From Diplonema papillatum (lineage: Eukaryota; Euglenozoa; Diplonemea; Diplonemida; Diplonemidae): 64,000 bases of DNA. The notes beneath the pieces were generated by a model. It ran no database searches, had not been told where the DNA came from, and was given only the letters and a program-made list of their open reading frames with translations. The position numbers and the translations under genes are program-made. Where the stretch lies: positions 34,709-98,708 of the forward strand of contig JAPJBO010000856.1 of assembly GCA_030068145.1 (NCBI GenBank), given 5' to 3'. Within the stretch, counting starts at the first letter, position 1. Every line of letters begins with the position of its first letter. Below, piece after piece: positions 1 to 64,000 of this stretch.

Positions 1-3000
1 CGAGGCATCCGGAGGATGTGGAGGCGGGCTCTGTACGCGAGTGCGGCGGACTGCAGGGTGCCGCGGGCCCGGGCGCGCCGCAGGCGCGCGGCGGCCAACC
101 GGGCCCGGCAGCCCTGCGCCGCGGCCGCCAGCACGCGCTCCGCGACGATGCGGTGCAGCTGGTGCAGCTCCGCCTCGACGCAGAAGCTGTCCTCGGTCGC
201 CAGCAGCGGGCGCTCGTCGACGGGCGAACCGCGCAGGCCGGCCGCTGCGGCGGCGGTCTCCGGGGGGGTGCCCGCGTGACCCACTTCCGGCGTCGCCGAG
301 CCTGCCGCAGCGGTACCCTCCGTAGTGTCCGCACGGGCCGCTCCCGGCATTCCGGAGTCCGTGCCTGCTCCAGCTGCAGGTGCATTGTTCTCCGTAGTAG
401 TATCCACATGGCCCGCTCCCTGCGTTTCCGAGCCCAGGCCAGCCGCTGCAGTTGCACTCTCCGTAGTGTCCGCACGGGCCGCTCCCGGCTTTCCGGAGTC
501 CGTGCCTGCTCCACCTGCAGGTGCATTGTTCTCCGTAGTAGTATCCACATGGCACGCTCCCTGCGTTTCCGAGCCCAGGCCAGCCGCTGCAGTTGCATTC
601 TGCGTTGTGTCTGCACGGGCCGCTCCCGGCTTTCCGGAGTCCGTGCCTGCTCCAGCTGCAGGTACATTGTTCTTCTCCATAGTGCTGTCCACACGGCCCG
701 CTCCCGGCGGTGCAGAGTCTCGGGTTGCCGTGTGTTCGGCTTGTGGGCCCGCCTGCGGCTGTTGGCTCCCCAACGTCTCCGCGGGCGGGGTTTCCCCCTC
801 GGGGGCCACTTCCACAGACGACACCCGGCTCACCCCGGCTATCGTGCCGAAGCTGGGCGCGTCGGTATGTGGCCTCGCCTGCAGCTGCTTGTTCCCAGGC
901 CAAACTGCGGATGAGACCGCCTCTTCGGGTGTCACTTCCACCGACACCACCCGGCGTACGCCTGCAATCGCGCCGATCCCGTGCGCCGCGTGGTATGGCC
1001 TCACCCGAGGTTCGACGGCGGGGGCCGGCTTCTGCTCGGGCGCTCCGCTGGCCCCGAAAAGGCTGGTTCCAGCTTTTTCGGGCTTCTCGGCGGCGCCGTG
1101 CGTCTCCTCCTGGTGTGGGTGCCCCGAAAAAGCTCCGCCGGCCCCGAAAAGGCTGGCTCCAGCTTTTTCGGGCTTCGCGGCGGCGCCGTGCGTCTCCTCC
1201 CGGTGCGGCCGACGGCCGTGCCCCGAAGGATCTCCCGCGGAGCCCGCGGCCTTCTGCTTCTCGGTCGCCCCGCTTTCGGCGGCCGCCTCCCACGCGCCGA
1301 AGCCGCTGCCGCCGCCCAACGACCCCCTGCGGCCGGCGTCGGACTCCGCGTGCGGCGAGAGCGAGTTGCCGGCCGCCGCCGGCCCCGCCGCAGGCGGGGG
1401 CGGCGGGTTGTCGAGGAGCCCGCGCTTGGCCGAGCTCTTCCGCGACGACTGCTCCGGCGAGTCGCCGGTCTCGCACACGACGATGGTCAGCGGGCGGCGG
1501 CGCCCGGCACGCGGGTCGAGCGAGAAGTCCGTCAGCGCCGCGGCCACGTCGATGATCGCCTCCGCGGGCGATTTTATGACGGACACGCTGTTCACCAGCC
1601 CGGCGTCCTCGTCGGTCGCCTCGTCCCCGTACGACGGCTCGCGGTCAACGGTCAACAGCCGCGAAGCCGAATCCGGAGTGCGCAGCAGCGAGTTTTTATG
1701 GCTGAACGACCCTGCCCAGGAGGTTGCCCGCGCAACGTGGAAGTCGGGTTGGGTGACGGTGATGGTGTGCTCCATCGTGTCGTGCAGGTTGCGCACCGCC
1801 GTCCGGGCGGCGTACCCCGCGAAGCAGCGGGAGACGGTGCCGGCGGCTGCGAGCGACCGCAGCGAGCACAGCCGCCGGCGCGCCGCGAAGCCGGCGCCGA
1901 CCACGTGGAGCTCTGCCGCGGCCCGCCGCCGCCGGGCCAGCAACACCCGGGCTGCGTGCGCAGCCCCGCACGCCCGAAGCACCGCCCGCGCGGCGTGCGC
2001 CTTCGCGAGGTCCCGCCGTGCCGCCCAGCCGGCGCACGCCGCAGCGAGCGTCCTGCCGCAGGCCGCGCTCCGCGCGGCGGCCGCGTGCGCGCCGGCCGCA
2101 GCGCGGCCGTTCCATGCGGGGCGACTCGCCCGACGGACTGCCAGGGGGCGCTGGTTGGCGATCGACTCCGGCTTCGGCGTGTCGACCAGCCGGTCCGATC
2201 CGGCGTCCGACAGCTTCGACTCCGACGATCGGTGGCTCGACAGCGGCGGCGTGGGGGGCGTTTGCACTGCGTTCGACGAGCGAGGGAAGGCCAGAATATT
2301 CGCGGCGGTCTCAGCTTGCGCTGCCTCCGCCCTTTTGCCCTCGTTTTCTCCTTTTGCGGCTGCCGTCGGCGCTGCGTTCGATGAGCGAGGGAAGTCATGA
2401 ATATTTGCGGCGGCCTCAGCCTGCGCGGCCTCCGACGACGACTCCTTGCCCTGGGAGTCCGAAGCAAGGCCAGCTTCCTCGGTCGGAGGCAGTGGATCTC
2501 CACTCTTGCAGGCAGACTGGGAGCCTTGCCGGGCTCCGTCCTCCGAGGTGCTGGGTAACACGCGACCTGAATCGCCTGCTGGCACCGCATGCTGCGCCGG
2601 CGCGTGGCCGTGTGCGGGATCACCGACGGCGTCCCACGACGAGTCCTTGCCCCACCGGGGGTCCGAAGCGAGGCCGGCGTCGGCGGAAGCCGAGGTGGCC
2701 TCTTCCGTTGCGGCTTGGGAGGTCGTGTTGACGCTGCCCGCTTGCTCCCGCGCCTCGTGCGGCTGGCGGGCGGCCGGCGCTGCTTCCGCCGTCGACGCAC
2801 GGCTTCCGCTGCGGACGCTGTCGGCCCGTTGCCGCGCCGCTGGTGCTTCGGAGTTGAGGCAGCCGTTCGGTGCCGTGTTCGCGGACGAGGAGGCCGAGCC
2901 GCGCCGCGGCGGGCCGCCGCCGGCAGGACCGGTCGACGACTTTCGGGCCTGCGGGGCTGCTTCGGCGCTGTTGGATGGGAGGCGAGCGGCGGCAACCGGT

Positions 3001-4808
3001 GCGTTCGCGTCTTTGGACGATGCTGATGAGTTGCACCGCTGGGGAGCACCTGCAGAGCCGGAGGATGACTTTCGGGACACAGGGACACCTTCGGCGCTGG
3101 TGGACGGAACGCGAGCGGCAGCAACAGGTGGTGCATTCGCGTCTTTAGACGATGCTGAGTTGCCCCGCAGAAGAGCACCTGCAGAACCCGAGGATGACTT
3201 TCGGGACATAGGGGCGCTGGTGGATGCAACGCGGGCGGCAGCAACAGGTGTATTCGCGTCTTTAGACGATGCTGAGTTGCGCCGCGGGAGGGCACTCGCA
3301 GAACCCGAGGATGACTTTCGGGACACAGGGGCTCCTTTGGCGCTGGTGGATGGAACGCGGGCGGCAGCAACAGGTGTATTCGCGCCTTTGGACGACACTG
3401 CTGAGTTGCGCCGCCCCGCAGAGCCCGAGGATGACTTTCGGGACACAGGGGCTCCTTCGGCGCTGGTGGACGGAACGCGAGCGGCAGCAACAGGTGTATT
3501 CGCGTCTTTAGACGATGCTGAGTTGCGCCGCAGAAGAGCACCTGCAGAGCCTGAGGATGACTTTCGGGACACAGGGGCTCCTTCGGCGCTGTTGGATGGA
3601 ACGCGAGCGGCAGCAACAGGTGTATTCGCGCCTTTAGACGACACTACTGAGTCACGCCGCAGAAGGGCGCCTGCAGGACCGGAGGATGACTTTCGGGACA
3701 CAGGGGCTCCTTCGGCGCTGTTGGATGGAACGCGAGCGGCAGCAACAGGTGTATTCGCGCCTTTAGACGACACTACTGAGTCACGCCGCAGAAGGGCGCC
3801 TGCAGGACCGGAGGATGACTTTCGGGACACAGGGGCTCCTTCGGCGCTGTTGGATGGAACGCGAGCGGCAGCAACAGGTGTATTCGCGCCTTTAGACGAC
3901 ACTACTGAGTTGCGCCGCAGAAGGGCACCTGCAGGACCGGAGGATGACTTTCGGGACACAGGGGCTCCTTCGGCGCTATTGGATGGAACGCGAGCGGCAG
4001 CAACAGGTGTATTCGCGCCTTTAGACGACACTACTGAATCACGCCGCAGAAGGGCGCCTGCAGGACCGGAGGATGACTTTCGGGCTTCTTCGGCGCTGCT
4101 GGATGCGGCAACAACAGGTGGCTTCGCATCTTTCGACGACACTGAGTCGCGCCGCAGAAGGGCACCTGCAGAACCCGAAGATGACTTTCCGGCCGCAGGG
4201 GCACCTTCGGCGCTGCTGGATGGGGCGCGAGAATGGGACGGATCCGCGGGGTTTTCAGCCACCGCGCCGCCCTCGGGGAGCACCGTTTCGGGGCTGGCGG
4301 CCTCTGCCTCCGACTCGGATCGCACGACGCCGGGGAAGCTGGGGATGCGCGGGATTTGCGGCGGGTGGTGGCCGTGAGGCTCCGGCGGAGCCGATGCTGT
4401 GCCTTCCTCCGAACAGCTTTCGACCCGGCGGATCTCGACGGAGCCGGCGCTAGAGCGGCGGCGGTGGAGGAGCGACTTGGCCGCGGCCGGCGCCTGCGCG
4501 CCGGCGCCGAGCAAAAAGCTGCTTTTCCGCGGGTTCGACAGGCCCGACACCCGCCGGACCACCGGCTCGGCGCCTTCGGCGGCCGCGGGCTCCCGGTCGG
4601 TCTCTCCGTCGGCGGAAGACCCGGTTGAATCGTCGAGCTTCGCCTCCGTGTCCGTAGAGTCGTCGGCGATCTCGAACGTCAGCGATTCATCGTCGTCACC
4701 ATCCCCGCCGTTCTCCGCGTTCCCCGCGGCCCCTTCGCTCTCACCGGATCCCGTCGAGTCCAGGAAGAACAGCGGCAGACTCTCCCTGCTGTCATCGTCC
4801 TCCGTCAT
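1..4808 (-). CDS. Giant low-complexity, tandem-repeat protein; N-terminal ~1,600 residues, C-terminus outside the window
   Basis: The minus-strand frame is open from an ATG at 4808 to the left edge. I do not recognise a family. Residues 1-60 are acidic (starts MTEDDDSRESLPLFF). About 60-195 is a Ser/Arg/Pro linker. About 195-625 holds eleven ~43-residue repeats containing RKSSS and LLRRDSV or LLRRNSV. About 885-1035 is Ala/Arg-rich and probably helical. About 1035-1160 looks more globular (HTITVTQPDFHVARA). Then come 30-residue x2, ~40-residue x2 and 47-residue x3 repeats, and a helical stretch (ELHQLHRIVAERVL) running off the edge. Repeat units in the 43-residue block differ in length only by multiples of three bases, so the block is under coding constraint. 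Composition, GC-rich third positions and the duplicated 5' end favour this strand over the long open plus-strand frames. RRxS-hydrophobic matches the known PKA-type consensus; phosphorylation is inference. Introns cannot be excluded. Confidence 0.75.
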   Translation of the reverse strand, partial: MTEDDDSRESLPLFFLDSTGSGESEGAAGNAENGGDGDDDESLTFEIADDSTDTEAKLDDSTGSSADGETDREPAAAEGAEPVVRRVSGLSNPRKSSFLLGAGAQAPAAAKSLLHRRRSSAGSVEIRRVESCSEEGTASAPPEPHGHHPPQIPRIPSFPGVVRSESEAEAASPETVLPEGGAVAENPADPSHSRAPSSSAEGAPAAGKSSSGSAGALLRRDSVSSKDAKPPVVAASSSAEEARKSSSGPAGALLRRDSVVSSKGANTPVAAARVPSNSAEGAPVSRKSSSGPAGALLRRNSVVSSKGANTPVAAARVPSNSAEGAPVSRKSSSGPAGALLRRDSVVSSKGANTPVAAARVPSNSAEGAPVSRKSSSGPAGALLRRDSVVSSKGANTPVAAARVPSNSAEGAPVSRKSSSGSAGALLRRNSASSKDANTPVAAARVPSTSAEGAPVSRKSSSGSAGRRNSAVSSKGANTPVAAARVPSTSAKGAPVSRKSSSGSASALPRRNSASSKDANTPVAAARVASTSAPMSRKSSSGSAGALLRGNSASSKDANAPPVAAARVPSTSAEGVPVSRKSSSGSAGAPQRCNSSASSKDANAPVAAARLPSNSAEAAPQARKSSTGPAGGGPPRRGSASSSANTAPNGCLNSEAPAARQRADSVRSGSRASTAEAAPAARQPHEAREQAGSVNTTSQAATEEATSASADAGLASDPRWGKDSSWDAVGDPAHGHAPAQHAVPAGDSGRVLPSTSEDGARQGSQSACKSGDPLPPTEEAGLASDSQGKESSSEAAQAEAAANIHDFPRSSNAAPTAAAKGENEGKRAEAAQAETAANILAFPRSSNAVQTPPTPPLSSHRSSESKLSDAGSDRLVDTPKPESIANQRPLAVRRASRPAWNGRAAAGAHAAAARSAACGRTLAAACAGWAARRDLAKAHAARAVLRACGAAHAARVLLARRRRAAAELHVVGAGFAARRRLCSLRSLAAAGTVSRCFAGYAARTAVRNLHDTMEHTITVTQPDFHVARATSWAGSFSHKNSLLRTPDSASRLLTVDREPSYGDEATDEDAGLVNSVSVIKSPAEAIIDVAAALTDFSLDPRAGRRRPLTIVVCETGDSPEQSSRKSSAKRGLLDNPPPPPAAGPAAAGNSLSPHAESDAGRRGSLGGGSGFGAWEAAAESGATEKQKAAGSAGDPSGHGRRPHREETHGAAAKPEKAGASLFGAGGAFSGHPHQEETHGAAEKPEKAGTSLFGASGAPEQKPAPAVEPRVRPYHAAHGIGAIAGVRRVVSVEVTPEEAVSSAVWPGNKQLQARPHTDAPSFGTIAGVSRVSSVEVAPEGETPPAETLGSQQPQAGPQAEHTATRDSAPPGAGRVDSTMEKNNVPAAGAGTDSGKPGAARADTTQNATAAAGLGSETQGACHVDTTTENNAPAGGAGTDSGKPGAARADTTESATAAAGLGSETQGAGHVDTTTENNAPAAGAGTDSGMPGAARADTTEGTAAAGSATPEVGHAGTPPETAAAAAGLRGSPVDERPLLATEDSFCVEAELHQLHRIVAERVLAAAAQGCRARLAAARLRRARARGTLQSAALAYRARLHILRMP
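320..745 (-). repeat. 141-bp in-frame tandem repeat (3 copies)
   Basis: The plus-strand string CCGTAGTGTCCGCACGGGCC recurs at 320, 461 and, diverged, about 602, a period of 141 bp or 47 codons. On the coding (minus) strand each unit reads roughly NNAPAAGAGTDSG followed by GAARADTTE and an Ala-rich stretch. The third copy is more diverged. Confidence 0.85.
1050..1230 (-). repeat. 90-bp in-frame tandem repeat (2 copies)
   Basis: GCCCCGAAAAGGCTGG starts at 1051 and again at 1141, giving a 30-codon unit. The encoded unit on the minus strand contains EETHGAA, KPEKAG and SLFGA. A separate two-copy repeat of ~40 codons (IAGVRRVVSVEV / IAGVSRVSSVEV) lies just below, around 790-990. Confidence 0.8.
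2932..4225 (-). repeat. 43-residue tandem repeat block (11 units) with RKSSS and RRxSV motifs
   Basis: Unit anchors (plus GAGGATGACTTTCGGG or variants) lie at 2932, 3061, 3190, 3307, 3427, 3553, 3682, 3811, 3940, 4069 and 4177. Spacings are 129, 129, 117, 120, 126, 129, 129, 129, 129 and 108 bp, all divisible by three. Units between 3553 and 4069 are nearly identical and the outer units more diverged, which is typical of recent unequal crossing-over in the middle. Encoded consensus pieces are NSAEGAPVSRKSSSG and ALLRRDSVVSSKGA. Confidence 0.9.
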
Positions 4809-5707
4809 CCCCAGCGGCAGGACAGCCCGGGGGGTCGGCGCGCACCGTCCGGGCGGGGCGCTACCCTGCTTCCTCGCCGGCTGCTCGGAATATTTAGCGT
4901 GTTTTCCGTTTCTTTTTTTTGGTGTTTGTCCAATCCGACAGCAAGCGCGTGTCAGACGAGCCCGCCCGAAGGCAGTTGTGGTTTTCTTCAGGCGGGTCTT
5001 CTCTGCCGGCGGAAGTTGTTTGGGCCAGATCTCTTTTGTGGTTCCGACGATTCCGAAAGGGCGTACAGATTGTGTCTTTCGACTTTTTTGTCAACGTTTT
5101 CTTTATTTTTTCCCCTCTGTCTTTGTTTTTTTTTTTCCCCTGCAGAAGGATGTCGGATTGGAGCTATTGCGACTTGCGATACCGAAAATAGAACCTCGTG
5201 TGAGAACAAGACCACAAAGAGAGCCTCGTCGTCGTCGTCACCATCCCCGCCGTTCTCCGCGTTCCCCGCGGCCCCTTCGCTCTCACCGGATCCCGTCGAG
5301 TCCAGGAAGAACAGCGGCAGACTCTCCCTGCTGTCGTCGTCCTCCGTCATCCCCAGCGGGAGGGCGGCCCGGGGGGGTCGGCGCGCACCGTCCGGGCGGG
5401 GCGCTCCCCTGCTTCCTCGCCGGCTGCTCGGAATATTTCGCGTGTTTTCCGTTTCTTTTTTTTGGTGTTTGTCCGATCCGACGACAGCAAGCGCGTGTCA
5501 GACTAGCCCACCCGAAGGCAGTTGTGGTTTTCTTCAGGCGGGTCTTCTCTGCCGGCGGAAGTTGTTTGGGCCAGATCTCTTTTGTGGTTCCGACGATTCC
5601 GAATGGGCGTACAGATTGTGTCTTTCAACTTTTTTGCCAACGTCTTCTTTATTTTTCCCCCTCTGTCTCTTTTTTTTTTTTTTTTTTTTTTTTTCCCTGC
5701 AGAAGAA
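4690..5707. repeat. Tandem duplication of the giant gene's 5' end and upstream region
   Basis: About 4690-5150 and about 5232-5707 are closely similar, offset by 542 bp. The two arms share the first ~38 codons of the minus-strand gene, its ATG, and about 340 bp upstream of it ending in a T-rich tract and CCCTGCAGAAG. About 80 bp of unrelated sequence separates them. Both arms carry long T runs of different lengths near their right ends. If the ATG at 4808 is the true start, the promoter lies within the duplicated segment. Confidence 0.85.
4988..5350 (-). pseudogene. Truncated duplicate of the giant gene's N-terminus
   Basis: The ORF starts with the same acidic N-terminus as the gene at 4808 (MTEDDDSRESLPLFF) and matches it for ~38 residues. 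It then leaves homology at the duplication border, enters unrelated sequence and stops after 120 codons. It has the same upstream region as the parent, so it could be transcribed, but most likely it is a by-product of the tandem duplication. Confidence 0.7.
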
Positions 5708-6480
5708 CAGGGGTCTTTAAAAGTTTGGGGGTTGGAGCGGAAAACCCGGTGTCAGCCAAAAACCCGGTGTGAGGTCAAATTTTTTTTTTCCAACACTTGG
5801 GCAGCAGCAGGGGACTTTAGCTCTTTGTCTGACGAGCAAAAAAGCCGGTTTCAGCCAAAAACCCGGTTTTGGGGCTCTGCGGTGCCTGTGGGTGTCTGAG
5901 TGCCTGGAACCGTCGCCCCGCGCACGTAAACAAAGGGACGGAGGGGGGTGGTGAGATAAGCTTGCGGTGGTGGTGGTGTGCACGTCTATCAAACTACGGA
6001 GTGGTAAGTGAAAAGCTTCGAATTGCAGTGACACACCGTGACGCGCCATGTATCTGCAGTCACTGTACAGTACAGTACAGTACAGGGGCCACTTGAAATC
6101 ATAATTTATAAATTATTTTTATTTTTTTGAAAAACCGAAACCGGAAAAACCCGGTTCCTGAAACCGGGAAACCGGGTTTCCAAAGTCCCCTGGGCAGCAG
6201 GGATGCCTTGGGACGAAAATCCCTACGCTCTAAACCGGGGTTTTGGGGAATCACACGGCATTCAGCGGTGACCCTACTGTAGCCCCGACCCGCACAGTAG
6301 GCTGTGTTGACGCTTCGGGTGGGGGGAGACCTGCCCGCGCAGCGATATTTTTTGTGGTAGTGAGCCTCCTTTTGGCTTCTGCATGCGTGTGCCGCCTCTG
6401 GTGCACGATTGAACCAGCGTTAAACTCCGGAACACCGATCCAGCAACTCTTCTTATGGCGGTTTTGTGTTTCTTAAGGAG
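5708..6480. other. Non-coding spacer rich in AACCCGG/CCGGGTTT hairpins
   Basis: No convincing gene. Short AAAACCCGGT-type strings recur on both strands (about 5740-5870 and 6125-6250), and around 6130-6180 they can fold on each other. An ACAGT repeat (TACAGTACAGTACAGTACAG) lies near 6065. The phrase 'AAGTCCCCTG' recurs here (about 6184), at 13027 and, as GTCCCCTG-like text, in other repeats, suggesting a shared repeat family. Confidence 0.5.
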
Positions 6481-6800
6481 CCCTGCGCCGCAGGCGCGGA
6501 AACTTTTAAACGGTCGCACTTACGGATCAAAGCAGATGGGCACTAGGGTGGCTCGTCACAACTAGGTTGGCTGACATGTCAATTAAACCTGCGCCGCAGG
6601 CGCGGAAATTTTGACGGTCGCACTTACAGTTAAACAGATGGACGGAAACACGTTGGTTTGTCCCCGGCTGCAGCAGGTTTTCGTCCTGCACAACGCCCCT
6701 GCATTGCCTGCCACGGTGGAACACTGTGAACAGAATGAGCAAATAATGCGGTAGCCCCATGACGGAAAACACCTGCGCCGCAGGCGCGGAAAACTTTTGG
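6480..6800. repeat. Three GCGCC-GCA-GGCGC hairpin repeats
   Basis: CCTGCGCCGCAGGCGCGGAAA-like strings occur at about 6484, 6589 and 6772. Each has the perfect stem GCGCC/GGCGC with a 3-nt loop, followed by GGAAA(A)nTTTT. Related GCGCCGAAGGCGCG strings occur at about 13507 and 17886. Sequence between the copies is not conserved. Confidence 0.7.
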
Positions 6801-6849
6801 CGCCTTTCTGGCCAGCCAGCTAAGTACGAAGATCGCAAAACAGTTTTCC

Positions 6850-7355
6850 GTGAAAGAAATTTCCGCCGGTGGTTTCTGCTATGAGAAGATTTTTTCCATC
6901 AGGTTTCTGCCACGAGAAATTTCCACCGATGGGTTCCGTTCGAAAACATTTCCACCAACAATTTCTGTTAGAAAAGTTTTCCGCCAAGCTTCCCGTGAAA
7001 GAAATTTCCGCCGGTGGTTTCTGCCATGCGAAAATTTCCATCAGTTTTCTGTCGTGAGAAAATTTCCACCACCAGTTTCCCACGAAAGAAATTTCCGCCA
7101 GTAGTTTTCACGAGAACATTTCCATCATCGGTTTCCGCCACGACAAAATTTCCATCAGTTTTCTGTCGTGAGAAAAATTTCCACCAACAGTCGTTTCCAC
7201 GAGAACATTTCCATCAGGTTTCCGCCACGAGAGAAATTTCCGCCAGATTTCCGCCACGAGAAAATTCCCATCATTTTTCTGTCGCAGAGAAAATTTCCAC
7301 CAACAGTATTCCACAAAGGAAATTTCCGCCAGTAGTTTCCACGAGAAAATTTCCA
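6850..7355. repeat. Degenerate ~29-bp tandem array, left part
   Basis: About 18 units containing (G)GAAATTTCC or GAGAAAATTTCC followed by RYCAG and TTTC. Anchors recur every 26-31 bp between 6943 and 7343. The core GGAAATTTCC is a perfect palindrome. The same array resumes at 12795, so the intervening 5.4 kb is an insertion. Confidence 0.85.
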
Positions 7356-10300
7356 ACGTTATTTGTGGATTAGAAGGTCGGTATTTTAAAGTCTCCGGTT
7401 GACCGTAGAAAGAGTGCGACTCGTTTCGGGTGTTGTGTCACTCCGTTGTGAAACCTTGTGAAGTCCCCTAACGCGTTTAGAGGGTGCTTGGGTTTGGGTA
7501 GGGTGTGGTCGTTCTGCTGCGGCGTGAAAAGCCAGGAAGTTTCGACGCTAATCTTCGACTCTTGATTAAGTTCACCGGGTTGCGTGCTCGTCAGGAAGAT
7601 CCCGGTGCCTGGCTTTTCTTCTGGGTGGTTTCGTGTTGATCGGCGGCTGTGTGTTACGAGGCACGGATTAGGGGATGAAAAAAGGAAAAAGAAATGGGGG
7701 AGAAAAAGAAGGGGGGGAGAGGGGGAGAGGGGAAGTTGGGGTTTTGAGGGTTGTCCTCGGGGTACGGGGGGGGGTGGTTGGAGGGTTTGAGTGACAGAGG
7801 TTACGCTTGCGCTGTTCGCATGAAGGCTCGTTGGCTCGAAGAAGTGGAAGTAGCGTAGGTTATTGTTCGATGTTATTCTTACAGTCGTAAGATGTGATAA
7901 AAAAATTTATTTTAAAAAAACCTTATTTGACTGTTTGTTGTCCTCCACAGTCGGGGTTCTCTAGCTGCACGAGGCAGCCGTGGATGATGAAATTAAGTTC
8001 CTCGCTTACTTTGCTTATTCTTTTTCGTAGCCTTGAGCGTGTGCGATACCGCTGGGTTTCTCTTGCATTTTGAGATATGGTGGCGTAGACTTTTGAAGCG
8101 CGCTTTCCCTGCGGTCCGTCCGTCGTTGTTGCAGTATGGGCATTTGCGTTTTCCGAGGGCTTTCTGTGCCGCCTTTCGTACTGGGCTTGTTGCTAGAGTC
8201 ATCTCTTTGCAGTGAAGCATGTGTGTACGGAGGCCTTTGGCGCCTTTGAACTTGTTGCCTGCGTCCGTGGTAGTTGCTTTGCAGGCTGGGCATGCCCAAA
8301 TCAGCGTTCCTTCATGCTGTGTTGTTTCTTCGGATGAGGTCTCGTCGTCTGAGGTAGGGGTGTCCCCTCGCAATTCTTCGAGCAGTTCGAGTGTTTGTGT
8401 AGGGTCTGTGTCGGTGGTGTCTTCTTTCGTGTACAGGAACATGTACGTGGCGTTGTCTGTGTACGTAGGTTCCCGGGAGTGTGAGGTGGTTTCGTTGTTG
8501 TAATGTGTCCAGTTTTGGTCTGTGAAAGGGGTGCGGTTACGTTTGTGGATGGTGTAGTGGCCGGCGTTCTCTCTTCCTGTGTGTGTTATAACGGCTTGGA
8601 GTTCGTATTTGTGTTCGTGGTCCGGAATGTTGAGGGTGGGATCAGCTGCCACCGGGGTTCGATTTTCGTTTGCGAACTCGTTCCGTCTAAGACACAGTAG
8701 TAATGTGTCTTGTGCTGCTCGGATACTGGTTTGCGTTTCTGCTGTCTTTGTCTTTTTGCACTTGTCACATCTGTAATCTTTGGGGGTGCTTTTCTTGCAG
8801 AAACTGTCCAGACATCCTTGAGCGGTGCTGGCCTGTATTGCGAGGATTGTCATGCTGTAGGGTTGATCTTCTGTTTTGATGTAGCCGCAGTTGTTGCAAT
8901 GGATTGTTGTCGTCTGTAGGTGTAATAATTCGTTGAAGGCGTCGCTGCAGTTTGGTTGGCACGTGCGGTGTTCTTCGTTTTCGTTCGCTATCGCAGCGAG
9001 TAGTTGAAGTAAGGCTTCTTCTAGGTCGTGTTGTTCTCCGTCGCCGAGGTGTGTGTCCATGTGCTCGAAGAGCCTTTGGACGACGTTTTGGGTTTTCCTG
9101 CCGCTTATCCATTCGTTCACGTCTTGTGTGCATGGGCCTGTTTGGTGTTGTGGACAGTCGGTGTACTTGCGTATTTGATTTGACAAGTGTGTCGCTGCTA
9201 TGAGGTTTAGCGACGCTTGCAGGAAGCAAGAGTTTCTTGTCGTGTATTTGCGAAGTTGCTGTGGGTGTTTCCGCTTCGTTTTGGCTGCTACTGCTGCGGC
9301 GATGGTGATGGTTGCAACGAGGCTGGCTACTCGTTCCGTGACGGTTAATTCGGGTGTGGGTTGTGATGGAGAGTCAACGGAGGATGGTGATTCGCTCGGT
9401 AAGTGGGCTGGGAAGAAGTTGGTTGGCCTGTGTTTGCCGGCGTACTCCGGTTCGTTGATGCGTGGTTGGCGTTTTTTGTGCCGGGCTACGCAGAATCCAA
9501 GGAACGGCTTGAGCTGGCTGTGGAGTCGTGGCAGGTTGCCGAATTCCTCTGTGAGCCATGCGTTCCAGGGTGCGTATAGTACCCGTGGGTTGTGACCTCT
9601 GTCGATCATGGCATATACGCTCCTCTGTATTTCTACACGCAGGTCTTGTAGGTGGTTCGTTTGTCGGATTGCTCGTATCAGCGAGCCCTTGAAAATCCCG
9701 CTCGCTTGCGCCTTGGGAGCCGTTGTTAAATGGTGGGTATAGCGGGTCCCGTAGTTTTTCGGTTGTATTGTGAGGCGGATGTGCGGTGCGTGGGGAGGAT
9801 CCGGACGTTCGACGCGTATCCGGACTCCGAGAAATACTACGTCGTCGTGTGCTGTAGTTGTGTTTTTGTACCGCATGTTGTAAAGGTGCTGCGGTGGTGG
9901 TGTGGTCCCGAAGTTGAGGAAGTCGTCGATGAAGCGGTAGGTGTGTGCGTGTGCCTTCGCTTCTTCGATCTTTCCTTCATCTACGAGGCTGTCTACGTAT
10001 GCTTTCTCGATCCGATAGCAGAAAAGGTTTGCTATATCCGAGCTAGCATTACCGCCCATAGGTATGCCGTCGGTCTGCCTGAGTACTTGATCGCCTTGTG
10101 CTATGTAGCTGTTACCGATAATGATTGCAAGTAGTTCTTTGACTGCTTCTCTGGAGTATGCGCGCTTCGTGTCGTTCGTCTGCCGGCTGAAGGTGAAGGT
10201 TTTCTTGCCTTTCTGTTTCGCTCCACGTGTTAGGTTAGGGTTGCCGTTCTGTTCTTCGAATTCGAAAGCTTCTTCGATCGCTTCGCATACTTCTTCCACT

Positions 10301-12794
10301 ATCTTGTCCTGAGGTAGCCTTGTGTACATGTCCTCGAAGTCGTGTGTAGTTGGGATTTTGTATCGGAGGCGGGTGAGGTTCTGCTTTATGTGCAGGGTGA
10401 TGTCGTCTGGTCCTTCTGTAAACCATACACGTTTGATTCCTGTACGGCGGAAGTTGAGTTCGTCTTTTCGTTTGAGGGCTTTCATCACGCTTTTCAATAG
10501 GCCTGATAGTTCGAGGTGGGCATTTGTGAGGGTTGCTTTGGGTGCCTCGCGTTTTGTGTTGCGGTGCTTTTTGTTTTTTTCTGCGGCGACACCGGCTATC
10601 CAACGGAAAGATGGTTCTGCTTTGTGTAATTTTATGGAGCCGTAGAGGTGTGGTAGTCCCTTGTGGAACGGTAGGTCGAGCTCTGCCATTATACGTTTGT
10701 GGTTGCTCTCTACTTCTGTTTTTGTGATCGTTTGTTTCTCGTATGTTTCGTTTGCGTCGAGTTGTTGCCGTAGCGCGTGTGTGTATTGGGCTTTGCAACA
10801 GTATCCAAAATCGTGCGTTGTTTTGTCTACTGGTAAGATGACCAGGTGTTGTTTAATGACAGCTAGTTCGGCTGTGGCCTTTGTATTCAATTTCTCGTCG
10901 TCTGAAGGTGGTAGAGCCGCCATTCTTCGTGATATTTCGGCTTTGAGCTCCGTTTCGAATGAGGTTGTGTCACTGCCTGCGGGGTAGTATGTCTGTACGT
11001 ACTCCTCTATTGCCTCGTGTAGCGTTTCGGTCAGAGCGTGGTGGCTCTGGTAGCATCTGTACTTTCTGCCTCTGCTGACGATTTCCGAAAGCCCGTTTTC
11101 TTTCGTAATTGCTGAGAGGAAGCCTATGGCGTGGCCGTTGATCGTTTTTCCGGAGTTGTATCTGTGACATGCGCAGTGCTCTGGTTTAGGGAGTGGTATG
11201 TCAGGCAGTTCCTTGCTGATCTGTGTTACGTTTTGTAGCCTAAGATAGAGTGGGGGGTTCAGTCGGAAAGAGATTTTGGTGCGCTGTAGTATCTCTTCTT
11301 TTGGGCAAGCGCGTTTAATCGCCGGTTGTTGTAGGATGTCGTGTAAACGTAGTGAGTTGATGTGTTCACTGCCGTGTGTGATTATGAGCCTTGCTGGTGC
11401 TCCGTCGTCTTTTATTACTTTGTTGAGTGTTATCTCCCCGAGTCGATCTTTTAGGCTTTTTTCGAGTGCTGTGACGGTAGGTGGCAAATTGGTGCGAGGT
11501 GCGTGTGCGATTAGCCAGTTAAGAAGCCGCTTGATCCGTGTGCGTCCCATAAGGTCGAAGTTGTAGCCGGTGAGGTCTTTGTCGCTGAGGTTTACCAGGT
11601 GGTGTAGTTGGCTCCTGATTGAGAATGCTCGTGCTTCGGTAGTGAGGTTGATCCGCAGTTTTCCGTCTTCCAACCATGCCCACTTTTCGACTTTTGGTGC
11701 GTTTTTCGTTCGTTCGTGGCGTTGATTGGAACGTTTTCTGCTTTTCCTGGGGCGTGTAGTGGCGTTTCTGATATGTCGTTGGACGTTGTATGTGGGTTGG
11801 AAGTGTGAAATCCACCAGTTCTCTCTCGGAAGTGCCTGTCTCCGGAATTCGTCGTTTGTGGCGTGCTCGTTGATTGGAACTTTCTCGAGCGGTGTCGCGT
11901 AGAGGGGAAAGTCCCGTTTCAGAAGAGCTTTGGCGATGGGTGTGTTGTTGCGGCGTTGATACCAGTGGGATTTCAGACGATCCTCAGCGGTACCTTTGGT
12001 TTGCCCGACGTATTTGACGTTTCCGCGTTCGTCTATAAGGGCGTAGACTACTCCTTGGTCGGAGTGTGCTGGTTTGTCGGTCTGCTGGTTCTTCCATCCC
12101 TTGTGTAGCTGCTTGTGTTGTTTGGTGAAGAACACGACCTGCGCTTCTCGTCGTTTGGTGTCATACGCGGCCCAGAACTGTTTCCCGTAATTGTATTTCG
12201 CTTTAGTGCGAAAGCATGTGAGGAACGGGTTTCGCTTAAATTCTGGACGGTCTGCTTCTTTTGGGTCGATGGCGTTCTGTTTGAGCTTGTACTTCAAGTG
12301 TGTGTCGTTGAGGTGGGTGACTGGTCGGGGGTTCTCTTGTGTTGGTGTGCTGTGTTGTGTGGTCCGTACGTCTTGTGGTGGTTTGAATGTGAGGTTTTGG
12401 TGTAGTTTGTTCGGTTGTGATGTATAAGGTTGGTGTGAAGGGAGTACGAGTGTATTCAGTGTTGGTGGTGGATGTCGGAGACCGTATTGTGTGGGTGGGA
12501 GTAGGAATGTCGTAGTGGGTCGTGTGTTAGTTAGTTTCGGAGGTGTGTGGAGGGTTGGGGGAGGTATAGTTCGGAGTGTGATGGTCGGCACTGCTGGAGG
12601 GAGTGCGGATTGTTGTGGGTAGCGTCGATGGATGTCGGGTGTTGGGTAGTCGATGTGTGGTTGGTGTCGTGGCTTGTACGTTTCGTTGAGGATGGAGGTG
12701 GGACGTCTCATCGTGGCAGGGGTGGGAGACCCGTAGTACGGCATGTGTGGCCGTGGGATGTTTGGGATGCGTTCGGTGTATGAGACGTCTTTCC
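7352..12794 (-). mobile_element. Penelope-like retroelement with N-terminal GIY-YIG and a USP domain
   Basis: The borders are set by the split 29-bp array: left part ends at ~7355, right part resumes at ~12795. The element carries one long minus-strand ORF (7993-12744) and ~640 bp of 3' non-coding sequence (7352-7992) with purine-rich stretches near 7680-7750. Its 3' terminus on the minus strand (7352-7540) recurs without the ORF at 25066-25290. Upstream of the first ATG the frame stays open through the junction, leaving only ~50 bp of 5' sequence, so the copy may be 5'-truncated. N-terminal GIY-YIG is the arrangement known from the Naiad/Chlamys type of Penelope-like elements; assignment to that clade is inference. 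I saw no obvious target-site duplication or hammerhead core at the ends. Confidence 0.8.
7993..12744 (-). CDS. GIY-YIG nuclease / reverse transcriptase / USP deubiquitinase / zinc-finger fusion protein (Penelope-like)
   Basis: 1,583 residues with no internal stop. 1-150 is Pro/Thr-rich. GIY-YIG spans ~229-325: GVVYAL at 231-236, YVG at 245-247, RLKSHW, then RENWWISHFQPTYN with the expected Glu and Asn. The reverse transcriptase starts ~698 (LYGSIKLHK), with DFEDMYTRLP ~801, GIPMGGNASS ~891, YRFIDDF 936-942 (catalytic IDD) and VFLGVRI ~970. A USP-type deubiquitinase fold spans ~1165-1425: Cys box NSCFLQAS with C1173, two CxxC pairs (~1284 and ~1327) as in the USP zinc ribbon, and His box THTGRENAGHYTIH with H1396 followed by WTHYNNE. 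Two C-terminal zinc fingers begin CPAC (~1484) and CPYC (~1534). All catalytic residues I can check are present, suggesting recent activity. The USP could counter ubiquitination of the protein or its partners; that role is inference. Confidence 0.88.
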   Translation of the reverse strand: MPYYGSPTPATMRRPTSILNETYKPRHQPHIDYPTPDIHRRYPQQSALPPAVPTITLRTIPPPTLHTPPKLTNTRPTTTFLLPPTQYGLRHPPPTLNTLVLPSHQPYTSQPNKLHQNLTFKPPQDVRTTQHSTPTQENPRPVTHLNDTHLKYKLKQNAIDPKEADRPEFKRNPFLTCFRTKAKYNYGKQFWAAYDTKRREAQVVFFTKQHKQLHKGWKNQQTDKPAHSDQGVVYALIDERGNVKYVGQTKGTAEDRLKSHWYQRRNNTPIAKALLKRDFPLYATPLEKVPINEHATNDEFRRQALPRENWWISHFQPTYNVQRHIRNATTRPRKSRKRSNQRHERTKNAPKVEKWAWLEDGKLRINLTTEARAFSIRSQLHHLVNLSDKDLTGYNFDLMGRTRIKRLLNWLIAHAPRTNLPPTVTALEKSLKDRLGEITLNKVIKDDGAPARLIITHGSEHINSLRLHDILQQPAIKRACPKEEILQRTKISFRLNPPLYLRLQNVTQISKELPDIPLPKPEHCACHRYNSGKTINGHAIGFLSAITKENGLSEIVSRGRKYRCYQSHHALTETLHEAIEEYVQTYYPAGSDTTSFETELKAEISRRMAALPPSDDEKLNTKATAELAVIKQHLVILPVDKTTHDFGYCCKAQYTHALRQQLDANETYEKQTITKTEVESNHKRIMAELDLPFHKGLPHLYGSIKLHKAEPSFRWIAGVAAEKNKKHRNTKREAPKATLTNAHLELSGLLKSVMKALKRKDELNFRRTGIKRVWFTEGPDDITLHIKQNLTRLRYKIPTTHDFEDMYTRLPQDKIVEEVCEAIEEAFEFEEQNGNPNLTRGAKQKGKKTFTFSRQTNDTKRAYSREAVKELLAIIIGNSYIAQGDQVLRQTDGIPMGGNASSDIANLFCYRIEKAYVDSLVDEGKIEEAKAHAHTYRFIDDFLNFGTTPPPQHLYNMRYKNTTTAHDDVVFLGVRIRVERPDPPHAPHIRLTIQPKNYGTRYTHHLTTAPKAQASGIFKGSLIRAIRQTNHLQDLRVEIQRSVYAMIDRGHNPRVLYAPWNAWLTEEFGNLPRLHSQLKPFLGFCVARHKKRQPRINEPEYAGKHRPTNFFPAHLPSESPSSVDSPSQPTPELTVTERVASLVATITIAAAVAAKTKRKHPQQLRKYTTRNSCFLQASLNLIAATHLSNQIRKYTDCPQHQTGPCTQDVNEWISGRKTQNVVQRLFEHMDTHLGDGEQHDLEEALLQLLAAIANENEEHRTCQPNCSDAFNELLHLQTTTIHCNNCGYIKTEDQPYSMTILAIQASTAQGCLDSFCKKSTPKDYRCDKCKKTKTAETQTSIRAAQDTLLLCLRRNEFANENRTPVAADPTLNIPDHEHKYELQAVITHTGRENAGHYTIHKRNRTPFTDQNWTHYNNETTSHSREPTYTDNATYMFLYTKEDTTDTDPTQTLELLEELRGDTPTSDDETSSEETTQHEGTLIWACPACKATTTDAGNKFKGAKGLRTHMLHCKEMTLATSPVRKAAQKALGKRKCPYCNNDGRTAGKARFKSLRHHISKCKRNPAVSHTLKATKKNKQSKRGT

Positions 12795-12900
12795 AAAATT
12801 TCCATCAGTTTTCTGTCGTGAGAAATTTTTCCACCACCAGTTTCCCTTCCCACGAAAGAAATTTCCGCCGGTAGTTTCCATGAGAAAATTTCCAGCCTAC
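12795..12900. repeat. Degenerate ~29-bp array, right part beyond the retroelement
   Basis: AAAATTTCCATCAGTTTTCT at 12796 matches the left array (about 7148). Three or four more units follow, up to about 12895, before unrelated A/T-rich sequence. Confidence 0.8.
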
Positions 12901-13029
12901 ACAGTGACAAAACAGAAATCTGGAGAAAAAAAAAATCCCAGCAATTTTCTGACTTTTTTTTGTTTTCCTCTTTTTTTGACACACCGGGGTTTCCCGGTGT
13001 CTGACACCGGGACACCGGGTTTTTAAAGT

Positions 13030-13848
13030 CCCCTGCAGAAGAATCAGGGTATTAGTTTGAAGGCTTCCGGGGTTTGCAGATTTAGACCGTTACTATGGGG
13101 TGGTTTTGGGCGGTGTTTCGGTGCCGTTTTCGCCGATGTACACGGTCTTTTCGGGGGTTTCCGAATGTTTCTGGGTTCCCTGTAGGGTTGAGTGCCATAT
13201 GGGGACGCGCTCCACAAACAGTCAAAATCATAAACAGACAGTCTCGTCAGGCAGCTGAAGGGGGTGGACCTGGGGACCTATTTTCCTATGATTCCTATGA
13301 CAATAGGTCCACGGTTTTGGTGTGCACCGCCGTGCTTACAACAATATTTTTAGCGTTTATTGTGGTTTAGAGGTTCGGTGTTTTAGGGTCTCCGGTTGAC
13401 GATTGAGGCTGTGAGGCGGGTGGTATGAGGGTAGTAGGTATGCTTATACACTTTAACTACGGCTAGCCATGTTTGTAAGTGTTGCGTGTAAGTATTTTTA
13501 GCAACATCGCGCCGAAGGCGCGGCGGAAAATTTGGGCAAAAATAACTCCGCCCCCCTTTATCATGTGTGGGCAACTCTTAGCTCGTGTGGGATACTCAAC
13601 TGTCAAACAGGACCTTGGCCCGGTAATGAAGCACAGTGGCAGCTGCAACCTGCCGAACTGGGTCTCAGCAGGGGAGGCTCAGCAGCCTTCCAGCACCTTC
13701 GGCACACTGCTACAAACACCACACCCCCCTCTAGATTTACTTTGAACACCGTTTTTTGAACTTTTTTTTTTTTCCGGCCAAGTCCGGTTTGCAGATTTAG
13801 ACCGTCGGTATAAATCTGCAACGGAAACTAATCCCCTGGAAGAATGTC
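13030..13848 (+). repeat. ~820-bp dispersed repeat, copy A
   Basis: Shares long stretches with 17425-18274: GGGTATTAGTTTGAAGGCTT, TTTAGACCGTTACTATGGGG, a CAATAGGTCCACGGTTTTGG segment, the GCGCCGAAGGCGCG hairpin, and a closing CTGCAACGGAAACTAATCCC. Copy A carries a ~145-bp block at about 13345-13493 that copy B lacks. No coding potential. It may be a non-autonomous element. Confidence 0.75.
13345..13493 (-). mobile_element. Short oriented repeat (Penelope-3'-like family) inserted in the 820-bp repeat
   Basis: The block GTTTATTGTGGTTTAGAGG...TAAGTGTTGCG is bounded on both sides by TATTTTTAGC in copy A. Copy B has a single TTATTTTTAGCAAC at the matching place. The same ~135-bp unit recurs at 54313-54452. 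Read on the minus strand its 3' end is ...CGCTAAAAA, like the other members of this family. Confidence 0.55.
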
Positions 13849-13929
13849 GGATTGGAGCTCTTCGAAAATCTACAATCTAAGGGGTGTTCACCATGTTTTC
13901 CTATTCGGGCTGAGAACCTTCTTAGCCCG

Positions 13930-14045
13930 TGACAATCAGGGCACTGGGCAGAAGGCGCATTCCACTCGCCACCGCTGTGATGAAGCGAAATGCTGTGGTT
14001 TAAATAACCAGTTGGATCCTCGTTGCTCGTAACAATTCCAAGCTG
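13930..14045. repeat. ~115-bp dispersed repeat
   Basis: About 90% identical by eye to 30785-30893 (GGGCAGAAGGCGCATTCCAC; TGATGAAGCGAAATG; AACCAGTTGGAT). At 30.8 kb this unit lies inside a segment that is absent from a neighbouring copy, suggesting it belongs to a mobile element. Confidence 0.7.
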
Positions 14046-14049
14046 ACAC

Positions 14050-14720
14050 TTTATGCGGGCACAACATGCAAGAAGGCCTGGAACCTGAGAGCGCCTTCAA
14101 TCTGAGCCCAGACCTAAACCCGCGGTTTGCAATCACGGACAAGAGAGAGGGAAAGAGAACGAATGAGTGACCTACGGTGGCCCCTCTACAGGTGCAGAAC
14201 ACCGACGCGTCTGTCGAGAACCAATGGTTCGCCTTGGCCAAACAGAGAGACGCTGAGTTTCGCTCACACGCTCGCCCGGGCGATGATCTCGCCATTGCGA
14301 ATCCAAGGTGGAATACACTGAACAACAAGTAGCAGCGAGGCCGGGCCCGACACAGGCGATGGCACGGCCACGTCGAACTTTGAGTGCGCAGGCCGGCTTG
14401 TCCAGACTCGTCGGGAGGCTCGTGGCGCAGTCGCTTCGACGATCTTCTCTGCCTTTGAGACTGCCTCCTGCCCTGCGGTGCTACGTCCAGCTTCAAACGC
14501 GCAGGCCCAGTTGATAAAGCGCCTGAAAAGACTTGGCCGTTTGTGATCAGATCCTTGGCGACGGCAGCGGCACAGAAGACTTTCGCTGAACGGGCGGTTG
14601 TTTGCGGCCAGTGCCGGCGTCCTCGCAAAGGCAGTAGCTTGAAGCATCTGGCTTCAGGTGGCTGAGTGGGCTCGGAAGCGGTGTCAACAACACATTGTCC
14701 CAATAAACCGCGTTGTCTTC
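14050..14720 (-). pseudogene. Possible decayed coding region
   Basis: Two overlapping minus-strand frames are open here. Pieces look protein-like in succession (FCAAAVAKDLITNGQVFSG, then after a frame change FINWACAFEAGRSTAGQEAV and KAEKIVEATAPRAS). No family is recognisable. This could be a frameshifted mobile-element ORF or chance. Confidence 0.25.
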
Positions 14721-14999
14721 GATCACCGGCTCCACAAAATGAGAGCTTGACTCTAATGGTTCACCGACACCTCAAAAATTGCTGCTCGCATCTCAGATCA
14801 TCAGCGGCAGTCTTGTCGTAGAAGACGGACCCGTCTGAGTATAGATGTCCGTGTGGTCGAGGTCAGAGCCGTCAATGTGGGCTCTGGGGACGCGGGCGGA
14901 CTTACCGAGAGCGAGAATACGCTGGTAACTGCGTGCCTTGGCAACCCATCTGTCAGCCGGCCAGGCACGATACACGTTCTTCCTTTTCACTTCATCACA

Positions 15000-15360
15000 A
15001 GCGCGGAACCTGAGTGTCTGTGCAGACAGCGGTGTGGGGCTGGTTCGTCAGGCGGCTGTTTGAAGCTTGCCAGAGGATGTAGCAACGCCTGCTCGGGCTC
15101 CGTCCTTTACCAACGTTCCCAACCTACCCCTAGACAAGCATCGCTAGGCGGCTGTTTGAAGCTCGCCGCGTGGGGAGAGGATGTAGCAACGCGTGCTCGG
15201 GTTCCGTCCTTTACTACGAAGCGCGGAATCTGCGTGTCTAGGACAGCGATGTGAGGCTGGTTCGTCAGGCGGCTGTTTGAAGCTCGCCGCGTGGGGAGAG
15301 GATGTAGCAACGCGTGCACGGGTTCCGTCCTTTACTACGGACAATCGGTTCCCAACGTTC
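15000..15360. repeat. Three tandem copies of an ~85-120-bp unit related to the 290-bp dispersed family
   Basis: The core GGCGGCTGTTTGAAGCTCGCC plus AGGATGTAGCAACGC and CCGTCCTTTAC occurs three times (about 15050, 15150 and 15267). Part of each unit (CGCGGAACCTGAGTGTCTG, GTTCGTCAGGCGGCTGTT) matches the family seen at 45.5, 48.6, 49.1 and 56.6 kb. Confidence 0.75.
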
Positions 15361-16580
15361 CCAACCCGGACAAGCAGAACTGGCTAAGGGTCGGACTGCC
15401 CCCCACTATCCCCACTATCGGGGGAAGGAACCATAGTGGGTGTCAGCAGGCAGGCCAACGGGGGCTGAGCGTGACCTGGCCCGGGCAGCCTCGGTTGGCT
15501 ATGCGCTTCGTGCACGAAACGCGGCGGACCGGCTGGCGCTATCACGCCTGAGGCGGCGGCTGGTACCTGCGGCCTTGCGCATCGAGGAGTGGTCGGATCA
15601 TCTGCGAGGGGGTGGTGTCAGTGCATACGGTAGCTGGGAGCAACGTTTGATCAACAAAATACTCGAGAGAGGCCGCATCGTGCTTATTTCGAATTTGGCT
15701 TGAGGGGGAGAACCAGTAAAAGCCCACTTAGAGATCCGGGGTTTATAGTCCCCGGGTGATCTTTGTCGTAAGGATTCCTTTGAGGTATCGAATATTAATT
15801 GCTGCGGTAGTGGCGCTACGTGTGTTTGTGCGTGTGGATTTGTTGTCTGTTGCCGACTATTCGACTTATTTTAGAGCGCGCTCGGGATACCTGACTGGAA
15901 GCGACATTGCAATACGTTCCAGCCTGAGTTTTTGAGCCCGCGCCACCCCCCGACAAAGCGGGTACGCCACACAATAACGCGTGCGAATGTCAACCCAAAA
16001 AAAAAGAAGCGGGCTTGTATTCCGGGTTTGGTGCCAGCTTCTCTCAGGCTTGGCTTCCAGCCTAGGACATTTAGGAGCATCACAGACCTGCTATTGGTTC
16101 GCTCTTCCGCGCGCTATAAGTCGCGCGCAGTCCCCTTAAGAAGTAGTGCGCGTCTCGGGTAAGCAGCAAGCCGCCGATGCCAAAAGACACCCCCTACAAC
16201 GACACGCCCACCTATTTAAGGGTCGAGATCTCGTTCGTTAACGGAATCTACCCGACAAATCACTCCACCAACCAGGAGCGGCCATGCACCACCACACAAT
16301 TCATCGAGAAAGAGCTGTGGGGCCATGTTCACTGCAGCAACCCCACGGCTACTAAGGTGGTCTCCAGAGGAAGCCAGTGGAAAAGAAATGTTTTTTTCAA
16401 GTGCCAGAATGACCTGGAATCCGCACTTTCGTAAAGGTTTTGTCCCACAGTTTTTTCAGGGCGATTTTGACCCTTCCCAGAGCCCGTGGCGATTCTCGAC
16501 GTAGTTACGATGGACGGCCGGCAATGGGAGCGCCTGGCTTGCTCCGCCTCCGACGACAGAGTCCGAGTGTTTTTCGGCGC
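15360..16580. other. Spacer without recognisable genes
   Basis: I see no convincing ORF on either strand. A motif copy (CTTAGAGATCCGGGGTTTATAGTC CCCGGGTGATC-like, written here in two parts) lies at 15725-15765 and belongs to the oriented GTCTCCGGGTGACC family. Confidence 0.4.
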
Positions 16581-16589
16581 CTCCCTATT

Positions 16590-16985
16590 TTTTTTACCCC
16601 AGGTTATTAGCTTCGTTTTTGCCTTGGTTTCCCGACCAACTTTCTTTTGCCGCTCTGAGATCGAGAAAGCTTTTCTTCAGGGGGGGCCGGGGGGGCTTTG
16701 CCCCCCGGCGAACGGTACGGTACAGGTGGAGAAAGTTTGCACTTCTTAATCTGTTTGTCACAATAAACACTGCACATTCCTGGCAACAGCCCATTTCACG
16801 TTCAACCACCACTCGACACTACGAGTAGACGCAGACCAGAGATCACATGGAACAAGGCACTTGTGTCGACTCGGAGAGAATCTGCCAAGAAATCCGGGGC
16901 TGCTTCTGATCCTCGACTCTCCTTCTCGGCTCCAGCCCCCGTGGCAGCCCCAGACTTCTGCCCGCCAGCCCACTAGACCGTGATG
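16590..16985 (+). repeat. ~400-bp dispersed repeat, copy A
   Basis: Matches 53705-54200 over most of its length: TTAGCTTCGTTTTTGCCT, CGCTCTGAGATCGAGAAA, a G-tract/C-tract hairpin (GGGGGGCCGGGGGG...CCCCCC), GTTTGCACTTCTTAATC, CAACAGCCCATTTCA, GGAACAAGGCACTTGTGTC. No coding potential. The copies differ by several indels. Confidence 0.75.
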
Positions 16986-17022
16986 CAGTGCTTTGGCTAC
17001 ACGATACCACCAACGGGAAAAA

Positions 17023-17090
17023 GGTGAGGAATTCCTCATGAGGAATTCCTCACCCTCTTTTTCGAGCCTCTTTTTTTTGAGGAATTCCTC
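17023..17090. repeat. 32-bp perfect palindrome plus an extra GAGGAATTCCTC
   Basis: 17023-17054 reads the same on both strands (GGTGAGGAATTCCTCA then its mirror) and contains two copies of the 12-bp palindrome GAGGAATTCCTC. A third copy lies at 17079-17090, after a TTTTTTTT run. Confidence 0.9.
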
Positions 17091-17424
17091 GCACTTTTTA
17101 GCTAGCGGGAGCACTGTGACCAGCCTGGCCCAGGGCCTTATATATATAAAGTCCTCCCACGTAACTGTCCGTAAGTTGCTCGGAGTTACTAAAAATCCCA
17201 GTTGCGGCACGTGCAGGTGGGTTTTGCTCATGGTGGCGCCAAACTGCAAGAATTGCCATAGCCGCTTTGTAGTCCACCGAGACTGTAGGAAATTTGATGC
17301 GAGTCAACTGTATTTGTGTAACCGGTACTGCAGTACTGCTCGTGTGGTACATTGTAGTAATGTAGTACTACTGGCCCCTCATCAAGTTGTGCCTTTTTTT
17401 TTTTTTTTTTCCTTGCTCGGAGCA

Positions 17425-18274
17425 GGGTATTAGTTTGAAGGCTTCCGGGGTTTGCAGATTTAGACCGTTACTATGGGGTGGTTTTGGGCGATGTTTCGGT
17501 GCCGTTTTCGCCGATGTACGGCGGTGCCGACACATCTCCACAACTTCGTTCGGCAAAAGAGGGGTCTTCATGGGTCCTTTATAGGTCAATTATGGTCACC
17601 CCGTCGGTTTGGCGACACATTTTGCGGGCGTTTTTTCAACGTACACCAGCCTGGATCAAGCTTTTCGAGGTTTTCCGAATGCTTCTGGGTTCCCTGTGGG
17701 GTTGGGTGCCAAATGGGGACGCGCTTCAAAAACAGTCAAAATCGTAAACAGACGTCTCGTCAGGCAGCTGAAGGGGGGCGACCTGGGGACCTATTTTCCT
17801 ATGATTCCTATGATAATAGGTCCACGGTTTTGGTGTACACCGCCGTGCTTACAACAACATTTCTAGCGTTATTTTTAGCAACATCGCGCCGAAGGCGCGA
17901 CGGCAAATTTGGGCAAAAATAACTCCGCCCCCCCTTTATCATGTGTGGGCAACTCTTAGCTCGTGTGGGATACTCAACTGTCAAACAGGACCTTGGCCCG
18001 GTAATGAAGCACAGTGGCTGCCGACCCGAAGCTGAACACAATTGAACGGCAGCGGCTGGGTCTCAGCAGCGGAGGCTCAGCAGCCTTCCAGCACCTTCAG
18101 CACACTGCTAAAACACCACACCCCCCGCCTATATTTACTTTGACCACCGTTTTCTAGAGTTATAGTTCGCTTGAGAATCCTTTTTGAACTTTTTTTTTTT
18201 TTTTTTTTTCCCGGCCAAGTCCGGTTTGCAGATTTAGACCGTCGGTCTAAATCTGCAACGGAAACTAATCCCCT
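17425..18274 (+). repeat. ~820-bp dispersed repeat, copy B
   Basis: Counterpart of 13030-13848. It has an extra ~110 bp near 17520-17640 and lacks the ~145-bp block seen in copy A. It ends with CTAATCCCCTGG directly against the 52-bp satellite, whose first unit begins GGCTCGGAG. Confidence 0.75.
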
Positions 18275-21200
18275 GGCTCGGAGTCATGACTTGAGGTGCG
18301 CAAAAGACCCCCCTGTATTATCCTATGGCTCGGAGTCATGACTTGAGCTGCGCAAAAGAACCCCCTGTATTATCCTATGGCTCGGAGTCATGACTTGAGG
18401 TGCGCAAAAGACCCCCCTGTATTATCCTATGGCTCGGAGTCATGACTTGAGGTGCGCAAAAGACCCCCCTGTATTATCCTATGGCTCGGAGTCATGACTT
18501 GAGGTGCGCAAAAGACCCCCCTGTATTATCCTATGGCTCGGAGTCATGACTTGAGGTGCGCAAAAGACCCCCCTGTATTATCCTATGGCTCGGAGTCATG
18601 ACTTGAGGTGCGCAAAAGACCCCCCTGTATTATCCTATGGCTCGGAGTCATGACTTGAGGTGCGCAAAAGACCCCCCTGTATTATCCTATGGCTCGGAGT
18701 CATGACTTGAGGTGCGCAAAAGACCCCCCTGTATTATCCTATGGCTCGGAGTCATGACTTGAGGTGCGCAAAAGACCCCCCTGTATTATCCTATGGCTCG
18801 GAGTCATGACTTGAGGTGCGCAAAAGACCCCCTGTATTATCCTATGGCTCGGAGTCATGACTTGAGGTGCGCAAAAGACCCCCCTGTATTATCCTATGGC
18901 TCGGAGTCATGACTTGAGGTGCGCAAAAGACCCCCCTGTATTATCCTATGGCTCGGAGTCATGACTTGAGGTGCGCAAAAGACCCCCCTGTATTATCCTA
19001 TGGCTCGGAGTCATGACTTGAGGTGCGCAAAAGACCCCCCTGTATTATCCTATGGCTCGGAGTCATGACTTGAGGTGCGCAAAAGACCCCCCTGTATTAT
19101 CCTATGGCTCGGAGTCATGACTTGAGGTGCGCAAAAGACCCCCCTGTATTATCCTATGGCTCGGAGTCATGACTTGAGGTGCGCAAAAGACCCCCCTGTA
19201 TTATCCTATGGCTCGGAGTCATGACTTGAGGTGCGCAAAAGACCCCCCTGTATTATCCTATGGCTCGGAGTCATGACTTGAGGTGCGCAAAAGACCCCCC
19301 TGTATTATCCTATGGCTCGGAGTCATGACTTGAGGTGCGCAAAAGACCCCCCTGTATTATCCTATGGCTCGGAGTCATGACTTGAGGTGCGCAAAAGACC
19401 CCCCTGTATTATCCTATGGCTCGGAGTCATGACTTGAGGTGCGCAAAAGACCCCCCTGTATTATCCTATGGCTCGGAGTCATGACTTGAGGTGCGCAAAA
19501 GACCCCCCTGTATTATCCTATGGCTCGGAGTCATGACTTGAGGTGCGCAAAAGACCCCCCTGTATTATCCTATGGCTCGGAGTCATGACTTGAGGTGCGC
19601 AAAAGACCCCCCTGTATTATCCTATGGCTCGGAGTCATGACTTGAGGTGCGCAAAAGACCCCCCTGTATTATCCTATGGCTCGGAGTCATGACTTGAGGT
19701 GCGCAAAAGACCCCCCTGTATTATCCTATGGCTCGGAGTCATGACTTGAGGTGCGCAAAAGACCCCCCTGTATTATCCTATGGCTCGGAGTCATGACTTG
19801 AGGTGCGCAAAAGACCCCCCTGTATTATCCTATGGCTCGGAGTCATGACTTGAGGTGCGCAAAAGACCCCCCTGTATTATCCTATGGCTCGGAGTCATGA
19901 CTTGAGGTGCGCAAAAGACCCCCCTGTATTATCCTATGGCTCGGAGTCATGACTTGAGGTGCGCAAAAGACCCCCCTGTATTATCCTATGGCTCGGAGTC
20001 ATGACTTGAGGTGCGCAAAAGACCCCCCTGTATTATCCTATGGCTCGGAGTCATGACTTGAGGTGCGCAAAAGACCCCCCTGTATTATCCTATGGCTCGG
20101 AGTCATGACTTGAGGTGCGCAAAAGACCCCCCTGTATTATCCTATGGCTCGGAGTCATGACTTGAGGTGCGCAAAAGACCCCCCTGTATTATCCTATGGC
20201 TCGGAGTCATGACTTGAGGTGCGCAAAAGACCCCCCTGTATTATCCTATGGCTCGGAGTCATGACTTGAGGTGCGCAAAAGACCCCCCTGTATTATCCTA
20301 TGGCTCGGAGTCATGACTTGAGGTGCGCAAAAGACCCCCCTGTATTATCCTATGGCTCGGAGTCATGACTTGAGGTGCGCAAAAGACCCCCCTGTATTAT
20401 CCTATGGCTCGGAGTCATGACTTGAGGTGCGCAAAAGACCCCCCTGTATTATCCTATGGCTCGGAGTCATGACTTGAGGTGCGCAAAAGACCCCCCTGTA
20501 TTATCCTATGGCTCGGAGTCATGACTTGAGGTGCGCAAAAGACCCCCCTGTATTATCCTATGGCTCGGAGTCATGACTTGAGGTGCGCAAAAGACCCCCC
20601 TGTATTATCCTATGGCTCGGAGTCATGACTTGAGGTGCGCAAAAGACCCCCCTGTATTATCCTATGGCTCGGAGTCATGACTTGAGGTGCGCAAAAGACC
20701 CCCCTGTATTATCCTATGGCTCGGAGTCATGACTTGAGGTGCGCAAAAGACCCCCCTGTATTATCCTATGGCTCGGAGTCATGACTTGAGGTGCGCAAAA
20801 GACCCCCCTGTATTATCCTATGGCTCGGAGTCATGACTTGAGGTGCGCAAAAGACCCCCCTGTATTATCCTATGGCTCGGAGTCATGACTTGAGGTGCGC
20901 AAAAGACCCCCCTGTATTATCCTATGGCTCGGAGTCATGACTTGAGGTGCGCAAAAGACCCCCCTGTATTATCCTATGGCTCGGAGTCATGACTTGAGGT
21001 GCGCAAAAGACCCCCCTGTATTATCCTATGGCTCGGAGTCATGACTTGAGGTGCGCAAAAGACCCCCCTGTATTATCCTATGGCTCGGAGTCATGACTTG
21101 AGGTGCGCAAAAGACCCCCCTGTATTATCCTATGGCTCGGAGTCATGACTTGAGGTGCGCAAAAGACCCCCCTGTATTATCCTATGGCTCGGAGTCATGA

Positions 21201-23637
21201 CTTGAGGTGCGCAAAAGACCCCCCTGTATTATCCTATGGCTCGGAGTCATGACTTGAGGTGCGCAAAAGACCCCCCTGTATTATCCTATGGCTCGGAGTC
21301 ATGACTTGAGGTGCGCAAAAGACCCCCCTGTATTATCCTATGGCTCGGAGTCATGACTTGAGGTGCGCAAAAGACCCCCCTGTATTATCCTATGGCTCGG
21401 AGTCATGACTTGAGGTGCGCAAAAGACCCCCCTGTATTATCCTATGGCTCGGAGTCATGACTTGAGGTGCGCAAAAGACCCCCCTGTATTATCCTATGGC
21501 TCGGAGTCATGACTTGAGGTGCGCAAAAGACCCCCCTGTATTATCCTATGGCTCGGAGTCATGACTTGAGGTGCGCAAAAGACCCCCCTGTATTATCCTA
21601 TGGCTCGGAGTCATGACTTGAGGTGCGCAAAAGACCCCCCTGTATTATCCTATGGCTCGGAGTCATGACTTGAGGTGCGCAAAAGACCCCCCTGTATTAT
21701 CCTATGGCTCGGAGTCATGACTTGAGGTGCGCAAAAGACCCCCCTGTATTATCCTATGGCTCGGAGTCATGACTTGAGGTGCGCAAAAGACCCCCCTGTA
21801 TTATCCTATGGCTCGGAGTCATGACTTGAGGTGCGCAAAAGACCCCCCTGTATTATCCTATGGCTCGGAGTCATGACTTGAGGTGCGCAAAAGACCCCCC
21901 TGTATTATCCTATGGCTCGGAGTCATGACTTGAGGTGCGCAAAAGACCCCCCTGTATTATCCTATGGCTCGGAGTCATGACTTGAGGTGCGCAAAAGACC
22001 CCCCTGTATTATCCTATGGCTCGGAGTCATGACTTGAGGTGCGCAAAAGACCCCCCTGTATTATCCTATGGCTCGGAGTCATGACTTGAGGTGCGCAAAA
22101 GACCCCCCTGTATTATCCTATGGCTCGGAGTCATGACTTGAGGTGCGCAAAAGACCCCCCTGTATTATCCTATGGCTCGGAGTCATGACTTGAGGTGCGC
22201 AAAAGACCCCCCTGTATTATCCTATGGCTCGGAGTCATGACTTGAGGTGCGCAAAAGACCCCCCTGTATTATCCTATGGCTCGGAGTCATGACTTGAGGT
22301 GCGCAAAAGACCCCCCTGTATTATCCTATGGCTCGGAGTCATGACTTGAGGTGCGCAAAAGACCCCCCTGTATTATCCTATGGCTCGGAGTCATGACTTG
22401 AGGTGCGCAAAAGACCCCCCTGTATTATCCTATGGCTCGGAGTCATGACTTGAGGTGCGCAAAAGACCCCCCTGTATTATCCTATGGCTCGGAGTCATGA
22501 CTTGAGGTGCGCAAAAGACCCCCCTGTATTATCCTATGGCTCGGAGTCATGACTTGAGGTGCGCAAAAGACCCCCCTGTATTATCCTATGGCTCGGAGTC
22601 ATGACTTGAGGTGCGCAAAAGACCCCCCTGTATTATCCTATGGCTCGGAGTCATGACTTGAGGTGCGCAAAAGACCCCCCTGTATTATCCTATGGCTCGG
22701 AGTCATGACTTGAGGTGCGCAAAAGACCCCCCTGTATTATCCTATGGCTCGGAGTCATGACTTGAGGTGCGCAAAAGACCCCCCTGTATTATCCTATGGC
22801 TCGGAGTCATGACTTGAGGTGCGCAAAAGACCCCCCTGTATTATCCTATGGCTCGGAGTCATGACTTGAGGTGCGCAAAAGACCCCCCTGTATTATCCTA
22901 TGGCTCGGAGTCATGACTTGAGGTGCGCAAAAGACCCCCCTGTATTATCCTATGGCTCGGAGTCATGACTTGAGGTGCGCAAAAGACCCCCCTGTATTAT
23001 CCTATGGCTCGGAGTCATGACTTGAGGTGCGCAAAAGACCCCCCTGTATTATCCTATGGCTCGGAGTCATGACTTGAGGTGCGCAAAAGACCCCCCTGTA
23101 TTATCCTATGGCTCGGAGTCATGACTTGAGGTGCGCAAAAGACCCCCCTGTATTATCCTATGGCTCGGAGTCATGACTTGAGGTGCGCAAAAGACCCCCC
23201 TGTATTATCCTATGGCTCGGAGTCATGACTTGAGGTGCGCAAAAGACCCCCCTGTATTATCCTATGGCTCGGAGTCATGACTTGAGGTGCGCAAAAGACC
23301 CCCCTGTATTATCCTATGGCTCGGAGTCATGACTTGAGGTGCGCAAAAGACCCCCCTGTATTATCCTATGGCTCGGAGTCATGACTTGAGGTGCGCAAAA
23401 GACCCCCCTGTATTATCCTATGGCTCGGAGTCATGACTTGAGGTGCGCAAAAGACCCCCCTGTATTATCCTATGGCTCGGAGTCATGACTTGAGGTGCGC
23501 AAAAGACCCCCCTGTATTATCCTATGGCTCGGAGTCATGACTTGAGGTGCGCAAAAGACCCCCCTGTATTATCCTATGGCTCGGAGTCATGACTTGAGGT
23601 GCGCAAAAGACCCCCCTGTATTATCCTATGGCTCGGA
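18275..23637 (+). repeat. 52-bp satellite array, about 103 copies
   Basis: The unit is GGCTCGGAGTCATGACTTGA + GGTGCGCAAAAGACCCCCCT + GTATTATCCTAT (52 bp). 103 full units plus a partial GGCTCGGA fill 5,363 bp. Variation is almost absent: the second unit has a few substitutions, one unit near 18,830 lacks one C, and the rest look identical. Each unit holds the perfect palindrome AGTCATGACT. The array ends in a hairpin, GCTCGGA-CTTGG-TCCGAGC (23631-23649). No long ORF crosses it. A satellite or a recently amplified minisatellite are both possible. Confidence 0.97.
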
Positions 23638-23649
23638 CTTGGTCCGAGC

Positions 23650-24870
23650 ACCAGACCCATATATAAGCCACTGGCCTGGCCCCCTCCCTTGTTTCGCTTG
23701 TGCGCGTAATGCTTGCGATGCGCCGTTGATTCCTGAAGGTGGGCTTCCTCCTTGAGCAGGCCGATCAACTCCACCCGCCTTCTGCGCCGGCTCGGGCATC
23801 TTTTGGCCTGCCCCACGCAGCAGCCGACTTGCCCGTTACAGGAGGGTCGTCCTCGTTGCAAATCGATAGGAAAAGACTGACTGCACAGATACAAAAAGGA
23901 AGAAACGCATCGGTAATCCTCAAGCCGGCAAGACCGGGTTGAAAAATGGATACTTCCCTCGCCCGCGCCCCGAGGGAACTGCAGACCTGGTACTGTTCGA
24001 GATACAGACAGCCGCCGAGGAAGTGCAGGCCTTGCTGCGCGACGGTGTAGTCCAGCACGTTGGCGTGCCAGTGCTCTATTTGCTTGTGCGACTCGGTGTC
24101 AAGGTGCGGAAGCTGCATGTGTGGAGAAGGTCGTACGCAAATGCTTCGCGCATTGCAGTTCACTGAGAAACTGGCACATCGGATTGTGCAACTTGCTTGA
24201 TTTCAATTCGGTTCGGATTGTGCAACTTGCTTGATTTCAATTCGGTTCCTTGTACATTGGTATGCTTGTTTTAGGGTATGCTAGTCGCACTGCATGCTCG
24301 CGTGTTGTTTGTTGCCGACGATTTGCCTTTTCTAGAAGGCGCTCTCACAATCGGAAGAATATATGCGGGTTTGCTACGTTCGCACACTTGTACGGACACT
24401 CGTTGCACTGACACTACTCATACGACCAGATGGTGAGGTTGCACACCGCAACAAAGACTATGGGCAACAACCAGGAACCCACTGGTAGGTGAGCAGCGAC
24501 ACCTCCCGAAAGTGAGCCAAGGGCAAAGGACGTATCTGCGGCTGCTGCGGCAGCTGCCCGGTGGCAACCCCACACGCAGAACGCGGGGAAGGGGAACGTG
24601 TTTTTTCCCAACGACGTTGAAGCCCCTTCCCGACCGTAGCATCCGAGGAAGGTGCAAACATGGAGGGTGCTACGGTACCCATGCACGGGTCTTGGGCGCG
24701 TGCCTCGTGCAGGGCGGGTGCTTTGTGATCCGCCGCGAAGTTCTCTCCTGGTGCAATCCGGAGAGACCGGCGTCGAGTTTCGGCTCACAGCCGGTTCCCT
24801 CGGGCGGCAACCCTAAGGGCGAGAGAGCGCCAGACACAATCCATCTTAAGAAGGACCACACACACACACA
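23650..24870. other. Spacer with a 34-bp tandem duplication
   Basis: No recognisable gene. GGATTGTGCAACTTGCTTGA + TTTCAATTCGGTTC occurs twice in a row (24181-24214 and 24215-24248). A short (CA)n tract at 24858-24879 abuts the exon described next. Confidence 0.6.
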
Positions 24871-24879
24871 CACACACAC

Positions 24880-25055
24880 CGCATCAAAGACTAGGCGCGC
24901 TTCAGACAGCGCATTGTACACGTCCGTTTTCGCCATCTTTTCGCTGATGTTCGTGATCTTTGTCGTGATGGCGGCGGGCAAGCCGAGTTCCTCCTTCTTA
25001 AGGTTTCCGGCGATGCCGTCCCACGACTGCTGCAGCTCCATCAAGCGAGGGGCAC
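24880..25055 (-). CDS. Probable internal exon (helical protein)
   Basis: The minus-strand reading contains MELQQSWDGIAGNLKKEELG, LPAAITTKITNISEKMAK and TDVYNALSEARLVFDA. It starts after a good acceptor (CCGCAG at 25056-25061) and ends at GT in a GTGTGTG run used as donor (24878-24879). Codons are GC-rich at third positions. The pattern of paired helices with a central LPxxI is vaguely like the helical Sec31/SRA1 C-terminal fold, but this is a weak guess. Parent gene unknown; the exon near 26.8 kb may belong to it. Confidence 0.55.
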
Positions 25056-25065
25056 CTGCGGATGT

Positions 25066-25335
25066 GGTTTTTAGCGTTATTTGTGGATTAGAAGGTCGGT
25101 ATTTTAAAGTCTCCGGTTGACCGTAGAGGCTTGAGTATGGCGGGGGGTTGAGAAAAGTGAGAGAGTGCAGCTCGTTTCGGGTGTTGTGTCACTCCGTTGT
25201 GAAACCTTGTGAAGTCCCCTAATGCGTTTAGGGGGTGCTTGGGATTGGGTAGGGTGTGGTCGTTCTGCTACGGCGTGAAAGTTCTTTAGAGTGAAAGTTC
25301 GGGGGTTTAAAGTCTCCGGGTGACCTTCGTTCATT
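25066..25335 (-). mobile_element. Solo copy of the Penelope-like element's 3' end, with a second motif
   Basis: 25066-25290 matches 7347-7540 closely (GTTATTTGTGGATTAGAAGG; GTCTCCGGTTGACCGTAG; GTGAAACCTTGTGAAGTCCC; GGTAGGGTGTGGTCGTTCTG) except for a ~25-bp insertion. There is no ORF. The second-type motif (TTTAGAGTGAAAGTTCGGGG, GTCTCCGGGTGACC) follows at 25285-25330 in the same orientation. A further second-type copy lies at 25545-25595. Confidence 0.7.
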
Positions 25336-25599
25336 TGCGTTTCATTTGCAACACTAACAGTTCGTCTGCTTAGGAGCACTTGATTCCAGTGTATGGAAGG
25401 CCCATTTCAGTGTGTTCATGTTTCGTTTGCAACACTAAACAGCCGTCTCGTCGCTATGGGAAGATATCCTTTGTGCTGAGCGTCGTAAGAGTGGTGGTTA
25501 CACGAGGTAAGAGGATTGGTGGGTACCTTGGTTGTTGGTCATTTTTTAGAGTGACAGTTTGCTTGAGAATTCGGGGTTCTGAAGCCTCCAGACGGCTTC

Positions 25600-26010
25600 A
25601 CTCTTGCAGCCGGCTCTCATGCAGAAGGGGGTGGATTGAATGAGGGTCTCGGTAGGTGAATATCAGGTGGCCTTTGTTGGTCGGTTCTGCCAGCTCCCAT
25701 GCAGAAGGGGGATGGGTTTGGGAATCCCAGTAGTGGATTTCAGGTGGCTTTTCCGGTCACGGCTTCTTCCCTTGCTGTCATCGAAAGGGTTCGTTGGCGG
25801 CACAGGTTTATGAATACGTGCACGTCTCGAAAATACCTCGTAAAAATGTGCCAAAGACGTTGCTACGCGGGGGGTCCCCCTACCGTTCCTCGGCGAACGG
25901 TTTTGAGCTCGGGTTGGCCACTGGATGACTTTGGTGCGGCTTCTATGTCTTCCGGAATTCAATTTTATGGGGGGGTCGTGCCCTTTGAATATGTTTCAGC
26001 ACGAGCGCCC
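25600..26010. other. Spacer with a ~65-bp imperfect direct repeat
   Basis: CTCATGCAGAAGGGGGTGG (25617) recurs as CCCATGCAGAAGGGGGATGG (25697), each followed by ATTTCAGGTGGC-like text ~40 bp on. No convincing gene. Confidence 0.5.
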
Positions 26011-26013
26011 AAG

Positions 26014-26145
26014 TCGTGTAGGGGTAGACCCGCATAAATTCACGTCCGTTCAACACGTGGTTCGGTAGTTACAGCACTTGAGACCCCTTTGGTTCTCTGT
26101 CTGGCAGCCTCGTCGAGCATTTTCCTTCCAAGCTGGCGCTTATGG
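26014..26145 (+). repeat. ~130-bp dispersed repeat (copy 1 of 3)
   Basis: GTCGTGTAGGGGTAGACCC, AACACGTGGTTCGGTAGTTA, CAGCACTTG and TTTGTCTGGCAGC-like text are shared with 37304-37430 and 44676-44810, same orientation. No coding potential recognised. Confidence 0.75.
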
Positions 26146-26222
26146 TAGTAGTAGTAGTAGTGCAGTGGTAGTGTAGTAGTAGTGCAGTGGTAGTGTAGTA
26201 GTAGAAGTAGCAGCAGTATGTG
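26140..26222. repeat. GTA/TAG trinucleotide-rich tract
   Basis: GGTAGTAGTAGTAGTAG with two GCAGTGGTAGTGTAGTAGTA units. A shorter GTAGTAGTATGTG joins the next repeat. Confidence 0.85.
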
Positions 26223-26430
26223 TCGTCTGCCGAAGCAGCCGGAGACAGCAGGCGCAGGGGGCAGGTCTTGCGTTACAATTCTCTTCTTCATGGAGACCCG
26301 CCCCCGGCAATCCCGACTGTCCAATCTCTGTCGCGAAAGGTTTGTGCCCTATAGTGATGAGGTGGTTGACCAGGCCCTCACGAAACCTTGTACACAACAC
26401 GGCTACAACACGAGGATGCAGCCCTGCTTA
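26213..26430 (+). repeat. ~215-bp dispersed repeat (copy 1 of 2)
   Basis: Nearly identical to 52118-52330: GTATGTGTCGTCTGCCGAAG, CAGCCGGAGACAGCAGGCGC, CTTCATGGAGACCCGCCCCC, GATGAGGTGGTTGACCAGGC and CACGGCTACAACACGAGGAT occur in both in the same order. No ORF is conserved between copies. Confidence 0.85.
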
Positions 26431-26693
26431 GGTGTGCACTCAGCCATCACAGGGCCTCAGATCTCGCTACTTGACCTGACACAGCTGCCACCCAGAAGGC
26501 CGCAGCAGTAACCTTCGCAATGAAGGCACGCGCGGCTGAGTGTATGTAGGCGATCCATACAACAGCTGCATCAGACGCAGCTTGGTCCGAGAGCTCGCTA
26601 GGGGAGGTGACGCTGCTCACCTGCCAGTTTCACAACTGACTGCTGCCCCTGGCGCTTATGTAAAAAAGAAAAACAGCTGTTATTGGGGCACAC

Positions 26694-26881
26694 CGGTGGT
26701 CGCGACTGTGCGCAAGCTCGTTTCGACGAGCTTGAACGGTTCGTCGTCGAGAATCGGGAGCCGGGACAGCGCAGCCAACTCGTGGGGGAAAGGGAAGCCG
26801 GAGTTGACCTTCTCCGACAGCGACGAAAAGACGAGGTTCGCCGCGTGCAAGTTGCGGCTCTTCGCGGCGTAGAGGTTGTTC
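26694..26881 (-). CDS. Probable exon
   Basis: The minus-strand reading includes NNLYAAKSRNLHAANLVF, SSLSEKVNSGFPFPHELA and ILDDEPFKLVETSL. It is preceded by a strong acceptor (CCTCCTTGCGTCACAG, just above 26881). It ends either at a weak donor (CCG|GTGTGC, 26692-26693) or at the in-frame TAA at about 26680. The protein looks amphipathic and helical; family unknown. It may be upstream of the exon at 24880-25055 in the same gene. Confidence 0.5.
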
Positions 26882-26944
26882 CTGTGACGCAAGGAGGGTG
26901 GTGAGTAGATGGACGCAGGTGGGGGGTTCTGCTATGCGCAGGGG

Positions 26945-27195
26945 GGATTATGTTTCTTGGGTTTGAAGAGCGCGTGGTGCTTGCACCACTGAGGCCAGGT
27001 TATTTAACCGCGGATTTAGTGAAGGATTGTTGAGGAAACGGTCGTGAGCGAAACCCGACCAGGTAACGACCATTTCACTGTCTTCTTTGTTTTGTGATGC
27101 GAACATCACGAGGTGCTGTCCAAAGACACCGCCCACGTGAGCACCTATTCACGGGTTTGCAGGGGTAAAAAGGAAGCCCGGGTTGGGGAGGGTGG
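26945..27195 (+). repeat. ~250-bp dispersed repeat (copy 1 of 2)
   Basis: Matches 36115-36395 almost base for base (GGGTTTGAAGAGCGCGTGGT, CACTGAGGCCAGGTTATTTA, GAAACCCGACCAGGTAACGA, TCACGGGTTTGCAGGGGTAA). The copy at 36.1 kb has a ~38-bp insertion (TGTTAAGCAGCGGTTGCCAG...) in place of a few bases here. Confidence 0.85.
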
Positions 27196-27199
27196 GGAA

Positions 27200-28140
27200 G
27201 TCTTATTTTGATGTTTACACGGCCATCGAGCGAGCACTATCTTCCCACACGGACCTAGAATGGTTTTTCTGGAAAAGCGGGGGTAGCTCGAGAGAGCGAA
27301 AGTTGAGCATTTCATATTTGCCGAACCTCAAGACTCGGAAGATGAATGTTTCGTTTGGTTGTGCGTGCCGGTTGATCGTTCAGACAGAACACTGCCGCTC
27401 ATGCATTATTGATGCTAGCACCAACGTCTTCTTCGAAGAAGATGTTGCATACGACCATGACCACGACCATGGAACCATGACCTCCGAAAAACTGAATTTC
27501 GGCTACCCTACCCCGGCCCTAGACATTATGCCACGACGCATGGCAGTTTAGCAAGAAGCACGTGGGTTTGCTGGCGTAACTCCTGATTTGATACTAGCTA
27601 TGCCGCGGAAAACTTAGGGGTGAACCGGCTACTACTAGCTGGTTCGATGGGTCGTTCGCCCCTAGCTTCGACGAGCAAATTGCACGCCAACACCGCAACG
27701 GACCTTCGCCAGGGCTTTCCCCGGCGTCGTCCTATCCAGGCATACTTTAGGGTCCCAACAAATGTACTTGACGTCGAACGGTACTGGGTTTCCCCGTTGG
27801 CCCAGCTCTTTCAGCCCGCAAGTCCGCACAGTGGTCCCCACCTTTGCGGCCCGCGTCGCAGGTGGCACAAACCGAAGGAGCCCGTGCGGCAGGGAGCGGA
27901 GACGAGGTGATGCAAGACGAAGGGGAAGCGCGAAGCTATATCAGCCCGGACGCAAGACCAGGCGACCAAGAGAAGGAGGGGGACGCGACCCAGAGACCCG
28001 GGCTAAGAAGCCTGGGACTAGTGTGATGAACCTTTCTTCGGAGGGGTTCGCGCACAGTGGTCCCCACCTTTGAGCCGCGATTCTGTGCACCTTTGACCCC
28101 CGCATCGTTCTTTTTGGGCCGTTTCCGTTGGGCCCGAGAG
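27200..28140. other. Spacer; one possible short plus-strand coding piece
   Basis: Around 27858-28026 a plus-strand frame reads VAQTEGARAAGSGDEVMQ and ends PGLRSLGLV-stop after a possible acceptor (GTCGCAG). It is acidic and low in complexity; I cannot tell whether it is an exon. GCGCACAGTGGTCCCCACC recurs at 27826 and 28049. Otherwise nothing recognised. Confidence 0.3.
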
Positions 28141-28143
28141 TAA

Positions 28144-28491
28144 CTAAGAAATGGAAACGAACCGGTGTTTGATGAACTCTTCGACTTCGAGCAGATGGTC
28201 GCGTACGACGTCCTGCGCGGCGTTGAGGGCGAAGGTCTGCGAGAGCTTCTCGTTGTAGATGTGCAGCAGCGGCATGTACTCCTTCTCGAACATCTCCCGC
28301 TGCGCGAGAATCTTGTTCTTCGTCGGCTTGATGCGCCGCTCAGCGTCTTTGATCTGCTGCTCGCTGTGGCGGCGGTGTGCGTTGACCTGCTGGGTCAGCG
28401 TCGCTTTCTCCTTCTCGAGCTTCTCCACTTCGCACGCTTTCTCCGGTGCGGCCAGCACGCCGACACTCCGGAGAAACGATAGCATCAACAT
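28144..28491 (-). CDS. Probable terminal exon encoding a coiled coil
   Basis: The minus-strand reading has a charged heptad-rich stretch (EVEKLEKEKATLTQQVNA, RRHSEQQIKDAERRIK), then FEKEYMPLLHIYNEKL and HLLEVEEFIKHRFVSIS-stop. The exon may begin after GCACCGGAG (acceptor AG at 28441-28442), giving 98 codons, or at the upstream in-frame start near 28491. The family is not identified; coiled coil plus helical tail is all I can support. Confidence 0.55.
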   Translation of the reverse strand: MLMLSFLRSVGVLAAPEKACEVEKLEKEKATLTQQVNAHRRHSEQQIKDAERRIKPTKNKILAQREMFEKEYMPLLHIYNEKLSQTFALNAAQDVVRDHLLEVEEFIKHRFVSIS

Positions 28492-28554
28492 TCTCCCCCC
28501 GCCCCAGCTGTGCCCTCACCGGGCTGCGCCCCCTTGCCCACTTTCCTGCCGGCG

Positions 28555-28640
28555 GCTTTTTAGAGTGAAAGTTCGCTTGAAACTCCGGGGTTTTAAAGTC
28601 TCCGGGTGACCTTCGTCGTTAAGGGAAGATGTTCTTTGTG
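28555..28640 (-). repeat. Second-type oriented motif
   Basis: TTTTTAGAGTGAAAGTTCGC, TTTTAAAGTCTCCGGGTGAC at 28557-28608. It shares TTTAAAGTCTCCGG with the Penelope-3'-like family but has a different outer end. The text that follows (TAAGAGTGGTGGTTACACGA, GGTAAGAGGATYGGTGGGTA) also follows near 25485-25530. Confidence 0.6.
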
Positions 28641-29147
28641 CTCTGAGTGTCGTAAGAGTGGTGGTTACACGAGGTAAGAGGATCGGTGGGTACCTTGGTC
28701 GTTGGTCATTGGTGGTTTCGGCCATTGTCCACATACCTTACTTACGGTAGGCCCTCCTCAGTATGGTGCCGCAGTAGGTGACTGTCTGTCTTCTTGGTAC
28801 CGTCTGACCGTCGCTTTTTTTGTGTGCTCCGATGACCCACATGGGCGTACAGATTGGCGGTGCCTTTCGACCTTCTGTTTTTTTTTTTTTGTTTGTGAAG
28901 CTCCGCTTCGTGTGCTTGTGGCGAATGGTGGGTTTGTTCATCGTATTTCTTCGAGCTAGACTCTTGATCTCGTGCATTAGCCGACTGGCTCACTCTGTTG
29001 CCTTTCCACTGGGCTCTTGGTAGAAACCGAACCGAAAACGCAGCACAATAAACAGCACCCAACCCCACACAGGGAGCCTAGAACCATTCGGAAGCTCCCG
29101 AAAAACTTGTTCCAACTCGAAGCCGAAATGCTCCTCAATCAACTCAC

Positions 29148-29295
29148 CGATGGACACCCCGAGTGCAACAACCTGCGCAAACTGCGTCCTCAGACAGGCC
29201 ATGACTGCCGACAGCCCCGCGTACATGCCGACCGAGAAGGACTTGCAGTCGTTCGGGTTCACTGTGCGCAGGACCATATTCGCGTTTTTCGCAAG
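29148..29295 (-). CDS. Probable exon with a hydrophobic segment
   Basis: The minus-strand reading has LAKNANMVLRTVNPNDCK followed by SFSVGMYAGLSAVMACLR and TQFAQVVALGVSIG. It ends at a textbook donor (ATCG|GTGAGT, 29146-29147). A likely acceptor is CTTCTTCAAGCTACAG (above 29295). The glycine-spaced hydrophobic segment is reminiscent of FUN14-type membrane segments, but the match is too short to call. Confidence 0.5.
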
Positions 29296-29668
29296 CTGTA
29301 GCTTGAAGAAGCGCCGGGAAACGTGTCGTCAAGCTGTTGGGGACCAAAGGACGTTACATAGTGCACGTCTGTCAGCCGCATCACTATGCCATTGACATCG
29401 ACCTCGGAGATCAAGTCCGGGCCTAGTAGAGTGCTGTCTCGATTCATCAGCACAACAGATATCATGTCCAAGCCTTGGAGTGCCCATCAGCGTCCTATCC
29501 GGCTCGCATGCATCCCCATAAAGAGCACTCGTGCTGCGGGTCCAACTTCCCTGCCAGTGGCTGTTCGCAAGATTTATAAGCGCACGCGCCTTGTCATAAT
29601 CTTTGATTTCTCGTTCGGGGAGTACCGTGGGAGCCAAAAATGACTTCCCTCGATCCTGAGACGGCATC
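29296..29668 (-). CDS. Coding-like region with a frame change (two exons or a frameshifted gene)
   Basis: From 29668 one minus frame reads MPSQDRGKSFLAPTVL, then KDYDKARALINLANSHWQG, to ~29430. A second frame reads GLDMISVVLMNRDSTLLG, PDLISEVDVNGIVMRLTD and VHYVTSFGPQQLDDTFPG from ~29480 to 29320. The two overlap, so a short intron or an indel joins them. Composition supports coding. It lies immediately upstream of the exon at 29148-29295 and probably belongs to the same gene. Confidence 0.4.
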
Positions 29669-29699
29669 GTTTACAGCAGTGGACTACGACGGTGTCTGA

Positions 29700-30240
29700 T
29701 CATCTTGGATCCCCACGCTCTCCTTCTTGATTAATGAATACATTCTTGTCGCAGAAGTTCGTCTTCCTACGATCTAAGAATTTCACCTCTGACGGAGTAT
29801 GTACGACCCCGGCAGTCCCTATTGATCCCGCGCAACGAGGCCTTAGACGAAACTCAAAAGAGAACCGGTGCCGTGGGCACGGTCCAGGCTTTCGCTGTCG
29901 GGTAGGATTGACAAACGGGCGAACGGCTCGGAAGCAGATTTCAGAGTGCGCGACAGGAAGGGCCAGGATCGTGCACTTCCCATGATCATTCTTTTTTTTT
30001 TTTTTTTTGCGCTTTTTTTTCCCGGTGCGAATGGGGAGGAACAACCGAATGATGAGGTCGACAGACTCGACGGGCGGCGGGTGGGGGGTAAAGGGCAGAG
30101 ACGTACCGGGAGGTGGTGCGAGGTGACGTGCCGATGGTACGCTGTCTCCGGCCCTGGAAGAGATCTTTCGTGATTAGAAGGTTGGACCAACGACTCAGCC
30201 GGTCCCAACCTTCTGCCCGAAAGATCGGGCACATGTCAAC
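29700..30240. other. Spacer with a long T run
   Basis: No convincing coding region. A T-rich run lies at 29990-30010. AGGTTGGACCAACGACTCAGCCGGTCCCAACCT near 30180-30212 forms an imperfect hairpin; quoted here only by its ends AGGTTGG and CCAACCT. Confidence 0.4.
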
Positions 30241-30249
30241 TGAAGTCCC

Positions 30250-30545
30250 TAACGACAGTCGGATCTAACTAATAAAGCCAGACTAACCCCAGAAGAAGCC
30301 AGACTTGAGTCTGGTCGGACTAATGCCAGATCATGCCAGACTAAGCCAGGCTGAAGCATCAACAATGTTCATCAGACCGAAAGCAGAAATGCTAACCTTC
30401 GTCAGACGAAAAAAACGCCAAACAAAAAAGTTAGGCTAAGGTCGCATGAGCCAGTCTGACTACACGGGCTTAAGTCAGACGAAAGTCTAGGGTAAGGCTA
30501 AAGTTGAACTACGAAGTCAGCCCAATGCCACAGGCAAACTAACGC
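30250..30545. repeat. Cluster of short CCAGACT/CAGACGAAA motifs
   Basis: GCCAGACTWA, CAGACGAAA and their near-complements (AGTCTGGTCGGACTAA, CAGTCTGACTAC) occur more than ten times in 300 bp at irregular spacing, mostly on one strand. No tandem register and no ORF. Confidence 0.55.
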
Positions 30546-30667
30546 CTAGGTTCATGCCGGGCCGCACGCTAATCAGACGACAGGGGACGGGGCCGACTGT
30601 CAAGTCGGCCCTTCGGTATCACATCGCGGACTGCGGTATAGGAAGTAACACGTCTTTAATTAGAGAA

Positions 30668-30699
<32 letters not shown>

Positions 30700-31290
30700 G
30701 GTTTGGGTTAGAATGCAAAGAATCTGTGGCGATAATCTGCATCGCCGGCGGCACGGTTAACAGAGTCATAGTTTCTCCCGCCGTTTACCGGCACTGGGCA
30801 GAAGTCGCATTCCACTCGCCACCGCTGTGATGAAGCGAAATGTTGTGGTTTAATTAACCAGTTGGATTCTTCTTGTTCGTAACAGTTCCAAGCTGCAGTG
30901 TGTATGCTGTGATCTGTACGTGTCGTCCCGCCGCGCCACACTCGGCCCGGGGCTTTTGCGGCGCGTTTACCGTGCGGTCGACGGTGGAAAGGAAAGGTTG
31001 CGCAGTGTCGTGCATGCGCTCGTCGAGATGGGCAAGTGTGGCAGCCAAAAATGGCTCGTCTTCACATTTTGAAACCCCCAAAACGACGAACGGATGTGCC
31101 AATGCCTGGGGGCCACGGGCAAACTAACGCCTAGGTTCATGCCGGGCCGCACGCTAATCAGGCGACAGGGGACGGGACCGACTGTCAAGTCGGCCCTTCA
31201 GTATCACATCGCAGACTGCGGTACAGGAAGTAACTGCAGTGTGTATGCTCTGTTCCGCGTGATCTGTACGTATCGTCCCGCCACGCCCGG
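30540..31290. repeat. Direct duplication with a 244-bp insertion in the first copy
   Basis: AACTAACGCCTAGGTTCATG...GGAAGTAAC at 30537-30649 recurs at 31121-31234. In the second copy TGCAGTGTGTATGCT follows directly; in the first it follows only after 244 bp (30650-30893), which include the ~115-bp repeat also seen at 13930. Confidence 0.8.
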
Positions 31291-31580
31291 TGCCCGGGCG
31301 GACACTTTTCCGTTGATTTTTCCTCCATTGGGTACCGGCCACTGACCCACATTCCACCAAGCGAACTCGTTCCGTGTAGCGGCTGTCCCTTACCCTTCCC
31401 CCACGGTACAAATCGTATCGGTAGGGTCGCGAGCTTGGTACGAGTGCGTGCTTTACTTACGGAGCGGCGTGCCTTGGTATGGTGCTCGAGCCTTCCTTCC
31501 CCTCGTGGACGAAGATCCACGTGGGGATTCATGCAAAAATCTGCAAATAACGTGTGGCGCGGCAGCCAAACCACAGGTCG

Positions 31581-32176
<596 letters not shown>

Positions 32177-32799
32177 TCTCAGTAATGGGTAACCCCTGAG
32201 CGGAGTCTAGCCCAGTGTGTGTGTGTGTGTGTGCGCGCCAATCGGCTGAGCTCACGCCTGCATCCCTGTTATTGGAACCTTCGAAATGGCGTCTTGGCCA
32301 GGCAGTGGCCAATGCCCACATGAACACGTGGGGATTTTCGTGCATGCAGAGGCACCGTTCTCGGGTCATCGTTGTATGGCTGTTCATGCCACAGTGAAGA
32401 AGATAGACGGTCGTCGACGGAATGCCGCCCTCGCTGGCTATGTTCACAGACACACACGACGCAACGACTATGACACGCACCGCTGCCGGACAGCGCCAGC
32501 CGTGCCAAAGGTGAGGAGCGGACCACTCAGTCAATGGACGATACGCACACACTCTCCGATCGGCGACGGGCACACGGTAAAGGCCTCCTTTCTGTCGACA
32601 ACGACAGAACAGGAGCTGTCCTCAGCGCGTGGGCCGACACTGTTGGCAGCTGGTTATCTTCTTGCAGGGAGAGTGAATGAAACTAGCTGTCGAGCTCTTC
32701 TTAGTCGAGCCCGGTCACACAAATTAGTAGAGTGTCCTCTTGCTGATATACTATAACCCTCGCACCTGGCGGCATTGTTTCAGTAGCAAAAGTCCGGGA

Positions 32800-32980
32800 G
32801 CCTTGGAAACGGGACGAAGATGGAATCGCAGCTACGCGGCAGTCACAGGGGAGAGCACCCTGCGGCCACGACCCGAGGCGAACTACCCGCAAGACCCCGG
32901 GAGAGGATATCTGAATGGGCAGCTCACTGGCCCGTGTACACGACGCGACGCCCTTCTGGCCCTGCATCGGCCTGCGATTG
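32800..32980 (-). pseudogene. Degenerate copy of the 3' part and downstream flank of the exon at 35447-35888
   Basis: Shares GACGAAGATGGRAYCGCAGC, TACGCGGCRGYCACAGG, AAGACCCCGGG and GTGTACACGACGC-like text with 35367-35505, in the same order. The Lys/Glu-rich part is missing and the frame is broken. A fragmentary duplication. Confidence 0.6.
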
Positions 32981-33059
32981 AGCCGGTCCATCCGGCTGAT
33001 AGACTGAGATAGACAGGCAGTTCGCTGAATCGAGGGAAATAGGGTGGACTGGCTCACTG

Positions 33060-34250
33060 CGACTACCGTGTCGTTATTTGTTGACCCATTTGGGGCCTTA
33101 CCTTTTTGGGCCCGTTCTTGCGGTGTCTACTGACCGTATCCACCTTGTCTTTTTTTGGAATGAAAAGTAAGGTTCGCCCTCTTCAGAGTCCAACCCTGTC
33201 GGAAAAGAAATACTTTGTTCTTCGAAAAAGATAAAGATTTCCGAGAGACGGCGTGTCGAAGGATATAGTGTTAGCTGTAGCGACAGAAGACCAGAGGCGG
33301 TGCTTGGAATGGTTCTGTGCCCAACACCGCACTGTGTCCTATCTGCACCATCATGATCATCGGCAGAAGTGTTTGGACACGAGACAGCGACCAGGAAGGG
33401 AGTAGGTAGGTAGGGTTGAGCAAGAGAGGCAATTGTCCCTTCCGCAGAAGCGCGCGGCACAACACCAAGCTTGGTGGCGGGCTCAACGGGTGGCGGTTAG
33501 CTACACCGCTGTCTACGTTGCATTTTTAGCTGCAGCACGCTCTCCAAGGAGGCAGTTGCTAGTTTATCGCAAGAAAAGAAATGCGGAATTTTGTTTTATT
33601 CTTAGAAAAGAAGAAGAAAGGCGGAAGCGACTCCTTGACGGTATCTCACTACGCCAGCACCCTCACCTGCATCGGAAGCTGCCACTGTGCGACTACGTGC
33701 TCAAAGCTGACATGTCAAAAAGGTGGCCAGAGTGCCACCGGTTTCCCCCGATGGTGGTAATTATGGGGCAGGACAGCATTTACACTTGAATTCCTTGCCT
33801 TCTTTGCGTCCGGGGCATGGTGCCGAGCGTATATTGCCCACAGCGACTCCCGCAGTTCAGGAGAGGTTTTACCTCCATGTTCCACGCCTTGCTATCATCT
33901 ATGCAAACCAGAGCGGCGCGTCTCTACTTTCCCAGATGTGACCAAAGTTGAGCTCGCGAAAGAGCTTCATGGTGATCACGCTGAGTCTCGTGGCCAGAAG
34001 GAAGCAGGTCCATGCCATATCTACTTCTTCATCGGTGGGGAGTGAGCCAGGTTGCGGGGTTCATCGTCGTGGAGTGCTTTCGTCAGGTTTCGGTGGCTTC
34101 CAAGCTGATGCATGTGGGAACCTCAAACAGACCAGGGAAGCAAGGAGGGTGCGAAAGACCCGCAAACCCCTGGCGGAAAAGTTTGGGATGACCTTCCGAC
34201 GATACTTCCAGTATAATTCTGCGTCTGAGCTGTGCTGCGTCAGCAGCTTG
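33060..34250. other. Spacer without recognisable genes
   Basis: Neither strand shows convincing coding sequence or a repeat seen elsewhere in the window. Third-position composition differs from the exons. Confidence 0.4.
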
Positions 34251-34399
34251 CGGCATGCATGCTAGCCTTGCGTCCGCCAGTCCCATGCATGCCAGTCGAT
34301 CGTCCTCTTGCAAGGAAGCATGGAGATGGGATCGCAGTTGAGCGACAGCCGCAGGAGATGAATCCTGCACGTGTCTGCTGGGTGAACATTCCTGTCGAC

Positions 34400-35370
34400 C
34401 TTTGCAGGTGCAGCGCTGCGCCCGCCAGTCCCACACAAGCCAGTTGACTGTCCTCTTGCAAGGAAGCTACATGACGACAAAAGGGACGCAGATGGGATCG
34501 CGACAGCCACAAGAAAATGCATCCGGCACATGTCTGCTCGATGAACATTTCTGCCGACCTTTGCAGATGCAGCGCTGCGCCAGTTGATTGTCCTCTTGCA
34601 AGAGAGCTACATGACGACAAAGGGACGAAGATTGGATCGCAGTTGAGCGACAGCCACAAGAGGATGAATCCTGAACGTGTCCGCTGGATGAACATTTCTG
34701 TCGACCTTTGCAGGTGCAGCGCTGCGCCCTCCAGCTCTGCGTCTCGCGCATGCCAGTCGATTGCCCTCTTGCAAACAAACTACATTACGACAAGGGGACG
34801 AAGATGGGATCGCAGTTGAGCGACAGCCACAAGAGAACGCATCCGGAACGTGTCTGCTGGATGAACATGTAGGTGCAGCGCTGCACCCCGCCAGTCCCGC
34901 GCATGCCAGTTGATTGTCCTCTTGCAGGAAGCTACATTACGACAAGGGGACGAAGATGGGATCGCAGTTGATCGACGACGCATCCTGACCGTGTCTGCTG
35001 GATGAACATGTCGATCTTTGCAGGTACAGCGCTGCGCCCGCCAGTCCCGCGCATGCCGATTGTCCTCTTGCAAGGAAGCTACATTACGACAAGCTGGATG
35101 AACATGTCGACCTTTGCAGGTGCAGCGCTGCGCCCGCCAGTCCCGCGCATGCCGGTTGATTGTCCTCTTGCAAGGAAGCTACATTACGAGCATGTCGACC
35201 TTTTGCAGGTGCAGCGCTGCGCCCGCCAGTCCCGCGCATGCCGGTTGATTGTCCTCTTGCAAGCAAGCTACATTACGAGCATGTCGACCTTTGCAGGTAC
35301 AGCGCTGCGCCCGCCAGTCCCGCGCATGCCGGTTGTCCTCTTGCAAGGAAGCTACATGACGACAAAGGGA
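34400..35370 (+). repeat. Variable-length tandem repeat (~8 units, 87-165 bp)
   Basis: Each unit contains GCAGCGCTGCGCC, CCAGTCCCGCGCATGCC and TGTCCTCTTGCAAGGAAGCT; anchors lie at about 34410, 34568, 34714, 34878, 35027, 35120, 35212 and 35298. The last four units are shorter (about 90 bp) and more alike. GCAGCGCTGC is a palindrome. The array ends ~80 bp beyond the donor of the next exon. Confidence 0.85.
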
Positions 35371-35446
35371 CGAAGATGGGACCGCAGCTACGCGGCGGCC
35401 ACAGGAGGGAGCATCCTGCGCCCCCGACCGGAGGCAAACGACTCAC

Positions 35447-35888
35447 AAGACCCCGGGGCGGACGGCGTCTGGATGGGGAGCTCGCTGGCCATGTACACGA
35501 CGCCCTTCGCCCTCCACTGCACCGACTTCTCCTGCCACCGCTGCTGCGTCTCGGTCAGCACCGGCGGCTCCGCGTCTGCCTCCGCGGGGGAGCCGGCGGA
35601 GGCGTCCTTTTTGGCCTCTTTTTTGGCGTCCTTTTTGGCCTCTTTTTTGGCCTCCTTCTTGGCCTCTTTTTTGGCTTCCTTCTTGGCGGGCTTCTCCTTT
35701 TCCTTTTCCTCCTTCTCCTTCTTGGCCGACGGGGGGGCGCCGTCCCAGCGGCCGAAGCCCGCGGGCGGCGCGATCTCGGCGGGTATCAGGTGCGCCGCCA
35801 GGGATTCGTCGCCGAGGACAGCTGCCTTTTCGAGTTGATCGTTCGCTTCGTCGACGCCGGCGACCTTAGACTCGGAGTAGCAATTTTT
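35447..35888 (-). CDS. Probable internal exon with a Lys/Ala/Glu-rich repeat
   Basis: The minus-strand reading has VAGVDEANDQLEKAAVLG, DESLAAHLIPAEIAPPAG, FGRWDGAPPSAKKEKEEKEK, a run of KKEA/KKDA repeats, then VLTETQQRWQEKSVQWRAKG and VVYMASELPIQTPS. It ends at GGGTCTT|GTGAGT (35445-35446). A plausible acceptor is CCCGCAG at 35889-35895. GC-rich third positions support coding. The lysine-rich stretch looks disordered. Family unknown. Part of its 3' end and downstream intron was copied to about 32.8 kb. Confidence 0.65.
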
Positions 35889-36114
35889 CTGCGGGCATGT
35901 GTGTCAAAGCTCGGTGTTGTGGGGGTAATCCCTGCGCGATATTTAGTGCATTTTTGCGCGCTCTTTTCACGCTACCGCCGAGGCTCCTGCCGCCCGCTCG
36001 TGATGATTACCCATTGTGCGGCACAGCATCATTCCGGGGGCAGCCGTTTCTAGACTGTTTCTCTTACACGATGGGCAGCGGGGGTTCGCGCACCTCTGCG
36101 TTCGATTTCGGGGG

Positions 36115-36395
36115 GGAAATGTTTCTTGGGTTTGAAGAGCGCGTGGTGTTTGCACCACTGAGGCCAGGTTATTTAACCGCGGATTTAGTGAAGGATTGTT
36201 CAGGAAACGGTCGCGAGCGAAACCCGACCAGGTAACGACCATTTCACTGTCTTCTTTGTTTAGTGACGCGAACATCACGAGGTGCCCGAAGACACCGCCC
36301 ACGTGAGCACTGTTAAGCAGCGGTTGCCAGATACTCCCGTAGCACCTATTCACGGGTTTGCAGGGGTAAAAAGGAAGCCCGGGTTGGGGAGGGTG
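36115..36395 (+). repeat. ~250-bp dispersed repeat (copy 2 of 2)
   Basis: Counterpart of 26945-27195, same orientation, with an extra ~38 bp (TGTTAAGCAGCGGTTGCCAG onward). A similar TTAAGCAGCGGCTGCCA string recurs at about 38339, outside this family. Confidence 0.85.
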
Positions 36396-36399
36396 GTGG

Positions 36400-37300
36400 G
36401 TTTGGTGCGTAGTATTCTTCTTTTTTGTTCTTTCTCGGTTCTGGTGGTGCTGCTCCTTCCTTCTCGTCCTGTGTTGGGTTACGACCTTTTTTGTTCTTGT
36501 CGGTTCTGAGCGTTTCCATATGCCTTTTCCTGCTTTGACATGCAGTCCCTTCCAAACTGTACCTCTCTTGGTGTTCGGGGGTTGGGCCGTATGGTAACGT
36601 CTCGGGAAACGAACGGGGGGGGCTTGCCGGCTGCGACCGCTGTTCCTCTCACCCGCTCTCTCCCTCTCCTCGCTGCCCGTGTTGCGATTTATCGAGGATA
36701 CTCCACTAGGCATCACGCACGCCCATCGGGTTCGTTTGGGCTGGCTAGGGGGCTAGGGGGGAAAAACTGGCGGTGTGACCTCCTGGGATAGGCTATTCTC
36801 TCACGCATGGTGGCTATCTCACGGGGGTACCCTCCATCGTACGTTTTAGACCGTTGTTTTCCCCTTTTCTATATTCCAGTGAAGCTTGCAGTAGCTAACG
36901 CGGGAGTCAGTAGCCGGCTGAGAGTTCCGCAAGCAGCCCCCGCCATCCCTATGGACGGGGGACGTAACGTACGATGTCGAACCCCCTCTTTGGGCGGAAA
37001 AGTCCCAGCATAGTTCTGGGGTCCGATGCGTCGCAACACGGTTTTCCGGGGGGATTGTATGTATGTCGAAAAAGGTCGGCATCATCATTCGCCAGAATAT
37101 TTCTGCCCACCAAAACCCCCTCCAACTAAGGTGTTTTCCATTTTGGCATCGTCCCACATATCAAACGCAAACGTTTGTCCAATCCGCCACGGCCTGACTC
37201 ATTTCCTTCAACATTTCGGTGAAAACGTTTTTCGTTCTTCGCCACCGTGTGTTGTTGTTTCACTCAGGACTGTTTTCCCGGTTGTGTTTGTGTGTCGTGT
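36400..37300. other. Spacer without recognisable genes
   Basis: No convincing exon on either strand and no clear match to other repeats in the window. Confidence 0.4.
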
Positions 37301-37303
37301 CGT

Positions 37304-37430
37304 GTAGGGGTAGACCCCATGACTTCCGGCCAACACGTGGTTCGGTAGTTACAGCACTTGGGATTCCTTCGGCTCTTTGTCTGGCAGCTTTGTCGAGCAT
37401 TTCCTTCAAAGCTGGCGCTTGTGGAAACAA
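37304..37430 (+). repeat. ~130-bp dispersed repeat (copy 2 of 3)
   Basis: Shares GTGTAGGGGTAGACCC, AACACGTGGTTCGGTAGTTA, CAGCACTTGGGATTCCTTC, TTTGTCTGGCAGC and CAAAGCTGGCGCT with 26014 and 44676. It ends just beside the exon at 37453. Confidence 0.8.
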
Positions 37431-37452
37431 AAAGTAAGAGAAACGCAAAAAC

Positions 37453-37758
37453 CTTGAAGTTAGCCTTGTGCTTCTTTGCCTTCTTATGGGTTTGCCACGA
37501 GTTCCAGTCGAGCGCTTCTGCATTCTTCCCGGAGCAGACGTAGCAACGGACGGCAGGCGGGGTGCCGTGGGTCTTGACTTTGGTGTCAGACCGCCCAGCG
37601 ACGGCAACCCAGCCTTTTGCGTTTTCAATCTTTCCCCACGTCACGTCCTTCTCGTTCTTGAAGGTGGTCATGATGAGCATGGCGCCCACGGCAGCTTCAT
37701 CCAGCTTCTTGGACTTCGAATCGGGGCCGCCATGGATTGCGACGCCGCTATCGCACAC
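37453..37758 (-). CDS. Probable internal exon: SH3b-like segment plus C2H2-type finger
   Basis: 102 codons, phase 0 at both ends. It begins right after a strong acceptor (AACTTCTTGCAG, AG at 37759-37760). Residues 1-60 (VCDSGVAIHGGPDSKSKKL ... TWGKIENAKGWVAVAG) have the conserved layout of bacterial-type SH3 repeats: a Gly-x-Asn/His-Gly-Gly-Pro turn, a hydrophobic strand, then W-x-KI and GWV. It is followed by CYVC, 14 residues, H, 5 residues, H, a matrin-like C2H2 pattern. The donor (AAG|GTTTTT) is weak, so the right border is less sure. Fold assignment is inference. Confidence 0.65.
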
Positions 37759-37897
37759 CTGCAAGAAGTTATTTGCGCGGTTTACCGGAAGAAATGCGTA
37801 GTTTTGTTTTATTATTTTACTTGTTAGTTGTCGACAATTGTTTTTGTGTTGAGGTGTCACTCAGATGTAAATCTAAAGCCGCCCACGTCAAATTTTG

Positions 37898-38324
37898 TTA
37901 AGCATTGAGTTCTTTTAAGTACATGAACCACATGGATTAGCATGCACTGCCTCGATAGCCAGGTTATCGGATGACGTCGTCACCTGCCATTGCGTCGTCA
38001 AGGTCGAGCATTTGTGGCGCTAGCGGGATTTGGCTTTCTTGCGATTCCAAAGACTGAGTCGGCGAGTACGAGGGCGGGCAGGAGTGCCTGTTTTCCACTT
38101 TCGAGGGCATTGGTGTGCCCGTGGTTCCCGGTCGTTTCGGAGAGCTGCTTGCCCTCGGTACCTTCTTCTTCCTTCGATGCACCCCTGAGTCGGGTGTGGT
38201 CGCCTTCGTCTTCTTCCGTTTGCGGCCGGCGATCGGGCCTTCCTTCGGGGTGCCGAGCACCCTCTTCTTCAGCGCTGGTCGTTCGCTGGTTGCTAAGCAT
38301 TGAGTTCTTTTAAGTACATGAACC
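37898..38324. repeat. 31-bp direct repeat flanking a 365-bp segment
   Basis: TAAGCATTGAGTTCTTTTAA + GTACATGAACC occurs at 37898-37928 and 38294-38324, identical. The segment between contains the terminal exon described next. Confidence 0.9.
37964..38262 (-). CDS. Probable terminal exon with nuclear-localisation-like basic stretches
   Basis: The minus-strand reading has LGTPKEGPIAGRKRKKTK, HRRKKKVPRASSSPKRPG, then SYSPTQSLESQESQIPLA and a tail MLDLDDAMAGDDVIR-stop. Codons end mostly in G or C. A second minus frame overlapping it (37998-38300) is also open, but its composition is less gene-like. RKRKK and RRKKK resemble nuclear-localisation signals. The true 5' border is unclear. Confidence 0.5.
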
Positions 38325-38560
38325 TGAACATGAATTTGTTAAGCAGCGGCTGCCAAAACTTGCCGTGACACCTATGATCAAAGTAAAGTGGAAAAGAGAA
38401 TAGATGTCTAAAAGAGAAAAACGGACTTTTTTGCGTCTAACAAATGCAAAGTTGTCAAGAACAAACCCCGATTGACGGCAGCGTACTATCCACACTCCCG
38501 TTAGATGAACAAAACAGGTTTGAAGGAAGTGCGCACGAACAAAAGGGGACGTAAGTGAAA

Positions 38561-38878
38561 ATGCCTGCCGTTCACCGCGACGACATTGATCTTTCTACTG
38601 TGAAGTGGGAGGCCGCGGTTGAGTGGCCCGCGGAGGAGACGAAAGCTGATGAAAGAACAACTTGTGTGTTCTATCCCGCATGCGACACCGCGCACGCCGA
38701 GGGTGCCAATTGTTACCGGTGTGGTAACAAAGGCGATCAGACCTGGCTGAAGAGCAGACTGAAAAACAAGCAGGTGGCTGACCGGCTTGGCCTCCCCGGA
38801 GGCAAAAAAACGCTTGGGTGTGCGCGCCCCCTTGCGCCGTTGGGCGATAAGCGGTGGTGCGCTGCGTATCGACCCTGA
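38561..38878 (+). CDS. Cys-containing small protein of unknown family
   Basis: 105 codons from ATG to TGA: MPAVHRDDIDLSTVKWEA, then CVFYPACDTAHAEGANCYRC and later CARPLAPLGDKRWCAAYRP. The spacing of cysteines (C-x6-C, C-x2-C, then C and C) could bind zinc. No known domain recognised. Downstream to 39220 other plus frames remain open and read protein-like (ERDPAVPPSALYGPDGTG), so this may be the start of a longer, frameshifted or spliced element ORF. Confidence 0.45.
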   Translation: MPAVHRDDIDLSTVKWEAAVEWPAEETKADERTTCVFYPACDTAHAEGANCYRCGNKGDQTWLKSRLKNKQVADRLGLPGGKKTLGCARPLAPLGDKRWCAAYRP

Positions 38879-39224
38879 TCGCTAGTGGCCGAGCAAGAAC
38901 ACCTCGACAATGAGGAGCTTCTTGGCGTCGAGACGATGACGGACAACAATCACGGCGACACTGCAGCCAATCCGAACCAGAGACAGACTCTAACATCGAA
39001 CACGAGCGCACCACCCTCTCACAACCGAATCGCACGACCAACCCGGCACCGCACGCACATCAACCTGCGACAAAAAAGTTCACAGAGTCAAGGACACCTC
39101 AGAAAAAGAGAGAGATCCGGCTGTGCCACCATCGGCTCTGTACGGACCCGACGGTACCGGCGTTGGCTCTACAGATGCTACGGACCTACACATTCCAATC
39201 GAAGAAAGGGTATTCGACTTTTTT

Positions 39225-39400
39225 AGCGTTAAAGTTCGCTTGGGAATCCGGGATTTTAGATTTTTGATCAACTCCCCCAGACGATAATTCTTAGGCTGTT
39301 TCTTGTGCTAGGCGGCCTTAGGTGTTAAAGGTTTAGTTCGCTTGAGATTCCGAGATTTTGGGTCTCCGGGTTTTGTGAGCCCTTTGCAGGAAGATCAAGA
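39225..39400 (-). repeat. Two oriented motif copies
   Basis: TTTTTTAGCGTTAAAGTTCGC (39220-39265) and GTTTAGTTCGCTTGAGATTC with GGGTCTCCGGGTTTTG (39330-39378). Both lie in the same orientation as the other copies in the window. Confidence 0.55.
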
Positions 39401-39879
39401 TCCGGTGATCGTGCATTGAGCCTCGCACTTCCCCCGTGTTCATGCCTTTGCCACTCTACTTCACGGACTACTCGAGTGCCTTACACTCCACGGAATATCC
39501 ACGGACCCTACGTTTGCCGCCTCCACTTCACGGACCATGCATTTGCCTTTGCCTCACCCACTCCATGAACTTGGTGGACCATAATATTTCTGAACTGCGC
39601 GGGAAAGAGCAGAGTAGACTTCCTCGTTGGCTTCTCTGTTCGCTCCGAAGCCGGAGCTGAATGAGCCCAAGCACCCATCTGAGGAAATAACATTGCGCTA
39701 GCACGCGCGGAATTGCGCGTCGGCTTCAACACGTGCCGACTTCTGCGCGCTCTCTGATTTGAATGCAAAGAAACCCAGTAAAATGCAAGACAAAGACACA
39801 CCTCGTAGCACCGAGGCTCTGCCGCCATCGTACCACCCCCTTCCGACCTGCCTTTGCGTTGGTTGAGCTGGTATAACAT

Positions 39880-40290
39880 GAAGCCCCCGGCTGTCTTAAA
39901 TGGAAGGCGTGAGTTGAGACGTATTGTGCAGCAGGGCTTTCTGTAGGTGCGCTGGTGGAGCATGGAGCCCTCTGCTGTCTTAAGTGACACGGACTTGAAG
40001 GCATGAGTCGGCGTAAAACTGTGCTGTATTGTGCAGCAGTGCATTCTGCTGGTGGAACATGGAGCCCTCTGCTCTCCTAAGTGACACGGACTTTGAAGGC
40101 ATGAGTCGGCGTAAGACTGTGCTGTATTGTGCAGCAGTATTCTGTAGGTGAGCTGGTGGAACATAGAGCCCTCGGCTGTCTTAAGTGACACGGACTTGAG
40201 GGCATGAGTCGGTGTAAGGCTGTGTTGTATTGTGCAGCAGTAGTACGCGCAGTGCATTCTGTAGGTGCTGGTGAGCCACATGCCAACTTC
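39880..40290. repeat. Four tandem units of ~98-118 bp
   Basis: Each has ATGGAGCCCTCTGCTGTCTT, AAGTGACACGGACTTGAAGG, CATGAGTCGGCGTAA and TATTGTGCAGCAG. A 329-codon minus-strand frame crosses the array, but unit lengths are not multiples of three and the composition is poor, so I treat it as non-coding. Confidence 0.8.
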
Positions 40291-40759
40291 TATGGTTGCA
40301 ATGTATTGAACGACCGCTTGGTGAGTTGACTCCGGCAGAGCAGTGATGGATGGCCGCGCCCTTGCAAAGGGAAGAAAAACGGCATGTCGGCGTGGACAAC
40401 GGGTTCCCGAGTGACAACGGGAAGAACAACCAGTCTTTCTTTTTAGATACGACGGGTGGCGGCACAGAAGAGCGCACCAGGGAGCGGGGAATCTCATCAG
40501 CTCAAAGGGGGGAAAAAGAAGAAATGTGTTTGTTTGTGCGCACTAGCGGAAATCACCTGCTTTGGTAAGTTTCATGTAGTACGCTGCCAACTACTAATTT
40601 TTAGTACCCAACAATGCATTGTCAACACAAAAAAAAAAAAAAAAAAAAAAAAGCTGAGACGGAGGCTCGCCAGAAGGGCATTTGCGGCACAAGTGCGCTA
40701 GGGTTTGCAAGCTCTCTTCGCAGTGCGGGAAGTCCGTCCCAGATTCCACCCTCTCTGCT

Positions 40760-40930
40760 GGAAACCCGCCCGCCACTAAACCCAGATTCGCCTGTGTTTC
40801 GTGTGGGTTACAGCACGTTTACCTCCTTTGCGATTGGAATATTGTTGCGCTAGTGCCTTTGAGATTTCGCAACTGGCAGTCTCCTCAAGGCTTTCCTACA
40901 AAGCAGGTGCTTATACAAAAAAGAAAATGA
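40760..40930 (+). repeat. Dispersed repeat ending GCAGGTGCTTATACAAAA (copy 1)
   Basis: CCCGCCACTAAACCCAGATT, CGCCTGTGTTTCGTGTGGG, TTTCGCAACTGGCAG and CTACAAAGCAGGTGCTTATA are shared with 44845-44975, 47700-47825 and 50040-50130, and with the minus strand at 53320-53440. The A-rich end looks like a retroposon tail. Confidence 0.75.
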
Positions 40931-42090
40931 AGAGACCCAGCGACCTGGGTCGGTTGGGTCGGATAGCCTGCGGCAGGGAAGTCCAGCGGCACCTTTTTTC
41001 GCCTGCCAAAGACCGCTGCGGTGCAGGTCTGTTCCGACTTTTGAACACGGACCGATAGAACATTTCCGGAGTTGGGGTTGCACTGATAAACGAAGCAACG
41101 GACGATCAGCATCAACTGACCAAAGGTAATGAAAATGATAAGGCCTTAGATTCTTGTTCTTCGCGTGTACAGTCTCTGGGGGGCTTTCCTGTATCAGCAC
41201 TGTTTCGTTGGCTTCGTTTTCTTTTTCATGTGCAACCGTTGTTCCGGAATTGTTCCCGCCAGTACAGATGTACGATTAAAAAAATTGCTTCCCCCCTGTT
41301 TCGTTTCACCTTGCTTTGGTAACAGCAGATGATGCCCGTGTTGCTCGGTGACACGCCCGGACCGGAAACCCGCTGGGTTCAATCCAGCATGCGCAGCATA
41401 TGGGACCCATCCACCGGAAAACAAGCTGTCCGATGGTAGACAAGGGTAGTCATTCCGCCTTGTCGGCATTGAGTAGCTTGTCTTGACCCCATCCCTCTTC
41501 CCAGCTGTCGCCTGGTGTGCGCGTGGTCAGGTAGATGCCTTTTGGTTGGACATGCATGGGTGGGGGAGCCAAGTGTTCGGCCTTTGACATGGACGGTGTG
41601 GACATATCCTTGTCGTCGTTGGGGAGCTTGTTCTGAAGTGGTTCCCCGTCATTCTTCCTCCAGCCGCGCCTCGCCGACCGGGGGCGTACGCACAGGTGGC
41701 TATGCGTTTTTCCTTAGGCTGCATTAAGAAGTCTGGGTACCAAACACTACTCCGGTTGGATACTGGTTGGCTAAGCGTTCGGCGTTTGACTTGAATGGTG
41801 GTGTCGCATCCTTGTCGTCTTGTAGTGGGCGGTCTCTCATCCTTCTCTTCCATCCGTCCCTTGGTGTACGCGTGACCAGGTGGCTGCGCGCTATTGATTG
41901 GGCTTGCACCATGAAGTGGGTAGGGTGTACCAAACACGCCCAAACACGCTACTCCAGTTGGATAGAGTTGGATAAGTCATTGGCGTTTGTCACGAATGGT
42001 GTCTCGTCGTTGTCGGTATTTGAGCGGGCGGCGATATCGGGTTTTCCCTAGTTCCCCCTGCTACGACACATGGGGTCGATGGGGAGAGAA
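40930..42090. other. Spacer without recognisable genes
   Basis: No convincing coding sequence. Near 41740-41990, GTACCAAACAC and TCCRGTTGGATA recur twice ~190 bp apart with similar intervening text (CGTTCGGCGTTTGACTTGAA / CATTGGCGTTTGTCACGAA), a weak imperfect duplication. Confidence 0.35.
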
Positions 42091-42094
42091 AGAA

Positions 42095-42240
42095 AGGATT
42101 GCGAGAACGTGCTTGTAATGCTCGATTGGTCATATCTGCCGCGCCACCGTATTTCAGTCCTTCAAGCCATGCACGCATAAGGTGGGCCATCATCAGCGCG
42201 GAACAGGACCGGTGTGAGACTGGTTGGAAGGTGGTTGTGT
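42095..42240 (+). repeat. Diverged copy of the ~290-bp dispersed family
   Basis: GATTGCGAGAACGTGCTTG, CACGCATAAGGTGGGCCATC, ATCAGCGCGGAACAGGA and GTGTGAGACTGGTTG align with 45510, 48580, 49075 and 56560. Truncated at the right. Confidence 0.65.
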
Positions 42241-42299
42241 TCATTATTTTATTTTTGATTTGGGTCTTTAGTTTTTTTTTTTTTTTTTTGGAACGGCAA

Positions 42300-42415
42300 A
42301 TTTTTAGAGTGTACGCTCGTGGTGCTCCAGAGGGTTATCTTGAAGTTGTCCGCATTTTAGTTCAGCTTTATTTTCCAGCGCTATTTGTGGTTTAGAACCC
42401 ACTTGACCGTGGAGG
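42300..42415 (-). repeat. Oriented motif copies (both types)
   Basis: TTTTTAGAGTGTACGCTCG (42300) and CAGCGCTATTTGTGGTTTAGAA with CTTGACCGTGGAGGCTTGG (42377-42420). Both in the usual orientation. Confidence 0.5.
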
Positions 42416-42799
42416 CTTGGCGTCGGGAGGGATTGAAAAGAATGGAGACGGCAATTATTAAGTGTGTTTTCGTTGGAAGGACCTCTCTTGACACCTTGTC
42501 TGAAGAAAACAGAACAAGAATCGAATATACACGGTCTGGGGGAAAAAAAAGCGTAGGTTTGGCTTATTAGTTTGCCTTTCGTTGTTGACAACATTATTTA
42601 GAGTGCAAGTTCGCTTATCTACTTTCAGCGTCTTCGCATGCCTTTTGGTGACGGTATTTTGAGCTTTCTTTCTGATCATAGATGAAAAGCGCGGTGAGGC
42701 TGGCGTGCCCGTGGGGTAGTGCCAGGGCTTACGCTCCGTTTTCGGTCTCGGAGAAAATACGTGTGGTCACATGTGGACGCTCAAGGTTAGAGGGAAAAG

Positions 42800-43160
42800 A
42801 AACCTTTCCCTCTAGTGGGGGGGGGGGGAGAAATCCAGGGATTTTCCCCTTTAGTGAAAAAAAAAAAATTCACTAAAAAAAAAAAATTCCCAAAATGGGC
42901 TTGGTGAAAAAACTTTTTTCACTAAAGGGATTTTGCGTTGCTGGGTGTAGGTGGTCAGGGCGCGGGTTGTGGTGGACAGTGTGGGTGGGCGTGGGTGGTG
43001 GGCGCTGGTGGTGGAGTGGGTGCGTGTTGTGTGTGGTCGGGGCGTGGGTTGTGGGTGGTAAGGGCGCGGGTTGTGGTGGACAGTGTGGGTGGGCGTGGGT
43101 GGTGGGCTGGTGGTGAAGTGGGTGCGTGTTGTGTGTGGTCAGGGTGTGGTTTAAGCGGCC
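42800..43160. repeat. Poly-A/T hairpins, then two tandem ~115-bp GT-rich units
   Basis: 42845-42925: TTTAGTGAAAAAA and TTTTTTCACTAAA on the same strand can pair, with a second AAAAATTCACTAAAAAAA between. 42950-43150: GTGGACAGTGTGGGTGGGCG + TGGGTGGTGGGC and GTGCGTGTTGTGTGTGGTC each occur twice ~115 bp apart; the strand is G-rich with many GGG runs. Confidence 0.8.
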
Positions 43161-43410
43161 CAACAACAGGTCTGTATGATGCGGACCGTATCCAAGGCGG
43201 AAATCGAGTCAACCAGTGTCCGGATTTGACGACCGGATTCAACGACCGGATATCTGGCGTCCAATTTGACGAGATTTATGGCGGCAGCTCCATCACCTGG
43301 TGTCCACCGGAACAAGTTCTTGTCTCCTTTCAGGCATAGCGCCCACAAAATCACAAATCAATCCATCACATTACATCACACCAGAGCCGGGTTGAGACAC
43401 AAAAAAGACT

Positions 43411-43701
43411 ATGTCACTCACCGCCTTCGGCTTTGTTGGCCCATCACAAAGAGAACCCCCTAGTGATACCATCCAGTATGACTACAGCAACTGGAAGGGG
43501 CCCAAGCTTGAGAAGCAGGCGGGCCTCAGAGACATCGCTCAAGGCACAGGGACCAACCGTCTGAAGAAGGCCGCGCTGCTCAAGAAGATCAAGCAACACG
43601 ATGCGCAGAAGAAGATACAGGCTGCTGCGGAAGCTGTTCGAAGCCGTGCTGAAGGCCCATCCGAACAAGAAGTCACTTCTGCTGCAGCCCGGCCGGGGTG
43701 A
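43411..43701 (+). CDS. Small SAP-domain-like protein
   Basis: 96 codons from ATG to TGA. Residues ~36-66 read GLRDIAQGTGTNRLKKAALL then KKIKQHD, matching the SAP (SAF-A/B, Acinus, PIAS) helix-turn-helix pattern: hydrophobic-x2-hydrophobic, Gly, T-N/G-x-K-x2-LL-x-RI. SAP domains bind AT-rich DNA or chromatin. The preceding DYSNWKGPKLEKQ and the Ala/Glu-rich tail are not diagnostic. It may be an accessory ORF of a mobile element, the first exon of a longer gene, or a real small gene. Confidence 0.5.
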   Translation: MSLTAFGFVGPSQREPPSDTIQYDYSNWKGPKLEKQAGLRDIAQGTGTNRLKKAALLKKIKQHDAQKKIQAAAEAVRSRAEGPSEQEVTSAAARPG

Positions 43702-44456
43702 AGGGCCAGAGGGACCCCCGCTTATGGGGCTACGAGGTCAACGACGCGTACCACACACAGACAGACACAGGCACGTGTCGACTGGCACCCACACCACACC
43801 ACACCGGCAGAAAAACTTTTCTGCCGGTGTGAAATTTTTTTTCACCACGGGTTTGGCCCGAAACTGGTGAGTGGAAAAACCCCTGGAGAAATCCAAAAAA
43901 AAAAAAAAAAAAAATCGTTGACCGCGCTACCCTGAGCCCGAATCCTGGACGTGGTTTCAGGTGGTAAATTTGGCAAATGATCATGATCAGAAGGTCCTAC
44001 TTGGGCGGTTCAGTTTAGCTCACACATTGCATGTGGCTAAAAAAAATTAGCGTGTGGAAATCCACACGTTCCACACGTGGAGCGTAAGCCATGGGTAGTG
44101 GAGTGGTAGTGTCCGCTGAGGTACCGTGGGCGAGGCATGGTGTGGCGCTGTTGGAAGCATAAGCTGCGCTACTGGTGCGCTCGAGGGGCAACAAACTGTC
44201 CTACTCCGTTTCAGCAGTTTTCGCCCTCGGATCTTTGTCGAAGGGCACAAAGAATGCTCTTTGCTTCCCAATTCAGGTTGGCAGGATAACCACAAGATTA
44301 GTTGGTGGAGCTTCAGCCCGGCGTGAAGATGCTTAGTCAGGATGGCATCCATTCATCTACTGGCCCTAGCTCTTGTCATGCCGTTTTCATATGCAATGGC
44401 AATGCATATCTCGCGATCTTCACACCTGCCATTCAGAAATACTCGAGGGGCTGCTT

Positions 44457-44970
44457 CGTGCTTATTTCGAAGGAGGTCAGAGGGGGAGAAACAACGCAAC
44501 TACAAAGTGGGCCTTTTCAGAGTAAAAACTCGGCGTAGCTGCTTCGACTCCGAATGGAAGGGAGGTTGAGGGACATATACAAAACAAACAAACAAACAAA
44601 CACTGATTCGTTCTTCGCTTTCACCACCTGTTGTTTTCTCACTCAGGACTTTGACCTGTTGTGTTTGTGTGATTTGTCGTGTAGGGGTAGACCCGCATGA
44701 CCTCACGTCCGTTCAACACGTGGTTCGGTAGTTACAGCACTTGGGATCCCTTCTGTTCTTTGTCGGGCAGCATCGTCGAACATTTCCCTTCCAAGCGGGC
44801 GCTCATGTAAAAGAAAATCCACCAAAAGGATTTGTTGGACGCTTACGCCCGCCACTAAACCCAGATTTACCTGTGGGTCGGGTGGGCTGCCGCACACTTT
44901 CCTCCTTTTGAGGTTTCGCAACTGGCAGCCTCCTCAAGTCTTCCCTGCAAAGCAGGTGCTTATACAAAAA
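44457..44970 (+). repeat. Composite of three dispersed repeats
   Basis: 44457-44525: GTGCTTATTTCGAAGGAGGT and GGGGGAGAAACAACGCAACT (also at 47622 and 62260). 44676-44810: third copy of the 130-bp family. 44840-44975: CCGCCACTAAACCCAGATTT to GCAGGTGCTTATACAAAAA. Together they suggest one longer ancestral repeat, broken up differently at each locus. Confidence 0.7.
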
Positions 44971-45062
44971 AAAAAAAAAGATTCGGTTTCTTGGTTGGTG
45001 CGTGTGGGTGGCGGCGGCTGTGAGCGCGCGGTCCACCGTAGACGGGTCCCGTCCCTTCTTTT

Positions 45063-45190
45063 TTTAGCGCTATTTGTGGATTAGAAGGTCGGTATTTTTT
45101 AGTTTGGAGTACACCCTGTTTCTCTCTGTTTCTAGGGTGTAATTTCGCTTAGAGATCCGGGGGTTTAAAGTCTCCGGGTGACCATTGTCG
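45063..45190 (-). repeat. Oriented motif copies (both types, adjacent)
   Basis: TTTTTAGCGCTATTTGTGGATTAGAAGG (quoted here as TTTTTAGCGCTATTTGTGG + ATTAGAAGG) at 45063-45090, then TTTCGCTTAGAGATCCGGGG and TTTAAAGTCTCCGGGTGACC at 45142-45182. Confidence 0.6.
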
Positions 45191-45434
45191 TAAAGTTTAC
45201 TTTGAGGTATCGCATACTAGTGTGCGTAACGTATCTGCCGGTAGTGGCTGTACGTGTGCTTGTGCGCGTGTCTTCGTTGCCAATTGCCGACTACCCGGCG
45301 TGTCTTAGAGCGCACTCTCATTTCCTACTGTGTTCGGTGTCGGTCACAAGAACCCCGGCGCTTTGTTGCGAGTGCCCAGCTCGCCGGATCGGCCGGCGCA
45401 GCCAGGCTCTGGCGATTTTCTCGTTTCCTCCTTA

Positions 45435-45790
45435 GCGTTGTTTGTGGAATAAAAATCTCGATGGTTTGAAGCCTCAAGAGGCTTGGAGAGAGGTTGGGAG
45501 GGGGATTGCAAGAACGTGCTTTGGAATGGGTATGTGCTCAACACCGCACTGGTCCCGTCTGTGCCGTGTTTCGGTCTTTAGCCACGGACACATACGGCGG
45601 ATCATCATCAGCGCGGAACACCTGAGTGTTCCAGACAGGACAGCCGTGTGAGTCCGGTTTGTCAGGCGGCTGTTCGTAGCCCGAATCACAGCCAGGACCA
45701 CCCGTGCTACCAGAACACAGGCGAATCCGTCACGGGGAGGAGGCTCCTGCAACCGTGTCTGAGCAATTAGTTAAAAAAGAGAGACGTTGA
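45435..45790 (+). repeat. ~290-bp dispersed family, longest copy
   Basis: From GGGGATTGCAAGAACGTGCT to GTCTGAGCAATTAGTTAAAAAA. The same end (GAGCAATCAGTTAAAAAA) closes the 48.6-kb copy. In front of it is TAGCGTTGTTTGTGGAATAA, a diverged oriented-motif start. A short A-rich end shared by two copies suggests a retroposon; no clear Pol III boxes are visible. Confidence 0.7.
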
Positions 45791-46599
45791 AGAGGGGGGG
45801 AGGATATCTTCCTTGTTTAGACAGAAGTTCTGAACACTGCTTCGTGCACGTTCGACGGTAGCATCAAAAGCAGGGTGAGTATATTTGCACTCGATCGTTC
45901 ACTATCCACTCTTTTCATCCAGTCCACCTTCTACAGTGCGGCGTCGTGCCGGAAGGTGTGCCTTCTTGGTAGTGAAGGACCTCCGACACTTCCCGGGTTC
46001 GTATGCTGGTGTTGGGGTGGTTTTTCGTAGTTTGCATAGGGGAGCTTCGTTTCCTTTGTTGTGCGTCCCTGCCTGACTCTCTGGCAGCTTGGGCCAGGAC
46101 TTAGCAAGAAGCTTGAAATGAAATGCGTGGAAGGGAGAGGAAGAGGGAGAGAGAGTGGGTGATTTCGCCGCAGAGTAAAGCCTCCGAGGACCCTGGGATT
46201 GGTCCCAGACCCCAGATCCAGGGGTCCTGAGGTCCTACTGAGAGCCCTACACAGCAGCCCGGGTGTAGTTTGAAACTTCTGGTTTCGGGAACGCTGGAGC
46301 AGGGAATGTGCAGTGAGCACAAGTCGGCAGAACAGATGTCCATCGCGTGTGCCGAACCGGGGCGGGGTGGAGGCGGCATATAAAAGTGAGGGGGAGGGCG
46401 CGGTGACGTTCTTCCGTGTGACCCAGATAGAAGTTTTGTGATAACTTCCATAATAGTATATTCCAAAGGGGCGGGGAGGATACGTGTAGCTTAGCTAGGC
46501 AGAACACTGCCTCGTATGCACGTTTGATGGTGGCAGCAGGCCTTCTTCGAAAGGGAACAGGGGGTTCAAGTATACAAGCACCCGACCCACTTGCCATGC

Positions 46600-46835
46600 G
46601 GTTTCACATGTTTTAAAAACATGTGACGTAACGTGTGAGAAGACGGAACATGTGATCACATAGCGAATACAGTTGAAAAACATGTGATCGCACTGTGCCA
46701 CATGGTATCGAGATCCCTCGATACTGTGACCGGAATAATGTTGAGCTGGACTAAAGCTGGAACGGATACATGACAGACCGGGTAATAGTCCATTAATCAA
46801 CCACTTCCGGACGAACTACCACTGTAGTGGTAGTT
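46600..46835. repeat. Cluster of ACATGTGA palindromes and hairpins
   Basis: TTCACATGTTTTAAAAACATGTGA (stem TCACATGTTTT) at 46604, ACATGTGATCACAT at 46668, ACATGTGATCGCA at 46681, TATCGAGATCCCTCGATA at 46708, and AACTACCACTGTAGTGGTAGTT-type stem (AACTACCACT/AGTGGTAGTT) at 46815. No coding potential seen. Confidence 0.75.
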
Positions 46836-46854
46836 AATTCAAGAAGGTTCGCGG

Positions 46855-47290
46855 GTGTCCAGTTCGCGGGTGAGAGGCCAAAGAATGGTCAGAAGTGGTC
46901 ACTGTTTGCTTCATCGGAAAAGTCTGACACAAGACTTTGAAAATGCGTCCTTCCGAGCTCTCAACGGATACCCGAGGTTTGCCATGGAGCCCCCCTCCGT
47001 CCTTACGTGGTTAATCCTATTACGGTATCTCCATAACCACAAGTGGGTCGCGAGAATAAATGAAACTCTGGGCACGAGGGAGCCGCCATCACCCTCCTCG
47101 CCTTTGCCCCACCGTCGACTGCCCGGAGGCACGGTGGTTATAAGGGAGGTGCTGGAGGCAGTCGGTGCTAAGAAACAGGCGAACGATGGTCGTTGTGACG
47201 CATTTCACGCAAAGCTTCGGGCGCACTCTTGTTTTGTCGTTTTGTTTGTTTCCTTTAGATGGTTCGTCGTTCTTGATGACTTTGGATTGC
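46855..47290. other. Open plus-strand frame, not convincing as a gene
   Basis: A 150-codon plus-strand frame is open here, but its composition is mixed and no domain is visible. I record it as unexplained. Confidence 0.2.
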
Positions 47291-47299
47291 TAGCTCGCT

Positions 47300-47350
47300 T
47301 TTTGTAGAGTTAAGTTCGCTTGAAATTCCAGGGGTTTAGGGTCTCCGTGT
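47300..47350 (-). repeat. Second-type oriented motif
   Basis: TTTTTGTAGAGTTAAGTTCGC, TTGAAATTCCAGGGGTTTAG, GGTCTCCGTGTGACCG. Same orientation as all others noted. Confidence 0.6.
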
Positions 47351-47614
47351 GACCGTTCATGAATGGGTTCTCTTAGAGCAAGAAAGGGCTATATGGTTAC
47401 GGGTTGTATATTTGGTGCACGCTTTCGTTGTGGGTTGTGGCCAGCCATGTCCGGGACTGTTTGTGACCGACACCAAGTACATTCCTTCGTGGTGTGTAGT
47501 CTTGGGCCCCCCACGTTAATGCGACATGAGCACAGTTGCACGGCTTTCCACGCTTGGTTTGTTTTACCCCGTTTCGTATCAGGTTCGGAATTCTGATCGA
47601 CCGCCAAAATACCC

Positions 47615-47840
47615 CGTGCCTTGTGCCTACTTCGAAGGAGGCCAGAGGGGGGAGAAACAATGCAACTACAAATGGGTCTTTTTTCGAGTGAACGCATAGT
47701 CGCCGCCACTAAACACGTAGATTCGCCTGTGTTTCGTTGTGGGCTACACTACATCTGCCTCCTTCGATACTTCGCAGCTGGCAGCCCCCTCAAGTATTTC
47801 CTAGAAAGCAGGTGTTTCTCCAAAGAAAAGCAAGTCCGAC
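47615..47840 (+). repeat. Dispersed repeat, fullest copy (TTCGAAGGAGG to GCAGGTGTTTCTC)
   Basis: GTGCCTACTTCGAAGGAGGC, GAAACAATGCAACTACAAAT, then CCGCCACTAAACACGTAGAT and CAGCTGGCAGCCCCCTCAAG. Here both halves are joined (about 225 bp), as at 44.5 kb but without the 130-bp family between them. Confidence 0.7.
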
Positions 47841-48351
47841 ATTTATTTAGCCTTTACAATACGTAGAAGGGCAACCATTAGCCTTTCATTTACGCGGTAT
47901 TGATTTCGGACCTGCACACCACAGCAGCTTGTTCTCTTTGAGCTGGGAGCGAGATGTATGGGGACGAATTCATTGGTGTCTCATCCTCGGTGCTCAAAGG
48001 CCTGTGAAGAAAACCCCTCCCGTGAACGCTCCAGCCCAGTAAGTGTCAGATGAAGTCCACCGCCAGCGAACTCACCCATGCTGAATTCCAGGTCCAAGTG
48101 CGTAGAAAACTTGTACCAATTCAGTGTGCTTGAGTCTCGTTGCAAGAACATCTGTGGGTATGCCTGAGCGCACTAGATTCCAGCTGTCTGAGTTCATCTG
48201 CTGATCGCCTGCTGTGCATGTGCAAGCGGCCGAGCACTCGCGTTGCAAACTAACACCACATCAACTCCCCGCGACTTATCAAAACTTCACGCCGTCCAAG
48301 CAACGATGTTTTGTTTCCACCCTCGGGAATTTAGTTTTCCCAATAAAATCA

Positions 48352-48504
48352 TTTATTCGGCAACAATTTCCGCCAATTTTGCCTCGGTGTCGGTTTTAGT
48401 CCCTCGGGAGGCCCTCGGGGGGGTTTGCAACCCCCCCTCGGGCCTCCCTCGGGACTAAAACCGACACCTCGACAAAATAAACGGAAATTATCTTGCCGAA
48501 TAAA
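48352..48504. mobile_element. 153-bp fold-back (MITE-like) element
   Basis: The left arm TTTATTCGGCAACAATTTCC...TCGGTGTCGGTTTTAGTCCC is mirrored by the right arm ...GGGACTAAAACCGACACC...CTTGCCGAATAAA. The inner ~35 bp pair perfectly except for the loop (TTTGCAAC) and outer parts pair with a few mismatches. Nearly the whole element is stem. No clear target-site duplication. Confidence 0.75.
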
Positions 48505-48551
48505 GGCTTATTATCTTCTTGTTCACCTCGTTCTCATCTGGCTTCGCCGGC

Positions 48552-49335
48552 GAGCCGAAGTTTGAGAGGGGGGGGGTTTGCAAGAACGTGCTTGGAATGG
48601 GTATGTGCTCAACACCGCACTGGTCCCGTCCGCGCCGTGTTTCGGTCCTTTAAGCCACGGACACATAAGGCGGACCATCATCAGCGTGGAACCTGGATGT
48701 CTGCAGACAGGACTGCGGTGTGAGTCTGGTTTGTCAGGCGGCTGTTCGTAGCTCGTCACAGCCAGGACCACCCGTGCTACTAGAGCACAGGCGAATCCGT
48801 CACGGGGAGAAGGCCCCTACAACCGTGTCTGAGCAATCAGTTAAAAAACTCAGGGCACTCGCCCTGATTGGGACTGCGACTCGCTAGGCAGCACTGACTT
48901 GTCTTCTTTTTACGGTGGCAATCTGCGAAGTAAACTCCGCAGAGCACAGTGGACATGGGGTTGCCGTGTGCAGCACCAATGGTTGAAGTACCAAAAGGAA
49001 AAGAGTGCGAGGAAGTAATCCTGCGTGCTGAGGGCAGCAAGTCGCGTTACGCGAAGTACCCTACTGGAATGGGGGGATTGCAAGAACGTGCTTGGAATGG
49101 GTATGTGCTCAACACCGCACTGGTCCCGTCTGCGCCGTGTTTCGGTCCTTTAAGCCACGGACACATAAGGCGGACCATCATCAGCGTGGAACCTGGATGT
49201 CTGCAGACAGGACTGCGGTGTGAGTCTGGTTTGTCAGGCGGCTGTTCGTAGCTCGTCACAGCCAGGACCACCCGTGCTACTAGAGCACAGGCGAATCCGT
49301 CACGGGGAGAAGGCGAGCCGAAGTTTGAGGGGGGG
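48552..49335 (+). repeat. Two copies of the ~290-bp family in a tandem duplication
   Basis: 48575-48850 and 49076-49310 are almost identical (GAACGTGCTTGGAATGGGTA; GTTTGTCAGGCGGCTGTTCG; GCGAATCCGTCACGGGGAGA). The string GGCGAGCCGAAGTTTGAG + poly-G precedes the first copy (48551) and follows the second (49313), so the unit was duplicated as a block of ~500 bp. Confidence 0.8.
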
Positions 49336-49424
49336 GGGGGGGGAATCTTAGCCCAATGTGTTCAGGCAGATCGAAAGCCTTCTGATCGACCGCGCTCCGT
49401 GCTGTTAAAACTCGACGTCATCGC

Positions 49425-49600
49425 GCAGTACGGTGGCTGTACGTAATGATCTAGGTACCAGGTCGTAAGCCGGCCAATCGCTTGCTTGCTGCACAGTACG
49501 GTGGCTGCACTACTAGACGTTCTAGGTACCAGAGCGTAAGACAAGCCGAACGCATCTCTGCACAGTACGGTAGATTACTGTACACAGCACGTTCAAGCTT
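49425..49600. repeat. Two and a half ~75-bp units with AGTACGGT
   Basis: GCRCAGTACGGTGGCTG, TCTAGGTACCAG and GCGTAAG-like strings recur in order at 49428, 49493 and 49560. The last unit is partial. Confidence 0.65.
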
Positions 49601-49799
49601 CCAGACAGTAGAAAGATTTTGCTGATTTCGGGAGACGGGTGCCGTGCGATTTAGTGGCGGCCCGGAGAAGAGCACTCTGCGTTCGATTCCCACAGGCGAA
49701 GCGCAACTGGTGACCACGGTAGGTTCTACCAAGGCGCGCCAACACACAGCGGAAGCGGCGCGAGTTTGGACTTTCGTTCCTTTTTCGTTGCGTTTTTTT

Positions 49800-49935
49800 C
49801 TCCTTTGAGGTTTAAGTCCGGTGGTTTAGAGTCTCCGGTTGACCATTGAGGCTGAGAGTCGTGGTGTGGAGTTTTAAAAAGAAAGCTCGCTCTAGAATCC
49901 GGGATCGCAAGTCTCCGGGTGACCGTCGTGTGAAA
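49800..49935 (-). repeat. Oriented motif copies
   Basis: GTTTAGAGTCTCCGGTTGACC (49823-49843) followed by AAGAAAGCTCGCTCTAGAATCC and GTCTCCGGGTGACCGTCG (49880-49930). Confidence 0.55.
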
Positions 49936-50110
49936 GGGTTCTTCCTGTGCTTCTTTTATTTTCTCTTCCTTTCCCCCCACGGCAAACAGGACGTCAAAGA
50001 GTGTGGTGTCGTGACACTTTGCTGAACGCTTGCGCCCAGCGCTAAACTCAGACTTAACTGGGCTTCATGTAGGCTGCACCACCAATTCCTCCTTTGAGAC
50101 CTAGCAACTG

Positions 50111-50634
50111 GACCTCGAGTTATTTCTACAAAGCAGGCTTTGTTTTCCAACAAGTTTCCAACAAGAAAAGAGCTGGATTTCGAAAAAGACCGCGCTTGTT
50201 GGCCTGCACGATACATTGAAGGGCAACCCGCAAGATTATTAGCACTCGAAAGAAAATCACTGAATGCCCCGGGTTGGTGGCAAGGTCGCCTGTGGGGTGG
50301 ATGTTGAAGAGTCCCTCCTTGACTTCCCGCGGCCTTTGAGCTTCACCGAAGAAGCTTTTTTTGGTTTGAGCGGACCTCGAATAATTTCTACAAAGCAGTT
50401 TTTGTTTTCCAACAATTTTCCAACAAGAAAAGAGCTGGATTTCGTAAAAGACCGCGCTTGTTGGCGCTGCACGATACATTGAAGGGCAACCCGCAAGATT
50501 ATTAGCACTCGAAAGAAAATGACTGAATGCCCCGGGTTGGTGGCAAAGGTCGGGTCGGTGTTGAAGAGTCCCTCCTTGACTTCCCGCGGCCTTTGAGCTT
50601 CACCGAAGAAGCTTTTTTTGGTTTGAGCGGACGT
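50111..50634 (+). repeat. 262-bp tandem duplication
   Basis: GACCTCGA starts each unit at 50111 and 50373. Shared text includes TTTGTTTTCCAACAA, AAGAGCTGGATTTCG, CGATACATTGAAGGGCAACC, CTGAATGCCCCGGGTTGGTG and TTCACCGAAGAAGCTTTTTT. The two differ by small indels and are ~93% alike by eye. Confidence 0.9.
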
Positions 50635-50639
50635 TGTTA

Positions 50640-52110
50640 GAAAGCCTTCCCTCTTTATCCCGATACTGAGCCGGTCCGTCCCTATCTCTTGAAACTGCGT
50701 CGAAGTGCCTGCCGCTGTTTATCGCAGTGAATCACGGTCCGCCACGGTCTATCAGGTCCACCCCTAGTCCCTAGAGCTGCATCGAATTGCTCGGTGCTGT
50801 ATTCTTCGGTCTATCACGGTCTATCAAAAGGTGATGGACCGGCTCAGATATGGTGTGTGCCGCGCCGAGCAGAAAGCTGGTGCAGCAGGGACAGGCGGGT
50901 GATGAGGGCTGAGCTTCATGGGGAAGGACGGGTCAGGAGGAACGTGTGTGTGTGTGTAGAATTCAATGATGGGTAACACCTGACGCGGAGTACAGCCCAG
51001 GTTTTTCAGCTACGTTACGTTTCGGCTGAAGCTCCCGCCGGCTGCTCGTGGTAGTCGGGATTGTAGCCTCGATTGGTTTAGGCTTCCTGCTTCGTGTCCC
51101 GGGTGATGCTGGTTGCAGCATGTATCCGGGGGAAGACGCCTCCTTGTAACGTTTGTGCGTGAGCGAGCGATTCTCTCGATGCGGGCACCTTTCTTCCAAG
51201 AGCAGGCATCCGAATGAGTTGATGGCTTGGCACGCCCCCCTCCCCCCTTTGTGTGTGCGGACCGTCCCCTGCCCTCCCCCCTTTAAAGGCCCCCCTGATG
51301 GGATTTCTTTCTTTCTGCCGTGTTTACCAGTAGTTCCTGCCGTGTACCAGGGAAAGCCTGCTACACGGGAGCCAAGCTTCACGTGTTCGGCGTTACTGCA
51401 GCGCCGCGGGCCTACGGGTCAAGTGGCTACCGATTTTCCAAACTAAAGCATCAGGGCGTGGCACACCTTGAGGCTTGGCGCTCGCGCTGAACACAAGCTC
51501 GTCGAGACAGCCAGTCACAGGGCAGAGCGGACGGGGTTGTAGCGCTGTGCTGCCTCCGACTCAAGCTTTGCGAGCTGTGGTTGACCGTCACGTTCCTGGA
51601 CCAGGGGCGGCCTCTTTCTTCTCTCTCTTTTTCTTTTTCTTTGCTTATTTTCTGCCGTGTTTTCGGCAGACCACGCGGGGTATTAGTCCAGAGGTCCCTG
51701 AGGTTTGCAGATCTTGACCGTTGATGGGGAGTGGTTCTGGGGGTTTTGGTCTGCAAGGTAAACCAATACCCTGCGTGGTTTGCTGATTTTCTTTCTTTTT
51801 GGCTCCGGAAGCTTGTGTTTTCTTGGCAGCTACCGGCTAGCTGGTGGATCCAGTGGTGAACCTTCTGCTATGCTTCGTCTGCAGAAGCGAGGTCGTCGTC
51901 ACTTTCACGCTGAGTGCTCGTCTCCTCTGCGGATTGACCGAGGAGCTCGATGTCCACGGTGCACGGCTTCCTGTGGGTGTGCGTGAAGGTGGTCAAAGAA
52001 GCTTGCTAGAAAGAGATGGAAGCACCAAGAGGGTGTCGGTGGTACAAAGGTGCAGTTGCCCACATCCATCCGGCAATCAGCTCGCATCGTGACGCTAACC
52101 ACCTTGCTGC
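50640..52110. other. Spacer; short imperfect repeats only
   Basis: TCTATCACGGTCTATCA near 50811 echoes CACGGTCTATCAGGTCC at 50746. GGTATTAGTCCAGAGGTCCC with TTTGCAGATCTTGACCG at 51678 resembles the start of the 820-bp repeat. No convincing exon. Confidence 0.35.
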
Positions 52111-52117
52111 CCCGGTA

Positions 52118-52330
52118 GTAGTATGTGTCGTCTGCCGAAGCAGCCGGAGACAGCAGGCGCAGGAGGCAGGTCTTGCTTTACTTTTCTTTTCTTCATGGAG
52201 ACCCGCCCCCGGCATCCCGACTGTCCAATCACGGTCGAGAAAGGTTTGCGCCTATTGTGATGAGGTGGTTGACCAGGCCCCACGAAGCCTTATACACAAC
52301 ACGGCTACAACACGAGGATGCAGCCTCTAT
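52118..52330 (+). repeat. ~215-bp dispersed repeat (copy 2 of 2)
   Basis: Counterpart of 26213-26430, same orientation. It starts at the same GTAGTAGTATGTGTCGTC text, but the long GTA tract in front is missing. Confidence 0.85.
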
Positions 52331-52334
52331 TCGC

Positions 52335-53310
52335 CGGGCGGTGCTGTCAGCACTTGTTCCGCGCCGCATCAAGTACATGATGCTGGCGGTTGAGGGATCG
52401 GCGGCCGCTACTCAATTAAGGTGCGGTCAACAGTGTCGCGTGGAGGCCCCGCCATGACACCTAAGGGGATAACCCACGTCAAACTCCAGGAGAAACGAAG
52501 AAATGGAAAACGAGAACGTTTCGTTGACTTCGGATCCAAACCCTGGACGTGATCATGGCACTGTGGTTTTGTTTGTGCGTGTAAAACACGCTGCCTACGT
52601 CTTCTTAGCCCGCGCAATACATTGAAAGGCGAACCCGCAAGATCGTTAGTACTAAATAGATAATTGTAGAGGCCGGCATACCTATTGCAGCAGACTTCCT
52701 GCCAGCTCTGCGCAGTTCTCCAGGGCGGGACGTCTAGGTCGTTGGCGTGCATGCAAGCTTTTACCTTACGCTGCGTGGTTGTTCAAGGGTCGAGTGCAAC
52801 TCTTCCACCCAGTGTTTTTTGTCCTGCATCCAAGGGAGTACAGCACGCGGTGAAGTAACGATGTTTTCGGGATTGTTGCAGTTTACTGAGGGAACTGGAG
52901 CAAGACAAGGTGGCTTCGACGACTAGTAATATCCCGGTAAATGGTAGCACTCCTGAACAAGCCCGAACCAACAGGATCAAAGAATGTCAGTCACACATTC
53001 CCGATTCTTTTTCCCACCCTCCCTATTCACCTTGTACAAGTGTTCGGTGTGTGTCCGTCGGGTGTACTTTTTGTCCCGCGACGAAAAACAACCCCAAAAA
53101 CGACAGAAGCGTTTGGGCCAGTTGATCGATTCCCCATTTGTACTTACCCTGTTTCCTTTTCAAGCTGGGAATTCTCATGCGCCCCCCAAAACACGCTGTC
53201 CTCGTCTGTTTAGCCTGCACAATGAAGGGCAAGACACAGGTGCATTGGGTTTTTTAGAGCAAGTAAGGACTATTTGGGAGTGGGTTGTTTTTTAGACTGT
53301 TTCTTGTAGT
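52335..53310. other. Spacer without recognisable genes
   Basis: Nothing supportable on either strand. The phrase GCACAATGAAGGGCAAGAC near 53217 weakly echoes the repeats at 50.2 and 52.6 kb (ATACATTGAAGGGCAACCCG). Confidence 0.35.
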
Positions 53311-53319
53311 AAGCGGTCG

Positions 53320-53440
53320 GTTTTTTGTATAAGCACCTGCTTTGTAGGAAATGCTTGAGGAGACTGCCAGTTGGGATGGAACAAAGGAGGTAAATGTGCT
53401 GTAGCCCACACGAAACACAGGTGGTGGCGGCTAATGCCGC
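53320..53440 (-). repeat. Inverted copy of the GCAGGTGCTTATAC family
   Basis: TTTGTATAAGCACCTGCTTT, GTAGGAAATGCTTGAGGAGA, CACACGAAACACAGG are the reverse complement of the copy at 40760-40930. A short further inverted piece (CGTAAGCACCTGCTTTGTAG) lies at 56440. Confidence 0.75.
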
Positions 53441-53704
53441 AAACCCTTAACCCGGGCGGCGGCGCTTTGGCATGAGCCAGGAACCTCAAGGGGAGCAGCG
53501 CGAGAGGCATCATCCACGCTTCAAAGGCCCACACACTAACACAACAGGTCAAAAGTCCTGGGTGAGAAAACGACACACGGTGTGGTGTAACAAATGAGGT
53601 TGTGGTTGCATTGTGTTTGCCCCTTTACTACCTCTATATTCCCCCGTTCCATTCCATCGGAGTCAAAGCAGCTACGTCGAGTTTTTTCTTTTTTGTGTAC
53701 ACTT

Positions 53705-54200
53705 CTACCAGGCGATTAGCTTCATTTTGCCTCAGTTTTCCAAATTCCGTCTCAATAGCCAATTTGCTTTTTCCGCTCTGAAATCGAGAAACCTTAGTTT
53801 AGGCCACCCGAACCTTCGAAAAGGGGGGGTCCGGGGGGCACCGCCCCCTGGCAAACGGTACCGTACATTCAGGTGGAAAGAGCTTGCACTTCTCAGTCCG
53901 TTTGTCGCGTTAAACATACGACCAACGTACTGGTGGCACTGTTTGCCACCTGTGTGACCCTCGCCCGGTGCACACTCCTGAAGCCAACAGCCCATTTCAA
54001 ATTCATCCACCACTCAGATACTGTGTGCTGGTAAACGATTGGCACGAGTAGATGCAGACCGGAGATCACACGGAACAAGGCACTTGTGTCAACTCGGAAA
54101 GAATCTGTCAAGAATTCCGGGCTGCTTCTGAGCCTCGACTCTCTCACTCGGTTCAGCACCCGCGGCAGCCCCAAACTTCTGCCAGCCAGTCCACCATGCC
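53705..54200 (+). repeat. ~400-bp dispersed repeat, copy B
   Basis: Counterpart of 16590-16985 with a ~60-bp insertion (ACGTACTGGTGGCACTGTTT onward). The GGGGGGTCCGGGGGG...CCGCCCCC hairpin is kept. Confidence 0.75.
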
Positions 54201-54312
54201 CAGCGGCGACCCACACGATGTCCAGCTCCTGACCGCCAGCCCAGCCCTTGACCGCCAGCCAGCTTCCTGGCACAGCTGGCCTAACCCACGCCTCCACCGG
54301 ACCCCCACGACC

Positions 54313-54452
54313 TTTTTAGCGTTTATTGTGGTTTCGAGGTTCGGTGATTTAGGGTCTCCGGTTGACCATTGAGGCTGTGAGGCGGGTGGTATGAGGGTAG
54401 TAGGTATGCTTATACACTTTAACTACGGCTAGCCATGTTTGTAAGTGTTGCG
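54313..54452 (-). mobile_element. ~135-bp oriented repeat, same unit as 13345-13493
   Basis: TTTTTAGCGTTTATTGTGGT to GCCATGTTTGTAAGTGTTGCG. The inner part (GAGGCTGTGAGGCGGGTGGT, ATGAGGGTAGTAGGTATGCT) is the same as at 13.4 kb, which is evidence of recent mobility or duplication. Confidence 0.7.
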
Positions 54453-54854
54453 ACCGACAGCAAGAAGAAATTCGCTTTGCATTTAGCCTTGGGCCCCCCA
54501 CGCGCATGCATGTTGAGCATGGGTTGCCATGCAGCTCGTATCGGTCTGTAATATGCGTTCTTACTTTCTTTTAGGTTGAGGAGGACGTGCGGAGGGTCGG
54601 GTAGTAGAAAGAGAAGGTTTGGCAACAGCAGGTGTAGTAGTAGTGGTGAAAACTCAGCAACTGGTTGTAGACCTAGCTGTAGTTTATGTGTGAACTGTTT
54701 GCTGCTAAAAAAAAAAAAAAAAAAAAAATCATCGAAGGTCGTTTTTTGCACTTTTTTATTTTATTTTTCGAGCCGCCCGGAGACTTCTATGATTGGCAAC
54801 GGCTTTTGTTGAGGGCGCGAAGAGGCCGCGCCGGCTGAGCGATGGTGTGCATAC

Positions 54855-55322
54855 CGCGATGACGGGGAGCAGCGCAGAGAGCTCGTGCCTGGTGCCCAGG
54901 AAGTGGACATGGGCGTCAGTGAGCTTTTTGAAGAACCGGTCGTATTCGTCGGTCGTCCGGCGGAGCGCCCACGCCTGCGAGAAGTTCGGGATGAAGAGGA
55001 ACGAGTCGGGGCCCAGGTCGAACGACAGGTACTCGAGGCCCAAAAACTGCGTTTTCTTGCAGGGCAGCGACCGCACGAACTGCACGTTCAGGCGCGCGTC
55101 ACTGGCGGCCAGTTCGACGCCGAAGTCCCGGACGCCCGAGTCGACCGAATCCGAGCTCGCGTACTTCGACAACCTCCGCAGCACGTTCCGCGCGCCGCTC
55201 GGCTCGTTCGTGTACCGCATCCCCGCTTTCGCCCTCCGCCCTTCCTTCGCGTTGCTCGGGCGATGCCGGCTGGACCGCTCGCCTTCGCTTCGGACGCGGA
55301 TGGACGTTATTGTCGCGCGCTT
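54855..55322 (-). CDS. Probable internal exon, 156 codons
   Basis: It begins after GAGAGAGGGTCAG (acceptor at 55323-55325) with KRATITSIRVRSEGERSS and ends at ATCGCG|GTATGC (donor 54853-54854). Central text: VRDFGVELAASDARLNVQ, FVRSLPCKKTQFLGLEYL, SFDLGPDSFLFIPNFSQA, RRTTDEYDRFFKKLTDAH, HELSALLPVIA. It reads as a globular domain with conserved-looking aromatic and charged residues and GC-rich third positions. I do not recognise the family. No partner exon is visible within 10 kb on this strand. Confidence 0.65.
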
Positions 55323-55329
55323 CTGACCC

Positions 55330-55352
55330 TCTCTCTCTCTCTCTCTCTCCTG
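55330..55352. repeat. (CT)n tract at the exon's acceptor
   Basis: CTCTCTCTCTCTCTCTCTCT lies immediately upstream of the exon's acceptor on the minus strand (as GA repeats), so the acceptor lacks a usual pyrimidine tract on its own strand. Confidence 0.8.
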
Positions 55353-55914
55353 TGTCCCGAACCAAAAGTGAGAAACAGGAAAAAGAAGAAAGCGGGGGCT
55401 GTATTCGCTGGTTTTGAATGTCCTTCAATGCCTGTTGTGGTAGTGGTTGTTGTTGTTGTTTGTGGCTGGTTTTCTGTTGGTTTCTTTCTTTTCTTTGAAC
55501 GAGCCTGTACGCGGGGGAAGATCCAGAAGGAAAACTGGGGACTGTTCTCCACCAAAGCGCGGTGGTCAATTCTTACTGCAACTGTTCATTTCCAGCACGG
55601 TATGGGAGCGTGTTGCAGTGCAGGCGTTCCCATACAGATAATAGTATCAAACTCAGGTGAATGCAGGGACGGCCAAGCTGCCGTGCTCCACTCTTTCAAA
55701 CCCCACTGCAAAGAGAAGCGAGCACTCCGCAGCTTGGCGGGAATGGCATCGTTTGCCTGCGACTTCGTTAACCGCCTTTTCTGCATCTGTTGCTTCCGCA
55801 CGCCTGTGTGTGTGCAGCCAGAGTAGCGTTCTAGTTTTGTCGGAATGTAGGCGCGAGATCGGGCTACCCTTGTACGCTAGCTTGAATCTGATGGTCGGGG
55901 GTTTCCCCACTTTC

Positions 55915-55962
55915 AAGCGTTTATTGTGGTTTAGAGGTTCGGTGTTTTAGGGTCTCCGTCCT
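55915..55962 (-). repeat. Truncated oriented motif
   Basis: CAAGCGTTTATTGTGGTTTA, GAGGTTCGGTGTTTTAGGGT, CTCCG. Only ~48 bp of the 135-bp unit remain, ending at the opposite end from the shared terminus. Confidence 0.65.
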
Positions 55963-56554
55963 TCAGTTCACCAATCCTGTGACAAGTATCAGCTTCACCG
56001 TTTCTGCCAACGCGACCTTTTCCGAGAAAGAGAGGAGACGAGTTAGTTTCTCTCCAGGAGAGTATCCGGTACCCTGTACGACTACGGCGTAAGTCGTTCT
56101 GTCGGACCGCGAACCACGGCCTTGCCGCAGTGTGGACGACTGCGCTGGCGATGGCACAGCCGGGGGGCCGGTCTGGCTGGCGGGCGAGGTCGTCTTGCGT
56201 TTTGATACGCCGCGGGCTCTCTTTTAGGCTATTTCGAGTTTTAAGGATCCGTGTTTTGTGTCTACGGTTGTACCCGCCAGTTCGTCTGCCGGCTGCTGGG
56301 TGGTCTGCAGCTGTGTGTTCTATGTCTTTACGCACACCTTCTTTTCGGCAACCGCGCGTTGCACGACGACAACCGAACGAGTGCGCAGAAAGGGACTGGG
56401 GAAACAGGGTTTCTTCGGTGGAACGCTGTTCTTTTTTTTGCGTAAGCACCTGCTTTGTAGGAAAGCAAACCCGACCGGAGACAGCAAGAAGCAATGTACG
56501 TATTAAGCAGCTGAAAGAGGAAGGCAATTCGAGGGGCAAGACCGGCACTGCACA

Positions 56555-56835
56555 GGTTGCGGGGGGATTGCGAGAAACGTGCTCGGAATGGATATGTGCC
56601 CAACGCGGGTCTGCGCCGTGTTTTCGGTGTCCTGTAAGCCACGGAAACATACGGCGGACCATCATCAGCGCGAACCTGAGTGTCTGCAGACAGGACATCA
56701 GCGCGAACCTGAGTGTCTGCAGACAGGACATGGGTGTAGTCTGGCTTGCCAGGCGCCTGTTCGTAGCTCGTCACCGCCAGGACCACCCGTGCTACCAGAG
56801 CACAGGTGAATCCGTCACGGGGAGGAGGCACGGCT
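56555..56835 (+). repeat. ~290-bp dispersed family, with an internal 34-bp duplication
   Basis: GGGGATTGCGAGAAACGTGC to AATCCGTCACGGGGAGGAGG. Inside, ATCAGCGCGAACCTGAGTGT + CTGCAGACAGGAC is repeated twice in a row (56668-56701 and 56697-56730). Confidence 0.8.
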
Positions 56836-56839
56836 TGCG

Positions 56840-57640
56840 GGGGGGATGGAGAAAGAAAAGGCGCGGCTTGGATGTGGAAGGGAGAAGGGGCTAGTTCCTT
56901 TGCTCACCCCATCGTTCCGGTTTACTGCACTGCCCCTGTACCCGGCAGTGCAAAAGTTGGCGTGGGTACCAGCGTGGAATCTGTCAACCCTACCCGGGCC
57001 TCAGTTTCACTCGGGAGTCGATGCACAAATACTGTCGATAGGAGGGCTTCGCACAGCTTTTCAGGTTGGTTAATGGAAAAGTTAGGTTCAGTTGGGATGG
57101 TAGATGAAAGTGACCCCCGCCAAGCTCGTTCCCCCGTGAGGCTAAGCGCACTGGTGCGAGCAAGGAGCTAACCGACATGGTTCGTCGGGGAAACACGGGA
57201 CTCTCCCTCTGTATTCCAGGAGGCCTACCTCGACGCCAGTTGTGCCCGCAAGCAGCTTGCGTCACATTCCGGATATCCGTAGAACACCTGTGCATCGTTC
57301 CTTGCGCTGGTGATGCCAGCTGCGGAGGACATGTTCTTACTTCTTCTTAGATGTCTTCGCAGACGATACGCGTGTCCCGGAGTTCTCGAATTTGCGTGAG
57401 CAGCTTGGATATTTCGCATGCCCGCGCCTGTCGCCTTTCTCTCTCACGTTCACCATCATCGGTCGCCTGTCAGAGCCAATCTTCGCGGTCTGAGCCACAA
57501 AAGGAACCTCACCGGGAACACGCTTTGCACAGGGTTTCGGGGCACACGAATAACAGCAACAGAGCAGCCCACATTCTGTTGCCGATTGGGTAATCATACA
57601 ACCTATCTCTCAAAGCATGCGACACGAGATCCTGTGGTGC
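56840..57640. other. Spacer without recognisable genes
   Basis: Several short open frames, none convincing by composition. Confidence 0.3.
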
Positions 57641-57653
57641 AGCTGCCGGACCA

Positions 57654-57842
57654 CTAATGGACAGCCACTCCCACTTCCGCCTGGAGCATGGATTTGTACT
57701 CGGGGTGCATCGCGATGATCTTGTCGGCGAGCGACGACACCGAGTTGCACGCGATGTTGATCTGGTGATCCCAACGATTCATGATCGTCTCCTCCGTCTT
57801 GAAAATCAGCATGTCCTTTTCTTGGTCGATCTGCTTTTTCAT
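57654..57842 (-). CDS. Probable exon, helical
   Basis: The minus-strand reading runs MKKQIDQEKDMLIFKTEE, TIMNRWDHQINIACNSVS, SLADKIIAMHPEYKSMLQ, AEVGVAVH-stop. The ATG (57840-57842) is in good context (ACAAAAATG), so this could be a first exon ending at a donor inside GAAGTGGGAG, or a complete small ORF. Long amphipathic helices are likely; family unknown. Confidence 0.5.
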   Translation of the reverse strand: MKKQIDQEKDMLIFKTEETIMNRWDHQINIACNSVSSLADKIIAMHPEYKSMLQAEVGVAVH

Positions 57843-58092
57843 TTTTGTTGTATAAGACGGTATCGTTTAGCGTTTGGGCAGAATCCCGCCGATCCTGTGT
57901 CAACAATTTTAGAGCTACAGTTTCTGTACTTTCTTGGGTGTCTGTTCTTCGGAGGGGGGCGAATTTCTGAGTCAGGAGAGCCGCGCCAGCTCGGACCGGA
58001 CGAGGAAGCCGGCGAGGAAGACGTTGCCCATCAGCACTACGACACCCTGCTGGAAGCAACAAAGCGAGTGCACTTGCACTTTGCTCCAGATA

Positions 58093-58544
58093 GTTTCCGC
58101 CCGCGGCACAAGGACCACCTCATTTGCCTCGTGTGCAAACCGCGTTTCCACGCCTGCAGCCTCTCGGAGCTGATGAAACACAGACGGCTGTTTCATCCGA
58201 AGCTTAACACCGAAGAAGTGGCAGACCTTGTGACAAAGTCTGCGGCAAAACCTGCGGCAAAGCCTGCAAAGCCTGCGGCAAAGCCTGCAAAGCCTGCAAA
58301 GCCTGCGGCAAAGCGGCACAGAAACGAGCGCGTCGATGCACCGTTGGAAAGGAAAGGTTGCAAAATCTCTCGCCCGAAGCTGTGGACAAGCTGGGGGAAG
58401 ATCTGTCGGGGCCAACGGACACCAAAATCGACAGACTACTGCATCGCTGGCATTGTCGATCAGGTCAAGGCGGCGGAGATAGTGCAGCAAAGAAAGAAGC
58501 GTTCTCGCACAGCGGTCCAGTGTGAAGACGACGACAGTCCCTAG
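58093..58544 (+). CDS. C2H2-type zinc-finger, Lys/Pro/Ala-rich protein (3' part)
   Basis: After a possible acceptor (GCTCCAGATAG, ending 58092) the plus strand reads FRPRHKDHLICLVCKPRF, HACSLSELMKHRRLFH, an AKPAAKPAK repeat, then RSRTAVQCEDDDSP-stop. CLVC, 14 residues, H, 4 residues, H fits a C2H2 finger. The frame is also open upstream to 57657, with weaker composition. The basic, repetitive region could bind nucleic acid. The minus strand opposite 57972-58040 also reads well (MGNVFLAGFLVRSELARL), so overlapping genes or a chance reading are possible. Confidence 0.55.
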
Positions 58545-58859
58545 CCTAGAAGTAAACATGCAGCTCTGCTGCCCTACCATCAAAGCAAGAGGAATGCTAG
58601 TACGTACTTTAACCCTTTGACTCGACATTTTGATTAGTGCGATTGGTTGGGCAGAAACATGCAGAAAGGCAGCCCAGGTGAGCAGTCTCTTTGCATGCGC
58701 GGTAGAGTTGTGGATTGTCAGTTCTTCGATCACACTGTTGGCCGGTTGGTTGAGTCGAGTGCAAGTTTGCGGTCTGCGCGCTGGTGGAGGGATGTTAGCT
58801 TACTCGTAAAGGCAGTTGGCTGCCTCATTGGGCACTGTACTGGTACATACTGTGGGGGG

Positions 58860-58985
58860 GTACTATTTTTTTTTTTTGGGGTTGGGGGGGGAGGCAATGT
58901 TGGCACCCTACCTGTTTTTTTTGTTTTTTTTGTTTTTTATTTTTTTGTTTTTTTTTGTTTTTTTTTTTGTTTTTTTGCTCTGGAG
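58860..58985 (+). repeat. Poly-T/poly-G tract
   Basis: TTTTTTTTTTTTTGGGG, GGGGGGGGAGG, then ~65 bases of T runs broken by single G. Frames across it give FFFF/KKKK artefacts. Confidence 0.95.
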
Positions 58986-59223
58986 GTTTGTGCTTTTTTT
59001 CCCTGGTGGTCTGCTGCTGCACTCTTGCTGGCTCGGGGGAGCCAGGGTCTTCCACCTGCAGGCCAGCGGTCTGGAAAAGCTGGGCGTTTTTGGTGGTTTA
59101 GGTGCGTTCGACCTGGCGTGTTCAGGGGGGGGGTATTTCTGGGGGATCGGCCGGACATTGTCCGCGCCACGAATTCTGGTGCCTCCCCTTACCTTTGCCA
59201 CTCCAACATTACAGTGCAGGCGG

Positions 59224-59288
59224 TAATTATGTCGTTTTTAATTATGTCGGATTTGGTCGGGCGACAAAAATAAAAACGACATAATTAA
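59224..59288. repeat. Left terminal hairpin of the transposon
   Basis: 59224-59249 and the reverse complement of 59263-59288 match at about 23 of 26 positions, with a ~13-bp loop (GATTTGGTCGGG). Confidence 0.75.
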
Positions 59289-59402
59289 AGTCGACAACAT
59301 TAACTCCGACAGCACATGGTCATTGTTTCCAGCTAAACACATCACCAACCACCACTCCAGGATGAACCTGAAATCGAGGCCAACACCGGCAAAAAAAGAA
59401 GA

Positions 59403-61148
59403 ATGGATCGCTTCACCGAACCACCTGACATCAAAGCTGTAAAGACCCACGCCAACGAAGTGACGAAACAAGCAACAAAGACCCGTTCAACACTTGCCCC
59501 AGATGACATCAAAGCACTCACCGACATGGCACGACAAACACCGGCTGCTCAAGCAGACCGGCGCTGGAACGGCCTCCATCCGGACAACAAGGTGGGTGAA
59601 CGTGTTGTCCAGCGCTGGAAAAAGTTCGGGGAAGAGCACCGCCGCTACTTTCAACCAGAGACACGTGGGCCGAAAGACATACTCCTAGCAGAGGAACAAC
59701 GGATCCTGGGTCGGGTCTTCGACACCATTCGTCGGACAGGTGCTCCGATCTCAGCTTACATCTTTGCTTGTGTTGCCCGGGGTGTTGTTGGACGTAGTCG
59801 GCCAATGCTGGTTTCACAGGACCGAGTGCTGCTCTTCAGCGTGTCATGGGCCAAGGCGGAGATGGCACGAATGGGAATCCGCGTTCGCAAGGCCACAACG
59901 GACCGCACCGTCTCTGCAAAACAGATCAGGGATGATGGTGCACTGTTCTACAAAGAACTGTCGCAAACTGACGTGGGCTGTAAAGCCCTCCTGTTCAACA
60001 TGGACGAATTCTTCGTGCATTTGGACAACAGCAACCAGCAGTGGACGTGGGAACGCGTTAAAAGAGGTGAGAAGAAAAACATCGCGGTGGCGAGCAACAA
60101 GATGGGATTCACCTGCTCTGTCTTGAGCTCCGCCGACGGCCAGATTCACCTGATGCAGCTGATCTGGCAAGGAAAGACCACTGCTGTTCATGCCGTTCCA
60201 GAAGGCCAGCCTCACGCCAAAATCATGCAGCAACATTCCGAACGATCCCACTTCCAATGCCAGGCAACGTTCGCGGAATGGTTGAGCGAGTTCAAAATCG
60301 TAGTGGCTCGCATCCGCGTCGAACACAGTTTACCAACAACACACAAGGCCGTCCTGATCCTCGACGCTGCGACGCAGCATGTTACTGAAGAGGTGGGCTT
60401 GGCTTGTGAGAACATCTCAATTGTTCAGATCCCCAAGAAGCAGACTCACTGCTTTCAGCCGGCCGATATGTTCATCATATCATGCATCAAGCAGAAGGCC
60501 AAGAAGGCTTGGGGTGCACACATCGAAGAGCTATTCACCACCAGCGACGCAGGTGATGCGACCAAGCAACTGCTCGACGGAAGGCTGAAGGTTCGTCGTG
60601 ACCGTAAATACCGTTACCTTGCCGAAGCCATCGATACAACCTCGGCAGAGGTTGTCGTGAAGTCGTGGACAGCTGCGGGTATTCTGCGGGCTGTGTTCAA
60701 CGAGCCGCCTCCGGAATCCACTACAATCCTCTACGACCAGTACTGCGAACTGGCGAACCTCGAAGAAGATGCTGAAGTCCCTGTGGACGGTCAGAAAGCA
60801 ACTGACGAACCACAACTCGTTGTGCCTTCCCAGCCCGAAGAGCATGCAGCAGAGACCATTCCCACCCAACCTCAGAGTACGAGAAAACGTGCCAGACCAT
60901 CTGGGGGCGACGAAGCAGGTCGTTTTGTACTGGTAAGATCTTTCGGTCGTCCCAAGCGAATTTGTCCGACACGAGATGAGATCGTTGCAGCGCACCGAGG
61001 GAGGCTAAGCTGCTCGAAGGTAAAGCCGCAAGGTCTCTTGGCATGCTCTACAAACTCTTCACATGGCCACGTCCACGAAGGTCTCTTGCAAACATCGACT
61101 AGGTCCGGGTTTACTTGTTGCCTTGCTTCCTTTTTCTTTCATCAATAG
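59403..61148 (+). CDS. DDD transposase, pogo/Tigger (DDE_1) type
   Basis: 581 residues. The catalytic triad fits the pogo/Tigger pattern: D201 in LLFNMDEFF, D321 in AVLILDAATQH, D355 in CFQPADMFI, with 33 residues between the last two. Ahead of it, VSWAKAEMARMGIRVRKATT is like the R-x-S/T-R-K-T segment just before the core in these families, and residues ~30-110 are helical with VVQRWKKF, probably DNA binding. The C-terminal ~130 residues are acidic, then RKRARPSGG and FGRPKRICP. The transposase cuts and pastes DNA at the element's ends in the nucleus. No stop or frameshift, so it may be functional. A stop lies in frame upstream of ATG 59403, although QDEPEIEANTGKKRR in frame before it could be spliced on. 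Confidence 0.8.
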   Translation: MDRFTEPPDIKAVKTHANEVTKQATKTRSTLAPDDIKALTDMARQTPAAQADRRWNGLHPDNKVGERVVQRWKKFGEEHRRYFQPETRGPKDILLAEEQRILGRVFDTIRRTGAPISAYIFACVARGVVGRSRPMLVSQDRVLLFSVSWAKAEMARMGIRVRKATTDRTVSAKQIRDDGALFYKELSQTDVGCKALLFNMDEFFVHLDNSNQQWTWERVKRGEKKNIAVASNKMGFTCSVLSSADGQIHLMQLIWQGKTTAVHAVPEGQPHAKIMQQHSERSHFQCQATFAEWLSEFKIVVARIRVEHSLPTTHKAVLILDAATQHVTEEVGLACENISIVQIPKKQTHCFQPADMFIISCIKQKAKKAWGAHIEELFTTSDAGDATKQLLDGRLKVRRDRKYRYLAEAIDTTSAEVVVKSWTAAGILRAVFNEPPPESTTILYDQYCELANLEEDAEVPVDGQKATDEPQLVVPSQPEEHAAETIPTQPQSTRKRARPSGGDEAGRFVLVRSFGRPKRICPTRDEIVAAHRGRLSCSKVKPQGLLACSTNSSHGHVHEGLLQTSTRSGFTCCLASFFFHQ

Positions 61149-61510
61149 TATCAGATTTATTTCTTCGACGCGTTTTCCCTTGTGCGTGGTGCAACATCTG
61201 CCTTGGAGCGAGTCGGCAGGACGCGGAGTACTGTACCACACCGTCTGGAAGTAGCCTCGCTCAGGCCCACCCAGGAAAAAGTAATTAAGTCCAAAATGCG
61301 GAAAATCTAGGAAAAATGGGCCCGACAAAATTAACAACGACATAATTAAAATGTACTCGAATTAAAGCCGCACTAATTACGAGCTAGACTGTATGCCACA
61401 TCATCGGGAAAAGTGATTGTTCTGCGCCGCCCCCCTAAACCCAACCTGTTCGGCTGTGTTGTTCAGGTGACTTGACTTGTCTGGATTCCCCCAGTGAACT
61501 GCGATGAACA

Positions 61511-61885
61511 TTGAGAGAAACCCAGAAAATGAAAATGCTCGTGCTGATACTGTTGCTGTTGTTCCTGGTGTGGATACCTGGTTGTGAGCCTGCCCAAAAA
61601 CAGCAGCAGAGGGCTGAGGGATACTCTGGAAGCCTCCGAAAGCGGGTGCAGGCAAAGCCTAAATTTGGAATTGCTGCACTGATTCAGGAGGGAGACAGGA
61701 CAATGGCCGAAAAACTACGTGAATATGGAGTGATCCCGCAGTCTATCACATGCAACAAGTGCAAGGCAAAGCTTGAAGAGATGGTCTGGACGGCAGCAAA
61801 TGGTTCTACACCGCTCAACTGGCCTGTTTTCATTTGTGGTCACTGCAAGCTGGTTTACTCTCAGGCTCCCTGCGGGAATAAATAG
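61511..61885 (+). CDS. Zinc-ribbon fragment resembling a Merlin/ISXO2-type transposase N-terminus
   Basis: The frame ends LREYGVIPQSITCNKCKA, then W-P-x-FICGHCKLVYSQ, then stop at 61883-61885. L-R/K-E-Y/W-G-x-hP-x-S-x-x-C-x2-C followed ~25 residues later by F/W-x-C-x2-C is the layout of the N-terminal zinc ribbon in IS1595/ISXO2-like (Merlin) transposases. No DDE core follows to 62.3 kb. The start is uncertain: MKMLVLILLLLFLVWIPGC looks like a signal peptide in this frame, but an overlapping frame from ATG 61504 (MNIERNPENENARADTVA) is equally open. Treat as a fragment or first exon. Confidence 0.4.
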   Translation: MRETQKMKMLVLILLLLFLVWIPGCEPAQKQQQRAEGYSGSLRKRVQAKPKFGIAALIQEGDRTMAEKLREYGVIPQSITCNKCKAKLEEMVWTAANGSTPLNWPVFICGHCKLVYSQAPCGNK

Positions 61886-62057
61886 CGACCGAGAGCAGAG
61901 ATGATTGATCCTTGTTTTAGTGTACATACTAAACACCGAAAGGTTTCCTCGTCCCTCGACTCTTTTGTTTTTGCAGCTATTCTGAGCACAGCACTTGGAG
62001 TATCAGACAAGGGCGGACCTCTGAAGCTCAGGATTGCTGATCTCTTTTGTATGATAC

Positions 62058-62220
62058 CTACCCCCCCCCCCCGTGTTTAAAATCGCGTTTTTCCGTGTTT
62101 AAGATCGCCCCCCAAAAAAACCGATCTTATACACGGGGGGGGACGATCTTAAGCACGGGGGGGGACAAAAAACACCCCAATTTTTTTTCCCGCTGCGCGG
62201 GGCTCTGAACCCCCCCCCCA
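62058..62220. repeat. C-tract/G-tract inverted repeats
   Basis: CCCCCCCCCCGTGTTTAAAATCG (62065, quoted as CCCCCCCCCC + GTGTTTAAAATCG) can pair with CGATCTTAAGCACGGGGGGG (62143), and GTGTTTAAGATCG (62095) with GATCTTATACACGGGGGGGG (62122). Confidence 0.8.
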
Positions 62221-62254
62221 CAGTAAGAACGCCCAAAAAAAATACTCGAGGGGC

Positions 62255-62335
62255 TGCCTTGTGCTTACTTCGAAGGAGGCTAGAGGGGGAGAAACAATAC
62301 AACTACAAAATGGGTCTTTTTTGTTGAACGCTTAC
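62255..62335 (+). repeat. TTCGAAGGAGG dispersed repeat beside the RT ORF
   Basis: GTGCTTACTTCGAAGGAGGC, AGAAACAATACAACTACAAA, TTGAACGCTTACGC. It lies just beyond the 3' end of the reverse-transcriptase ORF, so the family may derive from that element's 3' end. Confidence 0.65.
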
Positions 62336-62365
62336 GCATCAGGACCCCCAGGGACCACGCAGTGG

Positions 62366-63892
62366 CTACATTAAATCTGAAGGCGGAGCAAGGTCCTCCG
62401 CTCGAGGCGACCAGACGCCCTCTGGCGTGTCGTCCTCTCTGGCTAGCACCCCGCGGGTGTACGGATCGGCTCTCTGTTCATCAGTCGGTACCCACTCGGC
62501 ACTGATGACAAGGCCGGCCGTCTGCGCAGCATCAAAAATCCTCGCCAAAAGGACATTTGCTGCAAAGTTCTTCGAGTGCCCCTTGATGAGACACTGGACA
62601 GCCGGAAGGTTGTCAACCATGAGTCTCACGCGCGTATTCGTGTGAAACCTTGCGGTCAGGTTTATGCCCCTCAGCACCGCAAACAACTCCTTCAAAAAGA
62701 TGTGAGTGTGCCTCAACTTCAAGAACGGGCCCTGCGATATCCGCTCAGGTTCGCCCTCCAGGACTGCGGCCCACCATGATGATGAGGCGTCCGTCCAGAG
62801 AGTCACTGATGAGGAGACCGACTTCGAACGACTGACCCAGCGGTTGTCTTCGACGAGGGAGGTGAGGTGCTCCACCTCACGCACGGTCGAGGGCGGAACC
62901 GTCCTGGAGATGTCCCAGTCAGCTGGCTCCACCAGGGATGAGGCCAGCCTCTGCAGGAAGGACAATGAACACCGGGCGTAGGCCAGCTGGAAATGCGTCG
63001 TGTAGGCAAACCAGACCAAAGCCCCAAACACCCGGTAAAACTCGCGGGGTGACGCCCCTCCGCGTTTAACTCTGGCGAGCTCGGCAGAGCCAAGTAACTT
63101 CGCCACCCATGCGTCCGCCATTCTGTATCGAGCGGGGCGGCTCGAATGGGAGAGGTCAAAGTGGAGGCCCAGAAGGTCGAACTCCCTGAGCGGTATTCCA
63201 AACTGCTCGTCGTTTTCGTTGAGCTCGCAGTTGACGCTCTTGCAGCGCTGCAAAAAAGAGTCAAACCGCGAAGTCGCTTCGCTCAACGAATCCCCAACGA
63301 CGACGAAGTTGTCGACCCAGGGCAGACCGTCAGACTCCGGCAGGAGTACTCGAGAGGCCCTCTGCGCTATCGCCGGAGCCCAGCTCCAGCCCATGCACAT
63401 GGCCACGAGTTGAGCCTTCACGAAATGACCCCGCGGTCCGGCCAAGTGCATGCCAAAAAATGGGCGGATTATCGCGTCCAGCCGGAACTGATAGAAATAG
63501 CTCCTGGCGTCTGCGAGAAACACCACCGACGAGGCCAGAACGCGGTCGATGACTTCGTGCACGGAAGGAAGCAGCATCGGAGGCGGACGCGCCATGATCG
63601 CGTTGAGCTTCCGCCCGTCACATACGAATCGTTGCCCCCCGCTCTTCTTGTCGACAGTGAAGGCAGGGAGGACGACCTTTGACGGGCTCGAAGCGAGCTC
63701 CGTCACTCCATACCTAACCAGATCCGGGAGATGACGAAGCATGCGCCTTGACGTCGTCCGCGTGAACCCTCTTTCCGTCAGCGCTTCCTCCGCTCCCGGG
63801 AGCAGGGCGGAACGGAAGGACTCCCAAGAGCGAATCACATCCAGCACGCCACGCAGCAAACCCTGGCTGTCCAAAGCCTGACAACCTGTCAA
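62366..63892 (-). CDS. Reverse transcriptase-RNase H of a DIRS/VIPER-like retroelement
   Basis: About 508 residues. RT: KKSGGQRFVCDGRKLNAI, D128 in LADARSYFYQFRLD, GWSWAPAIAQRASRVLL, then the box WVDNF with D194 and N195 in place of the second Asp, and LLGLHFDL. RNase H: D368 in LWTDASSSWW, E402 in FLKELFA, D427 in LMVDNLPAVQ, D476 in RADPYTRG, the full DEDD set. This RT-RH pairing and sequence style recalls DIRS-order and trypanosomatid VIPER/TATE elements; the assignment is inference. A stop lies just upstream in this frame (63896-63898); the frame starts with TTG. The N-terminal part continues in another frame. No integrase or tyrosine recombinase is visible. Confidence 0.75.
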   Translation of the reverse strand: MTGCQALDSQGLLRGVLDVIRSWESFRSALLPGAEEALTERGFTRTTSRRMLRHLPDLVRYGVTELASSPSKVVLPAFTVDKKSGGQRFVCDGRKLNAIMARPPPMLLPSVHEVIDRVLASSVVFLADARSYFYQFRLDAIIRPFFGMHLAGPRGHFVKAQLVAMCMGWSWAPAIAQRASRVLLPESDGLPWVDNFVVVGDSLSEATSRFDSFLQRCKSVNCELNENDEQFGIPLREFDLLGLHFDLSHSSRPARYRMADAWVAKLLGSAELARVKRGGASPREFYRVFGALVWFAYTTHFQLAYARCSLSFLQRLASSLVEPADWDISRTVPPSTVREVEHLTSLVEDNRWVSRSKSVSSSVTLWTDASSSWWAAVLEGEPERISQGPFLKLRHTHIFLKELFAVLRGINLTARFHTNTRVRLMVDNLPAVQCLIKGHSKNFAANVLLARIFDAAQTAGLVISAEWVPTDEQRADPYTRGVLAREDDTPEGVWSPRAEDLAPPSDLM

Positions 63893-64000
63893 GGTTCATG
63901 AATGACGACGAGATGGGCGCGAGGTCCTCTCCTCTTCTGCGTTGCGACGGAGGGGGCGTAGAGTTGTAGACAAGGAGATCGCCTCCGTACGCGACACCAA
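63870..64000 (-). pseudogene. N-terminal continuation of the RT ORF in another frame, runs off the right edge
   Basis: From the right edge the minus strand reads GVAYGGDLLVYNSTPPPS, then GEDLAPISSSFMNLDRLS. It then needs a -1/+1 shift near 63870-63895 to join ALDSQGLLRGVLDVIRSW of the next feature. This may be a real inactivating frameshift, a programmed one, or a base-calling error. Confidence 0.5.

Follow-up and report, generated by a model that had tools for sequence, protein, structure and literature searches.

A Diplonema papillatum retroelement protein carrying a GIY-YIG endonuclease, a reverse transcriptase and a USP domain, with relatives bearing Josephin or OTU domains instead

Background

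Penelope-like elements of the Naiad and Chlamys types encode an N-terminal GIY-YIG endonuclease (EN), a CxC motif and a reverse transcriptase (RT) with the IFD insertion in its fingers, and they are not known to carry a hammerhead; nor is the Chlamys endonuclease known to have the CCHH motif. These N-terminal-endonuclease Penelope-like elements were reportedly defined by Craig et al. in 2021. Deubiquitinases (DUBs) of the USP, Josephin and OTU types are all papain-like cysteine proteases, belonging to distinct families with folds that are not wholly unrelated.

The presence of GIY-YIG and RT in a single ORF is given as a Penelope-like criterion in the available part of one source (PMC11167929). 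As described in the accessible part of another (PMC2836005), Ginger1 DNA transposons carry a C-terminal OTU or Ulp1 domain, Helitrons carry OTU, and a Trichomonas protein combines transposase_11 with peptidase C19. NeSL and Utopia non-LTR retrotransposons harbor an N-terminal Ulp1-like protease (PMC4640811, in the part available). The genome paper of Diplonema papillatum lists LINE-1, SLACS, R2, jockey and others, the word "Penelope" occurring 0 times in its main text (PMC10161547).

The locus described here lies in a window (the whole 64,000-nt stretch of D. papillatum DNA that was analysed) and displays both a GIY-YIG endonuclease and an RT in a single ORF, followed by a USP domain and zinc fingers.

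Results

The earlier note, made from the letters of the window, had proposed one protein combining GIY-YIG, RT, USP and zinc fingers. Such a protein was indeed encoded by one uninterrupted frame running from ATG to stop, in the order GIY-YIG, CxC, RT, USP and zinc fingers (Table 1), and the assignment to elements with an N-terminal GIY-YIG agreed with the order of GIY-YIG, CxC and RT. In the Pfam search that the note had called for, GIY-YIG and UCH exceeded their curated cut-offs, while RVT_1 was weak (E = 0.064, under its cut-off) and the RT was revealed by a profile of its own family, which matched residues 488-1094 at E = 1.5e-192 and was partly built from the window protein itself. The residues that the note had named (C1173, H1396, two CxxC pairs, IDD and two fingers) were all correct, and the catalytic residues of the USP were kept as it had said, with Asn1416 fitting the third triad place beside the predicted catalytic Cys1173 and His1396.

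The GIY-YIG region (aa 225-325) contained 0 cysteines. In the RT, RFIDD begins at residue 937, and across 20 aligned relatives the G, P, M and G of the GIPMG block and both D of FIDD were invariant, both I nearly so. Against PDB, the 20-sequence RT profile matched general RTs (8bgj, E = 3e-4; 6me0, 0.009) and did not match telomerase; a four-member RT profile gave nothing useful, and the relative P0015 gave no match at E up to 0.1. The zinc-binding CxxC pairs of the USP were C1283/C1286 and C1326/C1329, and the best solved matches of a USP profile built from the four families described below were USP36 (2.7e-20) and USP12 (2.6e-15), USP14 being also among the best. The loose zinc-finger pattern was by itself not significant, matching 165 of 1000 shuffles of the F1 tail (F1 being the family of the window element) and 166 of 1000 of the P0001 tail, so that the fingers of both are supported by conserved alignment columns. 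The NCBIfam search of F1 and P0001 returned no matches.

Table 1. Features of the element and its flanks in the window (aa numbers refer to the 1,583-aa protein)
Feature	Position	Strand	Evidence or remark
5'-truncated F1 retroelement copy	7357..12789	-	3' end common to copies; 5' junction 45 nt upstream of ATG
3' UTR, its 3' terminus fixed	7357..7992	-	3' ends of copies and 3'-UTR search
5'-side candidate 7-bp target-site duplication, TTGGAAA (element strand)	12790..12796	.	read by eye
3'-side copy of the candidate target-site duplication	7350..7356	.	read by eye
TTTCC-rich tandem repeat array adjoining the 3' end	6893..7354	.	similar repeats visible at 12790-12890
Open frame EN-RT-USP-zinc finger, 1,583 aa	7993..12744	-	ORF reading
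GIY-YIG endonuclease domain, aa 231-320	11785..12054	-	Pfam, E=3.4e-6, 27.7 bits vs cut-off 22.6
CxC motif between EN and RT, aa 524-526	11167..11175	-	alignment and motif
CxC region and reverse transcriptase, aa 488-1094	9463..11283	-	profile of own relatives; FIDD at aa 938-941
USP/UCH (peptidase C19) domain, aa 1169-1438	8431..9240	-	Pfam UCH, E=3.2e-14, 53.6 bits vs cut-off 23.9
Predicted catalytic Cys1173, in RNSCF	9226..9228	-	invariant in 7/7 USP sequences aligned
Predicted catalytic His1396, in HTGRENAGHY	8557..8559	-	alignment and motif
Predicted third triad residue Asn1416, in WTHYNN	8497..8499	-	8 USP sequences compared: Asp in 6, Asn in 2 (F1, P0011)
Zinc finger 1, CxxC-H-C, aa 1485-1512	8209..8292	-	columns common to families F2-F4
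Zinc finger 2, CxxC..H..C, aa 1535-1560	8065..8142	-	motif; absent from F2-F4

Many copies of the F1 element were found in the source genome (271 Mb in 2,910 contigs). The protein search, in which 30 of 2,625 candidates were scored (31 rows), yielded 18 places where residues 1-1583 matched without a stop, counts that are lower bounds. Other copies thus carry the USP, and the chimeric assembly that the note had named as a refutation is contradicted by them, as is a single freak copy. The stop-to-stop frame measured 2,210 codons in 13 of the 18 intact places, the added N-terminal part being of low complexity. Two full-length copies of 8,681 and 8,707 bp shared a common 5' start; in both, the frame remained open for 627 low-complexity codons further upstream, and an upstream ATG was located at -219, with another at -510 in one of them only. 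The ATG at 12744 is the first one remaining in the window copy, which is truncated at its 5' end.

Ends of the copies were fixed on one side and variable on the other. At least 40 matches to the 3' untranslated part were obtained at 94-100% identity (40 scored of 1,550 candidates), and the 3' terminus was identical in 19 of 20 fetched copies (L023 diverged earlier), the window copy ending at most 3 bases from the same point. At the 5' side, seven of these 20 copies were truncated, two had the common start and 11 had their 5' end beyond the fetched stretch. Fixed 3' ends together with variable 5' truncation fit the picture of target-primed reverse transcription (TPRT). Among 10 copies with both junctions, the window included, a script run with no shuffled control displayed flanking repeats of 5 bp in four (one with a 1-base offset), the remaining six having no repeat as long as 5 bp; it misplaced the 3' end of the window copy, where the 7-bp repeat was read by eye. 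That TTGGAAA repeat sits within the TTTCC-rich tandem array and may be fortuitous. No Rfam hammerhead was detected between positions 6000 and 14000 of the window at E up to 1, where a sub-threshold match to a CRISPR repeat was all that appeared; the sequences L009, L041 and L030 gave 0 matches at the gathering threshold. Inside one full-length copy, blastn found no pseudo-LTR-like similarity between 5' and 3' parts.

The D. papillatum genome harbored four families, F1 (window), F2 (P0001), F3 and F4, all showing the EN-CxC-RT-USP-finger order in alignment. P0001, annotated as "putative ubiquitin carboxyl-terminal hydrolase 16 [Diplonema papillatum]", shared 27% identity over 86% of the window protein with the same architecture, and was present at 100% in the genome of the window, its fetched copy translating identically. 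F3 was 86% identical to F2. Stop-free matches covered residues 1-1499 of F2 in 18 of 34 rows and residues 1-1498 of F3 in six of 34. A deeper family (P0004/P0006) in the same genome encoded RT-USP without finger. Copies lacking the USP, the other refutation that had been named, were not encountered: among the matches listed, a USP is present in all related families here, bar the proteins P0003 and P0012, which are truncated or badly modelled. The EN-RT-USP fusion is old, as divergent families retain it. The F1 USP itself was diverged, sharing 22% identity with F2 within the domain and 23-24% with F2-F4 from the USP to the C-terminus, and activity could therefore be gone in some families.

Many USP matches of the Diplonema genome may be transposon domains. 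At least 149 UCH matches were scored of 935 candidates. Classed by eye on their score and length, 112 of these went with F2, F4 and close variants, and 37 resembled host USPs or partial matches. Sequence was fetched and viewed for twelve of the 112; the element USP was found in all 12, the RT within the fetched stretch in only two.

Purifying selection acted on the USP part, as the earlier note had proposed to look for. Ratios of dN/dS (Nei-Gojobori, codon bootstrap) were relied on for the F2-F3 pair only, since synonymous sites had mostly reached saturation in the pairs with F4 and F1 (dS >1 in most). For this pair, the two closest families, dN/dS was 0.061 (95% interval 0.040-0.087) in the RT, 0.111 (0.015-0.350) in the finger, 0.134 (0.047-0.351) in the EN, 0.221 (0.153-0.319) in the USP, 0.294 (0.155-0.518) in the linker before the USP and 0.535 (0.291-1.001) in the linker after it. 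Constraint acts on the USP; it is clearly weaker than on the RT and, as a weakness of this comparison, not clearly stronger than on the preceding linker, whose interval overlaps that of the USP. A decaying passenger is ruled out for F2-F3 by dN/dS below 1.

Relatives encoded different deubiquitinases behind the RT. When 5.8 billion proteins were searched with two profiles, some 8,000 candidates being scored per search, 20 and 72 matches were returned. Josephin was above the Pfam cut-off in P0013, P0015, P0029, P0030 and P0032, and below it in P0040 (22.2 vs 26). P0014 was labelled Josephin only by a profile of other element tails (3.7e-6), which was unspecific and also matched, over shorter or C-terminal stretches, the USP tails of P0004 (6.8e-7), P0006 (1.5e-5) and P0001 (5.1e-5); its label is therefore uncertain and rests mainly on the Cys and His motifs. 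P0021-P0023 carried OTU above cut-off as well as a DnaJ domain. This J-domain contains HPD and fits a theme of protein quality control and proteostasis. P0030 and P0032 showed the full order GIY-YIG, CxC, RT, Josephin and finger, with the GIY-YIG recognised by motif and by Pfam matches under the cut-off; the order of GIY-YIG, CxC and RT from the N-terminus was seen in P0003 as well. Another RT-USP protein, P0024, has the name of a transcriptome-type source, so that this relative is probably transcribed; its "Rhum" tag presumably stands for Rhynchopus humris, a diplonemid. Catalytic Cys and His motifs were kept in 8/8 USP, 7/7 Josephin-labelled and 3/3 OTU tails. The earlier reading was borne out in part: the USP is a non-accidental part of a GIY-YIG-type element, and the editing of host ubiquitination that the note had proposed is a candidate role. 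The scope of that reading proved too narrow, relatives bearing Josephin or OTU instead.

A tree of 83 rows, built on the RT alone, had one clade (SH-aLRT 100) that encompassed all 19 DUB-labelled rows (9 USP, 7 Josephin and 3 OTU, with P0003 and P0014 labelled weakly) and 10 rows without a recognised DUB, and the 54 rows outside it had 0 to 10 aa beyond the RT profile match; the clade was compared here with relatives bearing no Penelope-like or telomerase name. P0003 was labelled USP since its RT is that of P0006, only USP fragments remaining in it. The tree omits P0019 and P0020, which have no RT, as well as P0002, P0005, P0007-P0010 and P0012, whose gene models belong to the same families but are truncated or fused. 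A smaller and more careful tree of 35 rows, using eight of the 54 outside rows and omitting P0003 and P0016, displayed the DUB-tail clade at 100/99 and a USP clade at 100/98, the latter taking in P0014, on a long branch, and the fragment P0041. Josephin monophyly was rejected (AU 3e-56; 3e-70 without P0014), six fragment rows being left free in the constraint and P0014 also in the second test.

Three deubiquitinase families were gained or swapped behind a single RT lineage. Since the Josephin rows are not one clade, the tail label changed several times; an ancestral Josephin replaced by OTU and by USP and repeated gains both fit. Replacement would probably have taken place within one C-terminal slot, since a C-terminal finger follows the DUB in five of the seven Josephin-labelled and four of the eight USP proteins; the finger pattern was matched by 5-14 of 1000 shuffles in four Josephin tails (P0015, P0029, P0030, P0032). 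Several unlabelled rows of the clade were short fragments, while P0027 was an EN-RT protein with 8 aa past the RT, P0034 and P0036 had a finger-bearing tail without recognised DUB, and P0025, P0026 and P0035 had tails of 74-204 aa, also without. The DUB is therefore common in the clade, neither obligatory nor universal.

Discussion

Taken as a whole, our best explanation appears evenly poised: F1 would be a Penelope-like retroelement that was active recently, and perhaps still is, in D. papillatum, and whose EN-CxC-RT-USP-finger protein belongs to an RT clade with exchangeable DUBs, the DUB acting in cis. Its parts differ in strength. Judging from the residues retained, the USP domain probably cleaves ubiquitin. 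We lean slightly towards a Penelope-like clade whose hallmark extra would be deubiquitination, with the slot behind the RT filled by Josephin, OTU or USP. The exact role is put forward more tentatively, somewhat short of an even balance, as an action in cis, which would free the protein or RNP of the element itself, or proteins met at the nicked target, of ubiquitin. Being covalently tied to RT and EN, the DUB could strip ubiquitin where the element works, and the complex would thereby escape degradation or eviction until reverse transcription ends. Ubiquitin cleavage is what USP, Josephin and OTU have in common, and catalysis is therefore favoured over scaffolding; the three families, the kept catalytic residues and the covalent linkage to RT and EN together argue for a catalytic job in cis.

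The main rival to such self-protection in cis, unlikely yet to be taken seriously, would have the tethered DUB work, where the element inserts, on chromatin or repair proteins (ubiquitinated histones, for example), opening the target or steering repair. Zinc fingers and GIY-YIG put the protein on DNA, USP36 and USP12 were the solved structures best matched by the USP profile, and for the OTU and Ulp1 of Ginger an action on repair via ubiquitin or SUMO was proposed by Bao et al. 2010 (PMC2836005, in the part available). Against it, similarity to the nearest PDB chain says little about substrate, and the Pfam scans made turned up no module recognised as binding chromatin. That the domain binds ubiquitin and recruits the element to ubiquitinated sites with no need of catalysis seems improbable: a USP dN/dS well over that of the RT suggests loose constraint on some of the domain, but Cys and His motifs were kept in 18/18 DUB tails examined.

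Papain-like proteases of some viruses combine polyprotein processing with deubiquitination, and the long single protein with low-complexity linkers might likewise be cut by its own cysteine protease into EN, RT and DUB parts. This reading is more doubtful still: self-processing at LxGG/RGG was rejected, as a scan for LxGG/RGG-type sites found them absent in 15 of 16 element proteins, that of P0022 lying within the RT stretch. Retroelements commonly capture host sequence, and the USP could in principle be such a passenger, or an artefact of assembly or annotation. This is contradicted, and hardly credible, given the 18 intact F1 places among 30 scored, the same domain order in four families, F2-F3 dN/dS below 1 and a relative in a transcriptome-type source.

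The element joins ubiquitin signalling and retrotransposition in one polypeptide, and the recurrence of three DUB families behind one RT lineage makes a function likelier than a single chance fusion would. If deubiquitination is indeed the hallmark of such a clade, ubiquitination would be a general barrier to TPRT, or a control point of it, in these hosts, which the element would answer in cis. The speculation that ubiquitin and SUMO proteases of transposons aid transposition, made in the accessible part of PMC2836005, becomes testable in a single-protein element by one catalytic-site mutation.

Among the literature matches listed, no earlier description was found of a retroelement, Penelope-like or not, that carries USP, Josephin or OTU; Craig et al. 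2021 lies outside these matches and may mention one. Ubiquitin and SUMO proteases are known in other transposons, and what is new, among those matches, is the presence of USP, Josephin and OTU behind the RT of a probable Penelope-like clade. Going by the available parts of their descriptions, the Ginger1, Helitron and Trichomonas cases resemble F1 in a C-terminal ubiquitin or SUMO protease that varies by family, with one C19 (USP) case; unlike F1, they are DNA transposons that do not reverse-transcribe, and Josephin is not mentioned there. NeSL and Utopia, as partly available, share with F1 the fusion of an RT protein to a SUMO/ubiquitin-type cysteine protease, but theirs is Ulp1-like and N-terminal, with a restriction-like endonuclease and an RT of another class. 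Cellular USPs (USP36, USP12, USP14) have the same catalytic boxes, two CxxC pairs and UCH profile, whereas the F1 USP is diverged and embedded in a retroelement protein. The Naiad and Chlamys elements, compared here by their general features, resemble F1 in that N-terminal GIY-YIG, CxC and RT stand in one protein; F1 gives no Rfam hammerhead match, and its EN is without Cys, that of Chlamys being not known to have CCHH. Unlike them, F1 carries a deubiquitinase and a zinc finger at its C-terminus, after the RT.

Repeats and base composition of the window

Further 3'-end fragments resembling F1, the Penelope-like family of the window, and several tandem repeats were found, the 129/258 bp repeats lying inside the GC-rich first 6000 nt. 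GC content reached 60-72% at positions 1-6000 vs 49-59% across the remaining window. Both strands of this GC-rich start carried long, overlapping open frames, including one of 1,602 aa that extends past the window edge.

F1-like fragments and tandem repeats in the window (* joint range for the two fragments)
Feature	Position	Unit or length	Copies	Match
F1-like 3'-end fragment	25075-25280			95-100%*
F1-like 3'-end fragment	45071-45098			95-100%*
F1-like 3'-end fragment	13360-13400			85%
Very homogeneous satellite array	18274-23637	52-bp unit	~103	99%
(TG)n tract	31582-32173	592 bp	297	99%
Tandem repeats	2923-4231	129/258 bp

Database entries and C-terminal variants of the element

The element RT was present in five Diplonema database proteins (P0001, P0006, P0008, P0009 and P0010) annotated as ubiquitin hydrolase 16, ubiquitin hydrolase 26, dynein intermediate chain 2, a STIP1-like protein and an UNC93-like protein. 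These entries are either element proteins bearing host USP names or host gene models fused to element copies. Another element protein, P0031 (GIY-YIG and RT), was sourced in the database to a Terriglobales bacterial MAG, possibly through eukaryotic contamination of the bin.

Three genomic copies (L033, L035 and L036) represented element variants in which the USP was retained while the C-terminal part had a different reading, the finger being absent from the open frame. Among members of the RT clade with deubiquitinase tails, P0021, P0022 and P0023 encoded RT and OTU followed by a terminal DnaJ domain with the HPD motif. A retroelement of this kind carries a deubiquitinase-type domain and an Hsp70 co-chaperone domain together.
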